Assembly: GCF_900109545.1 (NCBI RefSeq)
Contig: NZ_FOAP01000003.1
Location: 186,001 to 250,000, forward strand
DNA length: 64,000 nt
Reading direction: 5' to 3'
DNA from: Stigmatella aurantiaca
GTDB taxonomy: Bacteria; Myxococcota; Myxococcia; Myxococcales; Myxococcaceae
Each line of letters starts with the position of its first letter. Position 1 is the first letter of the stretch. A model generated the notes under the pieces. It searched no databases. It saw only the letters and a program-made list of their open reading frames with translations, and was not told where the DNA came from. The position numbers and the translations under genes are program-made. Of the stretch, positions 1 to 64,000 are shown one piece after another.

Positions 1-542
1 AAGATGGTCTCGATGTAGCCCACGTTCTCGGCGATCGCGCGCTGCTTCAGCGTCTGCAAGCCCTCGCGAGTATTGGTGGACGCCACGTCGTCGAAGTACA
101 TGAAGGTGTTGAAGAACTGGAGGTCCGGGGGCGGCTTCAACGCGCCATGGTTGTCGAAGTCCTTGCTGGACCAGAGCTGCAGCAGGTTGCGGTAGGCGGT
201 GTCATCGGCCGCCAGGTCCTTGCCGCTGACACAGTCCGGCGGGGTGGGCCGCTGGTGCTGAATCTTGGAGGTGGCCTTGTTCACGCAGAAGCCCTGCGTG
301 TCCACCCACTCCAGGTATTGCTCGGCATAGATGGCGCCCGAGTAGTGGTGGTGCAGGTCTCCCCCCTTGGGCATCTTGTTCAGGAACAGGCTCAGCTCGG
401 CCGTCTTCGGCGCGGCGCCGGACACCAGGGACGCGAAATGGCGCCCGGTGACCGCTTCGTTGCTGGCGCCAGGAGCGCCGGGCAGGGTGGCGCAGCCGGA
501 CGCCAGGGTGAGCATCATCAAGCCAGGCAGGGTCTTTCGCAT
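1..542 (-). CDS. Adenosine deaminase-like lipoprotein (3' end outside window)
   Basis: The reading frame starts at ATG 542-540 and runs off the left edge; 180 codons are visible. The N-terminus is a lipoprotein signal (MRKTLPGLMMLTLASGC, lipobox LASGC at Cys17). About 35 residues later comes LNKMPKGGDLHHHYSG, which resembles the first metal-binding motif of the adenosine deaminase/ADGF amidohydrolase family (PKxxLHxHxxG), followed by a YAEQYLEW segment as in secreted ADGF-like enzymes. The inferred role is a periplasmic or surface lipoprotein deaminating adenosine or a related purine. A GAGGA-like ribosome site precedes the ATG. The catalytic C-terminal residues are not in the window, so activity cannot be judged. 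Confidence 0.7.
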   Translation of the reverse strand, partial: MRKTLPGLMMLTLASGCATLPGAPGASNEAVTGRHFASLVSGAAPKTAELSLFLNKMPKGGDLHHHYSGAIYAEQYLEWVDTQGFCVNKATSKIQHQRPTPPDCVSGKDLAADDTAYRNLLQLWSSKDFDNHGALKPPPDLQFFNTFMYFDDVASTNTREGLQTLKQRAIAENVGYIETI

Positions 543-842
543 GAAGGTCCTCGGAGGAATCTCGAACTCCCATCGGTGAGAGCCGCCGCCTCTCCCTAGC
601 AAGCGGGGTGCCTGCCCAGGTCCGGAGACCCGCCCAGGCGCGCACCCGTACCACCCGGACGCCGGGGGCGCCTTTCGGCGCGTCAGCCCCCGTGCGCCCC
701 TCGCCCTGACACGTCAGAAGCCCTCGGATGCTCTCTGGACGGGCGGGGAACCCCCCGGTGGGCCTGGATGAACCCCCAGGGGAACGGGGGAGAAGCATAG
801 ACTCGCCCACATGTGCCCCTTTTCCCCTGTGAGCGGCTTCCC

Positions 843-1991
843 GTGAGCGCGAGCGGTTCGCGTGATGCGCTCACCGGCCTGCGGTTCCTGGCCGCCCTGC
901 ACGTGGTGGTGTTCCACTTCGGAGGCGTCTGGTTCGAGAACCTCCCTGGCGCGCTTCAGGCCATTTCGGCGTGCGGGTACGCCTCGGTGGGGCTCTTCTA
1001 TGTCCTGTCCGGCTTCGTGCTGGCCTACAACTACCTGACGCCGGAAGGCGGGGTGAAGGCCGAGCCCCGCAGCTTCTGGGCGGCCCGGCTGGCGCGCGTG
1101 TACCCCGTCTACGCCCTGGCCCTGGTGCTGCTCGCCCCCACCGTCATCCAGGGCTCGCTGGAGGCGAACACCCTCCCGGTCGCCGCCGCGAAGCTCCTGC
1201 TGGGCGGGCTGAGCGCGCTGCTGCTCGTCCACGCGTGGCTGCCGCCCGTGGCGCTCTACTGGAACCCTCCGGGCTGGTCCGTCTCCGTGGAGGCCTTCTT
1301 CTACGCGGTGTTCCCCTTCGCCGCGCCCTGGCTGGGGCGGCTGCGGCGCGGACAGCTGTGGGGCGCGATGGGCGGCTTCTGGGTGCTGGGGCTGCTGCCG
1401 TCGCTGGTGTACCTGGGGCTCCAGGTAGACGGAGGGCTGAATGTCCTCAAGTTCAACCCGCTCCTGCGCCTGCCCGAGTTCCTCATGGGGCTGGTGCTGG
1501 GCCGGCTCTTCCTCGGCGAGTCCCCCTCGCCCCGCCACTCGGGGGCGCTGCTGGCCCCGGCGGCGGCCGTGCTCCTGCTCGGCGCCTTCGCCGCCAGCGC
1601 GTCCATCCCCTTCGAGCTGCTGCACAACGCGCTGCTCGCCCCGGCGTTCGCGGCGCTCGTGTATGGGCTGGCACGGGGCGGCGGGGCGCTCGGGTGGGTG
1701 CTGTCACGGCCCCTGCTGCTGCGGCTGGGCGAGGCCAGCTACGCGCTCTACATCCTCCAGTACCCCGTGTGGAAGGCGTCCCAGGCGCTGGCGGAGGCGG
1801 TGGCCCCGTGGGTGGACTTCCGCGCCCCGAAGCCCCTCTTCGCCGTGTACCTGGGGCTGCTGGTGGGGCTCTCGTGGCTCACCTACCGGTGGTTCGAGAT
1901 GCCGATGCGCTCCTGGGGCCGCAAGCGGCTCCAGGGGTGGGTGGCGCGCGGGGCCCCTCAAACGCCAAGCGCCTCCCCCGGAACTCCGTAG
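843..1991 (+). CDS. Acyltransferase 3 (OafA/YrhL-type) integral membrane protein
   Basis: About 382 residues with some ten hydrophobic segments. The N-terminus reads ALTGLRFLAALHVVVFHF, the hallmark of acyltransferase-3 proteins, with the conserved His in the first membrane helix. A conserved arginine segment follows (FWAARLARVYPVYALAL), and GWSVSVEAFFYAVFPF matches the family's second signature. These enzymes O-acylate exported or membrane glycans and lipids; the substrate here is unknown. The GTG at 843 is preferred because it gives a normal family N-terminus (MSASGSRDALTG). An in-frame GTG at 813 would add ten residues, and neither start has a strong ribosome site. The gene is monocistronic and converges on the next gene across a hairpin. 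Confidence 0.85.
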   Translation: MSASGSRDALTGLRFLAALHVVVFHFGGVWFENLPGALQAISACGYASVGLFYVLSGFVLAYNYLTPEGGVKAEPRSFWAARLARVYPVYALALVLLAPTVIQGSLEANTLPVAAAKLLLGGLSALLLVHAWLPPVALYWNPPGWSVSVEAFFYAVFPFAAPWLGRLRRGQLWGAMGGFWVLGLLPSLVYLGLQVDGGLNVLKFNPLLRLPEFLMGLVLGRLFLGESPSPRHSGALLAPAAAVLLLGAFAASASIPFELLHNALLAPAFAALVYGLARGGGALGWVLSRPLLLRLGEASYALYILQYPVWKASQALAEAVAPWVDFRAPKPLFAVYLGLLVGLSWLTYRWFEMPMRSWGRKRLQGWVARGAPQTPSASPGTP

Positions 1992-2008
1992 GGGAGGCGC
2001 CTGGTTGA

Positions 2009-2036
2009 GGCCGTGAGCCCCGGAAGGCTCACGGCC
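2009..2036. terminator. Bidirectional hairpin between convergent genes
   Basis: A perfect 11-bp inverted repeat (GGCCGTGAGCC / GGCTCACGGCC) with a 6-nt loop lies between the stop of the acyltransferase gene and the stop of the giant minus-strand gene. There is no U-tract on either side, so it is a probable rather than certain terminator. Confidence 0.65.
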
Positions 2037-2050
2037 CGGACGGTGGAGGC

Positions 2051-5000
2051 TTACTCGCCCGACTGCTCCAGGATGGTGAAGATCACGCGGCGGTTGTTCT
2101 CACGGCCCGCGGCCGTCGCGTTGGTGTCCACCGGCTGCGTCTCGCCGTAGCCCACGGCCTCCAGCCGGTCCGCGGCGATGCCCTCCTTCTCGATGAGGTA
2201 CGTGCGCACGCTCTTCGCGCGGCGGTCGGAGAGATCCATGTTGAACGCATCCGAGCCCTGGCTGTCCGTGTGGCCTTCCACGCGAATCTTGGTCAGCTGG
2301 GGATTGGCGCGCAGCACCGCGGCCACCTGCTTCAGCAGGCTGAAGGAGCGCTCCAGGATGACGTCCTTGTTCGTGGCGAAGTGGACCTTCTGGAGGATGA
2401 AGAACTTCTTGCCCTCCACGCGGACGTTCACCTCACCCTTGTCCGGGCACCCGTCCTCGTCCATCACCCCGTTGATGACCTCCGGCTCGTTGATGCACTC
2501 GTCGGAGGTGTCCGGGATGCCATCCTTGTCGTTGTCCGGATCCGGGCAACCATCCTCGTCCTGGAAGCCATCCTTGTCCTCGGGCTGGTTCGGGCAGCGG
2601 TCCTTGTCATCCGTCAGGCCGTCCCCATCCGAGTCGGGCACCGCATCCGGGCAGCCGTCCGCGTCCTCGAAGCCGTTCATCGTCTCCGGCTCGTTCGGGC
2701 ACTTGTCCGAGACGTCCGGGATGCCGTCCTGGTCGTTGTCCGGATCCGGGCAGCCGTCCTCATCCTGGAAGCCGTCCTTGTCCTCGGGCTCGTTCGGGCA
2801 GCGGTCGTCGGGGTCCATCAGGCCATCCCCATCCGAGTCCACCGGCACGGGCTTCTCTTCGGGCTTCGCGGTCCAGTTCACCCCCGCGAGGATGCGAAAG
2901 GCGGGCGTGCCGTAGCCCCGGGTGAGGCCCGGGCCCGCGCCCACGTGGGCGGTCAGCTGCTCGGAGAAGAAGTACTTCAGCGCGCCGAGCACCTCCAGCG
3001 GGCGCTCCTCCGTGTCGGCATCCTTCAGGCCCAGGGCACCGGCGATGGTGGCCTCGGCGGCGAGCTTGTGGTCGCTGATGTGGAAGGGCACCTCCGCGCC
3101 CAGGCCGTAGGCGAACTCGTTGCCCACGCTCAGGTTGCGAAACGTCTCGCGGGGCTGAAAGTTCACGCCCGCGTTGGCGATGATGCGCGTGCCCTTCTCG
3201 CTGGACCACTCACCCACGAGGCGCGGAAAGGCGGCCACCCCCTCCCGGCCCCGGAACTCGTTGCCGCCCGAGGTCGGAAGAATCACCGGCACCACGAGGG
3301 CCAGGTGCAGCCCACCATCGGTGGACAGCAGGCGCACCTTGGGGACCACGCGCAGGTCCCCCAGGCCCGTGGTGTCAATCGCCTCGGACAAAAGGGGGGA
3401 GAAGCGGTCCGAGGACTGCTCCTTCTGGAGCGTCAGGGGCACCGCCACGCCCAACTCGATCCGGTCGAACAGCGAGATGGAGCCCATCAGGTCGAGCGTG
3501 TACTGGTGGCGCACGAGGTTGTAGATGAACTCGTCCGTGCTCGGCCGGAGGAAGTTGAGCGGGTTGCGGGCGTAGTTGATGGACAGCCCCAGGTTCCAGC
3601 CCAGGTGCGGGGCGATCTGGGCACTGTGGAGGCCCAGCACGTCCCGGGAGCCCGGGCCCGGCTTGTACTGCTGCACATCGATGCTCTGGGAGTCCTGGGC
3701 CAGGGCCGGCGCCGAGACGAACATGGCGGCGAGCACGCCCAGGAGTCCTCCCATGCGCATCAGCCCCTGAAAGGACCGGCGGCGCAGCAGCGGCAGGGCG
3801 AGCAGCATCAGGGCCAGCGGAACGAGGGTGCCAGAGCCGGAGGAGGCGCAGCCACGGCCCACCACGCGGATGTCATCCCCGAAGCCGACGGTCACGGTCA
3901 CCGTGACGACATCGGTGCCGCCCTTTCCGTCCGACACCGTGTAGGTGAACGTGTCGGTGCCGGTGAAGCCCGGGTCGGGCTGGTAGCGCACCTTGCCATT
4001 CTCGAGCGTCACCTTGCCGTTCCCGGGCTGGGTGACTTCAATCACGGTGAGCGTGTCGCCCGGGTCCGGATCCGTGTCGTTATCCAGCACGGGCAGTTCG
4101 ATCGGATCACCACCGGGATATACCTCGTAGGAGTCCTCCTTGCCGTCGGGCGGGTTGTTGAGCGCGACGGTGACGGTGACGGTGGCCGTATCGGTGCCCC
4201 CGTTGCCGTCGGAGATCGTGTACGTGAACGTGTCGGTGCCGATGAAGCCCGGGTTGGGCGTATAGGTCACCACGCCGTTGACGAGCGTCACCGTGCCGCT
4301 GGTGGGCTGGGTCACGGCCGTCACGGTGAGCGTCTCGCCCGTGTCCGGCGCGGTCGTGTCGTTGCCCAGCACATCCACCACCGTGCCCGTGCTGTTCGCG
4401 GGCACCGTCACGGCGTCATCATTCGCCGTGGGCGGGTTGTTGATGATGGTGACGGTCACGGTGGCCGTGTCGGTGCCTCCGTTGCCGTCGGAGATCGTGT
4501 ACGTGAACGTGTCGGTGCCGATGAAGCCCGGGTTGGGCGTGTAGCTCACCACACCGTTGACGAGCGTCACCGTGCCGTTGGTGGGCTGGGTCACGGCCGT
4601 CACGGTGAGCGTGTCGGCCGGGTTCGGATCCGTGTCGTTGTTCAGCACGGGCACCACGGTGGCACCGCTGTTCACGCCCACCGAGATGGCGTCATCGTTC
4701 GCCACAGGCGGGCTGTTGGCCCCCACCACGGTGGTGCTCTGCGAGGCGGAGTTGTTGCCCGCCACGGGGTCCGTGGTCGCCGTGCTCACCGTCGAGGTGG
4801 CCGTGATGGAGCCTGGGGTGGACGGGGCCGTCACCTGCACCGTGATGGGCGGAGCCGCCTCACCCGTGCCCAACGAAGGCCGGGTGCACGTCACGACGCC
4901 TCCCGCCTCACTGCACGTCCAGCCCGTGCCCGTGGCGCCCACGAACACCGTTCCCGGAGGGAGGTTCACCGTCGCTGTCACCGAGGAGGCCGTGCTCGGC

Positions 5001-7120
5001 CCATTGTTGGTGACGTTCACCGTATAGGTGAGTGCCCCACCCACGACGACCGGATCCGGGGAGTCCCCGATGGACACCTGCAGGTCCGCCGTCGACGCGG
5101 CGACGATGGTGGTCGTGTCCGTGGCACTGTTGTTCGCCGGGACCGGGTCCACGTTGCTCGCCGGGGAGGCCACCGTGGCGGTGTTCGTCAGCGTGCCGGT
5201 CGCCGTGGGGCTGACCGTGCCCGTCACCGTGAAGACCGCCGAGCCGCCGCTCGGCAGCGACAGGAGCACGTCCGCGAGGTTGCCGGTGCCGCTCGGCACC
5301 GAGCACGACGACGCGGGGGCGCACGTCCAGCTCACGCCCGTCAGCGCCGCGGGGAAGGCATCCGTCACCGCCGCCCCCGACACCGCGTTGGGACCATTGT
5401 TCGTCACCGTGATGGTGTACGTGAGGGACTGGCCCTGCTCCACGGTCGTCCGCTCGTCCGTCACCGTGATGGCCAAGTCCGAGGGCAGGCACAGCGGCAG
5501 TGCCGCCACGGCCGCGCCCAGCTGGCCCGTGGCCCCGTACGTGGCGCCGTTGACGGGGAACTCCGCCAGGGCCGGCGACTGCGTGATGCCGCTGACACCA
5601 CCGGACACATCGCGCGGCACCGTGCCGCCCGAGGTGGCGATGTAGCCACCGCCACCGCCGCCACCGGGGCCTTCCGCCTCAGTGACCTGAATGAGCTGGT
5701 CACCGCCCTTACCGCCCTGGGCGAAGAGGCTCACGCCCGTCAGAGACCGGGCCGCCACCACCACCGTGCCACCCGCGCCGGCGCCGCCCGCCGAGTCATT
5801 GTGGGGAGGGGACGTCGTGTTGCCGCCATTCTGTCCATTAGAGGTGATGGTGCCCGAGCCCGTCACAACATCGGCCACCACCCACACGATGCCGCCACCA
5901 TTGCCACCCGGGCCAGCGGCCGCGTTGTTGCCATCGCCGGCACCACCGCCACCGCCCAGGAACAGCCGCGTCGCCGGATCATTCGTCACCGGCCGGCCAC
6001 CGAGTCCACCTACCGGGCGGCGGTAGTCCCCGTTCCAGCCGCCTTCGCCAGGGGCATACGTGCGCGCATCGAAATCGTTGGCGGAGAAGGTGTAGCCACC
6101 GCGGCCGCCACCCGAGGAGTTCGTCAGCGCACTGCCGTTCTCGGCATAGGCCGGATCCAGCGTCCACGCCTCGGCCCCGGTGACCGATCCGCTCATGACG
6201 CCCTGGCCCGACCAGGTGTTGCCGTTGCTGCCGTTGGCGCCGCCGCCACCGCCAGCGTTGTGGGCGTTGCCGCCGCCACCGCCGTTGGCCGCCGCGCCGC
6301 GGGCGTACCGGCCCCCGAGGGCGTCGTAGGTGGCCTTGTAACCGGCGATGCTCTCGCCCTTCTCTCCGCCGTCGTTGCTCGAGGTGGAAGCGTAGGCCAC
6401 CACACCGGTGATGGCGTTATTGTCCACCTCACCGCCCCGGAAGCCCGCCGCGCTCGCACTCAGCAGGCCGTTGACCGTCATGGCGTTCTGCACCTGCAGC
6501 GCCACGACACCGCCCTTGGTCCCATCCCAGGGACGGGCCACCACGCTGGCCGTAGCGTTGATGGTGAGGCGGGCCAGCTGCGGCACGCGCACCACCTGCG
6601 TCCCGGCCCCGGCCACGTAGCCGTTGCGCAGCCCGCTGCAGCCGGCCGTGCTGATGGTGATGGTGTTGCCGGAGATGGAGCCCACCGTGACGAGCTCGTA
6701 GAGCCCCGCGCCATTGAGCGCCGTGACGGTGCCGAACGCCGCCGAGGTGGTGTCCGTGCCGATGGTGGCGCCCTGCATCTGGATGATCATCAGCAGGTCG
6801 CCGGCCGCCAGGGCGCCGAACTCAGGGCTGGCGAGGTTGCCGATGTCGTCCACCACGAAGCTCGTGGCGCCCGCCGAGGCGGCAGCGCCGAGCACCGCGT
6901 ACTGGTTGAGCTGCGTGTTGGGCGCGCTGACGGTCAGGTCGCCGTCCACGCCCACGAGGGCGGAGCTGGCCACGGCGGGGGCGTCCATCACGGGGACCGA
7001 GGACTGCTCGGGCGGCGCAGCCTCCTGAGCGCACGAGGCGCTCAGGACGCCCACGGCCAGGCACAAGGCCTGCGCGGGCACGGACAAGAGTCGGGATGAG
7101 AAACTCCAATGCGGCTTCAC
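2051..7120 (-). CDS. Giant secreted protein: Gly-rich, DUF11, tandem-95 repeats, MYXO-CTERM-like tail, then OmpA with TSP3 repeats
   Basis: The GTG at 7120-7118 gives a lipoprotein signal (MKPHWSFSSRLL...GVLSASC); the frame is open 28 codons further upstream. In order the 1689-residue product has a glycine-rich region (ANGGGGGNAHNAGGGGG), about two DUF11 repeats (TYTITVTNNGP), three cadherin-like tandem-95 modules (PPVANDD...DTFTYTISDGNGGTDTATV), and a short Cys-hydrophobic-Arg tail (GCASSGSG...LLRRRS) typical of MYXO-CTERM sorting signals. Directly after that is a new signal-peptide-like stretch (MRMGGLLGVLAAMF...APALAQ, ATG at 3760), a barrel-like region, five or so calcium-binding thrombospondin-3 repeats (DSDGDGLMDPDDRCPNEPED), and a C-terminal OmpA peptidoglycan-binding domain (VEGHTDSQGS...RRAKSVRTYL). 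A sorting tail followed by a signal peptide in mid-protein suggests two genes fused, or separated by a one-base frame change. A separate OmpA gene would be 2051..3760. Confidence 0.8.
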   Translation of the reverse strand: MKPHWSFSSRLLSVPAQALCLAVGVLSASCAQEAAPPEQSSVPVMDAPAVASSALVGVDGDLTVSAPNTQLNQYAVLGAAASAGATSFVVDDIGNLASPEFGALAAGDLLMIIQMQGATIGTDTTSAAFGTVTALNGAGLYELVTVGSISGNTITISTAGCSGLRNGYVAGAGTQVVRVPQLARLTINATASVVARPWDGTKGGVVALQVQNAMTVNGLLSASAAGFRGGEVDNNAITGVVAYASTSSNDGGEKGESIAGYKATYDALGGRYARGAAANGGGGGNAHNAGGGGGANGSNGNTWSGQGVMSGSVTGAEAWTLDPAYAENGSALTNSSGGGRGGYTFSANDFDARTYAPGEGGWNGDYRRPVGGLGGRPVTNDPATRLFLGGGGGAGDGNNAAAGPGGNGGGIVWVVADVVTGSGTITSNGQNGGNTTSPPHNDSAGGAGAGGTVVVAARSLTGVSLFAQGGKGGDQLIQVTEAEGPGGGGGGGYIATSGGTVPRDVSGGVSGITQSPALAEFPVNGATYGATGQLGAAVAALPLCLPSDLAITVTDERTTVEQGQSLTYTITVTNNGPNAVSGAAVTDAFPAALTGVSWTCAPASSCSVPSGTGNLADVLLSLPSGGSAVFTVTGTVSPTATGTLTNTATVASPASNVDPVPANNSATDTTTIVAASTADLQVSIGDSPDPVVVGGALTYTVNVTNNGPSTASSVTATVNLPPGTVFVGATGTGWTCSEAGGVVTCTRPSLGTGEAAPPITVQVTAPSTPGSITATSTVSTATTDPVAGNNSASQSTTVVGANSPPVANDDAISVGVNSGATVVPVLNNDTDPNPADTLTVTAVTQPTNGTVTLVNGVVSYTPNPGFIGTDTFTYTISDGNGGTDTATVTVTIINNPPTANDDAVTVPANSTGTVVDVLGNDTTAPDTGETLTVTAVTQPTSGTVTLVNGVVTYTPNPGFIGTDTFTYTISDGNGGTDTATVTVTVALNNPPDGKEDSYEVYPGGDPIELPVLDNDTDPDPGDTLTVIEVTQPGNGKVTLENGKVRYQPDPGFTGTDTFTYTVSDGKGGTDVVTVTVTVGFGDDIRVVGRGCASSGSGTLVPLALMLLALPLLRRRSFQGLMRMGGLLGVLAAMFVSAPALAQDSQSIDVQQYKPGPGSRDVLGLHSAQIAPHLGWNLGLSINYARNPLNFLRPSTDEFIYNLVRHQYTLDLMGSISLFDRIELGVAVPLTLQKEQSSDRFSPLLSEAIDTTGLGDLRVVPKVRLLSTDGGLHLALVVPVILPTSGGNEFRGREGVAAFPRLVGEWSSEKGTRIIANAGVNFQPRETFRNLSVGNEFAYGLGAEVPFHISDHKLAAEATIAGALGLKDADTEERPLEVLGALKYFFSEQLTAHVGAGPGLTRGYGTPAFRILAGVNWTAKPEEKPVPVDSDGDGLMDPDDRCPNEPEDKDGFQDEDGCPDPDNDQDGIPDVSDKCPNEPETMNGFEDADGCPDAVPDSDGDGLTDDKDRCPNQPEDKDGFQDEDGCPDPDNDKDGIPDTSDECINEPEVINGVMDEDGCPDKGEVNVRVEGKKFFILQKVHFATNKDVILERSFSLLKQVAAVLRANPQLTKIRVEGHTDSQGSDAFNMDLSDRRAKSVRTYLIEKEGIAADRLEAVGYGETQPVDTNATAAGRENNRRVIFTILEQSGE

Positions 7121-7467
7121 GTTCAACCTGCTTTCAAAAGGAAGAGACCTTCGTCCCAGCACAGGGCCACTGCACAAGGCAGACCATGGGATGGGAGGAG
7201 CCATGCCCGAGGGAGAGGGACTTCAGGACCCCAGGCGGACAGTGTCGCGAGACATGTCAACGCCGGGCTCTTGACGTGTCAAGCAAGCGGCGAGTGTTTC
7301 TTGACACAGGGGTGGGGAGGCAGAAGCCCGCCTTCAAACCTACCCCCATGACGCTTCTTGATCCTTGAGAAAGGGGCCAGGGGGGCCCTAGAACCGGGAG
7401 AGGGCCCGCCCGCAGGCGTCAGCCCCCTCGACCGATCAGAACTTGGCCTTCCAACGAGCGCCTTGGC
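7121..7467. promoter_or_regulatory. Upstream region of the giant gene with palindromes and TTGAC motifs
   Basis: This 347-bp gap holds no convincing gene. At 7251-7258 there is a GACATGTC palindrome, at 7270-7283 an inverted repeat CTTGAC-GT-GTCAAG, and at 7300-7307 a further CTTGACAC. The cluster of TTGAC/GTCAA half-sites upstream of the minus-strand gene looks like an operator or promoter region, but no good -10 element is visible. Confidence 0.35.
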
Positions 7468-7722
7468 TCACCGCCGGGAGGCGCCGGGCAAGGAGCGGTT
7501 CTGCCACTCCTGCTCGATGTGCCCCTCGATTTCCTCACGCGTCCGGCGGGCATTCTCCAGCGCCGCGTCGATCTCCGCGCGGACCCGGAGCGTCTGCTCG
7601 GTGTCGGCGGCCCGGTAGTCCGAGGTCTCCGGGCGGGCCACGAGACGCCCTGTGCGCGCGGCGCCCCGCTTGGCCCGGACCTTCTTGCTCGGCGCTGCCT
7701 TGGGGGTGTTCTTTCGGGCCAT
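7468..7722 (-). CDS. Small basic hypothetical protein
   Basis: This is an 84-residue protein starting MARKNTPKAAPSKKVRAKRG. The start is fixed by a GGGAGG ribosome site five bases before the ATG at 7722-7720; the frame is open upstream but lacks such a site. The N-terminal third is Lys/Ala/Arg-rich, like histone-H1-type tails. The C-terminal half (TLRVRAEIDAALENARRTREEIEGHIEQEWQNR) is predicted as one long charged helix. A nucleic-acid-binding role is possible from composition only. No family is recognised. Confidence 0.6.
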   Translation of the reverse strand: MARKNTPKAAPSKKVRAKRGAARTGRLVARPETSDYRAADTEQTLRVRAEIDAALENARRTREEIEGHIEQEWQNRSLPGASRR

Positions 7723-7878
7723 GGGTGCCTCCCGCTCCATTCCTGGGTTTTCACCAAAGGTAAGGGGCGGGGGCCCGTCCGTTAACCGCACCGCCGCGAT
7801 CGCCCGTGCCCCGTGCCCGAGGACCGGCCGGCCAGGCAGCACCCCGGGTGTCCGTCCGGCGCGGGCAGCAGCGGAGCT

Positions 7879-8640
7879 TCAGCGTGAAGGGGCGCGTCCA
7901 CCAATCTCCGGGAAGCGCTCATAGGTACTCAAGAGCACCTCCACGTGCGTGGGGTCGTCGAGGTCCAGGGGCTTCTCCGTGAGTTGGACCAGCCATCCGC
8001 CTGCCGCTGTGCGCCGCGACCGCGAGAGCAGCTCCGCATCGCGTGCCAGGTCCGGAAAGCCGATAGCCCGCGCGGTAGCGGCCGGCCAGTAGTTCAGCCA
8101 TCCCAGCCGCATCGGAATCTCCGGGGAGCGGATGTCGCACGGAAGTTTGAGCACGGGGAGACCTCTGGGAGGAGGCCGCGAATTCGCCGCCCCGCTCTTG
8201 GTCTGACGCGCGATCTCCACCCCTGCCCGGAACGGCGTCGCATGCCCCCAGAACGCACGCGCGTTTCCCCCCATGCTCTCCAGCACGTCCGCCACAGCGA
8301 GGCTGTCCACGCTCAGAGGCAGCACCGCGTGGACTTCGAGCTGGGCCTTCCCCCCCGGCGAGCTTCCCGCCGGGCTTTCCCAGCCTGTCACCGTCACTCG
8401 GAAGGCGTCATCGCCACTGCGGAGGAGAGGAAAGCCCCCGTCCGCCGTCTCCCGGGTGACCCAGGCATCGCGATCCGGTAGAGCCATGCGCTGGCCCTCG
8501 CCGGAAACCATCCACCCCAGGTGCACGCCAGGCAGCACGCGTTCCATGCCACGGACCACGGCCAAGGGGCGTCCCTCATCGCCCACGAGCGCGGGCGCGT
8601 AGACGATCAAGGCAAGTTCATTTTCTTGCGTGGCCGGCAT
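7879..8640 (-). CDS. DUF5953-like protein, probable immunity partner of the adjacent SitA-like toxin
   Basis: A 253-residue soluble protein beginning MPATQENELALIVYAPALVGDEG. From memory this N-terminus and the GMERVLPGVHLGW segment match a myxobacterial family (DUF5953) found next to polymorphic lipoprotein toxins. Its ATG (8640-8638) lies one base after the TGA of the lipoprotein gene, so the two are translationally coupled. That is the usual toxin-then-immunity order in Sit cassettes. The inferred role is to protect sibling cells from the toxin delivered by outer-membrane exchange. No signal peptide is seen. The family name is recalled, not searched. Confidence 0.65.
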   Translation of the reverse strand: MPATQENELALIVYAPALVGDEGRPLAVVRGMERVLPGVHLGWMVSGEGQRMALPDRDAWVTRETADGGFPLLRSGDDAFRVTVTGWESPAGSSPGGKAQLEVHAVLPLSVDSLAVADVLESMGGNARAFWGHATPFRAGVEIARQTKSGAANSRPPPRGLPVLKLPCDIRSPEIPMRLGWLNYWPAATARAIGFPDLARDAELLSRSRRTAAGGWLVQLTEKPLDLDDPTHVEVLLSTYERFPEIGGRAPSR

Positions 8641-8641
8641 C

Positions 8642-9424
8642 TCAGCACCAGTCCATGACGGCGATGAGTTCTTCGAGAGCGGGGGCCGCGAGTTCGAGCG
8701 CGGCTTTGTGCCCGGCGTCGCGGACACCGACTCGAAAGCCGAATCCGCAAGCCCGTGCCAGCTCACGCTCGCGCTGCAACTCGACCACCTGTTTTGTGCA
8801 ACGGATGCCCTCCCTTGGGCGGTACCCTTCGGGGACGCACTCCGGGCGGCGCTCCGCCGGGGCCAGGGGTTCCTTCGGCCCAGGAGGAAACCAGTCCCCG
8901 CCTTGCCCCCCCGGCTTGGGCTTTCCGGCCGCCATGGCTTCCCTCGTGGAGGAGCTCGTTCGCAGCCCAGCCTCCGCCGCCTCCAGGCTTCCCTCTGTCT
9001 CCTCGGGATAAGCGCCCCGCCTCCGCGCATGCGCCTCCAGTTCCTCTTGGATGGGGACAGCCACCACCACGGCGCCGATGACCACCACCGCGCCCACGAC
9101 GATGTACGGCTGCGACAGAAGGCAGATGGCCACCATTGCTGGCACCGTGGCCGCGCCCACGGTGGCCACCGGACAGACGCCTTCCGTATCGTGGAAACGC
9201 ATCCTGCGCGAATCAAGCGCGGGGTAGCACCTGTGCACCAAGTCTCGCCAGGGCTGAGCGGCCTCCTGGACGGCACACCGCCCCTCATCCCGCCAGGGAA
9301 GCTGTGCCGCCCGTTGCAGGTTGGCTCTTCGTGGGCTGCCGCCCATTGAAACCTTGGGAGTCGGCTGCGTCGTAGCGCAGGCGGCGGCGAGCACCAGGAG
9401 GGCACTGCAAGTCCGGACGTTCAT
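8642..9424 (-). CDS. SitA-like polymorphic lipoprotein toxin
   Basis: The 260-residue product begins MNVRTCSALLVLAAAC with a lipobox ending at Cys16. It continues with a module known from SitA toxins of Myxococcus: ALPW/QLPWRDEGRC, then QPWRDLVHRCYPALD, then a hydrophobic VVGAVVVIGAVVVAVPIQEELEAH segment. The C-terminal about 70 residues, containing paired cysteines (RPECVPEGY, GIRCTKQ) and ending ALEELIAVMDWC, are the likely toxin domain, of unknown activity. SitA proteins move between siblings by TraA/TraB outer-membrane exchange and kill cells lacking the cognate SitI. The gene starts just downstream of the leader-distal end of CRISPR array 1 and is transcribed in the same direction as the array, so array read-through could express it. 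Confidence 0.7.
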   Translation of the reverse strand: MNVRTCSALLVLAAACATTQPTPKVSMGGSPRRANLQRAAQLPWRDEGRCAVQEAAQPWRDLVHRCYPALDSRRMRFHDTEGVCPVATVGAATVPAMVAICLLSQPYIVVGAVVVIGAVVVAVPIQEELEAHARRRGAYPEETEGSLEAAEAGLRTSSSTREAMAAGKPKPGGQGGDWFPPGPKEPLAPAERRPECVPEGYRPREGIRCTKQVVELQRERELARACGFGFRVGVRDAGHKAALELAAPALEELIAVMDWC

Positions 9425-9529
9425 GGGCACGCCCTGTCTTCGAACAGCCCGGTCTTGTGCGTCAAGGCAGGAGCCGTTCTCCTCCAACAAAACCTGCGCG
9501 TTCTTTCAAATACGCCCTCCCCCAGGGAC

Positions 9530-11809
9530 GCGTTCAACGCCTTTCAGCATCACGGCAAGGGGAACCCTCCTTATCACGGCAAGGGGAACCCTCCTTAATG
9601 TTGATGTACGGGACGAACTCGATGTGCTCAACGCCTTTCGGCATCACGGCGAGGGGAACGGTGAGCCAGCCCAGCACGAAGAAGATGAGGTCACGGTGCT
9701 CAACGCCTTTCGGCATCACGGCAAGGGGAACACATCCACGCGGGAAATCTTCTCCGTGCCCTCGATGTGCTCAACGCCTTTCGGCATCACGGCAAGGGGA
9801 ACGCTGCTTCGATTACTAGGCATGGATGTGGACGACTTGTGCTCAACGCCTTTCGGCATCACGGCAAGGGGAACTGGTGGTGCTCTGATGCCCACCCGCC
9901 AGTTCATCGTGCTCAACGCCTTTCGGCATCACGGCAAGGGGAACTTCTTCGCCTGTTCTGCTGCTTTCTTGAAAGAAGTGTGCTCAACGCCTTTCGGCAT
10001 CACGGCAAGGGGAACCCACGGTTCGCGCTGTGGGCACTGGTGCCTCCTGGTGCTCAACGCCTTTCGGCATCACGGCAAGGGCAATTCGTTGCCAGCACCA
10101 GCAGGCACATCATCGTCTTCAGGTTGTGCTCAACGCCTTTCGGCATCACGGCAAGGGGAACCGCCGCGCACCTTGCGTGTCGTGCCGTCCGCCCACCAGT
10201 GCTCAACGCCTTTCGGCATCACGGCAAGGGGAACTCGGCGCGCTCGCTCTCGTCAGGAGGAGCCCCGGCACGTGCTCAACGCCTTTCGGCATCACGGCAA
10301 GGGGAACTTAACGGCCACCTGGATGATTCCACCGATGCGTGCGTGCTCAACGCCTTTCGGCATCACGGCAAGGGGAACGGCGCCTGCCGGCCAGCTCCTC
10401 CGCGATCGAGCTCTCGTGCTCAACGCCTTTCGGCATCACGGCAAGGGGAACCGCAGTGGTGGGCTGCTGGTTGGCCACGGGGAACAAGTGCTCAACGCCT
10501 TTCGGCATCACGGCAAGGGGAACTGGCCGGATGGCAACACGCGCCGGGTGCTGGGGCTCGTGCTCAACGCCTTTCGGCATCACGGCAAGGGGAACCGCGG
10601 GGGCGGGAGACAAGCGTTCCGGGCACCACGTGCTCAACGCCTTTCGGCATCACGGCAAGGGGAACACATCTCGCGCTCGTCCTCGACGATTAGGATCCGG
10701 CCTGGCGTGCTCAACGCCTTTCGGCATCACGGCAAGGGGAACGCTCTCTTCCCTCCGGTACTGCCCTCCCGGGCCGGGTGCTCAACGCCTTTCGGCATCA
10801 CGGCAAGGGGAACTGATGGTCCCGAGGGCTGGCAGAAGCGGAAGCCGATGTGCTCAACGCCTTTCGGCATCACGGCAAGGGGAACCCTGACCACCCCCCA
10901 GCAGAAGGCCCTGCAGCGCCTGTGCTCAACGCCTTTCGGCATCACGGCAAGGGGAACGGTGTGCGCCCATGGCACGAATGAAGAGGTGCTGAGGTGCTCA
11001 ACGCCTTTCGGCATCACGGCAAGGGGAACCAACACCCTCCATTACCAGGAGGGGGGCGTGAGGTGCTCAACGCCTTTCGGCATCACGGCAAGGGGAACGC
11101 CTGGGTCGTGCTTCACCGCACCTTGCGCGTGCTCAACGCCTTTCGGCATCACGGCAAGGGGAACCCAGCAAGTCGAAGCTGATCTTCTCCGCCAGCAGGG
11201 TGCTCAACGCCTTTCGGCATCACGGCAAGGGGAACGCCGGGTGGAAGGTGTGGATGGTGGACACGGACGCGTGCTCAACGCCTTTCGGCATCACGGCAAG
11301 GGGAACAAGACCTACCGCAAGCGCGACGTGAAGACGCCCGAGGTGCTCAACGCCTTTCGGCATCACGGCAAGGGGAACATGAAACTGGCCGATGCCAATG
11401 CCGTCATCAGCAGGTGCTCAACGCCTTTCGGCATCACGGCAAGGGGAACATCATCGGCACTTCGGTTTGGCCAGGTGCCGATAGGTGCTCAACGCCTTTC
11501 GGCATCACGGCAAGGGGAACGGGCCACGGAAAGGAAGGGATCTGCATCCTGACCGCGTGCTCAACGCCTTTCGGCATCACGGCAAGGGGAACTTTTCAAT
11601 CCCCAAGGGCGCGACAATCACGTCTATCATGTGCTCAACGCCTTTCGGCATCACGGCAAGGGGAACCCCCGAGGAGTTGAAAAATGATGAGCCGTCGCCG
11701 CTTGTGCTCAACGCCTTTCGGCATCACGGCAAGGGGAACGCTTTGCGCCGGCCTCCATGGCCTTCGACAGGAAGTGCTCAACGCCTTTCGGCATCACGGC
11801 AAGGGGAAC
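9530..11809 (-). CRISPR. CRISPR array 1: 32 repeats of 36 bp, leader at the right end
   Basis: On the plus strand the repeat begins GTGCTCAACGCC, has TTTCGGCATCACGG in the middle and ends CAAGGGGAAC. Thirty-one copies from 9624 to 11809 are nearly identical; spacers are about 34-41 bp. A degenerate 32nd copy sits at 9530-9565, followed by a 24-bp tandem duplication that includes the repeat end. The leader, cas2 and cas1 adjoin the right end and the decayed repeat is at the left end, so transcription is leftward on the minus strand. In that sense the repeat contains ATGCC-GAAA-GGCGT, a five-pair hairpin with a GNRA loop. Cas6 cutting at its base would leave the 8-nt handle TTGAGCAC. R8 (10050-10085) carries an altered end. 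Confidence 0.97.
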
Positions 11810-12053
11810 CGCCCGAGCTAATTTCCTCGTTCTTTCGCCTGCTTACACCCCCCCTTTTCAAGCACCCCCACCTCCTTGGCGCCCTTCACTCGCTTCTCTC
11901 CTGTCCTACCTCTCCAAGTCCTTGGAACTTCTGAAGAATTCTCGATCATGCACCTATTCACCTGTCAAAGAGCCCTCAACCCCTTGTTCTTCCTGACGCT
12001 TTTCACCGTTTTCCTCCTTCGCCTCCTCCGCCACCGCCAGATGCTTGAATGTC
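11810..12053 (-). promoter_or_regulatory. CRISPR leader of array 1 with candidate -35 box
   Basis: A 244-bp pyrimidine-rich region separates the last repeat from cas2. Long blocks are shared with the flank of array 2: GCTAATTTCCTCGTTCTTTC, and GAATTCTCG-TCATGCA followed by TATTCACCTGTCAAAGAGCC. On the minus strand the shared block contains TTGACA (11968-11963), a plausible -35 box for pre-crRNA transcription; no strong -10 box is evident. Conservation between the two arrays supports function in promoter activity and/or spacer integration. Confidence 0.75.
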
Positions 12054-12347
12054 TCATAGCACACGGAAGGGTGGCAGCTCCTCGGGCCACCCCTCCTTCG
12101 GGTTGATCGCCCTCACCCGCTCCACGCACCCGCCACACAGCCCCAACACCAGCAGGGTGTCCTCCTCTTCCATCACTTGTGCCAGCTCCCACCGCAGCTT
12201 TTCCCGGTCCCGGTCCGTCAGCGAGCACCGGAACACCGACAGTTGCAACCGCTCTCCGTACCCCTTGATGAGCTCGTACACCTTCCTCCAGCGCTTCGGG
12301 CTCCGGATGTCGTACGTCATCAGATACCAGCGTCTCGGCTCCGCCAT
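12054..12347 (-). CDS. cas2: CRISPR adaptation protein Cas2
   Basis: The 97-residue protein starts [20 protein letters not shown]. The first-strand motif YLMTYDI with its Asp, and the ferredoxin-like pattern ([18 protein letters not shown]), are diagnostic of Cas2. Cas2 dimerises and bridges Cas1 dimers during spacer integration. The length is normal. The ATG follows the cas1 stop by three bases (TGA-gcc-ATG), so it is translated with cas1, and the stop borders the leader. Nothing is damaged in this gene. Confidence 0.95.
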
Positions 12348-12350
12348 GGC

Positions 12351-13715
12351 TCACCTCAACCGGAACGTCGCGAAGAGTCCCGGGCTTCCGGTCCATTCCT
12401 TCTCCAGCAACCGCACCTCCAGCTCCACCAGCCGCGCGTAGCTCAGCGAGTACCCCAGCACGTTGTGCTTCCACGTCTCGCGCTTGCGCCGCTCGTACAG
12501 CTCGATGGCCTTCGCACGCCCCGCCTTGCTCAGCCACACGTGCTCGGCCGTCACCTCGAAATCCTCCTCCGCGTCCCACACCCGCCGGTTGATCGACGCC
12601 ACCAGCGGCATGTCCACCAGCGGCACGCGGAACTGCTCCATCACATCCAGCGCCAGCGGGCCCGCCGAGCTGCGCGGCTGGTGGTAGAAGCCGAACGCCG
12701 GGTCCAGCCCCACCGCGATGATGGCCGCCTCCACCTCCCGGTGGACCCGCCCGTACAGGAAGCCCAGCACCGCATTGAACCGGTCCTTGGGCGGGCGGCG
12801 GTTGCGCCCATCGAAGCGCAGGCGCGAGTCCACCTCCTCACCCAGCAGGGCAGGCAGTGCCCCGAAGTAGCGTGCGGCCCCTGCCCCCTCCAGGCCCCGC
12901 AGCGAGTCCACCGACTCCGCCACCGGGCACTTCGGCAACAGCGCCCGCAGATCCCTGACCGCCGTGGCCACCCCCGAGCGGTCTTCCGGCTCTCCGCGCG
13001 AGGCGCGGAGCAGGAAGCGCAGCTGCCCCTCCAGCTTGGCCGCCACCAGCCGCCGCGCCAGCCCCAGCCCCACCTCGGGCCGCCGTAGCGCCTCGAATTG
13101 CCGGAGCCGCCGCTGCACGTTGCCCCCGCCACCGCCCAGCCCCCCCAGGTACCTTCCGCCCGCGGTGAACCAATGCACGCCGATGGCGTGGTGGACGCAC
13201 AAGGCCATGGCCTGGGAGCTCACCTGCACGCCGCCGTGGACAATGAGCGCGGACACGGTGCGCACGGGCACCCGCACCTCCTCGGCCCCCTCGGGTGGGG
13301 CCACCACGAGCTGCTCCGCGTCGCGGCCCACCCGCGTGCCCGGCACCGTCACGTGCAACACCTGCCGCACATCGTCCTCGGGGAAGAGCCGGGGCCGCGC
13401 CTCCCCGGCGGCCGGGACACGCTCCTCCTCGGGAAGGCAGACCGGGGCCAGCGAGCACCGGCCGCACTTGCGCTCCTGGGCAGTCACAGGGGGCCGCTCC
13501 GGGAGGGCCCGGAGATGCCGCGCCCGCGCCACCGCCTCCCGGACCTGCTGGCGCAAGGGTTCGTCCAGGGCGAAGCGCACCGTGGTGTCCGGCTGGTGGT
13601 AGCGCACCCGGCACTCGATGGCCGTCCCCGGGAAGCGCTCCTCGGCCAGCACGGCGTAGGCGCCTACCTGGAGCCGGTCGCGTCGCGTACACCGACTCGA
13701 AAGCCGAATCCGCAA
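12351..13715 (-). CDS. cas1: Cas4-Cas1 fusion with the N-terminal half of Cas4 missing
   Basis: The 454-residue frame opens at TTG 13715 inside a toxin-gene fragment. Cas4 sequence begins only at RLQVGAYAVLAEERFPG, which holds the QxxxY motif. Later comes the cysteine cluster KCGRCSLAPVC. The N-terminal Cys, the metal-binding Asp and the E-x-K nuclease residues of Cas4 are absent. From about residue 125 (VLHVTVPGTRVGRD) a complete Cas1 follows, with GLEGAGAARYFG (Glu), GFYHQPR (His) and LALDVMEQFR (Asp). Intact Cas4-Cas1 fusions in related systems are about 100 residues longer at the front. Cas1 integrase activity may survive; Cas4-dependent trimming and PAM selection probably do not. The actual start codon is uncertain. 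Confidence 0.88.
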   Translation of the reverse strand: MRIRLSSRCTRRDRLQVGAYAVLAEERFPGTAIECRVRYHQPDTTVRFALDEPLRQQVREAVARARHLRALPERPPVTAQERKCGRCSLAPVCLPEEERVPAAGEARPRLFPEDDVRQVLHVTVPGTRVGRDAEQLVVAPPEGAEEVRVPVRTVSALIVHGGVQVSSQAMALCVHHAIGVHWFTAGGRYLGGLGGGGGNVQRRLRQFEALRRPEVGLGLARRLVAAKLEGQLRFLLRASRGEPEDRSGVATAVRDLRALLPKCPVAESVDSLRGLEGAGAARYFGALPALLGEEVDSRLRFDGRNRRPPKDRFNAVLGFLYGRVHREVEAAIIAVGLDPAFGFYHQPRSSAGPLALDVMEQFRVPLVDMPLVASINRRVWDAEEDFEVTAEHVWLSKAGRAKAIELYERRKRETWKHNVLGYSLSYARLVELEVRLLEKEWTGSPGLFATFRLR

Positions 13716-13849
13716 GCCCGGGCCAGCTCACGCTCTCGCTGCAGGTTGGCTCTTCGCGGACTTCCGTCCATGGACACCTTGGGAGCCGACGGCGGCGTGG
13801 AGCAGGCAGCGACGAGTACCAGCAGGGCGCTGCAAGTCCGGAAGTTCAT
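13664..13849 (-). pseudogene. Orphan sitA fragment fused into the cas4-cas1 junction
   Basis: The fragment encodes MNFRTCSALLVLVAACSTP...RRANLQ, which matches the first about 37 residues of the SitA-like toxin at 8642-9424. It then jumps directly to RERELARACGFGFRVGVRDA, which in the full toxin lies near the C-terminus. The deletion is between two ...CTGCA/TGCAG sites. The frame stops at 13664 after about 61 residues, inside what should be cas4. The lipoprotein start and lipobox (VLVAAC) are intact, so a short secreted peptide is possible, but it is most likely debris of a recombination event. Confidence 0.8.
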
Positions 13850-13939
13850 GGGCACGCCCTGTCGTCGAACAGCCCGGTCTCGTGCGTCAAAGCAGGAACC
13901 GTTTTCTTCCGGCAGGGACGCTTTCAACGCCTTTCGGCG
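13680..13939. repeat. Direct repeat of the sitA 5' region ending in half a CRISPR repeat
   Basis: The block 13740-13939 aligns with 9312-9549 at the left end of array 1: it covers the sitA start, its upstream region and AGGGACG-CTTTCAACGCC. The CRISPR repeat-like stretch here is only about 20 bp (13920-13939, CTTTCAACGCCTTTCGGC) and stops where the cas6 3' end begins. The segment 13685-13740 aligns with 8714-8765 of sitA. Array 1, cas2 and cas1 are therefore bracketed by two copies of the same toxin-gene sequence, in the same orientation. Confidence 0.8.
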
Positions 13940-13946
13940 TAAAGCA

Positions 13947-14528
13947 TTACTCCCTCGAAGGCAGGAACAGGCCACACCCCATGTGACGCCGTCCTCCGAG
14001 CCCCTGCTCCTGAATCACCAAGGCCGCATCGGACGTCAATCCTCCCAGCTTTACCCCAAAGCCCACCACCTTGCGGCCAGCGACGGTGACGGTCCGCCGC
14101 CGTCCGACCTCGACAGTGCATGAGGTACCCGTCAACGCCCCCATGAACCGGTGGGCGGTGTTGCGGAAAGTGGACTCATCCTCGGAGTTCTTGAAGGTAA
14201 CAATCCGGGCGCTAAGCTGAGACACTGGCTCCATTCCCCGCACGGTGGGAGTGCCCAGCGTGATGCGCTGTCCCGCCACCTCCAGTTGGCTGCCCACCAG
14301 GCTCAGAAATGGCGGCACCGCGTCCGTGGAGCAGCGGATGCGCAAGGCGCCCGCTCCCAGGAACAAGGACGCTCTCTCCGCGAGCCTTCCCCTCAGATTG
14401 AAGACGCCCACATCCCTTCGCTCATGCAACCACGGAAGGCGCTTGGACAGGGCAGAGAACAGCCAGTACCCATGGTCGAGCGGAACCGTTCCCGCCCGGA
14501 CCGGAAAGAGCAGATCAACAACCGGCAT
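13947..14528 (-). CDS. cas6: Cas6 crRNA-processing endonuclease (Cmx6-like)
   Basis: A 193-residue RAMP protein starting MPVVDLLFPVRAGTVPLDHGYWLFSALS. The DHGYxLxxALS segment and the C-terminal glycine-rich loop (GLGGRRHMGCGLFLP) match the Cas6/Cmx6 group of MYXAN-type systems. It should cut pre-crRNA within the repeat. The second ATG (14528) is chosen because AAGGAG lies six bases upstream; the first ATG (14534) abuts that site. The gene is last in the effector operon, 29 bases after cmr6, and its stop meets the half CRISPR repeat at 13939. His19 in the DHGY motif is a candidate catalytic residue by position. Confidence 0.85.
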   Translation of the reverse strand: MPVVDLLFPVRAGTVPLDHGYWLFSALSKRLPWLHERRDVGVFNLRGRLAERASLFLGAGALRIRCSTDAVPPFLSLVGSQLEVAGQRITLGTPTVRGMEPVSQLSARIVTFKNSEDESTFRNTAHRFMGALTGTSCTVEVGRRRTVTVAGRKVVGFGVKLGGLTSDAALVIQEQGLGGRRHMGCGLFLPSRE

Positions 14529-14557
14529 TCGCATCTCCTTGAGGCGTCAGTCCCTGT

Positions 14558-15718
14558 TCAGGGCTTCGCCGTTCCCAGCTCGGCGAGGAGCGCTTCCATC
14601 CGCGGCTTCTCCTCTCCTCTCTTGAGATTGAAAGCCCCCTTGAGCAGGTGCGCCGCCGCTTGACGCTCTTCTCCGGCCAGTCCCAGCAGCCGCTCCCGCC
14701 AGTCCTGCTCCAGCCGCTGGAATCGCTTCCGTTGGGTGTCTTCCTGCCCCTTCTGCTGTTCCAGCCACGTCTTCAGCTCTTTGAGCGTGGGCGTTTCCAA
14801 CTCCTTGGCCACACGGGCTCCCGGCACCATCATGGATCCACCGGCCGGAGGCTCCTCCAGGAGAAACCGCCCATATCCCGCCGCCGTCTTCCCTCCCACG
14901 CCCCAATTCCCCAACGCCTGCTGGAGGTAGCGCGCCGCCCGCTCCAGCAAAGTCCTGCCCTCGTCCTTTCCTGGCACGAGGCTCAGCGCCACCAGGAATT
15001 GGCTTCCTGGCGCCACCGTCAGGAAGGACACGGGATTGGGATCATCGAAGTCCCCGGGCCACACGCCCCCTTCGCTCTCGTAGTACCCCCGTTGGTGGAC
15101 CGTCAGGACGTCGCGTGCCAGCGGGAGCCGCGCCCCCTGCCCCGCGGAGGCCCACCACGCATCGTGGAAGATGACCCGCCCTTGGCTCCCCCCCTCTTGC
15201 ATCGGCCCCACGTCCGGAGCCCCGAACAGACGGCGATACACACTTCCTGGTGCCGCCGTGGCCCGCCCCTTCTCCCATGTCGTCCCTCGGAAGGGTGCCC
15301 GCTCAGGCGCATCGTCCAGTCCCGCTGGCCCGTACACCGTTTCCACGTAATGGGCTGTCAGTCCCTTGAGCGACGAACCCGGCAGCACGGGCACGCCCCA
15401 CGTGTGGTGCAACGTCAACCCCACCCCAGTGGCCGCCGAGGTGCCGTGGCCCACGAGCACGCGCCCCAGCGCCTTCACCGTGAAGCAGAGGGTCTCCGGG
15501 CCTTGCAATGACTTCCACCACCGGCGATAGGCATGCCCATAGCCAACCGGTTCGCGGCATGCTTCCAAGCCCTTCAACCAGTGCTCTCTCGCGGTGGAGG
15601 CCGGATCTCCCTCCCCGATGATGGCCTGCAAGGGCGCGTACCGCGTGTAGCCGAGCCCCGCGTGACTCAGCGCCGAGAGCGTTGGGGCCGGGTGAGCGTG
15701 CCTTTCACTCAGCCACAT
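14558..15718 (-). CDS. cmr6: Type III-B RAMP protein Cmr6
   Basis: The 386-residue protein contains the RAMP signatures HTWGVPVLPGSSLKGLTAHYV (central) and GVGGKTAAGYGRF (C-terminal glycine-rich loop), and the Cmr6-like GRVIFHDAWW core. A charged, probably coiled-coil extension follows (KELETPTLKELKTWLEQQKGQ to the end), longer than in minimal Cmr6 proteins. Cmr6 caps the 3' end of the crRNA backbone in the Cmr complex. The ATG lies within the end of cmr5 (14-base overlap), so translation is coupled. Confidence 0.92.
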   Translation of the reverse strand: MWLSERHAHPAPTLSALSHAGLGYTRYAPLQAIIGEGDPASTAREHWLKGLEACREPVGYGHAYRRWWKSLQGPETLCFTVKALGRVLVGHGTSAATGVGLTLHHTWGVPVLPGSSLKGLTAHYVETVYGPAGLDDAPERAPFRGTTWEKGRATAAPGSVYRRLFGAPDVGPMQEGGSQGRVIFHDAWWASAGQGARLPLARDVLTVHQRGYYESEGGVWPGDFDDPNPVSFLTVAPGSQFLVALSLVPGKDEGRTLLERAARYLQQALGNWGVGGKTAAGYGRFLLEEPPAGGSMMVPGARVAKELETPTLKELKTWLEQQKGQEDTQRKRFQRLEQDWRERLLGLAGEERQAAAHLLKGAFNLKRGEEKPRMEALLAELGTAKP

Positions 15719-16094
15719 GGTCCTGCCCTTTCTCCACGAACGTCGCCTGGACGGCGCGCCGGAACCAGACCATCAGGTGGAGCACGTCCCGGGTCGCCCG
15801 CATGTAGCTGCCCAGTTCCAGCTTGCGCACCTCGCGAGGCAGCTCTTCCCCACGCACTTGCGGAGGGATTCCCGCGATCCCCGCCGCAGCCAGATCATTG
15901 AGCAACTGCCTCGCCGCGGCCTTGTCCTTCTCGCGTTCCAGAAAGGCCAACGCCGCGGCAAGACCGTTGCGCAGCACGGCGCTGCCCAGTGCTTGAACGC
16001 GCGGCCCATACTCTCCCTGGTCCTTGGGCAGCACCTTCTCCACACACGCATACGCATGGAGCGCCCGCCGCTGGTCTCGCGTCAGGTTTTTCAT
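15705..16094 (-). CDS. cmr5: Type III-B small subunit Cmr5
   Basis: The 129-residue helical protein starts MKNLTRDQRRALHAYACVEKV, the typical Cmr5 opening. Further helices include LRNGLAAALAFLERE and MRATRDVLHLMVWFRRAVQATF. Cmr5 forms the belly filament contacting target RNA. The start at 16094 has AAGGAG eight bases upstream and overlaps the cmr4 stop (ATGA); an earlier in-frame start would lie deep inside cmr4. It overlaps cmr6 by 14 bases. Confidence 0.92.
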   Translation of the reverse strand: MKNLTRDQRRALHAYACVEKVLPKDQGEYGPRVQALGSAVLRNGLAAALAFLEREKDKAAARQLLNDLAAAGIAGIPPQVRGEELPREVRKLELGSYMRATRDVLHLMVWFRRAVQATFVEKGQDHVAE

Positions 16095-16996
16095 CGCCGC
16101 GACTCCTTCACAGGCGCGGGCCAGGCCGCCAACCGGCACCGCCCCCGCCCCACCGTGGCTTTGCCTCCCAGCTGCAGCCAGGAAGTCCCTCGCAGCGCTC
16201 GCTCGAGCACCTCGTCCGCGCGCAGCTCTGTTCCCTTGCGCAGGCTGGCTCCCGCCGCCAGCACGCCGATCAGCAGGGTCTCGGCGGGCAAGCTCTCCTC
16301 TTGCCAGAGAGCCCCCTTCTCCACGGCGCCCGTCTTGGCATCGATCCGTACCCGGGTATCCACCTGGGTGGCCGTCTCCATGAGGAAGTTCATCGTCTCG
16401 TCGTCCACCACCACGAAGCGCTCGCGCACCAGTTCCTCCTCTCCGGGCAGCGCGCTTCCCAGGAAGCGTCCCCAGGCCTCCACCCCCGGCTCTTCGTGAA
16501 CGCTCAGGTCCAGATCCTCCAGGAAGACCTGGCGGCTTCCCTTCGGCGCAACGACGCTGTCCACGCCCACCCAGACTCCAGGGCCCGCCCGCCGCTTCAG
16601 CGGGGCTGGCACGCCCGGAAGCCCGGCCAGATCCCTGCGCGCCAGTTCCAGGAGCAAGGGCGAGGAGACCAGCGCGAAGGTCCCCGTGAAGCTGCGCACG
16701 GGCAGCGCCACCAACCGCGCATCGCCCACCACCAGCGCTCCAGCATGGTCACCCTCCTGGGCCACATCACCCGCTGGGCCTGTCACGCTGCGCAGCGGCC
16801 CGAAGAGGGCTTCCCACTCCCCGGACGGCAATGCCCGGCGCGCCTCCCTCAACACTCCCTTGAGGGATGAACCCGGAACGAAGGGAATGTTCGTCGCACG
16901 CAACCTCGCGATGGGTAGATCGATGATGCCCACGCTCTGCCCAGTCCCCGCGTGCAACGGCGAGAGGGCATGCAGCAGATACGGCCGGATTTCCAT
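16091..16996 (-). CDS. cmr4: Type III-B backbone RNase subunit Cmr4
   Basis: A 301-residue RAMP protein beginning MEIRPYLLHALSPLHAGTGQ. Asp26 in GQSVGIIDLPIAR sits exactly where the target-RNA-cleaving Asp of characterised Cmr4 lies. FVPGSSLKGVLREARR is the central RAMP motif and LQLGGKATVGRGRCRL the C-terminal glycine-rich loop. Repeated Cmr4 subunits cut bound RNA every six bases. The long open frame upstream of this ATG is a shadow of cmr3. The ATG follows the cmr3 stop by two bases, and the stop overlaps cmr5 (ATGA). Confidence 0.94.
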   Translation of the reverse strand: MEIRPYLLHALSPLHAGTGQSVGIIDLPIARLRATNIPFVPGSSLKGVLREARRALPSGEWEALFGPLRSVTGPAGDVAQEGDHAGALVVGDARLVALPVRSFTGTFALVSSPLLLELARRDLAGLPGVPAPLKRRAGPGVWVGVDSVVAPKGSRQVFLEDLDLSVHEEPGVEAWGRFLGSALPGEEELVRERFVVVDDETMNFLMETATQVDTRVRIDAKTGAVEKGALWQEESLPAETLLIGVLAAGASLRKGTELRADEVLERALRGTSWLQLGGKATVGRGRCRLAAWPAPVKESRR

Positions 16997-16998
16997 GG

Positions 16999-18156
16999 TC
17001 ACGGGTGTGTCTCCTCCTCTGGATTCCAGTGTCCGGGCAGCACCCGCCCCAGCCCTTCTTCGGGGTCCTGCCCCCAAGCGGCCAGCCACAACGAGCGCAG
17101 CGCATGGAAGGGGCGGCCGTCCACGCGCTGGAAGAAATAGGCAGCGCCCGCGGGCACCCATCGCCGCGTCGCCCGGGGAGCCCGCCGGACCATGTCCCAC
17201 GTGGACAGATCCATCGGCCGGGGCACCAGTGCCGCCCGGAGCACCACGCGGCCTTCCACCCCGGGCAATGTTCCCACCCAGGCGGGATGCCCCTCGTGCT
17301 CTTCCCGCTCCAGTCCGTCCGGCAGCCAGCCCCGGCGGAAGTGCGCGGGGGTGGCCAGGATCAACCGCAGGCCGGGCGATGTTTCCGGCAGGCCCGCCGG
17401 TGCGGAGAAGAGCTCCTCCGGCACTGGCTCGGCCAAGGCCAGGCGCCGCTTGCCTCCCAGGCCCACGGGCCCGGGAAAGCCCGGAGATGCCTCCGGCAGC
17501 CCGCACTGAACGCCGAGGGCCCACTGGACGCCTCCCGCTCCGAGGGTCTCCAGCACCTCCGTCTGGTACAGCATGCCCGGCTCCGCCGTCTGGGTCTGGG
17601 CATTCAGGGTCACCCGCACGTCGGTGCGGCGGCAGGGCTCCGGCGCGCCCAGCGCCCCGGGGGAAGTCCCGCGCAACCAGCCGCACAGAGCCTCCTCCGT
17701 CCAGAACGAGGGCAGAGGCTGGGGTTTGCCCGGGGGCATTCCCGGACGCCACAGCCGCTCCAGAGCCTCGTCGTCGTCAGTGCCCAGGGTTCCCACCCCT
17801 GCGGGGAGCGGACGGGGCAACAGGCGCCGCACGTGGCCCGCCACGGCCAGTGCATCCGCCGGTGTGGGCCACAGCCGGTGCCGGGGAGCGAAGGCTTCGT
17901 CCAGGGGTCTGCGAAGGGTCAGCACCGCTCCCAGGTGCACTCCTTGCGTCTCCTGCTCCCACGCTTCCGGAAACAGGGCGCGCGCGCGCCGGGCCATGAG
18001 GGCCTGCCCCCAAGCAGCCCGGAGCGCCCCACGCACCGTGGAGGGCAAGGGCCACGCATGGGCATGGCTGCGCCCCACATCGCTGGTGTACCAGCCACGC
18101 CCGTCCTTACAGAACAGGCCGTCTCGCGGCATCAGGGCGAAGTACGCAGTGCTCAT
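16999..18156 (-). CDS. cmr3: Type III-B RAMP protein Cmr3
   Basis: The 385-residue protein starts MSTAYFALMPRDGLFCKDGRGWY, matching the Cmr3 N-terminal pattern (RDPLFFRDGRPF-like). WPLPSTVRGALRAAW and the C-terminal GGKRRLALAEPVP segment also fit. Cmr3 binds the crRNA 5' handle and Cas10. The ATG at 18156 overlaps the cas10 stop (ATGA) and has GGGAGG six bases upstream; the frame is open 26 codons further. Length is usual for the family. Confidence 0.9.
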   Translation of the reverse strand: MSTAYFALMPRDGLFCKDGRGWYTSDVGRSHAHAWPLPSTVRGALRAAWGQALMARRARALFPEAWEQETQGVHLGAVLTLRRPLDEAFAPRHRLWPTPADALAVAGHVRRLLPRPLPAGVGTLGTDDDEALERLWRPGMPPGKPQPLPSFWTEEALCGWLRGTSPGALGAPEPCRRTDVRVTLNAQTQTAEPGMLYQTEVLETLGAGGVQWALGVQCGLPEASPGFPGPVGLGGKRRLALAEPVPEELFSAPAGLPETSPGLRLILATPAHFRRGWLPDGLEREEHEGHPAWVGTLPGVEGRVVLRAALVPRPMDLSTWDMVRRAPRATRRWVPAGAAYFFQRVDGRPFHALRSLWLAAWGQDPEEGLGRVLPGHWNPEEETHP

Positions 18157-19943
18157 GGCACACCTCCCTTGGCTTGCCGGGGCCATGGGTCCGCACGCAG
18201 AAACAGCTCCGCCAACGCCAGGCATTCGGTCCACGCCGTCACCTGGGCATGGACGTCCTCCAGCGCCGCCCCTGGCTTCAGCGGCAGCCCTGCCTCAGAG
18301 GGCAAGAGCCCCTTCCCCGGTGTCCCGATCTCCACCCGTGCCAGCACGCGCCCCACTTCCCGTGACAACACATGGCCCCAGCGCTGTGCCTCCGGAAGCG
18401 TGGTATGCGAAGGAGGCATGCGGCGCAGCAGCCCCCGCACCTCTTGCACCTTCGTCAACGGCAGCCGCCCCTCTCGCCGGAGCGCGATGGCCCTGGTGAG
18501 TGCCTCCACGGGCCCTTCTGGCCATCGCATCCGCCACGCATGCTCGGTGCTGGAGCGCAGGCGGGCCCGGAGCGCGAAGCCATCCCGGTCCTCGCTCTTG
18601 GCGAGCTGCTCCGCGCTCCGCCCCAACGCCAGCAGATCTCCGAGGCTCTCCAGCACATGGCCCACGCCCAGGCCCACGGACAACGTCGGCGGAGCATGGA
18701 TGTCCAGGCCCGCGAGCGCTTCCCCCATCGCGCAGAGAAAGGCCTGGCGCAGCTGGGCCGCACACGACAGGGCATCCGGGAGACACACGAAGGCGAGCAC
18801 ATCATCCCCTCCCGCGTAGACGAGGACACCCCGGTGGTGCTGCTCGACGATGCGCCGCGCCTCGGCGGCAAAGCCCGAGAGCTTGAGGGAAAGCCGCCGG
18901 TGCGCCTCCGGGCCCTCCTTCGCCAGCTCCTGGAGCACCTTTCCCATTTTGTCGCCATCCGCCACGAGGCAGGCCACATAGGGAAAGGGCTCGCCCAGGG
19001 CATTCAGTAGGGGCTGCACGAAGCTCTTCCCGAAGTGCGCCGCTTGTTCACGCGGCACGTCCTGTTCTTCCAGGTGCGTGCTCCACCGGCCCGGGAGCAG
19101 CAGCTGCGCATCGAAGGGGAAAGGGTTCACCCATGGCTTGTTCCCAGACCGGACCCTCGTCAAGGCAGGCCCTTCTTGGCCGCGCAGCTGCCCACACGCC
19201 TGGACCAAGGCCTCCAATGCTTTGGGCGCGGTTTCGTGAGCCCGCCCCGTGTAGGCCGCCAGACCAATGGTGGGCACGGGAATGAACTGTCCCGGCTCGC
19301 CTCCCGTTCGTTTGAGCAGGCCCATCGCATCGAGCTGCTCCCGGAGCCCGATGCGGAACTGCTTCCACTTCCCATGGTGACGCTCGCCTTCCGCCAGCAC
19401 GGACTCGCGCGCGCCATCCAGACTGGACTTGTGGACTCCGCCACGCTGGTGATGCCAGGGAGCGAACGTGCGAAGCCGCTTGTGCCCCGCCAACGCGGCC
19501 TCGGAGTGCTTCAAGGCCTCCGCATACTCCTCGGGCGTGGAGAACGCGCACCAGGCGGCGTGGAACTCCAGGAAGGTGTCCAGCTGCTCCTGGGCGGTGG
19601 CCTCGGACGCGGGGTTCACGAGCTGCGGGTGCTTCTCCCATTGTTCCCGGCCCCACTCGCGCAGGTGCTTCTTGGCCGCATCCCGGGCCGCCTGAGCCAG
19701 GGTCTGTGGATCGCCTTGCCGGAGCAGCACCATGAGCTTGTTGGGAACGCCCTGACCCGCTTCTGACCCATCAGGGAGGGCGGGAATGATCAGCTCGCCT
19801 CCTCCTCGCAGCAGGGCCTGAGCCGCCGTCTGGCTCAACATGCTGAGCACATGGCTGCCAAACCAGAGGTCACGGGTACGCCGGGCCTGGGCAATGAAAT
19901 CCTGTACGGGCCCCAGGCTCACGAGGAGCAGATGTTGCGTCAT
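18153..19943 (-). CDS. cas10: Cas10/Cmr2, GGDD cyclase intact, no HD domain
   Basis: The 596-residue protein begins MTQHLLLVSLGPVQDFIAQARRTRDLWFGS, a standard Cmr2 opening after the HD region. VACLVADGDKMGKVL is the conserved Palm segment, and VYAGGDDVLAFV (GGDD at residues 378-381) is the cyclic-oligoadenylate synthase motif. A degenerate GLGVGHVLESLGDLL helix follows. At about 600 residues it is clearly shorter than HD-containing Cas10 proteins, and no HD dyad is seen before the Palm, so Cas10-dependent DNA cutting is unlikely. Signalling through cyclic oligoadenylates is therefore the expected output. It starts one base after the cmr1 stop. Confidence 0.95.
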   Translation of the reverse strand: MTQHLLLVSLGPVQDFIAQARRTRDLWFGSHVLSMLSQTAAQALLRGGGELIIPALPDGSEAGQGVPNKLMVLLRQGDPQTLAQAARDAAKKHLREWGREQWEKHPQLVNPASEATAQEQLDTFLEFHAAWCAFSTPEEYAEALKHSEAALAGHKRLRTFAPWHHQRGGVHKSSLDGARESVLAEGERHHGKWKQFRIGLREQLDAMGLLKRTGGEPGQFIPVPTIGLAAYTGRAHETAPKALEALVQACGQLRGQEGPALTRVRSGNKPWVNPFPFDAQLLLPGRWSTHLEEQDVPREQAAHFGKSFVQPLLNALGEPFPYVACLVADGDKMGKVLQELAKEGPEAHRRLSLKLSGFAAEARRIVEQHHRGVLVYAGGDDVLAFVCLPDALSCAAQLRQAFLCAMGEALAGLDIHAPPTLSVGLGVGHVLESLGDLLALGRSAEQLAKSEDRDGFALRARLRSSTEHAWRMRWPEGPVEALTRAIALRREGRLPLTKVQEVRGLLRRMPPSHTTLPEAQRWGHVLSREVGRVLARVEIGTPGKGLLPSEAGLPLKPGAALEDVHAQVTAWTECLALAELFLRADPWPRQAKGGVP

Positions 19944-19944
19944 T

Positions 19945-21342
19945 TCAGAACTCCTTCGCCCCTTGAGAAGACTTCAGCCAGTTCACGAAAGCCTTCTCAA
20001 GACTCGCCTCTCGCAGAGGGGCATAAAGCGCGGTGTCGCCAGGAGCGAGGAGCTGGTGGAAGGGCGCCGCGGAATTCTCGACGCGTTTCCGCGTGGCCTT
20101 GTAGGTCAAGACCACCTCTCCCTTGTCCGGCCACGTCCTGCAAAGCCAGAGCGCGACAGGGACGAAACGCCCTTTCGTCAGCGGCATGGCCTTGATGATC
20201 AAAGGGGAGGCCAGACGCTCATGCACTTTGTCACCAGCGCTCCAGCGCAGCTCGACCTCCTCAGGCTCGCCGTTCGCATATGCCTTGTCCTGCCGTTCGC
20301 CAGGCTTCGGACGGGCGTGGAGCTGGAAACGGAAAGCCACCGGCAAACCAAAACCCGCCCGGGGCCAAGACACCTTTCCCGAGGCCGCATATTCAGGACG
20401 TGGTGCATGGGCATAGGCCGAGCCGTCCCTCTTTTTCAGAAGCCAGCGGATCTTGTCCGCCTCTGGCCAATGGGAACGTCCTGGCCGTTTCGGATCCCCC
20501 CACTCCCGGGCGAACTTGCCAGACGTGTCCGCCCTTCCTTGCGGCTGCCCTTGACGAAACTCCTTGAGCCACTTCAAGGCCTGAAGCCACGCCCCCTCGG
20601 GCGTCTGCTCGGACCGGCCATGGAGAAGACGCGCGCCCTGCATCAAAGGCACCTGCCGGGCTCCCCCTGAGGGAACATTCCCCAGCAAAGGCAATCCTCC
20701 GAAGAGCAGGTGCAAAGCGGCCCGGTCCGGCTGAGCGGGCAGCCACCGCTCCTCTTCTTGCTCCACGCTGAGACTTCCAAGCCCCCGGCGCGTTCGTCCT
20801 CCGTACCCTCCCCAAAGAATCCAGGCACGAAGCGCGTTCTCCACCTCTGACAACCTCCCAGCAGGAGCTTGGAGGTAAAGCTGGAAACGAATGCCCGGGC
20901 TCAGGCGCGGGGCAGGAGGCTGCCCCTCCCCACGCCCCTTCCCCGTCATTGCGCGTGCAGGCCAAAGGGCATAGGCACCTTTGCTGGTTTGCCCGATGTC
21001 GGACGGGTCTTCCTTTCTGGATTCACTGTTCACCGCCACGCGGAGTTCGACCTGGGAGCGCTTTGCCCCGTTCGCGCCAATGCCGCCCCAGAGGTCGCGC
21101 TCCCGCTGTGCCAACTCCTGCGATGACGGGTATTGGTGCGCATAGAGCGCCCGCCACCAGAAGCGCAGGTGCCCGCGAATCGTGGGCACCCGGATGATGT
21201 CCACGGTGTCCACCTGCCGGGGAACCACGGCACCACCCAGAATGGGCGTGACGCTCTTCAGGTGGACGTGAAGCTCCCCCACCTCGGGGGCTCCCAGGTA
21301 GCGGCGCTTCTTCGGCTCTGGCTCCGGCGGCTCCTGCTCCAT
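19945..21342 (-). CDS. cmr1: Type III-B RAMP protein Cmr1
   Basis: The 465-residue product has VHLKSVTPILGGAVV and RVPTIRGHLRFWWRALYA, the classic Cmr1 N-terminal signature, and WILWGGYGGRTRRGLGSL, its glycine-rich loop with the GGxGxRxRRGxG pattern. A second RAMP-like half follows (PLMQGARLL, FVPVALWLC). Cmr1 sits at the crRNA 3' end. The ATG at 21342 (MEQEPPEPEPKKRRYLG) has GAGGGG nine bases upstream; a TTG at 21387 would add 15 residues. It is the first cmr gene and follows the kinase stop by 81 bases on the same strand. Confidence 0.92.
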   Translation of the reverse strand: MEQEPPEPEPKKRRYLGAPEVGELHVHLKSVTPILGGAVVPRQVDTVDIIRVPTIRGHLRFWWRALYAHQYPSSQELAQRERDLWGGIGANGAKRSQVELRVAVNSESRKEDPSDIGQTSKGAYALWPARAMTGKGRGEGQPPAPRLSPGIRFQLYLQAPAGRLSEVENALRAWILWGGYGGRTRRGLGSLSVEQEEERWLPAQPDRAALHLLFGGLPLLGNVPSGGARQVPLMQGARLLHGRSEQTPEGAWLQALKWLKEFRQGQPQGRADTSGKFAREWGDPKRPGRSHWPEADKIRWLLKKRDGSAYAHAPRPEYAASGKVSWPRAGFGLPVAFRFQLHARPKPGERQDKAYANGEPEEVELRWSAGDKVHERLASPLIIKAMPLTKGRFVPVALWLCRTWPDKGEVVLTYKATRKRVENSAAPFHQLLAPGDTALYAPLREASLEKAFVNWLKSSQGAKEF

Positions 21343-21423
21343 CGGTCTGAACCCCTCGGCTGTGGCTTCCCTAGAGGAAGACGTCAAACGCCGGGGGCTG
21401 CCGTCGCGAAGCAGCGCGTTTTT

Positions 21424-22293
21424 TTACGAATCGAGGACTTCCCGCAGGGCGGGTCGTTTCTCGGGCTTCTTTTCCAACAGGCGCGCGATCAGTTCCCGTG
21501 TGGGAGAGGGCGCCACGCCCTCCAGCAAGTCCAGGGGCGGCGGCTCCACCACGTGGCAGAACATCAGGTCCTTCGCCTCTTGGGCCACGAAAGGCACCCG
21601 GCCCGCCAGCAGCTGGAACCAGAGCACGCCCAGCGAATAGAGGTCCGCCGCAACCCCCACCCGCTTGGAGCGGGCCCACTGCTCCGGGGCCATGTAGTCC
21701 CAGGTCCCCAGCAGCGCGCTGTCGGCCGTCGAGACGGGAAGGGCTGCGGGGAGGGCGTCCCCACCAGCCACGTGCTTGGCCAAGCCGAGATCCGCGAGCT
21801 TGACGCTCCAGGCTTCTGGCTCCGCACACGCCACCAGGATGTTGGCGGGCTTCAGGTCCCGGTGGATCCGTCCCTGCGCATGCATCGCGGACAAGGCTTG
21901 CGCCACTTGCTGGATGATCCGCGCGCTGTCCGGATGAGGCAGGCGGCCCCCGCTTCGCTCCAGGGCGTGGTGGAGGTCTTCTGGCAACCACTCCAGCACC
22001 ATGAAGGGACGTTCCACCGCCAGGACGCCACATGACAGGGCGCGGATCAGGTGCGGATGTTGGAGCTCCTGGAGCACCTGGGCCTCATTGAGGAAGCGCG
22101 CCACCGCCTCCGGGTGCGCGCAGTCCTCCGGGTTCAGCACCTTCACGGCGGCCAGCGTGCCTTCCGTGGCATGCCGGCCCAGATAGACCTCGCTCGTGGC
22201 GCCCACCGCCACCCGGCGGACCAGAAGGTACCCGTCCACGCGCAAGCCTGGAGGCAGCGGGTCTCCTGCCTTCGAGGGAGGCCGTGCCGTCAT
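21424..22293 (-). CDS. Serine/threonine protein kinase, minimal cytoplasmic form
   Basis: The 289-residue protein is little more than a Hanks-type kinase domain. It shows YLLVRRVAVGATSEVYLG (glycine loop, degenerate), AAVKVLN (ATP-binding Lys), IHRDLKPANIL (catalytic loop), LADLGLAKH (DLG in place of DFG), and WDYMAPEQW. No membrane segment or sensor follows. Its ATG overlaps the sigma-factor stop (ATGA), and cmr1 follows after 81 bases. The context suggests a role in the CRISPR island, possibly phosphorylating the sigma factor. The VAVGATSE loop and DLG motif deviate from consensus but the catalytic HRD Asp and Lys remain. Confidence 0.85.
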   Translation of the reverse strand: MTARPPSKAGDPLPPGLRVDGYLLVRRVAVGATSEVYLGRHATEGTLAAVKVLNPEDCAHPEAVARFLNEAQVLQELQHPHLIRALSCGVLAVERPFMVLEWLPEDLHHALERSGGRLPHPDSARIIQQVAQALSAMHAQGRIHRDLKPANILVACAEPEAWSVKLADLGLAKHVAGGDALPAALPVSTADSALLGTWDYMAPEQWARSKRVGVAADLYSLGVLWFQLLAGRVPFVAQEAKDLMFCHVVEPPPLDLLEGVAPSPTRELIARLLEKKPEKRPALREVLDS

Positions 22294-23102
22294 GCTTTGT
22301 CCGGAGGCCGCAGGGCGCGAAGCTGCTCCATCCAGGAGAGCAGGCTCCGCAGCTCATCGGAGCAGTCCGGATATCCGGCGACGAAAGACTCCAGCGCCAC
22401 GTCCTCCCCGGCGTCCCGGCGCCTGAAATAGACGAGCAGGGCCGCGTCCACCGCGTTCACGGTTCGCGCCTCCTCGAAGTTCTCTCCCGGCCCGGGCTCC
22501 GTCTGCCCAGCCATGAGGGCCTTGAGCGCCCGCATGCCGCGGTGAATCAGGGACTCCACCGCGTCCCGGCTCCTGCCCATGGACTGGGCGATTTCGGCCA
22601 TCGTGAGGTTCTTCACGTAGAAGAGCGACAGGGCCTTTCCCTGGTCCTCGCTGAGCTGGTGGAAGGCCGCCAACAACTGGCGCCATTGCTCCTGGTGCGC
22701 CGTCACCTGGCTGGGACTGGGCTGAGGGGTGGGCTGTGCCTGGGCTTCCAGGGTGTCCAGCGGAAGGTGGTTCGAATCGTCGCGCTTCTGGCTCTGGGCC
22801 TGCCGGATCAGGTCCACCCACTGGCTGGAGAGCACCCGCTTGAGCCAGGCGAACCATTCCTCTTTGGTCTGCCCTTTGAACCAGGAGAATTGTTCGAACG
22901 CGCGCAGCGCGGCCTCCTGGGAGACATCCGAGGGACGCGCGCCTCCGGGAAGCATGTTCGTCACACGCTGCTTGGCCCATGCGTCCAACTGGTCCTGGCT
23001 CCTGCGGAACAGCTCCTCCCAGGCGCCCTCCTCCTGGGCGCGGACCCGGCGGAGCAGTTCCTCGATGGACAGCTCCGTCAACGGCAGGCCACTCATGCTC
23101 AC
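22290..23102 (-). CDS. ECF-type RNA polymerase sigma factor with C-terminal extension
   Basis: The 270-residue protein has a region-2 helix (AWEELFRRSQDQLDAWAKQRV...SDVSQEAALRAFEQFSWFKGQTKEEWFAWLKRVL) and a region-4 helix-turn-helix (LSLFYVKNLTMAEIAQSMGRSRDAVESLIHRGMRALK). About 65 extra residues follow (EEARTVNAVDAALLVYFRRRDAGEDVALESFVAGYPDCSDELRSLL), a region resembling the helical tail often seen before bacterial kinases. The GTG start (23102) overlaps the upstream kinase stop; an ATG at 23096 is equally possible. It overlaps the next kinase by four bases. A sigma factor inside a cas operon recalls CalpS and the Haliangium sigma substrates. Confidence 0.85.
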   Translation of the reverse strand: MSMSGLPLTELSIEELLRRVRAQEEGAWEELFRRSQDQLDAWAKQRVTNMLPGGARPSDVSQEAALRAFEQFSWFKGQTKEEWFAWLKRVLSSQWVDLIRQAQSQKRDDSNHLPLDTLEAQAQPTPQPSPSQVTAHQEQWRQLLAAFHQLSEDQGKALSLFYVKNLTMAEIAQSMGRSRDAVESLIHRGMRALKALMAGQTEPGPGENFEEARTVNAVDAALLVYFRRRDAGEDVALESFVAGYPDCSDELRSLLSWMEQLRALRPPDKA

Positions 23103-26100
23103 TTGTCTCCCGGGACAACGCCCTGACAGTCTGAAAACCCGAAACGTACGTCCGCCGCGTCCCGGACCTGGAACGGGTGAGCCAGCTTACAGCGCTCGGC
23201 CCGCAGCGCATCCGCCGGTTCCCCTGTGGACCGGAGCAGCTCTTCGTGCCCCGCCAGCGCGTGCGCCAGGACGAGCGCGTAGCGCTTGTTGGGGGGTTCC
23301 CCCACGAGGAGCTGCCGCCCCAGGGACTCCGCCTCCGTGTAGTTCTCCTCCGCCTCCTGGCGCTTGCCTTGGCGGACTTGAAGCCGGGCCAGCTCGACGC
23401 GCACGGTGGCGAGCCCCCAGTTGCTGTACTGGTCGCCCGCGGGCGCGTGCGCACGGCTGCGCTGGGCCACCTGGAACGCTTGTTCCAGATACCCCTGTGC
23501 TGCCAGGAGCGAGCCGGTTTGAAGCGCTGCCGAGCCCCGGGCGGTCAAGGTCAGCGCCAGCAGGGTCTCGTTGTACGCGTTGGGATTCTGCGCGTGCAGG
23601 ACAATGGCACGATCGAGCCATGCGGCAGCAGTGTCCGGGTTCCCAAGCTCCAGCTCCACCCCTGCCAGCTCGGCAAGGCTCACCGCCAGGGTCCGCCGGT
23701 CATCTTCCGGGTCGTCACTCTGGCCGCCTGGACCTTCCAACATCCGGACGGCCTCGGTGAAGGATGAACGGGCGTCCTCACGATGGCCCTGAGCCCAAGC
23801 CACCTTGCCCCGCTTCGACCGATTCAGTGCCCACAGCCGCAAGAGCGCCCGGTCCCAGGGCCGTGCCTCCAGGGCAGCGCGCAGGAGCGACTCTGCCTCC
23901 CCAAGGTGCCCTTCCGCGTCTACGAGGCGGGCATCGTGGGAGGCCAGATCCCCCAGCCGGTGGAGAAGCTTGATCTCCATGCGCTGGCCTTCTGGCAGCT
24001 CGCGTGCCCACGAGAGCAGGGGCTTCATGGACTTCTGAAAGCCGTTCAACATCTTCTGGCGCTCGTCGAGCGTATAGGGCAGCCGGCTGAAGCCCCAGTC
24101 CGAGTCCCCGACGAAATCGTCCGCTGACGTGAGGTATTGCTGGAGCGTCTCCTCGGATTGACGCCGCGCCTGCTCCGCGCGAGTGGCATAGAAGAGGATG
24201 GCCAGCACCGCCAACACCGCGGCGGCCAGGAGCCCTTTATTCTGCCGCGACCGCCGCCGGTGCAGCCGGTCCGCGGCCTGGAGAAAACGCAAGGCGCGGG
24301 GGCTAGCCCGTCTCGCCAGGAAGCCTGTTTCCAGCGGCGGCTGGGCGCCCTCCCGGTAGTAGGCGAGCAAGGTTCCCGTGGGCAAACCCTCCACTGGGCA
24401 TTGGGCCTGCTCCCACGCACGTGCGGCGGCTTCCAGATCCGCCAGCCGCTCCAGCAGCGTCCGCTCCTGCTCCAGCCATTGGGCCAGCGAAGGAACCTGG
24501 CGCAGCAACACCTCGTGCACGAGGTCTACCCGCTGCTGTGCGGAGTCCGCCTCACCGGACAGCACGATGAGCCGCATGCCTTGCTGGGAGACCGGGCCCC
24601 CGTCCACGCTCATCCCGGAGAGCCGCAGCAGCACCTCCTCCGCCAAGCGGTCCCCTCCCGCCGCCGCCAGCACCTCCTCCCGGGTACGAGGGCGGCGGGT
24701 GTCGGGCGTGCCACGGCCCAACTGCACCAGGGCCAACAGGATCCACTTGGCACGCTTCCGGCCCTCGGGGCCCAGTCCCGCGAGCAGCTCCTCGGCCTGT
24801 TGGGCCAGCGAGCCACCCACGCCCCCCAGCCGGTCATACTGCTCGTGCGTCAGAGGTGCCCCGCCACTCAGCGCCCAAAGCCCCTGGAGCGCATGACCCA
24901 GCAGGGGCAGCCGTCCGCCTTCGCTCCGGGCGTCCTGCACCATGCGCTCCGCCAGCCCTTCGCTGAGCGGCAGCTGCGCGTGACGGGCCATGCCCCGGAT
25001 GACTTGGGTCAGCGCCTCCTGCCCCATCGGACGCAAAGGGTAGCGCGTGGCCTGGGAGAGCAGGCGCGCCAGACCCGGCAGATGCTCGAGGCGGTGCAGG
25101 AAGTCGCTGCGCAGGCTCGTGAGCAGCCGCAACGGCGTGCCGGGGGCCGTGAGCGCAGCCGATAGCAAGGCGTCCAGCCCCAGGCTGTCGGCCGCGCCCA
25201 AGGAGAACAGCTCTTCCATGGGCTCCAGCACCAGCAGCAGGCAGCAGCCAGGCGGAGTCCTCGCCGTGATGAAGCCGCGCAGGGCCTCAGGGCCCGCGCG
25301 CAGGGCATGATCCACCTCGTCCACCTCCGTGCCCGTGCTGGCGTAGGTGGTGACCAGCGTCCGGGCCAGGGCCCGCAGAGGCTCGGCGGTAGGCCGCAGC
25401 AGCGCCACGAGCCACCGGAGCGTGCCCTGCTCCGAGAAACGGTTCAGCCGGGGCAAGACGCCTGCCTGGAGCAGCGAGGACTTTCCCACGCCGCTGGGCC
25501 CTTCGAGCTGAAGCCACCGGAGAGCCCCCTCCCGGCTTCCCTCCAGCAGCGCGAGCAGTGCCTGGAGTTCCTCATCCCGGCCAAAGAACAGCTCCGACTG
25601 CGCCTCCGTGAAGGGCGCCAGCCCGGGCACGGGACAGCCCTCCTGTTCCTGGCTCCAGGCCTTGCCGAACATCTCGCGGCACTGGCGCATCCCGGGCCGC
25701 TCCGCCGGGTCCTTGGCGAGCATGGAGGCAATGAACTTGGACAGCCCCCCGGGCAAGGTGGGCACGAACCTCCGGAGCGAGGGCGGCTCCTCGCGCAGGT
25801 GAGCAGCGGCCACCTCCAGCGTGTCCCCGGCCGCGAAGGGAAGCCTGCCCGCGAGCATCTCGAAGAGCATCATGCCCAGGGCATAGACATCCGCCCGGTC
25901 CGACACGGTGGCGGTGCTCAGGAACTGCTCCGGAGCCATATAGGAGACCGTGCCCATGAAGGCCGTCTCGTGGGTGTGCAGCTGGGTGGCGCCGTGCGCA
26001 TCCACCGTCAGCGGAGGAAGCTTGGCGATGCCGAAGTCCAGCAGCTTGAGGCGGTAGCCCGGAAAGGTCTCCCCATCCGGACACAGGAAGATGTTCTCCG

Positions 26101-26512
26101 GCTTCAAGTCCCGGTGGACGACACCCCGGGCGTGAACCTCCTCCATGATGCGGGCGGTCTGCTCGCCCAGGGCCAGCGCGGCCCGGAGGGGCGCGGGGCC
26201 GCCCTGATTCCGCATCCACTCCCGGAGGGAGACGCCCTGGAGCAGCTCCATGGCCAGGAACGCGGTTCCCGCCACCTCGTCCCAGTGAAGGATGCGCACG
26301 ACGCCAGGGTGCTCGACCTGGGCCAGCGCACGCGCTTCATTGAGGAAGCGGGCCACCCGCTGCGGATCCTTCGCAGCCTCGGGGAACAGGAGCTTGAGGG
26401 CCACCCGCTGCCCCGTGCGCCCGTCCACCGCCTCGTGGACAGCCCCCATGCCTCCTTGGCCCAACAGGCGCGGCACCTGGTACGGGCCCACCTGCTGCTG
26501 CCAGCTCCCCAT
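23099..26512 (-). CDS. Ser/Thr kinase fused to a STAND-type ATPase, one membrane segment and TPR repeats
   Basis: The 1137-residue protein has a complete kinase domain: LLGQGGMGAVHEA, ALKLLF, VHRDLKPENIF, LLDFGIAKL, VSYMAPEQFL (about residues 10-280). After that comes a STAND/NACHT-like P-loop ATPase (FFGRDEELQALL...LQLEGPSGVGKSSLLQAGVLP; LLLVLEPMEELF as Walker B), then a helical arm, a single hydrophobic segment (GLLAAAVLAVLAILFYATRA, about residue 760), and a C-terminal TPR region. Such proteins couple ligand sensing to phosphorylation. It overlaps the sigma gene by four bases and lies 93 bases after the Cap4-like gene. It may be a kinase target or relay in the type III response; its signal is unknown. 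Confidence 0.88.
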   Translation of the reverse strand: MGSWQQQVGPYQVPRLLGQGGMGAVHEAVDGRTGQRVALKLLFPEAAKDPQRVARFLNEARALAQVEHPGVVRILHWDEVAGTAFLAMELLQGVSLREWMRNQGGPAPLRAALALGEQTARIMEEVHARGVVHRDLKPENIFLCPDGETFPGYRLKLLDFGIAKLPPLTVDAHGATQLHTHETAFMGTVSYMAPEQFLSTATVSDRADVYALGMMLFEMLAGRLPFAAGDTLEVAAAHLREEPPSLRRFVPTLPGGLSKFIASMLAKDPAERPGMRQCREMFGKAWSQEQEGCPVPGLAPFTEAQSELFFGRDEELQALLALLEGSREGALRWLQLEGPSGVGKSSLLQAGVLPRLNRFSEQGTLRWLVALLRPTAEPLRALARTLVTTYASTGTEVDEVDHALRAGPEALRGFITARTPPGCCLLLVLEPMEELFSLGAADSLGLDALLSAALTAPGTPLRLLTSLRSDFLHRLEHLPGLARLLSQATRYPLRPMGQEALTQVIRGMARHAQLPLSEGLAERMVQDARSEGGRLPLLGHALQGLWALSGGAPLTHEQYDRLGGVGGSLAQQAEELLAGLGPEGRKRAKWILLALVQLGRGTPDTRRPRTREEVLAAAGGDRLAEEVLLRLSGMSVDGGPVSQQGMRLIVLSGEADSAQQRVDLVHEVLLRQVPSLAQWLEQERTLLERLADLEAAARAWEQAQCPVEGLPTGTLLAYYREGAQPPLETGFLARRASPRALRFLQAADRLHRRRSRQNKGLLAAAVLAVLAILFYATRAEQARRQSEETLQQYLTSADDFVGDSDWGFSRLPYTLDERQKMLNGFQKSMKPLLSWARELPEGQRMEIKLLHRLGDLASHDARLVDAEGHLGEAESLLRAALEARPWDRALLRLWALNRSKRGKVAWAQGHREDARSSFTEAVRMLEGPGGQSDDPEDDRRTLAVSLAELAGVELELGNPDTAAAWLDRAIVLHAQNPNAYNETLLALTLTARGSAALQTGSLLAAQGYLEQAFQVAQRSRAHAPAGDQYSNWGLATVRVELARLQVRQGKRQEAEENYTEAESLGRQLLVGEPPNKRYALVLAHALAGHEELLRSTGEPADALRAERCKLAHPFQVRDAADVRFGFSDCQGVVPGDK

Positions 26513-26605
26513 GACGCGTCACCCCGCGCAGGGCCTGCCACCGTGGCCTCCGGCCTTCGGGGCCTGCTTAGCACACGGCGCCACGGGACTGGGGCAGGGC
26601 CTCCC

Positions 26606-28123
26606 TCACGCGATGACGAACGACGGCTGGTAGCCCTTGTGGCCGCGGCGGTCGAAGTCGAATTCGTAAACGATGCAAGGGGCAATGCCCTGGTGCTGCT
26701 GTCCGAGAAAGAACAGGACGCTGTTCGGGCACGCGGCAAACAGGTGGACACACACGTCCGGCTCCCGTGCCTTGAATTCCCGAAGGACGTTGGAGACCTG
26801 TCCCGCCAGCACCGAGGCGTGCTCTCCGCCCGCGACACTGTGCTGACTGGGGCCCATGGGAGGCGTAAAGGAGACGAGTGTGCCCGCCTCGGGAAGGTGG
26901 GCCTCCGCATAGGCCCGCGCCTGGACTTCCGTCGCCTGCGTCAGGCTGAGGGCCGCCACGATCTCCCGGCCACGGCCCAAAGACGCATGGGTGACGCGCA
27001 GGGGCGCGTCTCGGGCCGCCGAGCCATCGTCCGCCCGCCAGGTCCGTGCACCCACCCGGCCCTTCTGGACCAGTTCGGTTGCGACTCCCGATTTGAGGTC
27101 GAGCACCGAGCCCGCGAGGAACGCGATGGACGCATGCGCGTCCAGGATGAGGCGGAGCCGCGAGGACCGGCGCACGGCATCCCTCAGGAAGCCCTCCACC
27201 TTGGGACGGATGTCGCGCTGCCAGCCAAGGCTGTCGCGGAGGTAGCGCTGGCGAAAGTCATCCGTCAGGACGAGGGTGTTTTCCGGCGAGGCCCCGACGA
27301 TGTCCGCGGCCGGGCCAAGGAAGCTCCGGATCGCCACGGGCAGAAAGCCCCCCTGCTCCTCGCGCCGTCCGGTCAAGAGCCCCTCTTCCCGGCAGAACTG
27401 CTCGAAAGTCTCACGCGTCAACGCATGGAGCCCACGGACCTTCAACTGGCGCGCCAGTTCGTCGTACCGGAACTCCGATTGGGTCTCGGGACACGTCACC
27501 AATCCCACGGCCTGGGCCTTCAGGTTGAGTTGCTGGCGCATCTCCTCCAGCGACCGGTGCCCCTCCAGGACCCGGAAGCCCGTGAGCAGCTCCCGGAGGT
27601 CATCGTCCTTCGAGAGGCCGAGGTGCTCCCGCCAGCACTGGCGGACCTTCCCCATGCGGCTCCTGGGGGTGGTTCCATCGAACAGCTTCTCGGTCAGCAG
27701 GGACTTGTCATGGCCGGACACCAGCTCCGCCAGGGGGTCGTCATCCCGGATGCGGTGAACGGTTACCAGGGAGAACCGGGAGCCGGGCTCCGCCGCCGCA
27801 CGCGCCTGCTGGAGACGCTCCAGCAGCGAGAAGCGCTGGGCCCCGATGAACTCGGGTGAGGTGAAGTCCTTGAAGCCGAACCGCCCGCCGTATGCGACAT
27901 GCCATTTGATCTGGTGATACTCCGCCCGCACCCGGCCGGGGCCCGAGCGGACGACGGGTGGGTCGTACTTCACGACCACATCATCGAACGCCTTCGGGCC
28001 GTCCGCCTCGAAGGTCACCTCGGCCACGCAGGAGCCAGGATCGAGGAGGTTGAAGGCGTTCTCCCAGAAGATCCGGGACTGATAATTGTCCCCGTGCCAC
28101 CGGGGAATCACGGCGTTGGCCAT
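26606..28123 (-). CDS. Cap4-like nuclease fused to a SAVED cyclic-oligonucleotide sensor
   Basis: In the 505-residue protein the N-terminal 100 residues read RWHGDNYQSRIFWENAFNLL, then FDD at 46-48 and EYHQIKWH with Gln71 and Lys73. That is the Cap4/DUF4297 PD-(D/E)xK pattern (G-Y-Q start, D...QxK). The C-terminal about 190 residues form a SAVED domain: LILDAHASIAFLAGSVLDL, LVSFTPPMGPSQHSVAGG, and VHLFAACPNSVLFFLG (His460) leading to IVYEFDFD and GYQPSFVI. SAVED activates such nucleases when it binds cyclic oligonucleotides. No CD-NTase gene is seen in the window, whereas the same transcription unit encodes a GGDD Cas10. It starts four bases after the SAVED-protease stop. Confidence 0.82.
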   Translation of the reverse strand: MANAVIPRWHGDNYQSRIFWENAFNLLDPGSCVAEVTFEADGPKAFDDVVVKYDPPVVRSGPGRVRAEYHQIKWHVAYGGRFGFKDFTSPEFIGAQRFSLLERLQQARAAAEPGSRFSLVTVHRIRDDDPLAELVSGHDKSLLTEKLFDGTTPRSRMGKVRQCWREHLGLSKDDDLRELLTGFRVLEGHRSLEEMRQQLNLKAQAVGLVTCPETQSEFRYDELARQLKVRGLHALTRETFEQFCREEGLLTGRREEQGGFLPVAIRSFLGPAADIVGASPENTLVLTDDFRQRYLRDSLGWQRDIRPKVEGFLRDAVRRSSRLRLILDAHASIAFLAGSVLDLKSGVATELVQKGRVGARTWRADDGSAARDAPLRVTHASLGRGREIVAALSLTQATEVQARAYAEAHLPEAGTLVSFTPPMGPSQHSVAGGEHASVLAGQVSNVLREFKAREPDVCVHLFAACPNSVLFFLGQQHQGIAPCIVYEFDFDRRGHKGYQPSFVIA

Positions 28124-28127
28124 GGCT

Positions 28128-29930
28128 TCAGCGCGCCCGGCCGACGAGCTCGCGGTACCGGTCGAAGAGTTCCTCGAACAGCTGCGTCATGGCGTCCCGG
28201 GCCGCCTGGAGCGGCCGCTGCTCCCAGTCCCGGAACACCTCGAGCATCCGGAGCACCCACTCCCGCTTGTCGTTCTCCCGCACCAGCTTGCGCTGGAAGT
28301 AGAGCGCCAGCCCCACGGGCTCCCGGAGCTCCAGATTCGCCAGCCGGACGCACTGCTGCGCGTAGTGCTCGTGCGGATCCGGGTAGGAGGGCAAGCCCAC
28401 GATCTCGATGGTCACCCGGTCCAGCGTGGCGGGCGCGCTCTTGTCATGCGCGAGCGTGGCGAGCCTGCTCGCATGGAAGAGCCAGATGAGGTAGCGGCGA
28501 AGCCTGCGCTCGGAGAGCTCCATCAAGGGACGCTCCGGCTCGAAGATGCGGAGGCTCTCGACGATGTTCCAGACGATGCTCTGCAGGGTCTTCACCTCGC
28601 CATCGTCCTGCACCGTGCCGCCCTGCTTCGCCCGGCGCCAGGCCAGCGCCACCTGGACCGCGTTCTCGTCCGCGTCGAAGTCCGCCACCTCCAGCACGAA
28701 GCCCGTGCGCCCGCTTCCACTGTAGTTGTAGGAGGTCAGCCCGCCCTGCCGGACGTGGTAGACCTCGTGGACGAGCAGCAGGCGGATGCACTCCTTCCAG
28801 TCCGATGGCGCGTTCAGCCGTCCGCGCAAGGCCTCCAGGCCCAGGAGCAGCTCCGCGTGGAAGCTCCACTTGCCGCCCAGGTGGCGGAACATCGGGCCGT
28901 TCGTCGTCGCGGGATCCTCCTCGATGGTGCTCTGGAGCAGGCTCTGCCCATCCATCATCTCCACGAGCGGGCGCTGCGGCGGCTCCTTCAGCCACGCCAC
29001 GAGATCCCTGTGGACGTCCCTCACCTCCCGCAGCACCTGGGAGGCCTTGAGGATCTGCTCCGCGGTGAAGGTACTGGCCTGCTGGTGGCCCGGGCGCGCG
29101 CTGATCCGGTGGACCGGGAGGTAGTGGCGGCCCTGGGGCTCGAACTGGTGCAGCTCCAGGGGGTGCTGGGTGTTCGGGTTGACGGCCGTGCCCAGCGCGG
29201 CGGCGAGCGCCCCGGGACAGTCCATGGCCAGCAGCACGGACTCGGCGCCCGTGAACCGCTCATGCAGCGCATCGAGCACCTGGCGGAACTGCGCCACGGC
29301 CCGCGCCGCCTGCGCCGGTCCCTGGAAGGACGTGGGAGAAGGCCCGCCCACGGGCCGCAAGGTGACCGTCGCCAGGAGCTCCGAGCCGTGCCGCGCCTGG
29401 AACTCCGCGAGGGCTGCGTCCTGGATGGAGCGGGTCACCTCGACGAGCAGCACCACGTGCCCATGCCCTCCCTGGCGCCGGGGGGGGAGGCCTTCCACCT
29501 CGAAGAAGTCCTCGGGAGCAGGGGGCTGGCCTCGGTCGTACCCCAGGGACCAAATGCCATCCGGGGCCTGCTGGTAGGTCATCAGCGGCCGGCGCGTCAA
29601 ACACGATGCCAGGTGGAACAGGAGCGTCAGGGGGGCGCACCCGAAGAGGTGAACCGGCAGGTGGCCATCGAGCCCCAGCTCCGCCTCCTTCTTCACCAGG
29701 GCGGCGGCGAACTGCTCGTTCTCGGAGAAGGCCCACGCCCAGTCCTGGAGGCGCTGCTTGCGCACCTCCCGGCCGGGCGCGTGGGGGTGAAGCACCCCGT
29801 TCTCGACGTTCCGGTCTCCTTCCTGGCCGCTCTGTTTCAGGGCGTCCCGGGCCGCGGACTCGATGACGGGCCGGTCGTGTTCGTAGCGCAGCAGGAGCGC
29901 ACGGCTCTGGGTGCGCAGGGGGATGTCCAT
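28128..29930 (-). CDS. SAVED domain protein with a C-terminal HExxH metalloprotease-like domain
   Basis: From ATG 29930 the protein has 600 residues. Two CARF-like halves of a SAVED domain are visible: LPVHLFGCAPLTLLFHLASC (His94) followed by PLMTYQQAP, and FTGAESVLLAMDCPGALAAALG followed by LELHQFEPQGRHYLPVHRI. The C-terminal part contains LLLVHEVYHVRQGG (HEVYH at 388-392) and, 30 residues on, DFDADENAVQVAL with Glu422 as a possible third zinc ligand, as in gluzincin-type peptidases. No Lon or CHAT motif is seen. The inferred role is a protease switched on by Cas10-made cyclic oligoadenylate. It is first of the long minus-strand unit. The frame is open to TTG 30008, so the start is tentative. 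Confidence 0.75.
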   Translation of the reverse strand: MDIPLRTQSRALLLRYEHDRPVIESAARDALKQSGQEGDRNVENGVLHPHAPGREVRKQRLQDWAWAFSENEQFAAALVKKEAELGLDGHLPVHLFGCAPLTLLFHLASCLTRRPLMTYQQAPDGIWSLGYDRGQPPAPEDFFEVEGLPPRRQGGHGHVVLLVEVTRSIQDAALAEFQARHGSELLATVTLRPVGGPSPTSFQGPAQAARAVAQFRQVLDALHERFTGAESVLLAMDCPGALAAALGTAVNPNTQHPLELHQFEPQGRHYLPVHRISARPGHQQASTFTAEQILKASQVLREVRDVHRDLVAWLKEPPQRPLVEMMDGQSLLQSTIEEDPATTNGPMFRHLGGKWSFHAELLLGLEALRGRLNAPSDWKECIRLLLVHEVYHVRQGGLTSYNYSGSGRTGFVLEVADFDADENAVQVALAWRRAKQGGTVQDDGEVKTLQSIVWNIVESLRIFEPERPLMELSERRLRRYLIWLFHASRLATLAHDKSAPATLDRVTIEIVGLPSYPDPHEHYAQQCVRLANLELREPVGLALYFQRKLVRENDKREWVLRMLEVFRDWEQRPLQAARDAMTQLFEELFDRYRELVGRAR

Positions 29931-30133
29931 GGCGTGGGGCCTCGCGAACAGGAGAAAACGGGTGTCCTCCTGAAAAAGGACGCAAAAAGCAGGGACACGC
30001 CGTCGCAAGGCCGCTCTTTCTCCTCATCCTCCCTCGTGTTCAGCGGCCCACTTCGATTCGCCAACAGCCGGGTAGGCAATTCTCCCGGGGACTTGCGATA
30101 ACTCCGCTCCGCCGGTTTTGAACGGGAGGCCTC

Positions 30134-30631
30134 ATGACCCTGGCCAGTGATGCTTGGCGCTCTACCTGTGGTCTCGTGTTGTGCGCGAGCCTCATAGGCG
30201 CTGTAGGTTGTAGTTCGACGCAAGCCGCTCGCCCAAACTCCGGCCTCGCGGATGGCACCGCCGCACGGGGGACCATTCTCGCACAGACCACCCCATGTGG
30301 TCCTGCGGACAGCACCATCTCCTGCTGCCTCAAGCAGCACCCAGGCGATTATGAGCGCTGCGGGGCGATGCCTCCCACGGAGATTCCCAAGCAGGCGCCT
30401 CGAACCGACCCACAGACGCTTCCTCCTCCCACGAGTGCGGCCTCCCCCAACAGAAGGAAGCGGGATGAGATGTGCCGCCAGTACTGGATTGAGTGCGTCG
30501 CCCTTGGCGGCGAGGATGAGAAGCGTGGGCAGTATGGCCGGAGCATTTGCCAGTCCTGCTACGACACTTGCAAAGTGAATGGCTCCTGGCCTGAGCAGGT
30601 CAACGGCATTCCGTGTCCCGGAGGCTCCTAG
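30134..30631 (+). CDS. Cysteine-rich lipoprotein, probable polymorphic (Sit-like) toxin
   Basis: The 165-residue protein has a lipoprotein signal (LVLCASLIGAVGC, Cys26). It carries the element ADSTISCCLKQHPGDYERCG, which I know from myxobacterial polymorphic toxin lipoproteins. The C-terminal cysteine-rich domain (DEMCRQYWIECVALGG...YGRSICQSCYDTCKVNGSWPEQVNGIPC) is a recurrent toxin tail of unknown chemistry. GGGAGG lies five bases before the ATG. It is transcribed away from the SAVED-protease gene, with 203 bases between starts, and an immunity-like gene follows two bases after its stop. Confidence 0.65.
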   Translation: MTLASDAWRSTCGLVLCASLIGAVGCSSTQAARPNSGLADGTAARGTILAQTTPCGPADSTISCCLKQHPGDYERCGAMPPTEIPKQAPRTDPQTLPPPTSAASPNRRKRDEMCRQYWIECVALGGEDEKRGQYGRSICQSCYDTCKVNGSWPEQVNGIPCPGGS

Positions 30632-30633
30632 CC

Positions 30634-31134
30634 ATGGCGCGAGTGCGTTGGGAGTGGTGGAACAAAGTCGCGGAAGCCCGCGAATGGCTCTGCCTGGGAA
30701 TGAGCCACGCGGAAGTGACTTTTGACGCCTACGTGGCCTCGCTCAAAGATCTGGAGCGGCAGTTTGCACGAGAGGCACGAACCCCGGCCGAACGCCTGCA
30801 CCTCAAGCGCCTGACGGCGCAGGATGCACTGCAAGCGGCGTTTGACCAAGATCGCCCGTGGAAGGACTTTGGCCCGTGGTTGCGCACGCTTCGGCAACTG
30901 GGCTTTCGGACTCTCTGGAGCCGTTTTCACATCTCGTGCATCTACGTTCAATCCTTGCCAAACTTCCGGGAACAGGCGAACGACGCCTTCGTCATGCTGG
31001 CAGAGACGGAACGCCGGGTGCGGCGATTGCGCCCGGATCATCATTCCCGTCAACAGATGCTTGATGGCATCGAGCATGCCCGGCGCGAGGCCGCAAGCCA
31101 TGGCATTCAGCCACCTGTGAAGTGGAAGCGATAG
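30634..31134 (+). CDS. Hypothetical cytoplasmic protein, probable immunity partner
   Basis: The 166-residue protein begins MARVRWEWWNKVAEAREWLC. It is mostly helical and charged, has no signal peptide, and resembles no family I can name. GGAGG lies nine bases before the ATG, inside the last codons of the toxin gene; an upstream in-frame GTG (30613) would add seven residues. The two-base gap to the preceding lipoprotein toxin is the only functional clue and points to an immunity protein. Its stop is 60 bases before the decayed CRISPR array. Confidence 0.55.
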   Translation: MARVRWEWWNKVAEAREWLCLGMSHAEVTFDAYVASLKDLERQFAREARTPAERLHLKRLTAQDALQAAFDQDRPWKDFGPWLRTLRQLGFRTLWSRFHISCIYVQSLPNFREQANDAFVMLAETERRVRRLRPDHHSRQQMLDGIEHARREAASHGIQPPVKWKR

Positions 31135-31161
31135 CATTGTCCCCAAAAAATGCTTCAGCAA

Positions 31162-31175
31162 GCTTCAATTGAAGC
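31162..31175. repeat. Perfect 14-bp palindrome before array 2
   Basis: GCTTCAATTGAAGC lies between the immunity-like gene and the first repeat of array 2. There is no T-tract after it, so it may be an operator or a rho-independent stop remnant; neither is proven. Confidence 0.4.
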
Positions 31176-31194
31176 GGTGAGTCTCCCTGACCTT

Positions 31195-32397
31195 GTGCTC
31201 AACGCCTTTCGGCATCACGGCAAGGGAACCACGGACGGACATCCTCATCGAGAACTTGAACGAGAACCCGTGCTCAAAGCCTTTCGGCATCTCGGCAAGG
31301 GGAACGAAACAACATCATCAAGAACAACGCGCTGCTGTACTTGTGCTCAACGCCTTTCGGCATCACGGCAAAGGGACCTGGAAAAGGGCAACCCTCAGTT
31401 CGAGGACGTGGAGTAGTGCTCAACGCCTTTCGGCATCACGGCTTGGGGACCACCCGAGCCGAGCGGGCCGCCATCGTCGGCAACCTGTGCTCAACGCCTT
31501 TCGGCATCACGGCAAGGGGACCCTCACGGCCCTCATCGCCAAGGTCAGCTCGCGCATGTACTCAACGCCTTTCGGCATCACAGCAAGGGGAACGACCGGC
31601 GGCAGCATCACCCAGGACATGGAGGAGAAGTGCTCAACGCCTTTCGGCATCACGGCTTGGGAACTTCCGAGTCACCAAGTACATCCCGGGCGTGGACATG
31701 TGCTCAACGCCTTTCGGTATCACGGCAAGGGGAACACAGAAGGAGGTGCTCGTGCTCGGGAAGGTGGACGTGTGCTCAACGCCTTTCGGCATCAAGGCAG
31801 GGGAAATCCCCTCGCCATCCCGGGCAAGACGAAGGTGCTTGAGTGCTCAACGCCTTTCGGCATCACTGCAAGGGGAACCGCAGCGAGACCGAATCTTCGC
31901 CAAGATGTGCGCGTGCTCAACGCTTTTCGGCATCACGGCTTGGGGATCCTCTCGGCCTATGAGATGAGGCGAGCCCCCCGGACAAGTTCCAGTGCTCAAC
32001 ACCTTTCGGCATCACGGCTTGTGGAACGGAGACCCTGGAGCGCGCCAAGGACGGCAACGGCAAGTGCCCAACGCCTTTCGGTATCACTGTAAGGGAAACT
32101 ACGGGCGCGCAGATCTAATACGCGAACCAGCACAATTTGTGCTCAACGCCTTTCGGCATCACGGCAAGGGGAATGCGTAGCAGAACCCGTTCTGACGGAG
32201 GCTGTTCAGTGACGTGCTCAACGCCTTTCGGCATCACGGCTTGGGGAACCCGGCACAGGACTTCCAGGGAAACCGAGCAACGGCGCCATGCTCAACACCT
32301 TTCGATATCACGGCAAAGATAACACCAAGTCAAAGTTCCAGTCCATGACTTACCAGAACGAATACTCAACGCCTTTCGGCATCTCGGCCAAGAGACC
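31195..32397 (-). CRISPR. CRISPR array 2: 17 degenerate repeats of the same family
   Basis: About 17 copies of the same 36-bp repeat start at 31195, 31270, 31343, 31416, 31487, 31558, 31630, 31700, 31772, 31843, 31913, 31992, 32064, 32139, 32214, 32288 and 32362. Almost every copy carries substitutions or one-base deletions, for example CAAGGGAAC, TTGGGGACC and AAAGATAAC. Five copies share a GGCTTG variant near the end (31416, 31630, 31913, 31992, 32214). The leader-like sequence is at the right end, as in array 1, and the copies nearest to it are among the worst. This indicates a non-acquiring, decaying array, though spacers may still be expressed. Confidence 0.93.
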
Positions 32398-32594
32398 GGC
32401 GAGCGCTAATTCCCTCGTTCTTTCGCCTGCGCGTACCCCTTTCACTACGTAAGCCCTTGGAGTCTCTGAGGAATTCTCGCTCATGCATCTATTCACCTGT
32501 CAAAGAGCCCTCACCTCTCGTTCTTACTGACGTTTTTACCCTTTTTCTTCCTTCGCCTCATCCACCACTGACAGGGCTTGAACATCTCCTAGCA
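32398..32594 (-). promoter_or_regulatory. Leader of array 2 (copy of the array 1 leader)
   Basis: The region starts GCTAATTCCCTCGTTCTTTC and includes GAATTCTCGCTCATGCATC and TATTCACCTGTCAAAGAGCC, the same blocks as the array 1 leader. On the minus strand TTGACA occurs at 32513-32508. About 60 bp present in leader 1 are shortened here. Confidence 0.75.
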
Positions 32595-32756
32595 TAGGTG
32601 CAGTGGCAGGTCCTCATGCCCCCACTCCTTCGGGACACTGGCGCCTCGGCTCACCTCAGTCGGGCCGTTGCGACGAGTCCCCTGCTTCCGGTCCACTCCT
32701 TCTCCAGCAACCACATTCCCTGTTTCACCAGCGGCGCGTAGCACAGCGAAACGGAG
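32595..32756 (-). pseudogene. Relics of cas2 and of the cas1 3' end
   Basis: Bases 32595-32645 resemble the 3' end of cas2 (GGTCCTCATGCCCCCACTCC...TTCGGG), and 32646-32756 resemble the start of the cas1 3' region (TCGGCTCACCTCAGTCGG, GCTTCCGGTCCACTCCTTCT, GCGCGTAGCACAGCGA). Most of both genes is deleted. Homology ends immediately before the stop codon of the RCC1 gene, so a deletion joined the CRISPR locus to that gene. Confidence 0.75.
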
Positions 32757-32759
32757 CAC

Positions 32760-34229
32760 TCAGGGCAGCAGCGGATGGACCGGCACGAACGTCTGCCGCG
32801 CGGTTCCATTTCCGAGTTGGCCTGAACCGTTGACGCCCCATGCCCAGACGATGCCGTTTCCTGTCAGCACCAACGTGTGAGAAGAACCCACATCCATGGA
32901 GACACTGCTCATGAGCCCTGGCACCTGTGCTGGCCTTGCACGCGATGTATCCGTGCCGTCTCCAAGTTCACCGTCACCATTAATACCCCAGGTCCAGATA
33001 GTGCCATCCGCAGTCCGTACTACTGAATGGGCAGTGCCCGCCGCCACTTCCGTGCCCCCTGTCACTCCCTGCACCTGCGATGGCGTTGGCCGCGGGTTCT
33101 CCGTGTCGTCATCACCGAGTTGTTTCTCACTGTTATCCCCCCATGCCCAGACGCGGCCATCCTCGCCTAGGGCTAGTGAGTGGTATTCACCCGAGGCCAC
33201 TGCCTTGATCCTGGTCAACCCTTTTACCTGAACCGGCGTGTATTGCTCCTCACTCACCGTTTCTCCAAGTTCACCAGAGTCGTTGTATCCCCACGCCCAG
33301 ACATTGCCGCCACCGCACACCGCCAGCGATTGGTCCACTCCCCCAGCCAATGCCGTGCAGTCCCCAGGAAGCCCACGCACCTGCTCCGGTATGGCCTGAT
33401 TGTTGTCCGTTCCATCCCCTAGCTGGCCGAACTCATTGCTCCCCCAAGCCCAGACCGTTCCATCCCCGCGCAATGCCATGGAGTGGTTATCGCCTGCGGC
33501 CAGAGCGATGACGCCCGTTACCGCAGAGACCTGCACGGGCTTGTCCGAATCGAGGGCAAGTCCATCTCCAAGCTGGCCCGCACCGCCATTGCCCCACGCC
33601 CAGACAGTGCCATCCTCGCACAGCGCCAGCGAGTGGGACGAGCCTGCTGCCACAGCGACGACTCCTTCCAATCCAACCACTTGCCCTGGCACCGGCACTG
33701 GCACTGTGTCTTTCCTCCCATTTCCCAGTTGGCCGGCATTGTTGCTGCCCCAGGCCCAGACGGTCCCGTCACTGCGCAGCGCCAGCGAATGACTGCCGCC
33801 CGCGCTCACGGCGAGAATCCGGCACGGCTCGGTGGAGAGGGTGAACGTCTTGGAGACAGTCTCCGTGACTCCGTTGGACACCGTCACAGTGGCCTCTGCA
33901 CGCTGGCCCGAAGGCACACAGCCCGGGGCGGTCCAGGTGATCTCGCTGGTAGAGCCTGTGGTTTTGGGCTCCCCTAAAGTCCCGAGGGTTGACGCCCACG
34001 AGAAGCTCAGGGACGGCGTCTCTTTATCTTGAGCCGTCACGCTCAAGGTAACCAAGCCCCGAGCCTCGACCTCTGTGGCGGACTGCGAACTCTGCGTGAT
34101 GACGGGCGCCGTATTGTCGCAACTTTCGCCATTGCGATCGCAGAAGGCTGCAACCTCCTGGCCGTAATCCGCACAACCCAAAGCACCGGCCAGTAATCCC
34201 AGCGGCAAGAGCACTCGAAGTGTCTTCAC
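32760..34229 (-). CDS. RCC1-repeat beta-propeller lipoprotein
   Basis: The GTG start at 34229 gives a 489-residue lipoprotein with VLLPLGLLAGALGC (lipobox AGALGC). AGGAGGAGG lies just upstream. An Ig-like domain follows (PVITQSSQSATEVEARG...LSFSWASTLG). Seven RCC1 repeats come next, each of the form AGxxHSLALxxDGTVWAWGxNxxGQLG, enough for one closed seven-bladed propeller. Such secreted RCC1 proteins are common and numerous in myxobacteria; their ligands are unknown. Its 3' end abuts the CRISPR relic, and the last blade appears complete. Confidence 0.88.
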   Translation of the reverse strand: MKTLRVLLPLGLLAGALGCADYGQEVAAFCDRNGESCDNTAPVITQSSQSATEVEARGLVTLSVTAQDKETPSLSFSWASTLGTLGEPKTTGSTSEITWTAPGCVPSGQRAEATVTVSNGVTETVSKTFTLSTEPCRILAVSAGGSHSLALRSDGTVWAWGSNNAGQLGNGRKDTVPVPVPGQVVGLEGVVAVAAGSSHSLALCEDGTVWAWGNGGAGQLGDGLALDSDKPVQVSAVTGVIALAAGDNHSMALRGDGTVWAWGSNEFGQLGDGTDNNQAIPEQVRGLPGDCTALAGGVDQSLAVCGGGNVWAWGYNDSGELGETVSEEQYTPVQVKGLTRIKAVASGEYHSLALGEDGRVWAWGDNSEKQLGDDDTENPRPTPSQVQGVTGGTEVAAGTAHSVVRTADGTIWTWGINGDGELGDGTDTSRARPAQVPGLMSSVSMDVGSSHTLVLTGNGIVWAWGVNGSGQLGNGTARQTFVPVHPLLP

Positions 34230-34544
34230 GCGACGCCTCCTCCTGGTCTCACTTTGAGTCTTGGCTGCCGTGTCCGGGAGCCTGCTTGGGGCAATCTCCT
34301 GTCCGCTGGACCTTGTCCGGTGAGCGGGCAAGCGGCGAGCAGGGGCCGAGATTCCCCGGAAGGCGCTGATTTCAGGCCGTTTCCTGGGCGGCCCTGCGTC
34401 TTCTGCCTCCCCCCGGCAAGATGAAGTCTTCTTTCATTCGCACGTCGGGGCTGAACAGGGACAGGAAGGTGGTTAGGTTCCGCCCCCTACATTGGTTCCC
34501 CGCGAGTTCCCCGCCCGCCGGGCCGAAGAAGGAGGAAGCAAGCG
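34230..34544. promoter_or_regulatory. Divergent intergenic region, no recognised element
   Basis: These 315 bases lie between the divergent RCC1 and AsmA genes and must hold both promoters. Only ribosome sites are clear: AGGAGGAGG for the minus gene and AAGGAGG for the plus gene. I see no tRNA, small ORF or strong -35/-10 pair. Confidence 0.3.
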
Positions 34545-37235
34545 ATGGAGGCACGAAAGAAACGGCGCTGGCCCTATGTGCTCGGAGGCATCTTCGCCGT
34601 CCTGGTGCTCGCGGTGGTCATCGTCCTGTGGCGGCTCGATGCCATCCTGCTCCAGCAGGCCCGCGCCCAGGCGGCCACCTACTCTCAGCTGCTCGGCCGG
34701 CCCATCCAGATCGGCGACATCTCCACCAAGCTCTTCCCCCACATCGGCGTGGACGTGGAGGACGTCTCCGTGGGCGCCGCCGAGGGCGAGGACATGCCCC
34801 TCGCCGAGGTGAAGGCCCTCGATGTCCGCGTGGCCGCCATGCCCCTGCTGCGCTCCAGCGGCAAGGACATCCAGGTGCTCAACGCCGAAGTCACCGGCCT
34901 CACCGTCAACGTCATCCGCCTGCCCGATGGCACCACCAACGTGCAGCGCCTCCAGGAGCGGCTCGCCAGCCAGCAGAAGCCCGAGGAGGAGGCCCCCGCC
35001 GAGGACGAGAAGCCCACGGACCTGTCCGGTGTGCGCGTGGACCGCGCCGCCCTCACCGATGGCACCATCCGCTTCGTGGACCGCTCCGGCGCCAAGGCCC
35101 AGGAGCTCGCCGTGTCCGACCTCGACATCGAGGTGAAGGACCTGCGCGTGGGCCAGCCCCTGGAGGTGAAGCTCGCCGCCGCCGTGCTCGCCCAGAAGCA
35201 GAACCTCTTCGCCACCCTGGCCGCCTCGCCGCTGCCCCCCACCCTGGTGCCCACCCCCGAGCGCCTCTCCCTCAAGGCCGAGGCGATTGATCTCGCCCCT
35301 CTGGGCCCCTTCCTTCCCCCCAGCGTGGGCTTCCAGGCCGGCACCCTGACGGCGGACTGGAAGGCCGAGCTGGGCGCCGCCATCCCCGGCGGCAAGGGCC
35401 CCACCCGGCTGGAGGGCGCCATCCGCGCCCTGGGCCTCCAGTTCGCGGGCGCCGAGGGCGGCAAGGCGCTCGACGTGGTACTCGACACGGACGTGAAGGC
35501 GGACCTCGCCGCCGGAGACCTGGCGCTCGACCGCTTCAAGCTCGACTTCGGCCCCGCCGGCATCGAGGGCAAGGGCCGCGTGAAAGGGATGCTCGGCGAC
35601 AGCCCCTCCGTGGAGGGCTTCGAGCTAACGAGCCATGACCTCGACCCGGCGGTGCTCTCCGACTACTACCCGCCGCTCAAGAAGATGCTGGGCGGCATGA
35701 TTGCCGGCCCCGTGGGCCTGTCCGTGAAGGGCAGCGGCACCCAGGAGGCCCAGGCGCTGGACGCGGAGGTGGACCTCACGCCGGTGCGGCTGCGCGTCCC
35801 CGCCCAGCTCAGCAAGGAGGCCGGTGCCCCCATGAAGCTCACCGCCCGCGTCACCGGCGCGGCGGCCAGCGGCGGCGCCCTGCGCTTCGATGCGAAGGCG
35901 AACCTCGCCGGCGTGGACATGCGCCCGGGCCTGGTGCTGAACAAGACGCCCGGCCAGCGGCTCGATGCCGCCGTGGCCGGCACCTACCAGCCCACGAAGG
36001 ACGGCATGAAGGTGGACATGCGCCAGCTCACGCTCAACGTGCTGGAGGACACGCTCACCGGCACCGCCTCCGCGGCGCTCGCGGGCCAGGGCAAGAAGCA
36101 GACAACCACGTTCGCCCTGGACATGAAGAGCCCGAAGATTGACGCGGACGCGCTGCTGCTGCCCGAGGAAGAGGTGGTGGCGCGCACCGGCGGCAAGGAG
36201 GAGCCCCCCTCCGACGACGCCACGCGCTTCAACGGCTACCGCGGGGACATGAAGTTCCAGGTGGGCGCCGTGCGCTACAGCGGGATGGACCTGTCCAACA
36301 TCGTGGCCCACGTCACCATGGTGGATGACCTCATCAAGGTGGAGAAGCTGACCGCGGGTGTCTATGGCGGCTCGGTGGTGGCCGACGGCACGCAGATGCG
36401 CCTGGGGCCCTTGCCCGAGCAGCGGCCCTTCGAGGCCAAGGTGAAGGTGCAGGCGGTGGAGATGGGCTCGGCGCTGTCCGCCTTCACCCCCAAGAAGGTG
36501 ATGACGGGCACCTTCAACGGAAACGTGGACGTGAAGGGCGTGGGCTACAACCCGGATCAGCTCAAGCAGACGCTCCTGGGCGCCATCAACGGCAACGTGG
36601 CCAATGGCTCGCTCCTGGGCCTGGACATCGTCTCGGCCGTCACCGAGCCGCTGGCCAAGGCGCTGCCCTTCGCGGCCAAGGCCCTGCGCAGCGGCGATGT
36701 CACCTCGCTGGGCGAGAACCTGCCCTTCGGCGTGGAGATCAAGAACGGCGTGGCGCAGCTCGACAAGCCCCTCACCTGGTCGCGCCCCGAGGGAACGATG
36801 AACTTCACCGGCGGCATCCGGCTGGATGGCGAGCTGGACCTGAACGGCACGGTGAACCTCACCCCGCAGACCATCAAGACGCTCACCCTCGGCAAGGCCA
36901 CGCCCACCGAGGCCATCCCCGTGACGCTGAACCTCACCGGGCCCGCGTGGAGCCCCAAGGTGACGGGCCTGGACGTGAAGCCCGCCGCCACGGCCATCGC
37001 CAAGCAGGCCTTGGGCGGCCTCGCCGGACAGCTCCTCGGGGACAAGGCCAAGCCGGTGCAGGACCTCGTTGCCGGCGGCCGCGAGGAGGCCGAGCGCCAG
37101 AAGCAGGCCCTGGAGCAGAAGGCCGCCGAGGAAAAGGCCAAGCTGGAGGCCGCCGCCCGCGCCAAGCAGGAGGAGGCCAAGAAGAAGGCTGAGGAAGAGG
37201 CCAAGAAGCGCCTGCGCGGCGTCTTCGGGAAGTAG
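34545..37235 (+). CDS. AsmA family inner-membrane-anchored protein
   Basis: An 896-residue protein starting MEARKKRRWPYVLGGIFAVLVLAVVIVLW, a single N-terminal anchor. LGRPIQIGDISTKLFPHIGVDVEDVSVG is the AsmA-type opening, and a long beta-rich region follows, ending with the AsmA-like VTLNLTGPAWSPKVTG. The last about 60 residues are an Ala/Lys/Glu coiled coil (EKAKLEAAARAKQEEAKKKA). AsmA-like proteins bridge the envelope and move or shield phospholipids; here the role is inferred from the family. AAGGAGG lies nine bases before the ATG. A terminator hairpin follows the stop. Confidence 0.88.
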   Translation: MEARKKRRWPYVLGGIFAVLVLAVVIVLWRLDAILLQQARAQAATYSQLLGRPIQIGDISTKLFPHIGVDVEDVSVGAAEGEDMPLAEVKALDVRVAAMPLLRSSGKDIQVLNAEVTGLTVNVIRLPDGTTNVQRLQERLASQQKPEEEAPAEDEKPTDLSGVRVDRAALTDGTIRFVDRSGAKAQELAVSDLDIEVKDLRVGQPLEVKLAAAVLAQKQNLFATLAASPLPPTLVPTPERLSLKAEAIDLAPLGPFLPPSVGFQAGTLTADWKAELGAAIPGGKGPTRLEGAIRALGLQFAGAEGGKALDVVLDTDVKADLAAGDLALDRFKLDFGPAGIEGKGRVKGMLGDSPSVEGFELTSHDLDPAVLSDYYPPLKKMLGGMIAGPVGLSVKGSGTQEAQALDAEVDLTPVRLRVPAQLSKEAGAPMKLTARVTGAAASGGALRFDAKANLAGVDMRPGLVLNKTPGQRLDAAVAGTYQPTKDGMKVDMRQLTLNVLEDTLTGTASAALAGQGKKQTTTFALDMKSPKIDADALLLPEEEVVARTGGKEEPPSDDATRFNGYRGDMKFQVGAVRYSGMDLSNIVAHVTMVDDLIKVEKLTAGVYGGSVVADGTQMRLGPLPEQRPFEAKVKVQAVEMGSALSAFTPKKVMTGTFNGNVDVKGVGYNPDQLKQTLLGAINGNVANGSLLGLDIVSAVTEPLAKALPFAAKALRSGDVTSLGENLPFGVEIKNGVAQLDKPLTWSRPEGTMNFTGGIRLDGELDLNGTVNLTPQTIKTLTLGKATPTEAIPVTLNLTGPAWSPKVTGLDVKPAATAIAKQALGGLAGQLLGDKAKPVQDLVAGGREEAERQKQALEQKAAEEKAKLEAAARAKQEEAKKKAEEEAKKRLRGVFGK

Positions 37236-37250
37236 CCTCTCCCATGTCCA

Positions 37251-37278
37251 CGCCCCCCTCCTTCCCGGAGCGGGGGCG
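37251..37278. terminator. Hairpin between convergent asmA-like and hxlR-like genes
   Basis: CGCCCCC-CTCC and GGAG-(C)-GGGGGCG form an 11-bp stem with one bulge and a five-base loop. It lies between the two stops, so it likely serves both directions; there is no T-tract. Confidence 0.55.
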
Positions 37279-37280
37279 GC

Positions 37281-37703
37281 TCAGGACGCCGGGCGGACCC
37301 GGGCGTAGACCTTCCGCAGCTGGGGCTCGTGCTCGAACGACCAGTCGCAGAGCGCCGCCAGCGGATGGCTCAGGCTCTTTCCAAACGCCGTCAGGCGGTA
37401 CTCCACCCGCGGGGGCACCTCGGGGAACACTTGCCGCTCCACCAGCTCGTTCTCCTCGAGCGCGCGCAAGGTCTGCGTCAGCATCTTCGGTGACACGCCC
37501 CGGATCTGCCGCTGCAGCTCGCTGTAGCGCTTCGTTCCCTGCATCAGCACGATGAGCACCAGCAGGGACCACTTGTCCGCCAGCAAGATGAGCGCCTGAT
37601 TCACGATACAGGTCTCATCGAACACGTCCTTCACGAGCATGCGCTCCAGCAGCCCCGTCACGAGCTGCTGCCGCGCCGCCTCGTCCGCTCTCTTTGCCGC
37701 CAT
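37281..37703 (-). CDS. HxlR-type winged-helix transcription regulator
   Basis: The 140-residue protein contains CIVNQALILLADKWSLLVLIVLMQGTKRYSELQRQIRGVSPKMLTQTLRALEENELVERQVFPEVPPRVEYRLTAFGKSL, a textbook HxlR domain, with the redox/electrophile-sensing Cys near its start. Such proteins repress adjacent redox genes until the Cys is modified. It is divergent from the SnoaL-like gene, with 100 bases between starts, and probably controls that pair. Length is slightly above average owing to about 25 N-terminal residues. Confidence 0.92.
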   Translation of the reverse strand: MAAKRADEAARQQLVTGLLERMLVKDVFDETCIVNQALILLADKWSLLVLIVLMQGTKRYSELQRQIRGVSPKMLTQTLRALEENELVERQVFPEVPPRVEYRLTAFGKSLSHPLAALCDWSFEHEPQLRKVYARVRPAS

Positions 37704-37803
37704 TACTTACCTCCAGGTACCTACTATACCAAAAGGTGCATACTTCCCAATGGGTAGTGAGGCCGTTACTTTGCTTCGTAACACCGCCGAAGAGGAGTGC
37801 CTC
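37704..37803. promoter_or_regulatory. Divergent promoter region with candidate HxlR operator
   Basis: The 100 bp are AT-richer than the flanks. They contain an AGGTACCT palindrome (37715-37722) and repeated TACT/TATACC motifs, and TACTAT and TATACC could serve as -10 boxes. Position between the regulator and its likely targets supports an operator; the exact site is not determinable by eye. Confidence 0.45.
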
Positions 37804-38271
37804 ATGCAGACGCCCCACCATTCCCAGAAGAACGGAAAAGCCGCTGAGCTGTTCGCCGCCCACCTCGCGCTCGTCATCAAGGACATGCCGGCGTGGCTGG
37901 AGCTGTTCGCCGAGAACGCCGTCATCGAGTTTCCCTATGCGCCTTCCGTGGGCACCCCGGCCCGGCTGGAGGGCAAGGCCGCCATCACCGCCTACGCGCA
38001 GGGCGTGCCCGCGATGATGCAGGACTTCGTCTTCTCGAACCTCCGGGTCTTCCCCACGCACGAGCCCCATGTGCTGTTCGCCGAGGTCCATGGCGAGGCC
38101 ACCATCTCGAGCACCGGGCTCCGGTACGTGCAGGACTACGTGATGCGCCTGGAGACGGATGGCGAGCGGATCATCCACTATCGCGAGTACTGGAACCCGG
38201 TCCCCGTCATCCAGGCCTTCGGCGGACACCAGGGCGTTGCCAACGCCTTCGAGGCGGGGGGGCGGTCATGA
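37804..38271 (+). CDS. SnoaL-like (NTF2-fold) protein
   Basis: The 155-residue protein has the cone-shaped NTF2/SnoaL pattern: ELFAAHLALVIKDMPAWLELFAENAVIEFPYAP, LEGKAAITAYAQGVP, and YVMRLETDGERIIHYREYWNPVPVIQAFGG. Related proteins are isomerases, polyketide cyclases or detoxifying enzymes. GAGGAG lies seven bases before the ATG at 37804. The stop overlaps the next ATG (ATGA), so it forms an operon with the NmrA-like gene. Repressed by the HxlR protein is the likely mode. Confidence 0.85.
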   Translation: MQTPHHSQKNGKAAELFAAHLALVIKDMPAWLELFAENAVIEFPYAPSVGTPARLEGKAAITAYAQGVPAMMQDFVFSNLRVFPTHEPHVLFAEVHGEATISSTGLRYVQDYVMRLETDGERIIHYREYWNPVPVIQAFGGHQGVANAFEAGGRS

Positions 38272-39155
38272 AGATCGTCATCACCGCCGCCTCCGGCAAC
38301 ATCGGGGCTCGCGTCGCGGAGCAGGTGATCGCGGCCGGCGCCGAGGCCGTGCTGCTCTCGCGCCAGCCCGCGAAGCTCTCGGCCCTGAGTGCCCGGGGCG
38401 CCCAGGTCCTCCCCGTCGCCAGTGACGATGCTGCCGGGCTCCTCTCGGCCGCGCAGGGCGCGGAGGCGCTGTTCTATCTGGCCCCGCCCAACACCGGCGC
38501 GGAGGATCTGCGCACCTGGTACCTCCAGACGGCCACGGCCGCCGCCCAGGCCGTCCGGGAGCACCGCATCCCGCGCGTGGTCTGCATCTCCTCCGTGGGG
38601 GCCAACGCAAACGCCTCGCTCGGCACGGTCTCCTTCGCCGCGGAGGTCGAGGAGATCTTCAACCGTGCCGCCCCGAACGTGCTGCACCTGCGCCCGGGCT
38701 ACTTCATGGAGAACTGCCTGGCCCAGGTGGACAGTCTCCGCCACGGCGTCCTGTCCTTTCCCTACGCGGAGGACCACGACATGCCGTGGATCAGCACGGA
38801 TGACATTGGCGATATGGCCGCGAAGTACCTGCTCGATGGAAGCTGGGCGGGCCACTGGACGCGGAACCTGCTCGGGCCGGAGAACCTGACCCTGGCGGAG
38901 GTGGCGGCCCTCCTCACCCGGGTGTCCGGCAAGCCCGTCCGGTATGAGCGGGTGTCCGAGGAGGCCTTGCAGCAGCAGCTCCGCGCCCAGGGCGTGAACC
39001 CCACCGTGCAGAAGCAGTTGGGGGACCTGTTCCGGGCGCTCGGAGATCCGCAGGGCATCTACGCGACGGCGCGCACGCCCGAGGCCTTCACGCCGACGAC
39101 GTTCGAGGCGTTCGCCCGGAACAAGCTGCTGCCCCTGCTGGCTACCGGGGGTTGA
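38268..39155 (+). CDS. NmrA/TMR-like NAD(P)-binding protein
   Basis: A 295-residue Rossmann protein starting MKIVITAASGNIGARVAEQVIAAGAEAVLL. VVCISSVGANANASLGTV and LRPGYFMENCLAQ are as in NmrA-family and quinone-oxidoreductase-like proteins, and the C-terminal part resembles YesF/azoreductase-like members. It may reduce or sense quinones and electrophiles together with the SnoaL-like protein. The 3' end overlaps the convergent erythromycin-esterase-like gene by 14 bases. Confidence 0.88.
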   Translation: MKIVITAASGNIGARVAEQVIAAGAEAVLLSRQPAKLSALSARGAQVLPVASDDAAGLLSAAQGAEALFYLAPPNTGAEDLRTWYLQTATAAAQAVREHRIPRVVCISSVGANANASLGTVSFAAEVEEIFNRAAPNVLHLRPGYFMENCLAQVDSLRHGVLSFPYAEDHDMPWISTDDIGDMAAKYLLDGSWAGHWTRNLLGPENLTLAEVAALLTRVSGKPVRYERVSEEALQQQLRAQGVNPTVQKQLGDLFRALGDPQGIYATARTPEAFTPTTFEAFARNKLLPLLATGG

Positions 39156-41013
39156 GCCGCGCCGCGGTGGTGCGCTCCACGAACAGCAGGCCGTCGTAGA
39201 GCCGCAGCGCGTGGATCTGCGCCAGGGAGGGATAGCCCCCATCCGAGTAGATGAAGCCGATGTCGTGGGCGCGCCGCGAGCGCCGCCACCACTCGTACGC
39301 CGGGCCCGTGCGTGGCAGGGCGCGGAGGTCCAGCGCGAACACGGGCCAGCCCGTGGCGGCCAGCGCGGCATCCAGCGTGTCCTCCGGCTCCGGCGGCACG
39401 GAGAAGGCCACCATGCCCTGGCGGCCCGGGGGCGGCTGGGGGTCCATGTTGAAGGCGAGGAACTCGCCCCGGTGAAAGGCCATCCCGAACACATATAAGG
39501 AGGGGCCGAGCGCGTCCGCCAGGTGCCGGCCCGCGGCGTGCTCCCGCCACTCGCCCGGGCCCCGCTGCACGTGCCCGTTGTGCGCCCACAGCACCGCCCG
39601 CGTGCCGGGCCCTTCGTGCTCCAAGGCCCAGAGCAGGTTCTCCGCCATCGCCCGGTCCCGCAGCTCCTCCTCTTCCTGGAGGACCTTGCCCACGAACTGG
39701 CGCAGCACGCGCACGCACTGGCGCGCCACCGCCCACTGCGCCGCGCTGGACTGGCGGATGTACCGGGCTTTCTCCGCCTCGAATCGCTGGGCCAGGGCGT
39801 CGAGGTGCGCCCTCGCCTCCTGCTGGCGCTCCGCCGGGAGCCGGTTGAAGCCAGACTTGGGCAGGGCCAGCCACCCGAGGGGTTCCTCGGCCTGCGCCGC
39901 CTGCGCCGCGTCCACCTCGGCCAGATAGGCTTTCACCCGCGCCACGGCCTTGGGCGAGAACTGCATGTCCACGCCGTAGAACTTCAGCTTCTTCGGGTGG
40001 GCGGGGTCTTCATTGTAGCGGCGCATCCATTGGAGGAGCGCCAGGACCTCCTCCGTGTTCCAGGCGGAACCGCTCAGGAGCCGCGCGGGGTCTCCCCGGC
40101 CGTCGAGCACGTAGTCATTGAAGGCGAGCCCTTCGGCGAAGTTCTCCTCCAGGGCGAAGACGGTGAAGCCCAGCTCCGTCACCAGGAACTCCAGCATGCG
40201 GTGCTTGAGCTGGAAGAACTCCCGCGTGCCGTGCGTGGCCTCCCCCAGCGCCACCACGCGCGTGTCCTTCAGCACCAGCTTCAGCGGCGCCAGGTCCTCC
40301 AGCCCCTGCCCCGTCTCCACCGACTTCAGCGGCACCCCGGTCTGTTTCATCCACGCCACGGCCGCCCGCGCCATGGACGCGTCCGCCGCCCGCTCCATGC
40401 GCACCGTGACGGGCTCGCCCCTCTGGGGCACCCGCTGCATCACCGTCGAGAAGCCGGGCGCGGAGGCGATGACGCTGTGGGCCCCCTCCGCGCTCCTCAC
40501 CTGGAAGCGGCCCTCCGCTGAGGCTTCGAGCAGCGTGACGTCGTCGAAGGGCATCCCCGCGCGGACGATGCGCAAGGCAGCCCCGGGCAGGGGCGTGCCG
40601 GCCTCGTCCACCACGGTGCCCTCCAGCAGCCCGGGTGAGGCGCTCTCCGCCCGGAGCTCCAGGGGCTTCACGGGCTGGCCTGCCTCCACCTTCAGCGTCT
40701 CGCCCACGGCGAAGAGCCCATCAGGGGTGATGCCGGCGAGGCCGTACTCCCCCGGCGGGAGCGAAGGCACCTCGAAGCGGCCCCCGGCCCCCGAGGTGAC
40801 GCGCGCCACGGGCGCATCCGAGCGCACATCCCAGGACGGCACGCGTGGAATCACGGTGATCCGCGTCCCCGGAAGGGGAGCCCCTTGCGCGTCCAGCACC
40901 TGGCCCGGCAGCCCCGCCCGCGCCGGGGCGGTGACGGGAGGAGGTCCGGAATCGGAGCGGGCCGAGGCACACCCCAGGCCCAGCGCGAGCAACCACCACG
41001 GACGAAAGCGCAT
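39142..41013 (-). CDS. Erythromycin esterase-like lipoprotein with carboxypeptidase-regulatory domains
   Basis: From ATG 41013 the protein has 623 residues with lipobox WWLLALGLGC. Two carboxypeptidase-regulatory (CarboxypepD_reg) beta domains follow: LPGQVLDAQGAPLPGTRITV and LEGTVVDEAGTPLPGAALRI. The erythromycin-esterase (EreA/SucC-like) catalytic domain has VALGEATHGTREFFQLKHRMLEFLV (the conserved GExxHG motif), FALEENFAEG, and VLWAHNGHVQRG with the catalytic His. Substrate is unknown, as most members do not hydrolyse macrolides. An ATG at 41040 is an alternative start. Confidence 0.9.
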   Translation of the reverse strand: MRFRPWWLLALGLGCASARSDSGPPPVTAPARAGLPGQVLDAQGAPLPGTRITVIPRVPSWDVRSDAPVARVTSGAGGRFEVPSLPPGEYGLAGITPDGLFAVGETLKVEAGQPVKPLELRAESASPGLLEGTVVDEAGTPLPGAALRIVRAGMPFDDVTLLEASAEGRFQVRSAEGAHSVIASAPGFSTVMQRVPQRGEPVTVRMERAADASMARAAVAWMKQTGVPLKSVETGQGLEDLAPLKLVLKDTRVVALGEATHGTREFFQLKHRMLEFLVTELGFTVFALEENFAEGLAFNDYVLDGRGDPARLLSGSAWNTEEVLALLQWMRRYNEDPAHPKKLKFYGVDMQFSPKAVARVKAYLAEVDAAQAAQAEEPLGWLALPKSGFNRLPAERQQEARAHLDALAQRFEAEKARYIRQSSAAQWAVARQCVRVLRQFVGKVLQEEEELRDRAMAENLLWALEHEGPGTRAVLWAHNGHVQRGPGEWREHAAGRHLADALGPSLYVFGMAFHRGEFLAFNMDPQPPPGRQGMVAFSVPPEPEDTLDAALAATGWPVFALDLRALPRTGPAYEWWRRSRRAHDIGFIYSDGGYPSLAQIHALRLYDGLLFVERTTAARLNPR

Positions 41014-41151
41014 CTGTGAAGTCCCGGAGCGTGTTCCCATGAAGCATACGGGCAAGCTCCTTTTTTCTGGAGGCAGCCTGGTTCCTGGCGAGAATGAACC
41101 GGACGCGCCCATGCCCGCCTTGCTCCCCCAGCCCGCCGCAGGAGGCCGCCC

Positions 41152-42153
41152 ATGAGGCCCGCTCGTCTTCGCTCACGAAAGCCCACGCTCACGGCGATCG
41201 AGCTCTGCGCCGGCGCGGGAGGACAAGCCATCGGCCTGGACCTGGCCGGCTTCGAGCACGTGGCCGCCGTGGAGATCGACGCGCACGCCTGCGCCACCTT
41301 GCGGCTGAACCGGCCCCAGTGGCGCGTGCTGGAGGAGGACCTGCGGAGCTTCTCCGGGACATCCTTCCGGGGGGTGGACCTGCTCGCCGGAGGCGTGCCC
41401 TGTCCTCCCTTCTCCATCGCCGGCAAGCAGCTGGGGGCCGACGATGAGCGCGACCTGTTCCCCGAGGCCCTGCGCCTGGTGGAGGAGATCCGCCCCGCGG
41501 CGGTGATGCTGGAGAATGTCCGGGGGCTCGCGGCGGAGCGCTTCGCGGACTACCGCGCGTCCGTCCTCGGCCGGCTGGAGCGGCTCGGCTACGTGGCCGC
41601 GTGGCGGGTGCTGAACGCCTCGGACTACGGCGTCCCCCAGCTTCGTCCCCGCTTCATCCTCGTCGCGCTCCGGCCGTCCGCCGCGGAGCACTTCGCCTGG
41701 CCCAAGCCCCACCGCGAGGTGCCCACCGTGGGCCATGCCATCGGAGACCTCATGGCATCCGCGGGCTGGCCAGGGGCCCCGGCCTGGGTGGCGGGCGCGC
41801 AGGCCCTGGCGCCCACCATCGTGGGCGGCTCGAAGAAGCACGGGGGCCCGGATCTCGGTCCCACCCGGGCGCGGCTCGAATGGGCCCGGCTGGGCGTCGA
41901 TGGGCTGGGCATCGCCAACGCGCCGCCGGATGCCGCGTTCCCCGTGAGCCAGAAGCCCAAGCTGACGGTGCCCATGGTCGCGCGGATCCAGGGGTTTCCG
42001 GACACATGGACGCTGTCCGGGGGGAAGACGGCCGCCTACCGCCAGGTGGGCAACGCGTTTCCGCCCCCCGTGGCGTACGCGGTCGGGGTGTCCATCCGCA
42101 AGGCGCTGCTGAAGTCCCTGGCCGAGGTGCCCGCGCAGTTGCGGCTCGCGTAG
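41152..42153 (+). CDS. C5 DNA cytosine methyltransferase
   Basis: The 333-residue enzyme has motif I (IELCAGAGGQAIGLDLAGF), motif IV (GGVPCPPFSIAGKQLG with the catalytic PC), motif VI (VMLENVRG), motif VIII (QLRPRFILVAL), and motifs IX/X (RIQGFPDTW, YRQVGNAFPPPVAYAVG). It methylates C5 of cytosine in an unknown site. AGGAGG lies six bases before the ATG. A vsr gene follows after seven bases and no endonuclease gene is present, so this looks like a solitary Dcm-like unit, probably protective or regulatory. Confidence 0.95.
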   Translation: MRPARLRSRKPTLTAIELCAGAGGQAIGLDLAGFEHVAAVEIDAHACATLRLNRPQWRVLEEDLRSFSGTSFRGVDLLAGGVPCPPFSIAGKQLGADDERDLFPEALRLVEEIRPAAVMLENVRGLAAERFADYRASVLGRLERLGYVAAWRVLNASDYGVPQLRPRFILVALRPSAAEHFAWPKPHREVPTVGHAIGDLMASAGWPGAPAWVAGAQALAPTIVGGSKKHGGPDLGPTRARLEWARLGVDGLGIANAPPDAAFPVSQKPKLTVPMVARIQGFPDTWTLSGGKTAAYRQVGNAFPPPVAYAVGVSIRKALLKSLAEVPAQLRLA

Positions 42154-42160
42154 CCACGCC

Positions 42161-42589
42161 ATGGCGGACACGCTCTCCCGGGCCGCGCGCAGCGAGAACA
42201 TGCGGCGCATCCGCGCCAAGGACACCGTGCCGGAGCTGGCCGTGCGCCGGGCCCTGCACCGCATGGGCTTGCGCTTCCGGCTTCACGCGAGCGAGCTGCC
42301 CGGCAAGCCGGACCTGGTGCTGCGCCGGCACCAGGCCGTGGTGTTGATCCACGGCTGCTTCTGGCACCAGCACCGGCGCTGTGTGGATGGCCACGTCCCG
42401 AAGACGAACCTGTCCTACTGGCAAGCCAAGCTCGAGCGGAACGTCCTCCGGGACCGCCGCAACCGCCGCAAGCTCGCGCAGCTCGGCTTTCGCGTGCTCG
42501 TCATCTGGGAATGCGAGGCCCAGCACCCTGCTGTCCTGGAGAAGAAACTGCGCCGCTTCTTCCCCCCGCCCGAGCCTGGGGCCCCCTGA
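42161..42589 (+). CDS. vsr: Very short patch repair (Vsr) endonuclease
   Basis: The 142-residue protein begins MADTLSRAARSENMRRIRAKDTVPELAVRRALHRMGLRFRLH, then PGKPDLVLRRHQAVVLIHGCFWHQHRRC (catalytic Asp, zinc His/Cys), all diagnostic of Vsr. It nicks T:G mismatches that arise from deamination of 5-methylcytosine and is normally paired with a cytosine methyltransferase, as here. Length is standard. Co-transcription with the methyltransferase is likely. Confidence 0.95.
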   Translation: MADTLSRAARSENMRRIRAKDTVPELAVRRALHRMGLRFRLHASELPGKPDLVLRRHQAVVLIHGCFWHQHRRCVDGHVPKTNLSYWQAKLERNVLRDRRNRRKLAQLGFRVLVIWECEAQHPAVLEKKLRRFFPPPEPGAP

Positions 42590-42632
42590 TTTCGGGTTGC
42601 CCAGGACAGGACCCCGGCAGATAACCAGGGAC

Positions 42633-43334
42633 ATGACCGCTCCCGCCCTGTCCCGTGTCGCCTCGCCTCGCTTTGCTTCCTTCTTGCTGCTCGGTGTCAC
42701 GCTCGCCGCCTGGATGACCGGCTGCGGGGATGATGAGGATGGGCAGCTTCCCAGGCCCATCGCCATCGCCGACGCCCGGGGCCGCGCCAATGGCGACGAG
42801 GTGACGATTCAGGGCTACGTCACGGTTCCCCCCGGCGCCTTCAACTCGGGCACGGAGGAGAATGGCTTCGCCATCCAGGATGAGACCGGCGGCATCTATG
42901 TGCAGCTCGACCAGAAGCTGAACTTCGGTCTGGGCACGCGAGTGCGCGTCCAGGGCACGCTGGCTGAGCAGAACAAGCAGCGCGTCCTGAAGAGCCAGCC
43001 CTCGGAGATCGAACAGGTCCAGGGCACCCAGACGGTGACGCCCCGCGCGGTGCTCACCGGCGATGTCGCCGAGGCCCTGGAGGGCCGGCTCGTGCAGGTG
43101 ACCGGCAGCGTCACCCGTACCTTCCAGGACGACTCGCCCCACGGCTACGAGCTCTACATCAACGATGGCTCGGGCGAGGTGCAGGTCTACGTGTACCTCA
43201 CCACGGGCTTCGACCGGGCCACCCTGGAGGCGCTCACCGCCGGCCAGCGCATCACCGTGGTGGGCTTCGCCGCCCAGTACGAGTCCCAGTACGAGGTCCT
43301 CCCCCGGCAGCCCTCGGACCTGACGCTCAACTGA
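42633..43334 (+). CDS. Lipoprotein with OB-fold nucleic-acid/carbohydrate-binding-like domain
   Basis: The 233-residue protein has a signal FLLLGVTLAAWMTGC with lipobox MTGC. The rest resembles paired OB-fold repeats of the type found before exonuclease-endonuclease-phosphatase domains: VTIQGYVTVPPGAFNSGTEENGFAIQDETGGIYVQLD and GRLVQVTGSVT...YELYINDGSGEVQVYV. No catalytic domain follows. Start ATG 42633. It is a probable surface-exposed binding lipoprotein. Confidence 0.75.
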   Translation: MTAPALSRVASPRFASFLLLGVTLAAWMTGCGDDEDGQLPRPIAIADARGRANGDEVTIQGYVTVPPGAFNSGTEENGFAIQDETGGIYVQLDQKLNFGLGTRVRVQGTLAEQNKQRVLKSQPSEIEQVQGTQTVTPRAVLTGDVAEALEGRLVQVTGSVTRTFQDDSPHGYELYINDGSGEVQVYVYLTTGFDRATLEALTAGQRITVVGFAAQYESQYEVLPRQPSDLTLN

Positions 43335-43557
43335 GCCCAGGCCCCCTGGTGACAGCACTCATCAGTGGTGACTCGGCTTTCCCTGCTCCCAGGTGAGCCC
43401 CGTCACCACCCTGGCTGCCGGAAGCACACCTTCGGGACGTAACTCCTTGAGAAGACAGGGTTTGGGCAGGCCTCAGGGCCTGGCACGCACGCTGCAATGA
43501 AGCCTTCCCGTCAAGGCTTCCTCCTTCCAACCTCTTCTCTTCCTTCCGGAGCACGTC
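43335..43557. promoter_or_regulatory. Upstream region of the repeat protein with sigma-54 promoter at 43481-43496
   Basis: TGGCACGCACGCTGCA fits the sigma-54 consensus TGGCACG-N4-TTGCA with one mismatch and the exact 12-base GG-to-GC spacing. It would start transcription about 50 bases before the repeat-protein ATG. Sigma-54 promoters need enhancer-binding proteins, which myxobacteria use heavily. No gene is seen in the rest of the gap. Confidence 0.7.
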
Positions 43558-44784
43558 ATGGGCATCAAACTCGGTGGTGTTGGCAAACTCTTCAAGGGCG
43601 GCGGCAAGATTCCGGACTTCAAGCCCAGCGCTCCCAAGCCCCAGACCCCCAAGCCGGACGCGAAGCCCACCTTCACCCCGCGCCCGGACATCAACGGCAA
43701 GCCCCAGTCCAACAAGCCGGACTTCAAGCCCAACACCCCGGACACCAAGCCCACCTTCACCCCGCGCCCGGACATCAACGGCAAGCCCCAGTCCAACAAG
43801 CCGGACTTCAAGCCCAACACCCCGGACACCAAGCCCACCTTCACCCCGCGCCCGGACATCAACGGCAAGCCCCAGTCCAACAAGCCGGACTTCAAGCCCA
43901 ACACCCCGGACACCAAGCCCACCTTCACCCCGCGCCCGGACATCAACGGCAAGCCCCAGTCCAACAAGCCGGACTTCAAGCCCAACACCCCGGACACCAA
44001 GCCCACCTTCACCCCGCGCCCGGACATCAACGGCAAGCCCCAGATCAACAAGCCGGACTTCAACCTGGACAGCCTCAAGCCGGGCGGACTGAACAAGCCG
44101 GGCGGGCTGAACAAGCCGGACTTCAACCTGGACAGCCTCAAGCCGGGCGGGCTGAACAAGCCGCACGGGCTGGGCAACGGGCTGGGCAACGGGCTGGGCG
44201 GCGTGGGCGATGTCTTCGGCGGAATCGCCGAAGGTGCCGCCGGACTGGCCGGGGCCGGGCTCGATGCCGCCTCCATGCTCGGCATGATGGCGCCGCAGAT
44301 GATGGCGCCCATGATGGACCCCTACGCGGCCGCGGGCCTGGGCCAGGGCTTCGGCGGGGCGCCCATGATGGACCCGTACGCCATGGATCCGTACGCCGCC
44401 GGTGGCCTGCCCCCGGAGCTGGCTGGTGCGCCCATGATGGACCCGTACGCCGCCGGTGGCCTGCCCCCGGAGCTGGCCGGTGCGCCCATGATGGATCCGT
44501 ACGCCGCGGGCCTGCCCCCGGAGCTCTCCGGTGCGCCCATGATGGACCCGTACGCGGCGGAGTCCCTGGCCCCCACCGCGGGCGGCTTCGGCGGCCCCTC
44601 CGCGGGCGCCAGCGGCCAGTCCGGGCTGAGCGACCTGCTGAACACGGTGGCCGACGCCGTCTCCACCGTGACCCAGGTGGCCGAGGCCGTGACGAGCCTC
44701 GTGGATCAGGCCAGCAACGCCCCGGCCAAGCTGGCCAGCACCGTCCTGCAGGGCGCCCAGGCCGCGCTGTCCCCCGAGCAGTGA
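43558..44784 (+). CDS. Proline/lysine tandem-repeat protein with a hydrophobic low-complexity C-terminus
   Basis: A 408-residue protein starting MGIKLGGVGKLFKGGGKIPDF. It has five copies of a 28-residue repeat (PTFTPRPDINGKPQSNKPDF + KPNTPDTK), the last one diverging into NLDSLKPGG. A glycine/leucine stretch follows (GLGNGLGNGLGGVGDV), then four copies of MMDPYAAGGLPPELAGAP, and a helical tail ending QAALSPEQ. There is no signal peptide. It looks like a structural or secreted-by-other-means protein. Identical DNA across units points to recent repeat expansion. Function unknown. Confidence 0.85.
   Translation: MGIKLGGVGKLFKGGGKIPDFKPSAPKPQTPKPDAKPTFTPRPDINGKPQSNKPDFKPNTPDTKPTFTPRPDINGKPQSNKPDFKPNTPDTKPTFTPRPDINGKPQSNKPDFKPNTPDTKPTFTPRPDINGKPQSNKPDFKPNTPDTKPTFTPRPDINGKPQINKPDFNLDSLKPGGLNKPGGLNKPDFNLDSLKPGGLNKPHGLGNGLGNGLGGVGDVFGGIAEGAAGLAGAGLDAASMLGMMAPQMMAPMMDPYAAAGLGQGFGGAPMMDPYAMDPYAAGGLPPELAGAPMMDPYAAGGLPPELAGAPMMDPYAAGLPPELSGAPMMDPYAAESLAPTAGGFGGPSAGASGQSGLSDLLNTVADAVSTVTQVAEAVTSLVDQASNAPAKLASTVLQGAQAALSPEQ
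43666..44057 (+). repeat. Coding tandem repeat, 84 bp x about 4.7
   Basis: Four full, nearly identical 84-bp units begin at 43666, 43750, 43834 and 43918, and a partial fifth begins at 44002. Each unit starts CCCACCTTCACCCCGCGCCC. The near-perfect DNA identity suggests active slippage or unequal crossover. Confidence 0.95.
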
Positions 44785-44797
44785 GCCCGGCGTAGTT

Positions 44798-44821
44798 CCC
44801 CTCCCGCGACACGGGGAGGGG
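44798..44821. terminator. Hairpin after the repeat protein gene
   Basis: CCCCTCCC and GGGAGGGG form a perfect 8-bp stem with an 8-base loop, 13 bases after the stop codon. No T-run follows. Confidence 0.5.
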
Positions 44822-44879
44822 GGCTCTCCCCTGGGCGGGGTGAGTGAAATGCGGCAGACTCCGGGGGCTCCTCCCCGTG

Positions 44880-46121
44880 ATGCGCTCCGCCCCCGCTTCC
44901 CTTGCCCTGCTCTGGATGGTGCTCGCGCCCCCGGTGGCCGCCGCGGAGCCCTCCCCGGCCCGGCCCCTGCGCGTGCTCTTCATCGGCAACAGCTACACGT
45001 ACAACCACAACCTCCCGGCCCAGCTGGAGGGCCTGGCCCGCTCCGCCACGCCCCCGCTGCGCCTCCAGACGCGCACCATCGCCCGCGCTGGGGTCCGGCT
45101 GCAGCAGCACTGGGACCGGGGTGAGGCGCTCGCCGCGCTCCGGCAGGGCCCCTGGGATTATGTGGTGCTCCAGGAACAGAGCACCCTGGGCTTGCGGCTC
45201 ATCGACGGCCGCCACGCGGTGAACGACCCGGAGCTGGCCTTCCACCCCTACGCGCGGCGCTTCGCCGAGGAGGCGCGCAAGGTGGGCGCGCAGCCCCTCT
45301 TCCTGCTCACGTGGGCCCGGCGAAGCACCCCCGGTTCCCAGACCCAGCTCACCCAGGCCTATATGTCCGTGGCCCAGGAGACCGGGGCGCCCATCGTCCC
45401 TGCGGGGCTGGCCTGGGAGCGCAGCCGGCAGGAGCTTCCCGCGCTGGAGCTGTACCACGCGGACGGCAGCCACCCCTCCGCCGCCGGCAGCTACCTCACG
45501 GCGGCCTGCCTCTACGCGGCCCTGACGGGCCAATCCCCCGAGGGGCTGGCCGCCACCGTGAGCGGGCACCCGAGCCCCGAGGGGGTGTTGGACCCCTCCA
45601 GGACGGTGACGCTGGCCTCCCTCTCCCCGGAAGAGGCCGCGCACCTGCAGCGCGTGGCCTGGAGCACCTATTCGGAGCTGCGTGAGCGTGGCGGCTACCT
45701 GACGGTGGGGCCGCTTCCCCCCGAGCCGCTGCCCTCGCTTCCGGAGGGCCTGCCGCTGGAGCCCGCCGCGCTGGTGGGCACGTGGGAGGGTGAGCTGCGC
45801 TTCTACTCGGAGGAGGCGGGCCAGTCGCCCGCCACGCTCCAACTCGTGCTCAAGCCCCGGGGCTCCGGCCTGGGCGGCACCGCGCGCATTCGCTTCGCCC
45901 AGGGCAAGCGCGAGGGGCCGCAGGTGCTCGAAGGGCTCACGGTGGAGCCCACCCGGCTGCGCTTCACCACGCCCGTGGTGAGCCAGGGACGGGGCCGCGT
46001 GGAGCACGAGGCGGTGCTCACGGCGGAGGGGCTCGTGGGGCGCGCCCTCTACGAGAACCCGCGCAACCATGACCGGTACGTGGGCACCTGGAAACTCCAG
46101 CGCGCCCCGGCGCCGCCCTGA
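44880..46121 (+). CDS. Secreted SGNH hydrolase
   Basis: The protein from ATG 44880 has 413 residues and a cleavable signal (MRSAPASLALLWMVLAPPVAAA). LRVLFIGNSYTYNHNLP holds the GNS(Y) block-I serine of SGNH esterases, VVLQEQSTLG is block III-like, and LYHADGSHPSAAGSYLTA is block V with Asp and His. The C-terminal part (LVGTWEGELRFYSEEA... to the end) is a beta-rich DUF-like domain repeated in many myxobacterial proteins. The enzyme probably deacylates a carbohydrate or lipid outside the cytoplasm. GTG 44844 is an alternative start but would bury the signal. Confidence 0.82.
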   Translation: MRSAPASLALLWMVLAPPVAAAEPSPARPLRVLFIGNSYTYNHNLPAQLEGLARSATPPLRLQTRTIARAGVRLQQHWDRGEALAALRQGPWDYVVLQEQSTLGLRLIDGRHAVNDPELAFHPYARRFAEEARKVGAQPLFLLTWARRSTPGSQTQLTQAYMSVAQETGAPIVPAGLAWERSRQELPALELYHADGSHPSAAGSYLTAACLYAALTGQSPEGLAATVSGHPSPEGVLDPSRTVTLASLSPEEAAHLQRVAWSTYSELRERGGYLTVGPLPPEPLPSLPEGLPLEPAALVGTWEGELRFYSEEAGQSPATLQLVLKPRGSGLGGTARIRFAQGKREGPQVLEGLTVEPTRLRFTTPVVSQGRGRVEHEAVLTAEGLVGRALYENPRNHDRYVGTWKLQRAPAPP

Positions 46122-46128
46122 AGCGCCC

Positions 46129-46542
46129 CTAGCGCGCGGCGGCGCGGGCGGCCCGCTGGGCGGCAATCCACGCGCGGGCCTCTTCCTCGGTCTTGGTGAA
46201 GACCGATTGATAGGCGGACGGCTTGCCCAGGAGCGCGTTGGCCCGCTCTATCATGTTGGCGATGGACCGCAGGGTGAAGCTCGCCCCGAACAACGCCACC
46301 CCGGCGTAGGGCACCAGGCTCCGGTCCTCGCTGATGGCCCGGCGCACTTCGGCCGAGAAGCCCGTGCCATGGCGCGCGTCCACCAGCAGGTACAGCGCCT
46401 CACGGCCTTTCTGGAACTCCCGCACCCGGAGGATCATCTCCCGGGCTTCCTTCAGATCAAACTCGCCCTGGGGCGTGAGCCGCACGAGGTCCGGCTCCTC
46501 GAACGCCAGCGTATGCGGACCGAAATGCCACTCCATTTCCAA
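46129..46542 (-). CDS. STAS/SpoIIAA-like domain protein
   Basis: The 137-residue protein reads WHFGPHTLAFEEPDLVRLTPQGEFDLKEAREMILRVREFQKG, then ALYLLVDARHGTGFSAEVRRAI, a pattern of myxobacterial SpoIIAA/STAS-like regulators. AGGAGG is five bases before TTG 46542 and eleven before ATG 46536; either could start the protein. It lies 16 bases after the MCP stop on the same strand, so it may be a chemotaxis-associated protein by context only. Confidence 0.7.
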   Translation of the reverse strand: MEMEWHFGPHTLAFEEPDLVRLTPQGEFDLKEAREMILRVREFQKGREALYLLVDARHGTGFSAEVRRAISEDRSLVPYAGVALFGASFTLRSIANMIERANALLGKPSAYQSVFTKTEEEARAWIAAQRAARAAAR

Positions 46543-46558
46543 GGCGTCCTCCTGTCCA

Positions 46559-48154
46559 CTACACCCGGAATTCGGAGACGATCTTCTGGAGCTGGGACAC
46601 CGTGGAGTTGATCTGCCCCACCGTCTCCTCCGCCGTCGAGGTCGCCAGCACCACGTCGCCCATCATCCCCGACAGCTGCTGCATGGCCTCCATCATCTGG
46701 TGGATGCCCGCGTTCTGCTGCGTCACCGAGGCGACAATCTGCCGCGCCGCCTTGCTGCTCTCCTGCATGACGGTGGTGATTTCCTTCAGCTTGTCCGCCG
46801 AGGACAGCACCTGCTCGATGCCCTCCTCCATCTGCTGGCTGTCGCCCTCCGCCGAGGACACCGTCGTGCGGATGGCCTGGTTGATGTCGAGCAGAATCTT
46901 CCCGATGCGCTCGGTGCTCTGCAGCGACTGGCCGCTCAGCGCCCGCATCTCGCGCGCCACCACCGCGAACCCGCGCCCGCCCTCGCCCGCGCGCGCCGCT
47001 TCAATCGCCGCGTTGAGCGCCAGCACGTTGCTCTGGTCCGCCAAGTCCTTCACGCTGCCGATGATTTCCCGCGCGTGCACCGCCTGCTCCGACAGCTGGC
47101 CGATGTTGCCCACCAGCGCGCTCACCCGCTGGCGGATCTGCTCCAGCCCCTGCGCGCTCTGCTCGATGGACTTCTGGCTCTCCACCGTGAAGGAGTCGGC
47201 CTGCTCGGCCACCTTCAGCACCATCTCCGCGCGGCTGGAGGCCATGGTGGACGTCTGGGCGATCTCCGCCATGGTGGAGCCCGCCTCCGACAGGCTCCGC
47301 GCCTGCTCGGTGAGGAAGTTGAGCTGCTCCTGGCTCACCTTCGTCAGCCGCTCGGCCGCGGTGGACAGCTCGCCCACCACCGCCTGCAGCCCCACGGGCA
47401 CCGAGCGCAGCCGGTTCACCAGCGCCTCCAGGCTCCGCCCCAGCTGCCCCACCTCGTCGCGCGAGTGCGCGTCGATGGGCAGCGTCAAATCCCCGCTCTC
47501 GGCGATGCGCGCGGCCGTGTCCGTCAGCTTGCCCAGCGGCTCCACCACCTGCCGCAGCACCCACCACGAGCTTGCCCCCAGCCACGCCAGGCACAGCACC
47601 GCGAGCACCGCCTGAATGGCCTGCCCGCGCGAGTTCAGCGAGCGCGCCTGGAGCAGCGCCCGCTCCTGGCCCTGCTCCTGCTCGCTCTGGAAGAGCTGGA
47701 GCGCCTTCTGCAGGGACTCGAAGCGCGTCGTCTCCCGGGTGAGCGCCGCCTCCGCCTGCGCATCGCCCTTGAGCGCCAGCTCCACCGCGAGCCACGTCTC
47801 CTGCTGGTACTGGGCGAAGTCCTTCTGGAGCACCTCCAGGTACTGGCCGGCCGCCACCGGGTTCTGCGCCGTGTCACTCAGGTCCGTGGAAATCTTCCGC
47901 CCCAGCGTGCGCAAGGGCTCGAGCCTGCCCGCGTCCTTGCGCAGCACCGTGTCCAGCACCCCGCGGTGGAAGCTCTCCAGCTCCGCCATCAGCACGTGGC
48001 TGTTGGCCAGCGCCGGCGCGTGCCCCTGGTCAATCCGCGCGTGCACCTGCCGCGTCCAGATCCACAGGGTCAGGGACACGATAAGAAGAATCAGCAGGAG
48101 CGCCGCCGTCACCCCCGGCAGCAGCAACATCTTGTGCTTGAACGTCAGCCTCAT
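46559..48154 (-). CDS. Methyl-accepting chemotaxis protein
   Basis: The 531-residue receptor has an N-terminal membrane helix ([25 protein letters not shown]), a periplasmic or extracytoplasmic helical domain of about 150 residues, a second helix ([22 protein letters not shown]), and HAMP ([22 protein letters not shown]). Its signalling domain carries the invariant tip ([23 protein letters not shown]). It reports to a CheA kinase. GAGGGACG precedes the ATG. The STAS-like gene follows 16 bases downstream. Confidence 0.95.
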
Positions 48155-48509
48155 CGTCCCTCACCCGGCGCGGAGCCTCGCGTCGCACGGACGCCGCCAC
48201 CGGCCATGGCTGCCGAAGGAGTGCTGCTCGGCCCACCATGGGACCGGGTGCGCCAGAACATGTCTCTCTTCCTTCACCCAGCAGGACTGCTGGGAGCGAT
48301 GCTCCAGCAGCGCAGGAATCCTACAGCACGATAGCCAACTGCTCACCCCATGACTCAAGGACTCGCCGACGCTCACGCCTGCCTGCCAACCCCCAGAGGC
48401 ACATTCCCCTACAGGTTTCCGGAATTTCCCGGAGGCGCCCCCGCCCCACTCCCTTCCTATCAGGAAGAGCAGGCGGCCGGGCGATTCCTTGCCTGCCTGC
48501 TTCCCCTCC
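48155..48509. other. Intergenic region, nothing recognised
   Basis: 355 bases upstream of the MCP gene and downstream of a small membrane gene. No RNA gene, repeat or convincing ORF is seen; the MCP promoter should lie here. Confidence 0.3.
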
Positions 48510-48875
48510 TCAGGGGACCGGAGCGGAAAAGGACGGGGCCAGCTCCGTGCGGCACGCCACGTCACACTGGGGGAAGCGCAGGAGGAACTCGGCCCGGTGC
48601 TGGCACTGGTCCGGCGAGTCGCTGCGCTCGGGCCCTAGGCACTTGGCGCGTTGATCCCTCCAGGTCTCCTGGTAGAGCGCCTGGCGCTGGACCGGAGACA
48701 TGGCCCGGAGCGCGCCCCCCTCCGAGCCGCGCATCCACAGCCACAGCCCCAGCAGCACCAGCAGGATGGCGCCCACCACCAGCCCGCGCCGGCGGCCCGC
48801 TCCCGGGCGGGCCTGCTCCAGTTCCCGCGAGAAGAGCCCACCGCCGGATGAGTCCGCGCCGTCCGTCATCGCCAT
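48510..48875 (-). CDS. Small single-pass membrane protein
   Basis: The 121-residue product has a cytoplasmic N-terminus (MTDGADSSGGGLFSRELEQARPGAGRRR), one helix (GLVVGAILLVLLGLWLWM) and a C-terminal segment with four cysteines (AKCLGPERSDSPDQCQHRAEFLLRFPQCDVACRTEL) that probably form disulfides outside the cytoplasm. No known family. The start could be ATG 48875 or 48869. Confidence 0.6.
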   Translation of the reverse strand: MAMTDGADSSGGGLFSRELEQARPGAGRRRGLVVGAILLVLLGLWLWMRGSEGGALRAMSPVQRQALYQETWRDQRAKCLGPERSDSPDQCQHRAEFLLRFPQCDVACRTELAPSFSAPVP

Positions 48876-48978
48876 ATTCTAGAACATGCCTCCTCCTTCC
48901 GGAGAGGGAAGGGTTCTGCCCCGGGGCCCCGTTGGCCGGTGCACGGGACCTCCCTACGGCCATGGAGTCCCCGTGCGC

Positions 48979-49500
48979 TCAAGCGTGTCCGGAGCCGGCC
49001 CCTTCCGCGAACGTCAGGCCGCCCCTGCGGGCCATCCGGGCCACATGCGCCTCCTCGGCCCGGAAGAGGAGCTGGTGGATCTCCGAGGCGCTGACCGCCG
49101 CCAGCAGCTCGTCGCGCAGGGACACGTCCCTCAACATGCCGGCGATCCGCGCCAGCAGGTTGAGGTGCTGGCCCGAGGTGTTCATCGGGGAGACGAGCCC
49201 CACGAAGATGCGCACCCGGCCATCCTCCGGCGCTCCAAAGAAGCACCCTTCGTGAAGCACCGCCACACATGCGGTGATTCGCGGCAGCCCCTCCAACCGG
49301 CAGTGGGGAATGGCCACCCCACCGGCGAGCACCGTGCCGGCCATCCGCTCGCGCTCCAGGAGCAGCCGCTCCAGCCGCGAGGGCGCCACCATCGTCCGCA
49401 TCGAGAGCAGCTCCGCCAGCTCTTGCACCACGCCCGTCCGGTCGTGCGCCCGCATGAAGGGACGAATCCTGTCTTCGCTCAAGAAGTCCGTGAAGCGCAT
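48979..49500 (-). CDS. PTS IIA (PtsN-like) phosphotransfer domain protein
   Basis: The 173-residue protein is a complete EIIA-Ntr/fructose domain: MRFTDFLSEDRIRPFMRAHDRTGVVQELAELL, then GGVAIPHCRLEGLPRITACVAVL with the phospho-accepting His, and RVRIFVGLVSPMNTSGQHLNLLARIAGML. It likely receives phosphate from NPr/EI and regulates rather than transports. GGGGGAG lies seven bases before the ATG. No other PTS gene is nearby. Confidence 0.9.
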   Translation of the reverse strand: MRFTDFLSEDRIRPFMRAHDRTGVVQELAELLSMRTMVAPSRLERLLLERERMAGTVLAGGVAIPHCRLEGLPRITACVAVLHEGCFFGAPEDGRVRIFVGLVSPMNTSGQHLNLLARIAGMLRDVSLRDELLAAVSASEIHQLLFRAEEAHVARMARRGGLTFAEGAGSGHA

Positions 49501-49798
49501 GTTGTCACTCCCCCCATTCACTCCCGCGCTTCGCGCCCACGGTCTTCCGGGCACGGAGCGCGCGGCCAGAACCCGCGGGCAGAACCCCTCTCGCTTTGCT
49601 GGGTCCTCCAGACGTAGGCATTCGCCGCGCTCCCGCCAATGTCTGCCCGGACCTTGTTTTCCGGTGGCCGTCACTTGCGGGCCGTGGGTGTCCGGGCCCG
49701 TCACTCGAATCCCGGGGCAGTCCCCGCGCCCACCGTCCAGCAGCCGGCGCCCCTCCTGCCCTGCCGCCCGGGTACACTGTCCCCCAGGAGGCCGCCGG

Positions 49799-51088
49799 AT
49801 GTACCGCTATCGCTGGGAGACGAGGTTGGAGGCACGGCTGGAGCAAACCGGCGAGCGGATCCGCCGCCTGCGGCAGCTCCGGCTGCCCGCGCTGGCCGAC
49901 GAGAGCATGGGCCACTGGCTGCGCGTGCACCACGTGTACCACTCGAATGCCATCTCGGGCAGCCGCCTCACCCTGCCCGAGACGCGCACCATCCTCGAGG
50001 ATGGCCCCACCTTTGGCGGCAAACCGCCCAAGGTGCAGGCGGAGGCCACCCACCTCTCCCACGCGCTGGACTTCATCGAGTCCCTGGCCAGCTCCCGCCT
50101 GCCGCTGACCGAGCGGGACTTGCGCATCCTCCACGCCGTGGTGCTGGGCGCCGGGAATGCCGCCGAGGGGGGCACCTACCGCACCGCCCCGGTGCCCGCG
50201 CGCGGCCCGGGCCACACGCCGCCCGAGGCCGGGCTCGTCCCCGGGCAGGTGCAGGAGTTCTGCGCCTGGTTCTCCCAGGAGGCCTCCGAGCCCCCTGCCG
50301 AGCCCCCCATCCTCCACGCCTGCCGGGCGCACGCCGCGTTCGATGCCATCCACCCGTTCGCCGTGGGCAGTGGCCGCATGGGCCGGCTCCTCACCCACCT
50401 GGTGCTCTTCCGGCACGGCTACCCCCTCACCGTGCTGCGCGTGAAGGACCGGGCCCGGTACCACACCGCGCTCAAGCAGGCCCACCAGGGGGACATCACC
50501 GCCCTGGCCACCCTCTTCATGGAGAGCGTGGAGCACGGCCTGGCACGCTACGAGTACATCGCCCAGCAGTTCGACGAGGGCACGAGCCCCCCGCCCAGCG
50601 TCTCCCCGCCCGGAGCGCCCCACGAGTTCCCCGCCTGGAGGCGGGGCGTGGATGGCCTGCTCGACGCGCTGGAGGCGGCGGCGCTCCAGCTCACCGGCAA
50701 GCACTCGGGGGCCATCGCCGACCTGAGCCTCTCGCTCATCGGCCTGGATCCGCTCACCCCGGCAAGCTGGGAAGAGGCCCGGAAGGGGCCCCTGCCCCTG
50801 GCGGTGCTCTGCGGCCAGTCCCCGCAGGGCACCTTCGAGGCCACCCTGCGGGCCCACTGTCCGCGCGAGCCCCCGCCGTGGCAGCGCACGCTGCCCGCGC
50901 TCTCGCTCCAGGTGGCCGGTGAGCCCTCCCCCGCGCCCGAGCGCCCCGCCGAGTTCGCCCTGGAGGAGAGCCTGTTCACCGTGGCCTCCACCTCGGGACA
51001 GCTCCGCCGGGGGCTGTCCGCCACGAAGCTCGCCACGGAACTCTGGACGCACGCGCTGGAGACGGTGCTCCTGTCGCGGCCCCGGTGA
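49799..51088 (+). CDS. Fic-family protein with degenerate active-site motifs
   Basis: The 429-residue protein has the Fic fold: DESMGHWLRVHHVYHSNAISGSRLTLPETRTIL, ILHACRAHAAFDAIHPFAVGSGRMGRLLTHLVL, and a C-terminal winged-helix-like segment (GLSATKLATELWTHAL). The Fic motif HPFx(D/E)GNGRxxR is here HPFAVGSGRMGR (His185 on): the metal-binding acid is Val and the Asn is Ser. The inhibitory motif (S/T)xxxE(G/N) is SNAISGS (49-55), so the Glu is Ser. The catalytic His and phosphate-binding Arg remain. It is either inactive as an AMP transferase or of altered chemistry. AGGAGG is seven bases before the ATG. Confidence 0.85.
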   Translation: MYRYRWETRLEARLEQTGERIRRLRQLRLPALADESMGHWLRVHHVYHSNAISGSRLTLPETRTILEDGPTFGGKPPKVQAEATHLSHALDFIESLASSRLPLTERDLRILHAVVLGAGNAAEGGTYRTAPVPARGPGHTPPEAGLVPGQVQEFCAWFSQEASEPPAEPPILHACRAHAAFDAIHPFAVGSGRMGRLLTHLVLFRHGYPLTVLRVKDRARYHTALKQAHQGDITALATLFMESVEHGLARYEYIAQQFDEGTSPPPSVSPPGAPHEFPAWRRGVDGLLDALEAAALQLTGKHSGAIADLSLSLIGLDPLTPASWEEARKGPLPLAVLCGQSPQGTFEATLRAHCPREPPPWQRTLPALSLQVAGEPSPAPERPAEFALEESLFTVASTSGQLRRGLSATKLATELWTHALETVLLSRPR

Positions 51089-51631
51089 TTACCGGGACAG
51101 GCGGCGCGGGGGCTGCCCGGGCGGCACCGGCAAGGCCTCGGGCGCACTCCACACCAGCGTCCGGTCCAGCGCCTCCACCAGCCGGGTGAAGGCCTCGGCG
51201 TCCCGCGAGCGGAACACCTCCAGGTCCCCCTGGGCCGTGCGCACAATCAGCCCGTACGTGTCCCGCACCGTCACCGAGTACAGCAGCGAGCCGAGCACCG
51301 TCCCCCCCACGAGCAGGAGCGCCGCGTACACGGGCATCAGGCCCGGCCGCGACAGCAGCACCGGCACCACCAGCGCCACGCAGAAGCTCGCCAGCAGCAG
51401 CGGCACGCACAGGGGCGGAGACTGGCGCCGGGTCCGGAACCCCTGGATGTCCTTCACCGCATGCCGCTGGCCCCCCGTCTCCAGCACGAGCCGCGTCAGG
51501 CGCAGGCCGGGCAACTCGAGCACGGGCGAGGCCTCGGCCACCGCGAGCGGCTCGGGCCGAGGGGGCGGAACCAATCGCAAGAAAGCATGAGACTGCTGCG
51601 TCGCCAGGACCGGTTGCTCTTCATTCATCAT
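51089..51631 (-). CDS. DUF6232-like membrane protein
   Basis: The 180-residue protein has a proline-rich start (MMNEEQPVLATQQSHAFLRLVPPPRPEP), then LRLTRLVLETGGQRHAVKDIQGFRTRRQS as in DUF6232 proteins, two adjacent membrane helices (CVPLLLASFCVALVVPVLLS and PVYAALLLVGGTVLGSLLYSV), and a soluble tail with TYGLIVRTAQGDLEVFRSRDAEAF. It converges directly on the fic gene (stops adjacent). Function unknown. Confidence 0.75.
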   Translation of the reverse strand: MMNEEQPVLATQQSHAFLRLVPPPRPEPLAVAEASPVLELPGLRLTRLVLETGGQRHAVKDIQGFRTRRQSPPLCVPLLLASFCVALVVPVLLSRPGLMPVYAALLLVGGTVLGSLLYSVTVRDTYGLIVRTAQGDLEVFRSRDAEAFTRLVEALDRTLVWSAPEALPVPPGQPPRRLSR

Positions 51632-51765
51632 GCGGCTCTCCCCCCCCGAGGTACGGCCTGCGCATCCTCGCATAAGGGAAAACCCGGCCAACCCTCCGCG
51701 AGGGGCCCCCGCCGAGGAACCAACGGTTGCCCACTTTCCCTGTAAAGAAGCAGACGGAGGGAGGC

Positions 51766-52506
51766 TCAGATGAGCAGCGTGGTGTTGGCAATCAGGTCCC
51801 ACAGCCGGGCGCGCTCCCGGACCTGGGCGGCCGCGAGCACCACGCTCAGGTCCTGAGGGGCCGCGGAGCCGTGCGCGGCCAGGGCCGCGTCGCCCCGCTC
51901 GAACAGCGGGTTCTGGGCACTGGTGGAGGGCAGGCGGCGGAACCCCAACCGGGGCATCAGCTCCTCCAGGTCCTCCAGAATCATCGCGGCCGTCTCCGCG
52001 GCCCCGTAGCCGGCGTTCCGGTCCGAGGGCCGCAGAAAGACCCGGAAGGGCAACGCCTCCATCCGTTTGGTTTGAAACGCCACCCAGAACAGCATGTCCC
52101 TCAGCGAGGGAAAGGCAGGCGCGAAAGCCTCTCCCGGGGCGCCGCCCATTCCCTGGCGCGCCTGAACGATGGGACAGTCTTCCGCCTCTGCCAGCAATCC
52201 ACAGTCGTAGAAATACTCCCGGCCCTGCGGCTGCGCGCTCGTGGCGATGAAGATGTAGCGGGGCGAGAGCCGGTGGCGCCGCTCGCCCTGGTAGAAGTGC
52301 CGGATGCGCTCGGCCCGGGGCCAGCATCCCGGGGCCAGCACATTCCCCGGCGCCTTTCCCATGCTTCGCAGGAACGCCTTGAGCCGCCCGGGCAGCGGGC
52401 GCCCCACGAGCTGCTCCAGCTCCAAGAGTTCCTCACTGGAGACCCCCCGGAGATTCTGAGGATATGAAGGATCGTACTGGCTGATCAGCTCGATGAGTTC
52501 CTTCAT
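51766..52506 (-). CDS. SMI1/KNR4 (SUKH) family protein
   Basis: The 246-residue protein begins MKELIELISQYDPSYPQNLRGVSSEELLELEQLVGRPLPGRLKAFLRSMG, the SUKH signature of immunity proteins for polymorphic toxins and of regulators. The long C-terminal part is typical of myxobacterial members. There is no toxin gene next to it, so it may be an orphan immunity protein. Start ATG 52506. Confidence 0.82.
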   Translation of the reverse strand: MKELIELISQYDPSYPQNLRGVSSEELLELEQLVGRPLPGRLKAFLRSMGKAPGNVLAPGCWPRAERIRHFYQGERRHRLSPRYIFIATSAQPQGREYFYDCGLLAEAEDCPIVQARQGMGGAPGEAFAPAFPSLRDMLFWVAFQTKRMEALPFRVFLRPSDRNAGYGAAETAAMILEDLEELMPRLGFRRLPSTSAQNPLFERGDAALAAHGSAAPQDLSVVLAAAQVRERARLWDLIANTTLLI

Positions 52507-52585
52507 GACGCCTCAACCCTCATCCTCATACCCGGACCCCTGGCGGCTCGTCCGGAGAGAGGGTGCGGCGGCAAAGACCGGGGCG

Positions 52586-53035
52586 CTAGGTGCCCGCGGC
52601 GTGGGCCTCGTCGAACCGGATGGCCCCGGTGAAGGGGGTGAAGACGCGCGGCCGGGAGGCCTCGCGCTCGGCCCGCATCACCTCCAGCGCGGCGTCGAAG
52701 GTCTCCAGGTGCGCCATGGGCCTGCCGTGGAGCACCCCGCTGGGGGCCAGGAACAGGCGCGTCGTCTCGTCACCGCCGTAGCAGTGCGCGCGCTGGGCGA
52801 AGCGCTCCAGCACCTCGCGCCGCGCCTGGCCGAAGAGCCGCCCCACGGAGAACGTCACCTCCAGCCCATCCAGGTCCATCAGCAGATCCACCCGCCGCCC
52901 GAGCGCCGACAGCTTCTCCTCCACCTCCGCCTTCCACCGGCTGACATCCTCGGGGCTCACCAGCAGGCACCGGTGGAAGCGGGCGTGAACGATGTCGTGC
53001 TGCGCCTGGTACTCGAAGGACATGTTCCAGGACAT
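52586..53035 (-). CDS. STAS-like/SpoIIAA-like domain protein
   Basis: The 149-residue protein reads MSWNMSFEYQAQHDIVHARFHRCLLVSPEDVSRWKAEVEEKL, then VDLLMDLDGLEVTFSVGRLFGQARREVLERFAQ, which resembles the group of small STAS-like regulators of which the 46129-46542 protein is another example. GAGGAG lies upstream of the ATG. It is single, without a kinase or anti-sigma gene nearby. Confidence 0.65.
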   Translation of the reverse strand: MSWNMSFEYQAQHDIVHARFHRCLLVSPEDVSRWKAEVEEKLSALGRRVDLLMDLDGLEVTFSVGRLFGQARREVLERFAQRAHCYGGDETTRLFLAPSGVLHGRPMAHLETFDAALEVMRAEREASRPRVFTPFTGAIRFDEAHAAGT

Positions 53036-53217
53036 GGGCGTGGCTCCTCGACCGGCCTGCGCCCCAGAAAGCCGTAAAACCGGATTCCAAAGCGCTTCTC
53101 GACTTCATTGTTTAGCGAGTCGAAGGCCCTTGGCAATGCCACCCCCCGGAAACAAGAGACCGGGGGGCAGGGATCTGCCATCCAGAAGACGGTTGGGCGG
53201 CCGGACACCGCGCCGGG

Positions 53218-53892
53218 TCAGTGGCGGACGAGCAGCTGGTACAGGCGCTGGGCCTGCTCGCGGATGGCCAGCTCCGGCGAGTCCTTGGCGCGGTCGGCGT
53301 GCTCGAGCGCGGCCTCGGCGTCGCGGTCCGCCAGGGAGAGCGCGAGGTTCAGGTGGGTGGCGAGATCATCCGGGTGGGCGGAGAGCACCCGGCGCAGCAG
53401 CGGCTCCGCGTCGCGCTTGCCCTGCTCGCCCTGCTTCAAGAGGAGCACCGCCAAGTCGTTCACCGCGACCGGATCCGTGGGGGCCCGGTCCACGGCCTCC
53501 TGGAGAATCTCCCGCGCGCGCTCGGGCTTCTTGAGCGCCTCCAGCACCTGCACGAGCGTGCGCCGCACGTGCGTGGCCTGGGGCAGGCGCTGGAGCGCCT
53601 CCTCCAGCAGGGTGGCCGCCTCCTGGGCCTGCCCGGAGGTGAGCGCGGCGATGCCGTGCATATAGATGTAGTTGGGCTCCGTGGGGGCGATGCGCCGCAG
53701 CTCCCGGGCGGCGGACAGCGCGCTCTGCGGGGACTTGGCCAGCATGCACTGGCGGTACATCTCCGCCCAGAGCGACACGTCGTCCGGTTCCTCCGCGATG
53801 GCCTGCTTGAGGACATGCACGGCCTTGCCCACTTCGCCCTTCTCGAGGTGGGCCCGAGACTGCGCGAAGAGGCGTTTGGCGGATGGCTTCAT
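53218..53892 (-). CDS. TPR-repeat protein
   Basis: The 224-residue protein contains at least five TPR-like helical pairs: SRAHLEKGEVGKAVHVLKQAIAEEPDD, PQSALSAARELRRIAPTEPN, GQAQEAATLLEEALQRLPQATH, ERAREILQEAVDRAPTDPVAV, RDAEPLLRRVLSAHPDDLAT. It has no signal peptide and is a scaffold by family. Divergent from the methyltransferase gene that follows. Confidence 0.85.
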   Translation of the reverse strand: MKPSAKRLFAQSRAHLEKGEVGKAVHVLKQAIAEEPDDVSLWAEMYRQCMLAKSPQSALSAARELRRIAPTEPNYIYMHGIAALTSGQAQEAATLLEEALQRLPQATHVRRTLVQVLEALKKPERAREILQEAVDRAPTDPVAVNDLAVLLLKQGEQGKRDAEPLLRRVLSAHPDDLATHLNLALSLADRDAEAALEHADRAKDSPELAIREQAQRLYQLLVRH

Positions 53893-54011
53893 GGTGGCGC
53901 CAGTCTACCGCGCGCGGGGCCGCCTGGGCGCGCCTCCTGCACCGGTTTGACGCCCCTGGGTCCGCCGCCGCATCCTGCCCGCCCTCGCCCCGGGCGAGAG
54001 GGGAGGAAACC

Positions 54012-54710
54012 TTGGAGGAGCAGGCGGCGCAGGCGGCACAGGGGAAGCGGACGGTGGCGTGCGCGGAGGCGGTGGCGTGGCTGACGGCCCAGGGGGTGCT
54101 GGCGGGCTGCTCGGCCGTCACCTCCCTGCCGGACGTGTCCGAGTTCCCCGCGCTGACGCTCGCCGGGTGGAAGCAGTGGTTCATCCAGGCCGCGGCGCTG
54201 GTGATGGCGAAGGTGCCCCCGGAGGGCGTGGCCATTTTCTACCAGACGGACGTGAAGCACGAGGGCACGTGGGTGGACAAGGGCTACCTGGTGAGCCGGG
54301 CCGCGGAGGAGGCCGGGTGCGAGATGCTCTTTCACAAGGTGGTGTGCCGGCGCCCCGCGGGGACGGTGACGTTCGGGCGGCCCGCGTACTCGCACCTGCT
54401 GGGGTTCTCGCGCGGCGTGCGGTTGGACTTGAGCAAGGCCACCGCGGACGTGCTGCCCGAGGCGGGCGAGGTGACATGGACCCGGGGAATGGGCGTGCAG
54501 GCCTGCCTCGCCGCGTGCCGCTTCATCCAGGAGCACACCGCCACGCGCACGGTGGTGGACCCGTTCTGCGGACACGGCACGGTGCTCGCGGTGGCCAACG
54601 TGCTGGGTCTGGACGCGGTGGGCGTGGAGCTGAGCCGCAAGCGCGCCAAGAAGGCCCGTGCGTTGCACTTGACACCGGAATTTGACTTGTCTGCCAATCA
54701 TCGGTTCTGA
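54012..54710 (+). CDS. SAM-dependent methyltransferase of the DPFCGxG type
   Basis: The 232-residue protein has RTVVDPFCGHGTVLAVANVLGLDAVGVELSRKRAKKAR, the SAM-binding motif I plus following acidic strand, like N2-guanine RNA or N6-adenine methyltransferases; no NPPY motif is obvious. The preceding part (GTWVDKGYLVSRAAEEAGCEMLFHKVVC) is family-typical. TTG 54012 is chosen because GGGAGG sits five bases upstream; the frame is open another 43 codons. Substrate unknown. Confidence 0.72.
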   Translation: MEEQAAQAAQGKRTVACAEAVAWLTAQGVLAGCSAVTSLPDVSEFPALTLAGWKQWFIQAAALVMAKVPPEGVAIFYQTDVKHEGTWVDKGYLVSRAAEEAGCEMLFHKVVCRRPAGTVTFGRPAYSHLLGFSRGVRLDLSKATADVLPEAGEVTWTRGMGVQACLAACRFIQEHTATRTVVDPFCGHGTVLAVANVLGLDAVGVELSRKRAKKARALHLTPEFDLSANHRF

Positions 54711-55018
54711 TGTGCCGATGGACTTGAGACGGCTTCAGCCTGACAGGTCCCGCAGGGGGGGATTCCACATGATGTCTCAAGCGATGCGTGCCCATGCCCA
54801 GGTGCATGGGCAAGGTCCTATGCCCCAGCAGCCTTCCGTCCGGCGTCTCCCGCCGTGCACGGCTCATGGCCCTGGGTGAGCCGCCCCACCGCTCCCCGCG
54901 CGGCACCGTTTCACCGCAGCACCCTCCGCTTCAAACCCTCTCATTCATTCCACACCCCGCATGGGCTTTCGCCCGCCGGCCAGGCCACGCGCATGCCGCG
55001 AGGCCGGAAGGAATTGTC
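54711..55018. other. Intergenic region with a 9-bp hairpin at 54789-54812
   Basis: TGCCCATGC and GCATGGGCA form a perfect stem with a 6-base loop (54789-54812). It lies between a methyltransferase gene and the next operon on the same strand and may be a terminator or an operator. No convincing gene is seen in the remaining bases. Confidence 0.4.
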
Positions 55019-55318
55019 ATGAGCACCGGCTCCAAGACTGTCTCCTCCGCATTGCCTTTCACCCCCGCGGTGGAGGCGTACCTCCAGCGCGTGCAGGCGC
55101 TGGGCGCCATCGAGGGCAGTGGGGACACGCTGGCGTTCAGCCCGCATGTGCAGCCGGTGCTGGAGGCCCTGCACCACGTGCTGGCCGGCGGCGAGGTGGA
55201 GGTGCGCATCCTGAGCGCGGGCCAGGCAGGCATCGTCGAGGAGCTGCGCGCGCTCAGCGAGCAGGTCCTCGCGGAGGCCAAGGCCCTTCCCCTCGACATG
55301 GCCGTCACCGCCGTATGA
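55019..55318 (+). CDS. Small hypothetical protein, first gene of a four-gene operon
   Basis: The 99-residue protein begins MSTGSKTVSSALPFTPAVEAYLQRVQALG. It contains an acidic helical C-terminus (EVEVRILSAGQAGIVEELRALSEQVLAEAKALPLD). AAGGA lies six bases before the ATG. The stop overlaps the next ATG (ATGA). No family is recognised; coupling to a sensor-kinase-like gene suggests a regulatory partner. Confidence 0.65.
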   Translation: MSTGSKTVSSALPFTPAVEAYLQRVQALGAIEGSGDTLAFSPHVQPVLEALHHVLAGGEVEVRILSAGQAGIVEELRALSEQVLAEAKALPLDMAVTAV

Positions 55319-56664
55319 GCCCCTGCACGGCGATGCGCGCCGCCCTCCAGTCGGCCTTTCACCAGTGGGTGCGGGCCCAGCAGCCCGCCCAGGTGCTCGA
55401 GGCCAGCAGCGTGGGCTCCTGGGGGGTGCTGCTCGCGCTCGTGGGGGTGATGCTGGCGGCCATCCACTGGGCGCCCGGCGCGGAGGCGCTCTTCGCGCTG
55501 CCCCTGGGCAAGGCGCTCCTGAGCTTCGTGCCCGCGCTGCCGGACCTGGGCTTCGCGCTGCTGCACCGCCGCCGCACCTCCATCCAGACGTGGGGCTGGG
55601 TGCTGGCGCTCGTGGGCACCACCGGGCTCCAGTTCTTCCTGGCCAGCCTCATGGCGCTCTCGGCCCTGGGGGGCGCCACCGCCTTCGGCGGGCTGCTGCT
55701 CTTCACCGCCGCCTTCCACGGCCAGCTGTTCCGCGTCACCCCGCGCACCCCCTTCCTCGCGGTGGGCACGGCGCTGGCGCTGGGGCTGGCGGCCACCTTC
55801 GCCAGCACCCGCGAGCACCTGGCCCTGTTCGCCGTCATGGGCCCCTCGGCCCTGCTGGCCGAGCTGTACCTGGGCACCTTCAGCGTGCGCCATGACCAGA
55901 TTCGCGCCGAGGCGGAGCGGCTGCACGGCGCCGTCCAGGCGCAGATGCTGGAGTACCAGGAGCGCGACGTGGGCCGGCTCTCCCAGGCGCTCACCGAGGT
56001 GCTCCAGCAGACGCAGGAGCTGCACGCGGGGCTGCTCACGGCGGGCTCCGCCGCGGACATGCTCCGGGTGGTGGGCGGGCCGCGGCTGCCCACGGGCCGC
56101 GCCGGGTTCGAGTCGCTCGTGCGCCAGCTCCAGGAGCAGCTCACCGCGCTGCGCGAGCGCGTGGAGGACATGCGCCAGCGGAGCCGCCGGCTCATCGGCA
56201 GCGATCCGGAGAGCGTGGACCTGATGCCCGTGCTGGACTCGGTCCGCCAGAGCCTGGGCGTGCGCTACCCCACCGTGGACATCCAGGTGGAGGTGAACCG
56301 CACCGAGCCCCTGCGGCCCCTGGTGCGCGGCGGCACCACCACCCTGCGCCGGGTGGTGGAGAGCCTCGTCACCCAGGCGTGCGAGGGCGATGGCTCGCGC
56401 GCCGCCCGGCGGGTGCACATCACCGCCCGGACCGAGGCCTACAGCGGGAGGCTCGAGATGATCATCTCGGACGAGGGGCCCGTCCCGGAGCCCGCCCCGG
56501 AGCACCCGCCGGAGCCTGCCGCCGAGGGCCCACGCCCCACGGGGCCGGGGCTGTACACGAGCGAGTGCCTCATCCGCTCCAGCGGGGGCGTGCTGGAGTG
56601 GCAGAACGCGCGCACGGGCGGCGCGGTGCTGCGCGTGCTCCTGCCCCAGGAGTTCCGGCCATGA
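55315..56664 (+). CDS. Membrane histidine-kinase-like protein
   Basis: In 449 residues, about five hydrophobic segments (LLALVGVMLAAIHWAPG to LALFAVMGPSALLAELYL) precede a coiled-coil stretch with ELHAGLLTAGS (possible phosphorylation helix; the His is tentative) and a HATPase-like domain with VDLMPVLDSVRQSLGVRYPTVDIQVEV and IISDEGPVPE. The ATP-lid glycine boxes look degenerate and proline-rich (PEPAPEHPPEPAAEG). No response regulator gene is adjacent. It overlaps both neighbours by four bases. Confidence 0.7.
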   Translation: MSPCTAMRAALQSAFHQWVRAQQPAQVLEASSVGSWGVLLALVGVMLAAIHWAPGAEALFALPLGKALLSFVPALPDLGFALLHRRRTSIQTWGWVLALVGTTGLQFFLASLMALSALGGATAFGGLLLFTAAFHGQLFRVTPRTPFLAVGTALALGLAATFASTREHLALFAVMGPSALLAELYLGTFSVRHDQIRAEAERLHGAVQAQMLEYQERDVGRLSQALTEVLQQTQELHAGLLTAGSAADMLRVVGGPRLPTGRAGFESLVRQLQEQLTALRERVEDMRQRSRRLIGSDPESVDLMPVLDSVRQSLGVRYPTVDIQVEVNRTEPLRPLVRGGTTTLRRVVESLVTQACEGDGSRAARRVHITARTEAYSGRLEMIISDEGPVPEPAPEHPPEPAAEGPRPTGPGLYTSECLIRSSGGVLEWQNARTGGAVLRVLLPQEFRP

Positions 56665-57389
56665 GCGCGGGCGCCATCTACCAGGAGACGCTGCGCCTGC
56701 TGCGGCGCCAGCGCCTGCCGGCGCAGGCCGAGCGGGACGTGGTGGCGGCCCTGGAGGCCGCGCAGCCGGGGCCGCTGGTGCTGCTGTACGAGGCGGGCAT
56801 GGAGGCGGGGCTGCGGCGCGAGCTGCTGCTGCCACGCGCGGCGGGCATCTTCCTGGGCTTCGCCGCGGGCAACCTCGCCGATGACTTGTGCGATGGGGAG
56901 TGCGGCTACTTCGAGGAGCCCGCGCGGGTGGGGCCCTACGTGCAGTTCCTCCTGCAGAACCTGGCCTGGGCCACCCTGGCGCGCACGGAGCTGCCCGAGC
57001 GGGTGCTGGCGGACGCGGCCACGTGCCTGGCCCTGGCCGCGGGCCCCCAGGCGCTGGAGGTGCGCACGCGCCAGTGGACGGCGCCCCTCTTCCAGCAGGT
57101 GGCCGAGGGGCTCGCCGGCCAGCAGTGGGCCGCGTACCTGCACCTGTTGTGGGCGGGCACGCGGCTGGAAGCCAAGGCCCCGGTGGGCCACGGGCTGGGC
57201 ATCGCCGCGCACGTGGCGGAGGACATCCGCAGCCGCGACCTGCGCTTCTTCAGCATGCCGGGGCCGGACCAGCGCGAGGTGATGCGCTGGGCCCAGGCGG
57301 CGGTGGAGCGGGTGCGGGGCCAGCGGTTGCGGTGCCTGGACGCGGCCTTGCGCCGCATCGAACCCATTCTTCAGGAGGTCGTGCCATGA
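56661..57389 (+). CDS. All-helical protein resembling isoprenoid synthases
   Basis: The 242-residue protein has GNLADDLCDGECGYFEEP, similar to a DDxxD-type metal-binding motif of polyprenyl synthase folds, within an otherwise helical sequence (LLRRQRLPAQAERDVVAALEAA; HGLGIAAHVAEDIRSRDLRFF). A second Asp-rich motif is not obvious. It is sandwiched by ATGA overlaps between the sensor-kinase-like and methyltransferase genes, supporting a shared pathway, possibly lipid or terpenoid. The assignment is tentative. Confidence 0.5.
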   Translation: MSAGAIYQETLRLLRRQRLPAQAERDVVAALEAAQPGPLVLLYEAGMEAGLRRELLLPRAAGIFLGFAAGNLADDLCDGECGYFEEPARVGPYVQFLLQNLAWATLARTELPERVLADAATCLALAAGPQALEVRTRQWTAPLFQQVAEGLAGQQWAAYLHLLWAGTRLEAKAPVGHGLGIAAHVAEDIRSRDLRFFSMPGPDQREVMRWAQAAVERVRGQRLRCLDAALRRIEPILQEVVP

Positions 57390-58276
57390 ACGTCGAACCC
57401 GCGCTCGCGCGCATCAGCCCATCCCTGGGCCGTGACGAAGTGCAGAAGGATGTCGCCGCGTATTACGACGCCAAGACGGAGGGCATCCTGCGCCGCTACG
57501 GGCCCGGGCCGCGGGTGCACTACCACTCGGGCCTGGTGGACGACATGCCGCCGCCGGGGCTCACGGCCCAGGCGCTGCGGGTGCGCATCCACGACTCCCA
57601 GGAGCTGCTGCTGCGCGAGATGTCCTACGCGGTGAGCGAGTCCTGGGCGGGCAAGCGGGTGCTGGATGTGGGGTGCGGACTGGGGGGCGGCTCGCTGTAC
57701 TGGGCCACCGAGCACCGGGCCCACGTGACGGCCATCACCATCGCGCCCGCGCACGTGCCGCTGGTGCAACGCTTCGCCACGCAGGCCGGGGTGGCGGACC
57801 GGGTGCGGGTGCTCCTGTGCGACGCGATGGAGGTGCCCGGCAGCGATTACTTCGACCGCGTGGTGGCGGTGGAGAGCTCGTGCTACCTGCCCCGCCCGGC
57901 CTGGTTCCAGCAGTTGCACCGGCTGCTGCGGCCCGGGGGGACGGTGGTCCTCATGGACTGCTTCCTCGGGCGCCCGGAGCTGGCCGGGCCCTTCGACCGG
58001 TACTGGCGCACGCGCATCGGCACCACGGACGAGTACCTCCGGGCGGCGAGCCAGGCGGGGCTGGAGCTGGAGCTGTACCAGGACCTGGCCTACCGCACGG
58101 TGAACTTCTGGACGCTGACCATGGACCTGATGGCGCGCGAGCAGGAGGAGCGGGTCCCCCAGGGCCCGGCGCTCAGCGCGCGGCCCGTCTCCCAGCGCGA
58201 ACACCTGCGGCTCCAGCAGGCGATGCTCGATGGGGGGCTGCAATACGCCCTGATGGTGCTGCGGCGCCGGCGCTGA
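57386..58276 (+). CDS. SAM-dependent C/O-methyltransferase (tocopherol/GPP-methyltransferase-like)
   Basis: The 296-residue protein has VAAYYDAKTEGILRRYGPGPRVHYHSGLVDD, as in small-lipid methyltransferases, then motif I GKRVLDVGCGLGGGSLYWA, then VESSCYLPRPAWFQQLHRLLRPGGTVVLMDCF. It resembles enzymes acting on prenyl or polyketide substrates, e.g. geranyl-diphosphate methyltransferases. It overlaps the upstream isoprenoid-synthase-like gene, so the two may work on one isoprenoid. A terminator hairpin follows. Confidence 0.8.
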   Translation: MNVEPALARISPSLGRDEVQKDVAAYYDAKTEGILRRYGPGPRVHYHSGLVDDMPPPGLTAQALRVRIHDSQELLLREMSYAVSESWAGKRVLDVGCGLGGGSLYWATEHRAHVTAITIAPAHVPLVQRFATQAGVADRVRVLLCDAMEVPGSDYFDRVVAVESSCYLPRPAWFQQLHRLLRPGGTVVLMDCFLGRPELAGPFDRYWRTRIGTTDEYLRAASQAGLELELYQDLAYRTVNFWTLTMDLMAREQEERVPQGPALSARPVSQREHLRLQQAMLDGGLQYALMVLRRRR

Positions 58277-58277
58277 G

Positions 58278-58304
58278 AAGGCCCGGCAAGCCCTTGCCGG
58301 CCTT
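58278..58304 (+). terminator. Operon-terminating hairpin
   Basis: AAGGCC-(C)-GGCAA and TTGCCGGCCTT form an 11-12 bp stem with one bulged C, immediately after the methyltransferase stop; the T-tract is weak. Confidence 0.55.
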
Positions 58305-58442
58305 GAGTCCCATCTGCCCTCGCCTGCCCGCCTGCATCAGAGCCCTGCGGCCAGGGGTTCTGGCCCCGGTGGATGCCATCTGGCCACGCCAACCCAAGCC
58401 TTAGGGGGTAACCAACTGACATCCCCTTGGGAGGGTAAACAC

Positions 58443-58943
58443 ATGTTCAAGCGAATGATGGTTCTCGGTGCGATGGCCTCCGCTCTGGCGTTCACGGGTT
58501 GCCAGAACCGCTCGCAGGAAGATGCGGCGATGGACCGCACGGCCGTGCCGGCGGACACCACGCTGCCACCGGCCACGGGCGGCTCGGGGGCGAGCGACTA
58601 CAGCACGGGCAGCCCGAGCGGCAGCACGAACCTGGAGGACACCACCCAGAGCCAGGACATCGATGACGGGGCGGACATGAACACCGGCGGAGCCGGGGGC
58701 TCGGGCACGGTGACGCCCGTGGAGCCGGACACCGGCTCGAACGTGAACGGCACCGGCGGCTCCGGCAGCATGGACAGCACCGACTCGTTCGGGGGCACGG
58801 ACAGCAAGGGGGACCTGAACAACGCCCCGCCCGCGAACACCGCCGATGACCTGGGCGGCACTGGCGGCGCCGGCATGATGGACGACTCGGCCAACACCAG
58901 CCACCCGGACTCCTCCATGGAGCACTCCGACACCACCAAGTAG
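58443..58943 (+). CDS. Gly/Ser/Thr/Asp-rich lipoprotein
   Basis: The 166-residue protein starts MFKRMMVLGAMASALAFTGC with lipobox AFTGC. The mature part is low complexity, rich in Gly, Ser, Thr and Asp (GGAGGSGTVTPVEPDTGSNV), so probably disordered and surface-exposed. GGGAGG lies before the ATG at 58443. Followed by a strong intrinsic terminator. Function unknown. Confidence 0.75.
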   Translation: MFKRMMVLGAMASALAFTGCQNRSQEDAAMDRTAVPADTTLPPATGGSGASDYSTGSPSGSTNLEDTTQSQDIDDGADMNTGGAGGSGTVTPVEPDTGSNVNGTGGSGSMDSTDSFGGTDSKGDLNNAPPANTADDLGGTGGAGMMDDSANTSHPDSSMEHSDTTK

Positions 58944-58972
58944 TGAGCCTCCCTCCTCGTGAGGGACATTCA

Positions 58973-59020
58973 GGGCCTGAGGCACGGAAAACCGCTGCCT
59001 CGGGCCCTTGCTCTTTTTTT
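58973..59020 (+). terminator. Strong rho-independent terminator
   Basis: GGGCCTGAGGCA and TGCCTCGGGCCC make a 12-bp stem with one G-T pair and an 11-base loop. TTGCTCTTTTTTT follows directly. Confidence 0.85.
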
Positions 59021-59130
59021 CCCTCCTGCCCGCGAGCAGGCAGCCAGGCGTCCTCCGGCGGGTTGCTCAAGCCGGGCGGCATGTGGAGCTTCCCTCCGGC
59101 AGCAGGGCCTGGGGCCTTCGGAGGCACGGC

Positions 59131-60282
59131 ATGGCACGTCGGCGGAGTGGGACGCGGAGCACGCAGCGGCGGACTTCCTCGAAGGCCTCGCGGCAGGTGG
59201 GCTACGCGGTGGTGGGCCTGGGGCACTTCGCGCAGGAGTCGATCCTTCCCGCCTTCACGCACGCGCGCGGCAACTCGCGGCTGGTGGCCCTGGTGAGCGG
59301 CGATCCGCGCAAGGCACGTGCGCTGGGGACGAAGTACAAGGTGCCTGTCTTTGGCTACGAGCAGTTCGAGGAGTGCCTGGCCCTGCCCGAGGTGGACGCG
59401 GTCTACATCGCCCTGCCCAACTCGATGCACGCAGAGTACGCGGTGCGCGCGGCGCGGGCCGGGGCGCACGTGCTGTGCGAGAAGCCGCTGGCCACCACGG
59501 AGGAGGAGTGCCGGGAGATGATCCGCGCCTGCGCGGAGAACGACGTGCGGTTGATGACGGCCTACCGGCTGCACTTCGAACAGGCGAACCTCCAGGCGGT
59601 GAAGGCGGTGCGCGAGGGGAAGCTGGGTGAGGTGAAGCTTTTCACGTCCACGTTCAGCTTCCAGCTGCGCACGCCCAACATCCGCGCCGAGGCGGACAAG
59701 GGCGGCGGGGTGCTGTGGGACATCGGCGTGTACTGCGTGAACGCGGCGCGCTACCTGTTCCGCTCCGAGCCCATTGAAGTGTTCGCCTTCTGCGACTGGA
59801 GCGGAGACCCTCGCTTCCTGGAAACGGAGGAGGCGGCCTCGGTGGTGATGCGCTTCCCGGAGGGGAAGCTGGCGGCGTTCAACGTGAGCTTCGGCGCGGA
59901 GGCGGTGGCCACCTACCGGCTCGTGGGCACCGAGGGGGAGCTGCACCTGGAGAACGCCTATGAAGTCAAAGGCCCCATCCACTGGACGCTGAAGCGCCAG
60001 GGGAAGACGCGCCGGGGCAAGGCGCCGTCCCGGGACCAGCTCGCCCCGGAGCTCATCACCTTCAGCGACTGCATCCTGGAGGGCCGGGAGCCCGAGCCGG
60101 ACGGCTGGGAGGGCCTGGCGGACGTGCGCATCATCTCCGCCCTGTACGAGTCCGCCGTGTCGCGCCGGCCCGTGCAACTGGAGCCGCTGGCGAGGACCCG
60201 GCGGCCCACGCCGGACCAGGAGCAGCGGCACCCACCCACGCGCACGCCCGAGCTCGTCCTCGTCCAGGCGCCCTCACACTAG
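59131..60282 (+). CDS. Gfo/Idh/MocA family NAD(P)-dependent oxidoreductase
   Basis: The 383-residue protein starts MARRRSGTRSTQRRTSSKASRQ, a basic leader, then VGYAVVGLGHFAQESILPAF (Rossmann), AVYIALPNSMHAEYAVRAARAGAHVLCEKPLATTEEEC with the catalytic EKP lysine, and GGGVLWDIGVYCVNAARYLF typical of the C-terminal domain. Substrate is a sugar or polyol, unknown. GGAGG lies before the ATG. The proline-rich tail (RRPTPDQEQRHPPTRTPEL) is unusual. Confidence 0.92.
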   Translation: MARRRSGTRSTQRRTSSKASRQVGYAVVGLGHFAQESILPAFTHARGNSRLVALVSGDPRKARALGTKYKVPVFGYEQFEECLALPEVDAVYIALPNSMHAEYAVRAARAGAHVLCEKPLATTEEECREMIRACAENDVRLMTAYRLHFEQANLQAVKAVREGKLGEVKLFTSTFSFQLRTPNIRAEADKGGGVLWDIGVYCVNAARYLFRSEPIEVFAFCDWSGDPRFLETEEAASVVMRFPEGKLAAFNVSFGAEAVATYRLVGTEGELHLENAYEVKGPIHWTLKRQGKTRRGKAPSRDQLAPELITFSDCILEGREPEPDGWEGLADVRIISALYESAVSRRPVQLEPLARTRRPTPDQEQRHPPTRTPELVLVQAPSH

Positions 60283-60413
60283 CAAAGCCCTGGAGTCTTC
60301 CGGTCTGATTGTCAGCGCGGATTGGCTCCAGAAGACCTCCTACCCAAATAAGGTTTGGAACGTTCCCGAGGGAGCGGGCCTTCAGAAGGGAATTTTTTGT
60401 CAGGAGTTCTATC

Positions 60414-61616
60414 CTACGGAGAGGCCAGCGGGACACGGGCCAAGTGCCGTTCGAGGCGTTGGCGCTCCACATCCGTCCAGGGCAGATGCACAGCCTCTTT
60501 CTGCCATATCGTCCTCACACGCTCCGTAGCTTGACGAACCCATGAGGCAACCTCGTCAAAAGGAATACGAGATATCTCAGCCAACAACCGGAACGAACCA
60601 ACATCCACGTCCTCAAAACGGCGAGAGTGATTGAGACTGAGCGCCAACTCGTCGGAGATGAATTCAGGCGCATACAGCACAGACGATATCAAATCATAGG
60701 CCGGCGACAAACGGGGCGTTCGTCCATCAGGATAGATGAGCGACCAGTTTTTCAAGTGCGCATCGGTATTGCCGCACAAGACGCAGAACACGAGGCGCTC
60801 ACAAAAAGCCCGCAAGTCGTCAGGAGCGGCATATGAGAGCACAGCCGCAATATGCTCATACCGCCCCCCATATTGTGGCTCTCCAGGAGGCCGGTCAAGC
60901 ACTTGAGCCAAGTCTTCAATATGTATGCGTTGGCCTTCGGCCCCCCGGTCAAACCGCTCGATGAGAAATACGGTCCCATCCCCTGTAGGTATCCCTTCAG
61001 GAAGCTCTTCGAATTCAGACACCTGAGCTTGTCTAAATGCAGGTATAGCGACCCCTGCAAGGTGTGCCCAGCGCATTGTCGCAAACTCAACTCGCGGCAG
61101 ATCTTTGAACGTCGGATCATGGAATTTGGCAATCCAAGAACCTGTTTCACCTTTCCTCACTGGCATTGTCAGCCCTCGCTCACCAGGGCGCACGGAAAGC
61201 TTCCACTGAGCTCCAGCCAGGGAGAATTTCAATTTCTCTGCTAACGCTGGAGCAGACCGGGGACGTGGCAGCGGATGTTGAGACAGACGCGGCTGTCCAG
61301 GGACCATAACGACTGCACCAGGCAGGTCTCCACCCAAGAATTCAAGCAGGTCGAACTCATCCTCAACGTCAATCGCTAACTGACGTGCTACAGCCCGGCG
61401 CAGAGGACCTTGAGGTAACAGGTGAGAAAACCAGATGGGCACGTGACCCGTGGTAGCAATGTCATGTGGCTTGCGATCTTCGAAGAGTTGCCCCAGAACT
61501 CCGCGCTCTTGGGCCCGCAGCCATAATGGATCAAAGGAAAATCTGTACTCCCATTCTTCTAATTGCTCCAACAAGCCAACAGACACTTGGCCGAGCCGTA
61601 CAATCAACGCTCTCAC
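60414..61616 (-). CDS. HipA-like Ser/Thr kinase toxin
   Basis: The 400-residue protein starts MRALIVRLGQVSVGLLEQLEEWEYRFSFDPLWL, a HipA N-subdomain. LKFSLAGAQWKLSV is the glycine/ATP loop, VLCGNTDAHLKNWSLIYPD is the catalytic loop (Asp285), and LSPAYDLIS is the DFG-equivalent. HipA kinases phosphorylate glutamyl-tRNA synthetase or related targets and arrest growth. The usual HipB antitoxin gene is absent; instead the ATG overlaps the stop of a DUF262 gene. Base composition is visibly less GC-rich than the flanks, indicating transfer. Confidence 0.9.
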   Translation of the reverse strand: MRALIVRLGQVSVGLLEQLEEWEYRFSFDPLWLRAQERGVLGQLFEDRKPHDIATTGHVPIWFSHLLPQGPLRRAVARQLAIDVEDEFDLLEFLGGDLPGAVVMVPGQPRLSQHPLPRPRSAPALAEKLKFSLAGAQWKLSVRPGERGLTMPVRKGETGSWIAKFHDPTFKDLPRVEFATMRWAHLAGVAIPAFRQAQVSEFEELPEGIPTGDGTVFLIERFDRGAEGQRIHIEDLAQVLDRPPGEPQYGGRYEHIAAVLSYAAPDDLRAFCERLVFCVLCGNTDAHLKNWSLIYPDGRTPRLSPAYDLISSVLYAPEFISDELALSLNHSRRFEDVDVGSFRLLAEISRIPFDEVASWVRQATERVRTIWQKEAVHLPWTDVERQRLERHLARVPLASP

Positions 61617-63226
61617 GACTGTGCCATCCGCACATCTACCCGGCGAACAAGTTCAAAAACGGGCGGGCGATCGCTCTCGCCAAGAGCAGTGCGCGCCAAG
61701 AAGAACCGAACAAACCAGTCATTCAAAATTTCACTTCGGCGGCGCTCAAAGACCTCGAAATTCTTGCCTTTGAGTGCATTAACAGCCCTGTCATCCAACG
61801 CATGGCTGTGGAGCACCTCTTCCGAAGCTTCCACCAAAAGTGGAAACATCTTTCGGTCTGGCAGTATGAACCGGCAAGCAAGTGACTCTCTTCCGGCTAT
61901 GCATGGCAAGAACACGCGGCTGGCTTCTTTTTTGTCGAGGAGCGAACGTATCTGGTCGAACCGGAGCACTTCACCTGCTTTCGGCTCGCGAGGGCCCAGG
62001 TGAGCTAGCGCAATTGCACACAATCGCGTTTCCGCGTTCCTGCCAGAAGACCACGACACGGCTGCCGACGGAAATTCTTCGACACTCAACGGGGCGACTG
62101 TGCTTAACAAACGCTCAACTGAGTCAAACTCATTTGAATCAATCTGCGACTGCAGGTGATGAACATTAGCATCACTGCTGAGTGTATGCACCCTTGAAAG
62201 AGCGCCACGCCAGACCCAACGAACCAACAAGGCCCGGGTGCGGGGATTCGGCCGTGGATGAAGATGAAAGAACCGGGCTAGCACCACCAACGGCAGCCGG
62301 TAAGGCAATAATTGGGAGTGGAAAATACCGGCGTCCTCGGAGAGAAAGCCAATGGCAAGCCGAAGCGCATGTTCCGTGTGCTCTACAGCCTCTGGATGCC
62401 CGCTTCCTGCATCCCCCTCTCTTCGCGTGAAGGTCTGCCTCAGGTCAAGGCCCTCCACAACCTTCAAGCAACGCAGGAACCAGTCATGAGAGATTTTACC
62501 GAACCCAGTTTCCGCCTGAAGCCGTCCACAGGCACTCTCGATTGGACGAGGCTCTCTGCCAGCAAAAAGGGCCTCGAAAACTTCGCTTTCCTGCATGGCA
62601 ACGCCGGATGTATTCACGCGCTTGAAAATAAGACGGAGCACATCCTGCTCAGCTCCCTCTACGATGTATGCAGGAATTTGGTACTCGCGCAGAGCCTTGC
62701 CGAGCGCTATGGCTCGCTGTACCAAATCGGGACGACTACTCCGGAAAGGCCATGCGTTGAGCCAGTTGAGCAAGACGAAGGAGTCACCGACGACGTTGAC
62801 GGGAATCCAATGAGGAGGAGGCTCCGACACTTGCAAGCGCTCGAAGCGCTCTACTTCCAAATCAAACCAGATAGCATGAATGTCTCCACGCGGGCTTGAA
62901 TCCGGATGCAACATGGCCCCCGCGAGTGCGGTAACACGCTGCTGACCGTCCACAACGAAGTAAGCATCGGCCATATGAGGAGCACCGATACGAAGTGGTC
63001 CGAAATGAATGGTGCTCGGCTCAGCAGGCCCTTTGAACAACAGCAGGTCACCTACAGGGAATCCTCGGTAGACACTGTCGAAAAGGTCCAGGACATGCGC
63101 CGAGCGCCATTTCAGCGGACGCTGAAAGTCCGGAACACGGATCTTCCCGTCCTTCACGTGCTCAAGGAGCGTTTCCACCATGAAGGCACGTGCTTCCGGA
63201 CGGCGCTCAAGCCGAGTTTTCTCCAT
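61613..63226 (-). CDS. DUF262 (GmrS-like) protein coupled to HipA
   Basis: The 537-residue protein begins MEKTRLERRPEARAFMVETLLEHVKDG, then IRVPDFQRPLKWRSAHVLDLFDSVYRGFPVGDLLLF and ADAYFVVDGQQRVTALAGAM, the DUF262 hallmarks (FQRxxxW and DGQQR). DUF262 domains are ParB-like NTPase modules found in GmrSD and other defence enzymes; the C-terminal about 300 residues lack the GmrD DUF1524 HNH motif as far as I can see. The stop overlaps the hipA ATG by four bases. An ATG 15 codons on (MVETLL) is a possible start. Confidence 0.88.
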   Translation of the reverse strand: MEKTRLERRPEARAFMVETLLEHVKDGKIRVPDFQRPLKWRSAHVLDLFDSVYRGFPVGDLLLFKGPAEPSTIHFGPLRIGAPHMADAYFVVDGQQRVTALAGAMLHPDSSPRGDIHAIWFDLEVERFERLQVSEPPPHWIPVNVVGDSFVLLNWLNAWPFRSSRPDLVQRAIALGKALREYQIPAYIVEGAEQDVLRLIFKRVNTSGVAMQESEVFEALFAGREPRPIESACGRLQAETGFGKISHDWFLRCLKVVEGLDLRQTFTRREGDAGSGHPEAVEHTEHALRLAIGFLSEDAGIFHSQLLPYRLPLVVLARFFHLHPRPNPRTRALLVRWVWRGALSRVHTLSSDANVHHLQSQIDSNEFDSVERLLSTVAPLSVEEFPSAAVSWSSGRNAETRLCAIALAHLGPREPKAGEVLRFDQIRSLLDKKEASRVFLPCIAGRESLACRFILPDRKMFPLLVEASEEVLHSHALDDRAVNALKGKNFEVFERRRSEILNDWFVRFFLARTALGESDRPPVFELVRRVDVRMAQS

Positions 63227-63622
63227 GACAACAGGTGCTAACGCATGCCGGCCCAGCCGCGCAAGGCACAGTACGCCCCCATTTGCTCGCCTTGGAACCT
63301 GTCCCGGTAGGTGGCCTTTTCAGTTCCTCGCTCGGGTAGCAACCTGCCGGGGATGGCAGTTACCGAAACTGGCTCTTGTTGGAATCCCTGAGACCGGGCC
63401 GCAGCTTCTTTCATCCCGCCGAATGACCCGCCAGGGTGTACCAATGACTGAAGCCCCACCTGCTACAGGGAACCCCGACGTGACCACGAGTAGATACCGG
63501 GACTCGAACGAAAAGGTTCAGTTCCGGAAGTCACTGGAACGCAACCGCCGCAGCCCAAGGAGGCAGAATGATGCCAGCCACGGAGCCACAAAGCGCGCCT
63601 TGATTGGCGGTAACGTGAAGCC
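63227..63622. other. Intergenic region at the right edge of the low-GC island
   Basis: 396 bases. A short minus-strand frame (63238-63459, 73 codons) has no recognisable homologue. At 63499-63509 GGGACTCGAAC resembles the 3' arm of a tRNA read on the minus strand, but no complete T-stem or tRNA can be folded. This could be an attachment-site remnant or chance. Confidence 0.25.
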
Positions 63623-64000
63623 ATGAGCCCCTTCCCTGACATCTACGTGGGCGCCACCCGCGGCCTCTTCGTGGCCCGGCACGTGAGTGGCCGCTACGTT
63701 CCCACGCCCCTGGGCCGCCTTCCGGTGGAGGGCGCGGCCCGGCACACCGCTTCCGCCCTGCAGTCCATGTTCCGTGGCAGTTCCGTGGGCGTCACCGCGG
63801 ACATGCCCAAGGGGGGCCTCATCGTGGACTCCCGGCGCCCAGGCCGGCTGTACGTGGGCACCGAGGCCGCGGGTGTCTTCCGCAGCGAGGACGGCGGCGC
63901 CACCTGGGTTCCCGACAGCCAGGGGCTCGGCTCCTCGCGGATCTGGTCCCTGGTCCAGCACCCCGTCACCGGCGTGCTGTACGCGGGCACCGAGCCTGCG
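63623..64000 (+). CDS. Beta-propeller (BNR/YCF48-like) protein, 3' end outside window
   Basis: 126 residues are visible: MSPFPDIYVGATRGLFVARHVSGRYVPTPLG, then GLIVDSRRPGRLYVGTEAAGVFRSEDGGATWVPDSQGLGSSRIWSLVQHPVTGVLYAGTEPA. The VGTxxxGVFRSEDGGATW repeat is the Asp-box/BNR type of sialidase and photosystem-stability-like propellers. No signal peptide is present. Function unknown. Confidence 0.8.
   Translation, partial: MSPFPDIYVGATRGLFVARHVSGRYVPTPLGRLPVEGAARHTASALQSMFRGSSVGVTADMPKGGLIVDSRRPGRLYVGTEAAGVFRSEDGGATWVPDSQGLGSSRIWSLVQHPVTGVLYAGTEPA

Follow-up and report, generated by a model that had tools for sequence, protein, structure and literature searches.

A predicted SAVED-metallopeptidase encoded with a type III-B CRISPR system and a sigma-factor/kinase module in Stigmatella aurantiaca

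In Haliangium ochraceum, a SAVED-CHAT/PCaspase cascade was reportedly described by Steens in 2024; it is said to belong to a myxobacterial type III-B system, its SAVED-protease having been co-opted from CBASS. A second described system, CalpL/CalpT/CalpS, brings together a cOA-sensing SAVED-protease, a type III system and an ECF sigma factor. Caspase and Lon are the families of protease that the available part of PMC12669027 names among cOA effectors. Here we analyse a 600-aa protein of Stigmatella aurantiaca, encoded within a 64-kb stretch of DNA (the window), in which a SAVED sensor appears to be joined to a protease domain of another kind. The first-pass annotation of the window had proposed a SAVED domain fused to an HExxH metallopeptidase-like domain, and the sequence comparisons below support this reading, along with the conservation of the second domain and its location at a type III CRISPR locus.

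The gene starts with an ATG at 29930 and ends with a stop codon at 28128–28130. When we located the frame and its motifs again in the sequence, the coordinates, the strand and all motif positions given earlier proved right: LFGCAPL lies at residues 95–101, DCPGALAAALG at 237–247, HEVYH at 388–392 and DADENA at 419–424. The SAVED assignment was likewise borne out, both by profiles above their cut-offs (Pfam PF18145 on residues 91–273, E=5.7e-17, 62.5 bits against 26.2; NCBIfam NF033611 on residues 27–277, E=6e-28, 98.1 bits against 33) and by fold, since solved SAVED structures align over residues ~9–280 of the predicted model. The structure comparison gives Z 24.9 to 8tl0_D, which is the activated SAVED-CHAT filament, with Cap5 SAVED structures level at Z 23–24. 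By sequence profile, 8tl0 is also the closest solved SAVED (E=7e-30; next 2e-6). SAVED-CHAT is described as cA3-binding in the available part of PMC11229360, and because the SAVED domain of the 600-aa protein is nearest to it by sequence, our guess is that cA3 may be the ligand here too.

As an architecture the fusion is not new, since PADLOC-DB already lists a 'SAVED_peptidaseM48'. This model, PDLC02018, matches residues 62–597 with E=2.7e-188, and the 'Peptidase' effector model PDLC00754 gives a second, weaker match. The two families, which we take to be CBASS effector models, are homologous over 557 columns, the greater part of their length (probability 99.8, hhalign of members), and the window protein belongs to the same protein family. 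In the literature searched, both are catalogue entries only, without a function. The earlier statement that no SAVED-metalloprotease has been characterised agrees with that literature, of which coverage was partial: no characterised SAVED-HExxH protein appears in the available parts of PMC9704534, PMC11229360, PMC12669027, PMC11417357, PMC8999054, PMC7159879, PMC12799240 and PMC10419184.

An HExxH motif alone is weak evidence, because the chance expectation of one such motif at the composition of this protein is 0.076. We therefore relied on conservation, searching 195 genomes of a single phylum, the Myxococcota. The near set comprises 18 relatives with 54–64% identity over nearly the whole length (for L048, over its contig). 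The distant set comprises nine loci (L049 and L051–L058), of which L049 carries two peptidase genes, giving 10 genes judged complete. Two fragments, G129:C8 (L060) and G151:C117 (L061), are excluded from the peptidase counts, and L060–L062 lie outside the locus table. In the near alignment (19 sequences, window included), 120 of the 600 positions do not vary, including H388, E389, H392, E414, D417, D419 and D421. The peptidase gene of L032 (also L003) is interrupted by an in-frame TAG at about residue 62, and its downstream part was used in this alignment and in the tree. A wider set of 11 sequences, seven of which are also among the 19 and three of which are MAG relatives at 21–23% identity, keeps H388, E389, H392, Q395, E414, D417, A420, D421 and ERRLRRYLIW at 474–483; the invariance of D419 is lost there. 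The pattern HExxH...LExxD[FY]xAD is present in 10 more distant peptidase genes, which were listed by a pattern already demanding [ED]xxAD, yet are all 10 complete distant genes found. Neither histidine of HEVYH is variable (H388 and H392 are invariant in 19/19 near and 11/11 wider sequences), and across all sets H388, E389, H392, E414, D417 and D421 are invariant in 32/32 sequences, window included, at identities down to 21%. Because it is conserved across near, wider and distant relatives, the motif is real, and a chance HExxH is ruled out.

In gluzincins, HExxH lies on one helix and an acidic motif on the next. Both predicted models place HEVYH on a helix (375–394), as the first-pass annotation had anticipated, with the acidic motif on the helix that follows directly. 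The full-length model has a mean pLDDT of 80.5 and a pTM of 0.55, the domain-only model 84.9 and 0.87; the loop joining the two helices has low confidence (values below 50 at 397–409 in the full model), and E414 lies at its edge. Taken with the conservation, this arrangement supports a metallopeptidase-like C-terminal domain with predicted protease activity.

M48 and M78, the families suggested earlier as comparators, find no profile support in Pfam or hhalign. Neither PF01435 (M48) nor PF06114 (M78, ImmA/IrrE) matches the 600-aa protein at E≤1. Against five M48s found in this genome, hhalign aligned 10 columns, HExxH only, with a probability of 1%, and with three of the four M78 members found in this genome it aligned the motif alone; the profiles were thin in both comparisons. 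Descent from M48 is thus rejected as far as profiles can tell, and descent from M78 finds no support in them. In M48, the Glu of an ExxxD motif is the third zinc ligand. ExxAD with Glu is seen in 5/5 M48s of this genome, and DxxAD in 32/32 SAVED-peptidase sequences, in which the invariant E414 precedes the Asp of DxxAD by three residues. The 'M48' label of the PADLOC entry is therefore not supported at the sequence level: there is no Pfam match, the similarity is limited to HExxH and an Asp occupies the slot of the third-ligand Glu.

Solved structures were compared in three ways. A sequence search with the peptidase domain returned a single, chance-level match (E=0.55), and Foldseek with the peptidase-domain model returned none at E≤0.001. 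A second structure comparison, run with this domain by itself, puts selecase, a small zinc peptidase, in its first three rows (4qhf: Z 4.8, a commonly seen size, rmsd 3.7, 106/109 residues). DPP III (Z 3.6) and the aspzincin GfMEP (Z 2.5) appear amid unrelated helical proteins, and unrelated prenyltransferases score Z 3.6 and 3.0. No M48 chain is among the rows listed, an absence that proves nothing. The selecase match is suggestive of a weak zincin resemblance in the model and no more. These faint structural matches, the lack of Pfam or profile kinship to any peptidase family compared, and the Asp in place of Glu in the third-ligand slot would fit a domain that is not a protease: HExxH might belong to some fold other than that of a peptidase, or the domain might be degenerate and serve as a scaffold. 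We consider such a domain improbable, given that the H, E and H of the motif and E414, D417, A420 and D421 are invariant while their neighbours vary, and given the two-helix arrangement in the model.

The gene stands first in a run on the minus strand, in the order SAVED-peptidase, SAVED-PDDEXK, kinase-nSTAND1-TM-TPR, ECF sigma factor, kinase, Cmr1, Cas10, Cmr3-6, Cas6, Cas1 and Cas2 (Table 1). From the peptidase gene down to Cas10, the intergenic gaps are 4, 93, −4, −4, 36 and 1 bp, and we infer that the peptidase gene probably leads one operon with the sigma-factor/kinase module and a full type III-B (Cmr) system. The 93-bp gap, between the SAVED-PDDEXK and kinase-nSTAND genes, could be a promoter site. 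As expected of a type III-B ancillary effector, the SAVED-peptidase is encoded with a GGDD Cas10, in which Pfam finds no HD domain. The neighbouring SAVED-PDDEXK protein matches PADLOC PDLC00737 'Endonuclease' (E=9e-203) and PDLC02004 SAVED_PDDEXK (E=9e-176), and a probable TM helix can be read at 760–776 in the kinase-nSTAND-TPR protein. Two arrays of one repeat flank the run, and with up to two mismatches allowed the rest of the assembly holds no further copy of this repeat. The gene order of the window is unlike that of the relatives' loci.

Table 1. Features of the SAVED-peptidase/type III-B locus (positions in the window)
Feature	Coordinates	Strand	Evidence or remark
SAVED-metallopeptidase-like effector	28128..29930	-	600 aa; Pfam, NCBIfam, PADLOC, structure models, conservation
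Layout of that protein (residues)	SAVED ~9-280; predicted HExxH helix 375-394; predicted acidic helix 407-435; ERRLRRYLIW 474-483
PDDEXK-type nuclease-SAVED, second SAVED effector (Cap4-like), 505 aa	26606..28123	-	PF18145 E=1.4e-31
Ser/Thr kinase-nSTAND1 NTPase-TM-TPR, 1137 aa	23099..26512	-	PF00069 E=8e-46; PF20703 E=1.3e-83; TPR
ECF sigma factor, 270 aa, C-terminal extension	22290..23102	-	PF07638/PF08281
Soluble Ser/Thr kinase, 289 aa, 4 bp overlap with ECF gene	21424..22293	-	PF00069 E=9e-44
Cmr1	19945..21387	-	TIGR01894 E=3e-10; PADLOC Cmr1
Cas10/Cmr2	18153..19943	-	TIGR02577 E=1.5e-61; PF22335; GGDD (VYAGGDDVLAF)
Cmr3	16999..18234	-	PADLOC Cmr3 E=1e-54; TIGR01888 E=1.6e-10, under its cut-off
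Cmr4 (3' part of open frame 16091-17752; start approximate)	16091..16997	-	TIGR02580 E=7.5e-57, residues 257-540 of frame
Cmr5	15705..16139	-	TIGR01881 E=1.3e-7
Cmr6	14558..15718	-	TIGR01898 E=1.4e-32
Cas6/Cmx6	13947..14534	-	TIGR02807 E=6e-62
Cas1, N-terminal weak Cas4-like match	12351..13715	-	TIGR03983 E=5e-165; TIGR00372 E=2e-6, under its cut-off
Cas2	12054..12347	-	TIGR01573 E=7e-14
CRISPR array 1	9624..11800	+	31 exact copies of 27-base repeat core
CRISPR array 2	31195..32388	+	same repeat, 15 copies at <=3 mismatches, partly degenerate

The neighbours of the peptidase gene were scored in stretches of up to 20 kb with one set of thresholds, so that a gene counted as absent is one missing from that stretch; L046 and L048 are short contigs. 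Among the 18 near loci, the ECF gene is found in 17, the Ser/Thr kinase (STK) in 17, the kinase-nSTAND (PK-nSTAND) in 16, a CD-NTase in 16 and Cmr1 in 10. The nine distant loci give 8, 8, 7, 9 and 0, respectively; the scoring threshold recovers the peptidase itself in 8/9 of them, missing that of L056, though the phylum search detects it. As controls we took 12 SAVED-CHAT loci, a subset of the places found in the phylum that was picked partly by score: ECF, STK and PK-nSTAND are each at 0, CD-NTase at 9 and Cmr1 at 2 (~9 kb away). Weaker kinase matches, below the scoring thresholds, occur in 2/12 of the controls (L088, L094), and no ECF is seen there even at E 1e-4. With the module at 0/12 SAVED-CHAT loci at the scoring thresholds, the idea that it is a general neighbour of SAVED is rejected. 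Conversely, a search of 189 genomes gave 27 homologues of the window ECF (window included) at E≤1e-15 in 25 genomes, and 26 of the 27 lie within ~6 kb of a SAVED-peptidase family gene; these linkage counts come from many genomes of one genus and few lineages and are not independent. The ECF sigma factor looks dedicated to the SAVED-peptidase family. Neither the coupling to type III-B nor the sigma/kinase module, which the first-pass annotation leaves unmentioned, is described in the literature searched, of which coverage was partial.

The linkage has exceptions on both sides. The 27th ECF homologue (L087) is found with kinases, a CD-NTase and a SAVED-PDDEXK gene, with no peptidase beside it, and its kinase protein is without the nSTAND part; the peptidase of the same genome is on another contig (L031), beside Cmr and with no module within 20 kb. 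L055 has the peptidase without the sigma/kinase module. The MAG relatives L075–L077 sit with CD-NTases and E1/E2 (ThiF/E2) or HORMA genes, and no matching ECF or kinases are present in stretches of 14–20 kb, so the peptidase can exist without this ECF. At L075–L077, L055 and L031, absence of the module implies either that the substrate differs there or that the sigma link is secondary. A single-protein scan of genome contigs yielded no SAVED-peptidase relatives, nor were any found in viral contigs or plasmids.

The three MAG loci without a sigma module are one reason to ask whether the protein might instead be a toxic, broad metalloprotease, which upon binding a cyclic oligonucleotide would degrade proteins unspecifically and stop growth, the sigma factor and kinases merely controlling expression of the defence operon. 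In favour of it, the available part of PMC10419184 describes CBASS effectors as killing the cell, and a nuclease-type SAVED effector adjoins the peptidase. Nevertheless, in the same genomes the ECF accompanies this peptidase and not the 12 SAVED-CHAT loci, and two kinases and an nSTAND protein exceed the needs of autoregulation. We regard this broad-protease reading as rather doubtful.

No CD-NTase is encoded within the window. The single SMODS match in this genome is an orphan CD-NTase on another contig (C17 of G000), which shares 68% identity with the L043 cyclase and has no module genes within 20 kb; it may thus feed the SAVED-peptidase in trans. The loci L031 and L045 are also without a cyclase in the stretch searched. 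Half of the near loci (9/18) have both CD-NTase and Cmr1, and in those nine the two matches share a strand, that of Cmr1 following that of the peptidase at a distance of −1 to 162 bp. The peptidase tree pairs the window with L007 (97/98), at whose locus (L036) a CD-NTase is present but Cmr is not; this pairing is unsure, because both branches are long. Cmr linkage changes at least four times on the tree, judged from the stretches examined, so type III-B linkage was apparently gained or lost on several occasions.

The frequent presence of a cyclase gene nearby (16/18 near and 9/9 distant loci), together with the ThiF/E2 or HORMA neighbours in MAGs, would also suit a peptidase that tunes signalling, not a sigma pathway, by cleaving the CD-NTase, conjugates of that enzyme or some other protein of immunity. 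We judge such a regulatory role unlikely: no cyclase is present in the stretches examined for the window, L031 and L045, and a SAVED sensor points to a downstream effector.

The proteins of the module carry features that may bear on how they are switched on. By eye, the window ECF aligns RPSD where other ECFs have DAED, and xxSD is present in 27/27 aligned ECFs, a Ser replacing the Glu and the last Asp being retained (motif likewise placed by eye). ECF43 sigma factors are without DAED and are switched on by phosphorylation, according to the available part of PMC8999054. At L034 the ECF and kinase are naturally fused in one 505-aa frame, and the ECF C-terminal extension is missing. Kinase motifs are intact in 27/27 soluble kinases and in all 25 kinase-nSTAND copies that reach the region, a count that omits L048 (its contig holds the tail only) and L049 (region missing); the kinase-nSTAND copy of L058 is broken in two frames. 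The sequence GTARRY occurs ≤75 bp upstream of the kinase-nSTAND gene in 11/24 cases, whereas 500 single-base shuffles gave 2.5 on average and 7 at most. Because this pattern was chosen by eye in these very sequences and may be a common −10 element, we base no ECF promoter on it.

Since relatives of the SAVED-peptidase usually adjoin the same sigma factor and kinases, the protein may convert a signal of viral attack into a change of gene expression. We lean towards a cyclic-oligonucleotide-gated metallopeptidase, common to CBASS and type III CRISPR, that acts as a switch with transcriptional output, although its HExxH domain may instead be inactive or do something other than proteolysis. In such a relay, Cas10 of the type III-B complex would meet phage RNA and produce cyclic oligoadenylate; the messenger would bind SAVED and the protein would oligomerise. 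The HExxH domain, whose site would be a zincin variant with Asp in place of Glu, would then turn active and make one or a few specific cuts, most likely in the co-encoded module, where the candidate targets are the membrane kinase-nSTAND-TPR protein and the ECF sigma factor in its C-terminal extension. The outcome would be an active ECF sigma factor, probably also phosphorylated by its partner kinase, and a defence transcription programme. A CBASS cyclase would feed the same module in most relatives, as the orphan cyclase on C17 may do here in trans. More tentatively, we suggest that the metalloprotease, with its HExxH and Asp site and no profile kin in the families tested, could be a hub shared by Cas10 in cis and a CBASS cyclase in trans and drive a kinase-STAND/kinase/ECF cascade, so that adaptive and innate immunity would converge on one transcriptional programme.

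If true, a metalloprotease arm would bring the number of protease chemistries to three, and the sigma factor that usually accompanies it offers an output that can be tested. At these loci, CBASS and type III-B draw on one effector module; with Cmr linkage that changed repeatedly, this opens to direct test whether innate and adaptive nucleotide signalling converge on one response. Our proposal also gives a hypothesis of function to a PADLOC entry that has so far borne only a label, of which the M48 part is to be doubted.

Compared with known systems, the locus combines features that occur apart. SAVED-CHAT of Haliangium ochraceum provides the closest solved SAVED by sequence, but its protease is a caspase-like CHAT domain, where the window protein has HExxH; the SAVED-CHAT model PDLC02016 matches the SAVED part of the 600-aa protein only and no CHAT domain is found. 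None of the 12 SAVED-CHAT loci has this set of ECF, kinase and nSTAND genes at the scoring thresholds. In contrast to the PADLOC 'SAVED_peptidaseM48' entry, the window gene lies in a type III-B locus without a cyclase in cis, and whereas a CBASS operon has a CD-NTase, as do 16/18 near relatives, that of the window does not. The ECF resembles those of group ECF43 (EcfP/PknT, EcfK/PknS) in having a Ser/Thr kinase gene next to it and, as placed by eye, a residue in the DAED motif that is not acidic (PMC8999054, available part). It keeps one acidic residue (D) of the motif and is linked to a cyclic-nucleotide effector; its membership of ECF43 is a candidate assignment. The likeness to CalpL/CalpT/CalpS is in the cOA-sensing SAVED-protease, the type III system and the ECF sigma factor (PMC11417357, available part), the last of which is present in the putative operon of the window. 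CalpL has a Lon domain, whereas the window protein has an HExxH domain behind an N-terminal SAVED, and neither Pfam nor NCBIfam finds a Lon domain in it. The genes encoded here include two kinases and one for an nSTAND protein, and no anti-sigma gene is recognised among the annotated operon genes. The relay that we propose would thus resemble CalpL/CalpT/CalpS, with another protease and with kinases replacing the anti-sigma factor.

In stretch L049, a 442-aa protein encoded directly after the ECF sigma factor and Ser/Thr kinase of the module carries the peptidase domain and has no SAVED match. The 897-aa and 751-aa proteins that follow gave no family matches; the DUF4407 protein adjoins a patatin protein of 1397 aa, and the series ends with a second peptidase gene, which is of the SAVED-peptidase type.

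L087 is the sole ECF locus that lacks the peptidase, and SAVED-PDDEXK, the nuclease-type effector, is present there. At L034, the sigma factor and the kinase are fused, and the ECF C-terminal extension is absent from the fusion.

Features of the window and of related loci
Feature	Position	Strand	Remarks
L049 series	L049:536-17238 (G098:C46)		order: module ECF + kinase, 442-aa protein, 897-aa, 751-aa, DUF4407, patatin, second peptidase gene
Module kinase protein	L087:7371-13779 (G126:C77)		without nSTAND part
ECF sigma factor-Ser/Thr kinase fusion	L034:6514-8031 (G100:C5)		single 505-aa frame
Peptidase gene remnant	L060:8226-10216 (G129:C8)		adjoins SAVED-PDDEXK gene and Cmr system
Orphan CD-NTase	L095:8983-9867 (G000 contig C17, ~178982-179866)	-	68% identity to L043 CBASS cyclase
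Two small genes	window 30134-31134	+	between operon and array 2
Protein matched by erythromycin esterase models	window 39142-41112	-	EreB model E=4.5e-26, below cut-off

Pfam searches with the two small genes of the window returned no match at E<=1 for one and only a chance-level match for the other. The L076 locus resembles that of the Deltaproteobacteria MAG L075, and its label 'Klebsiella pneumoniae' appears to be wrong.

GTARRY occurs within 75 bp upstream of the kinase-nSTAND gene in 11 of 24 loci (shuffled mean, 2.5), the pattern having been chosen by eye on the same 24 upstream sequences in which it was then counted. It may represent a promoter element.

No module genes were found around the orphan cyclase of the window's genome in the 20 kb fetched; a cyclic-nucleotide input from this CD-NTase to the module in trans is possible.
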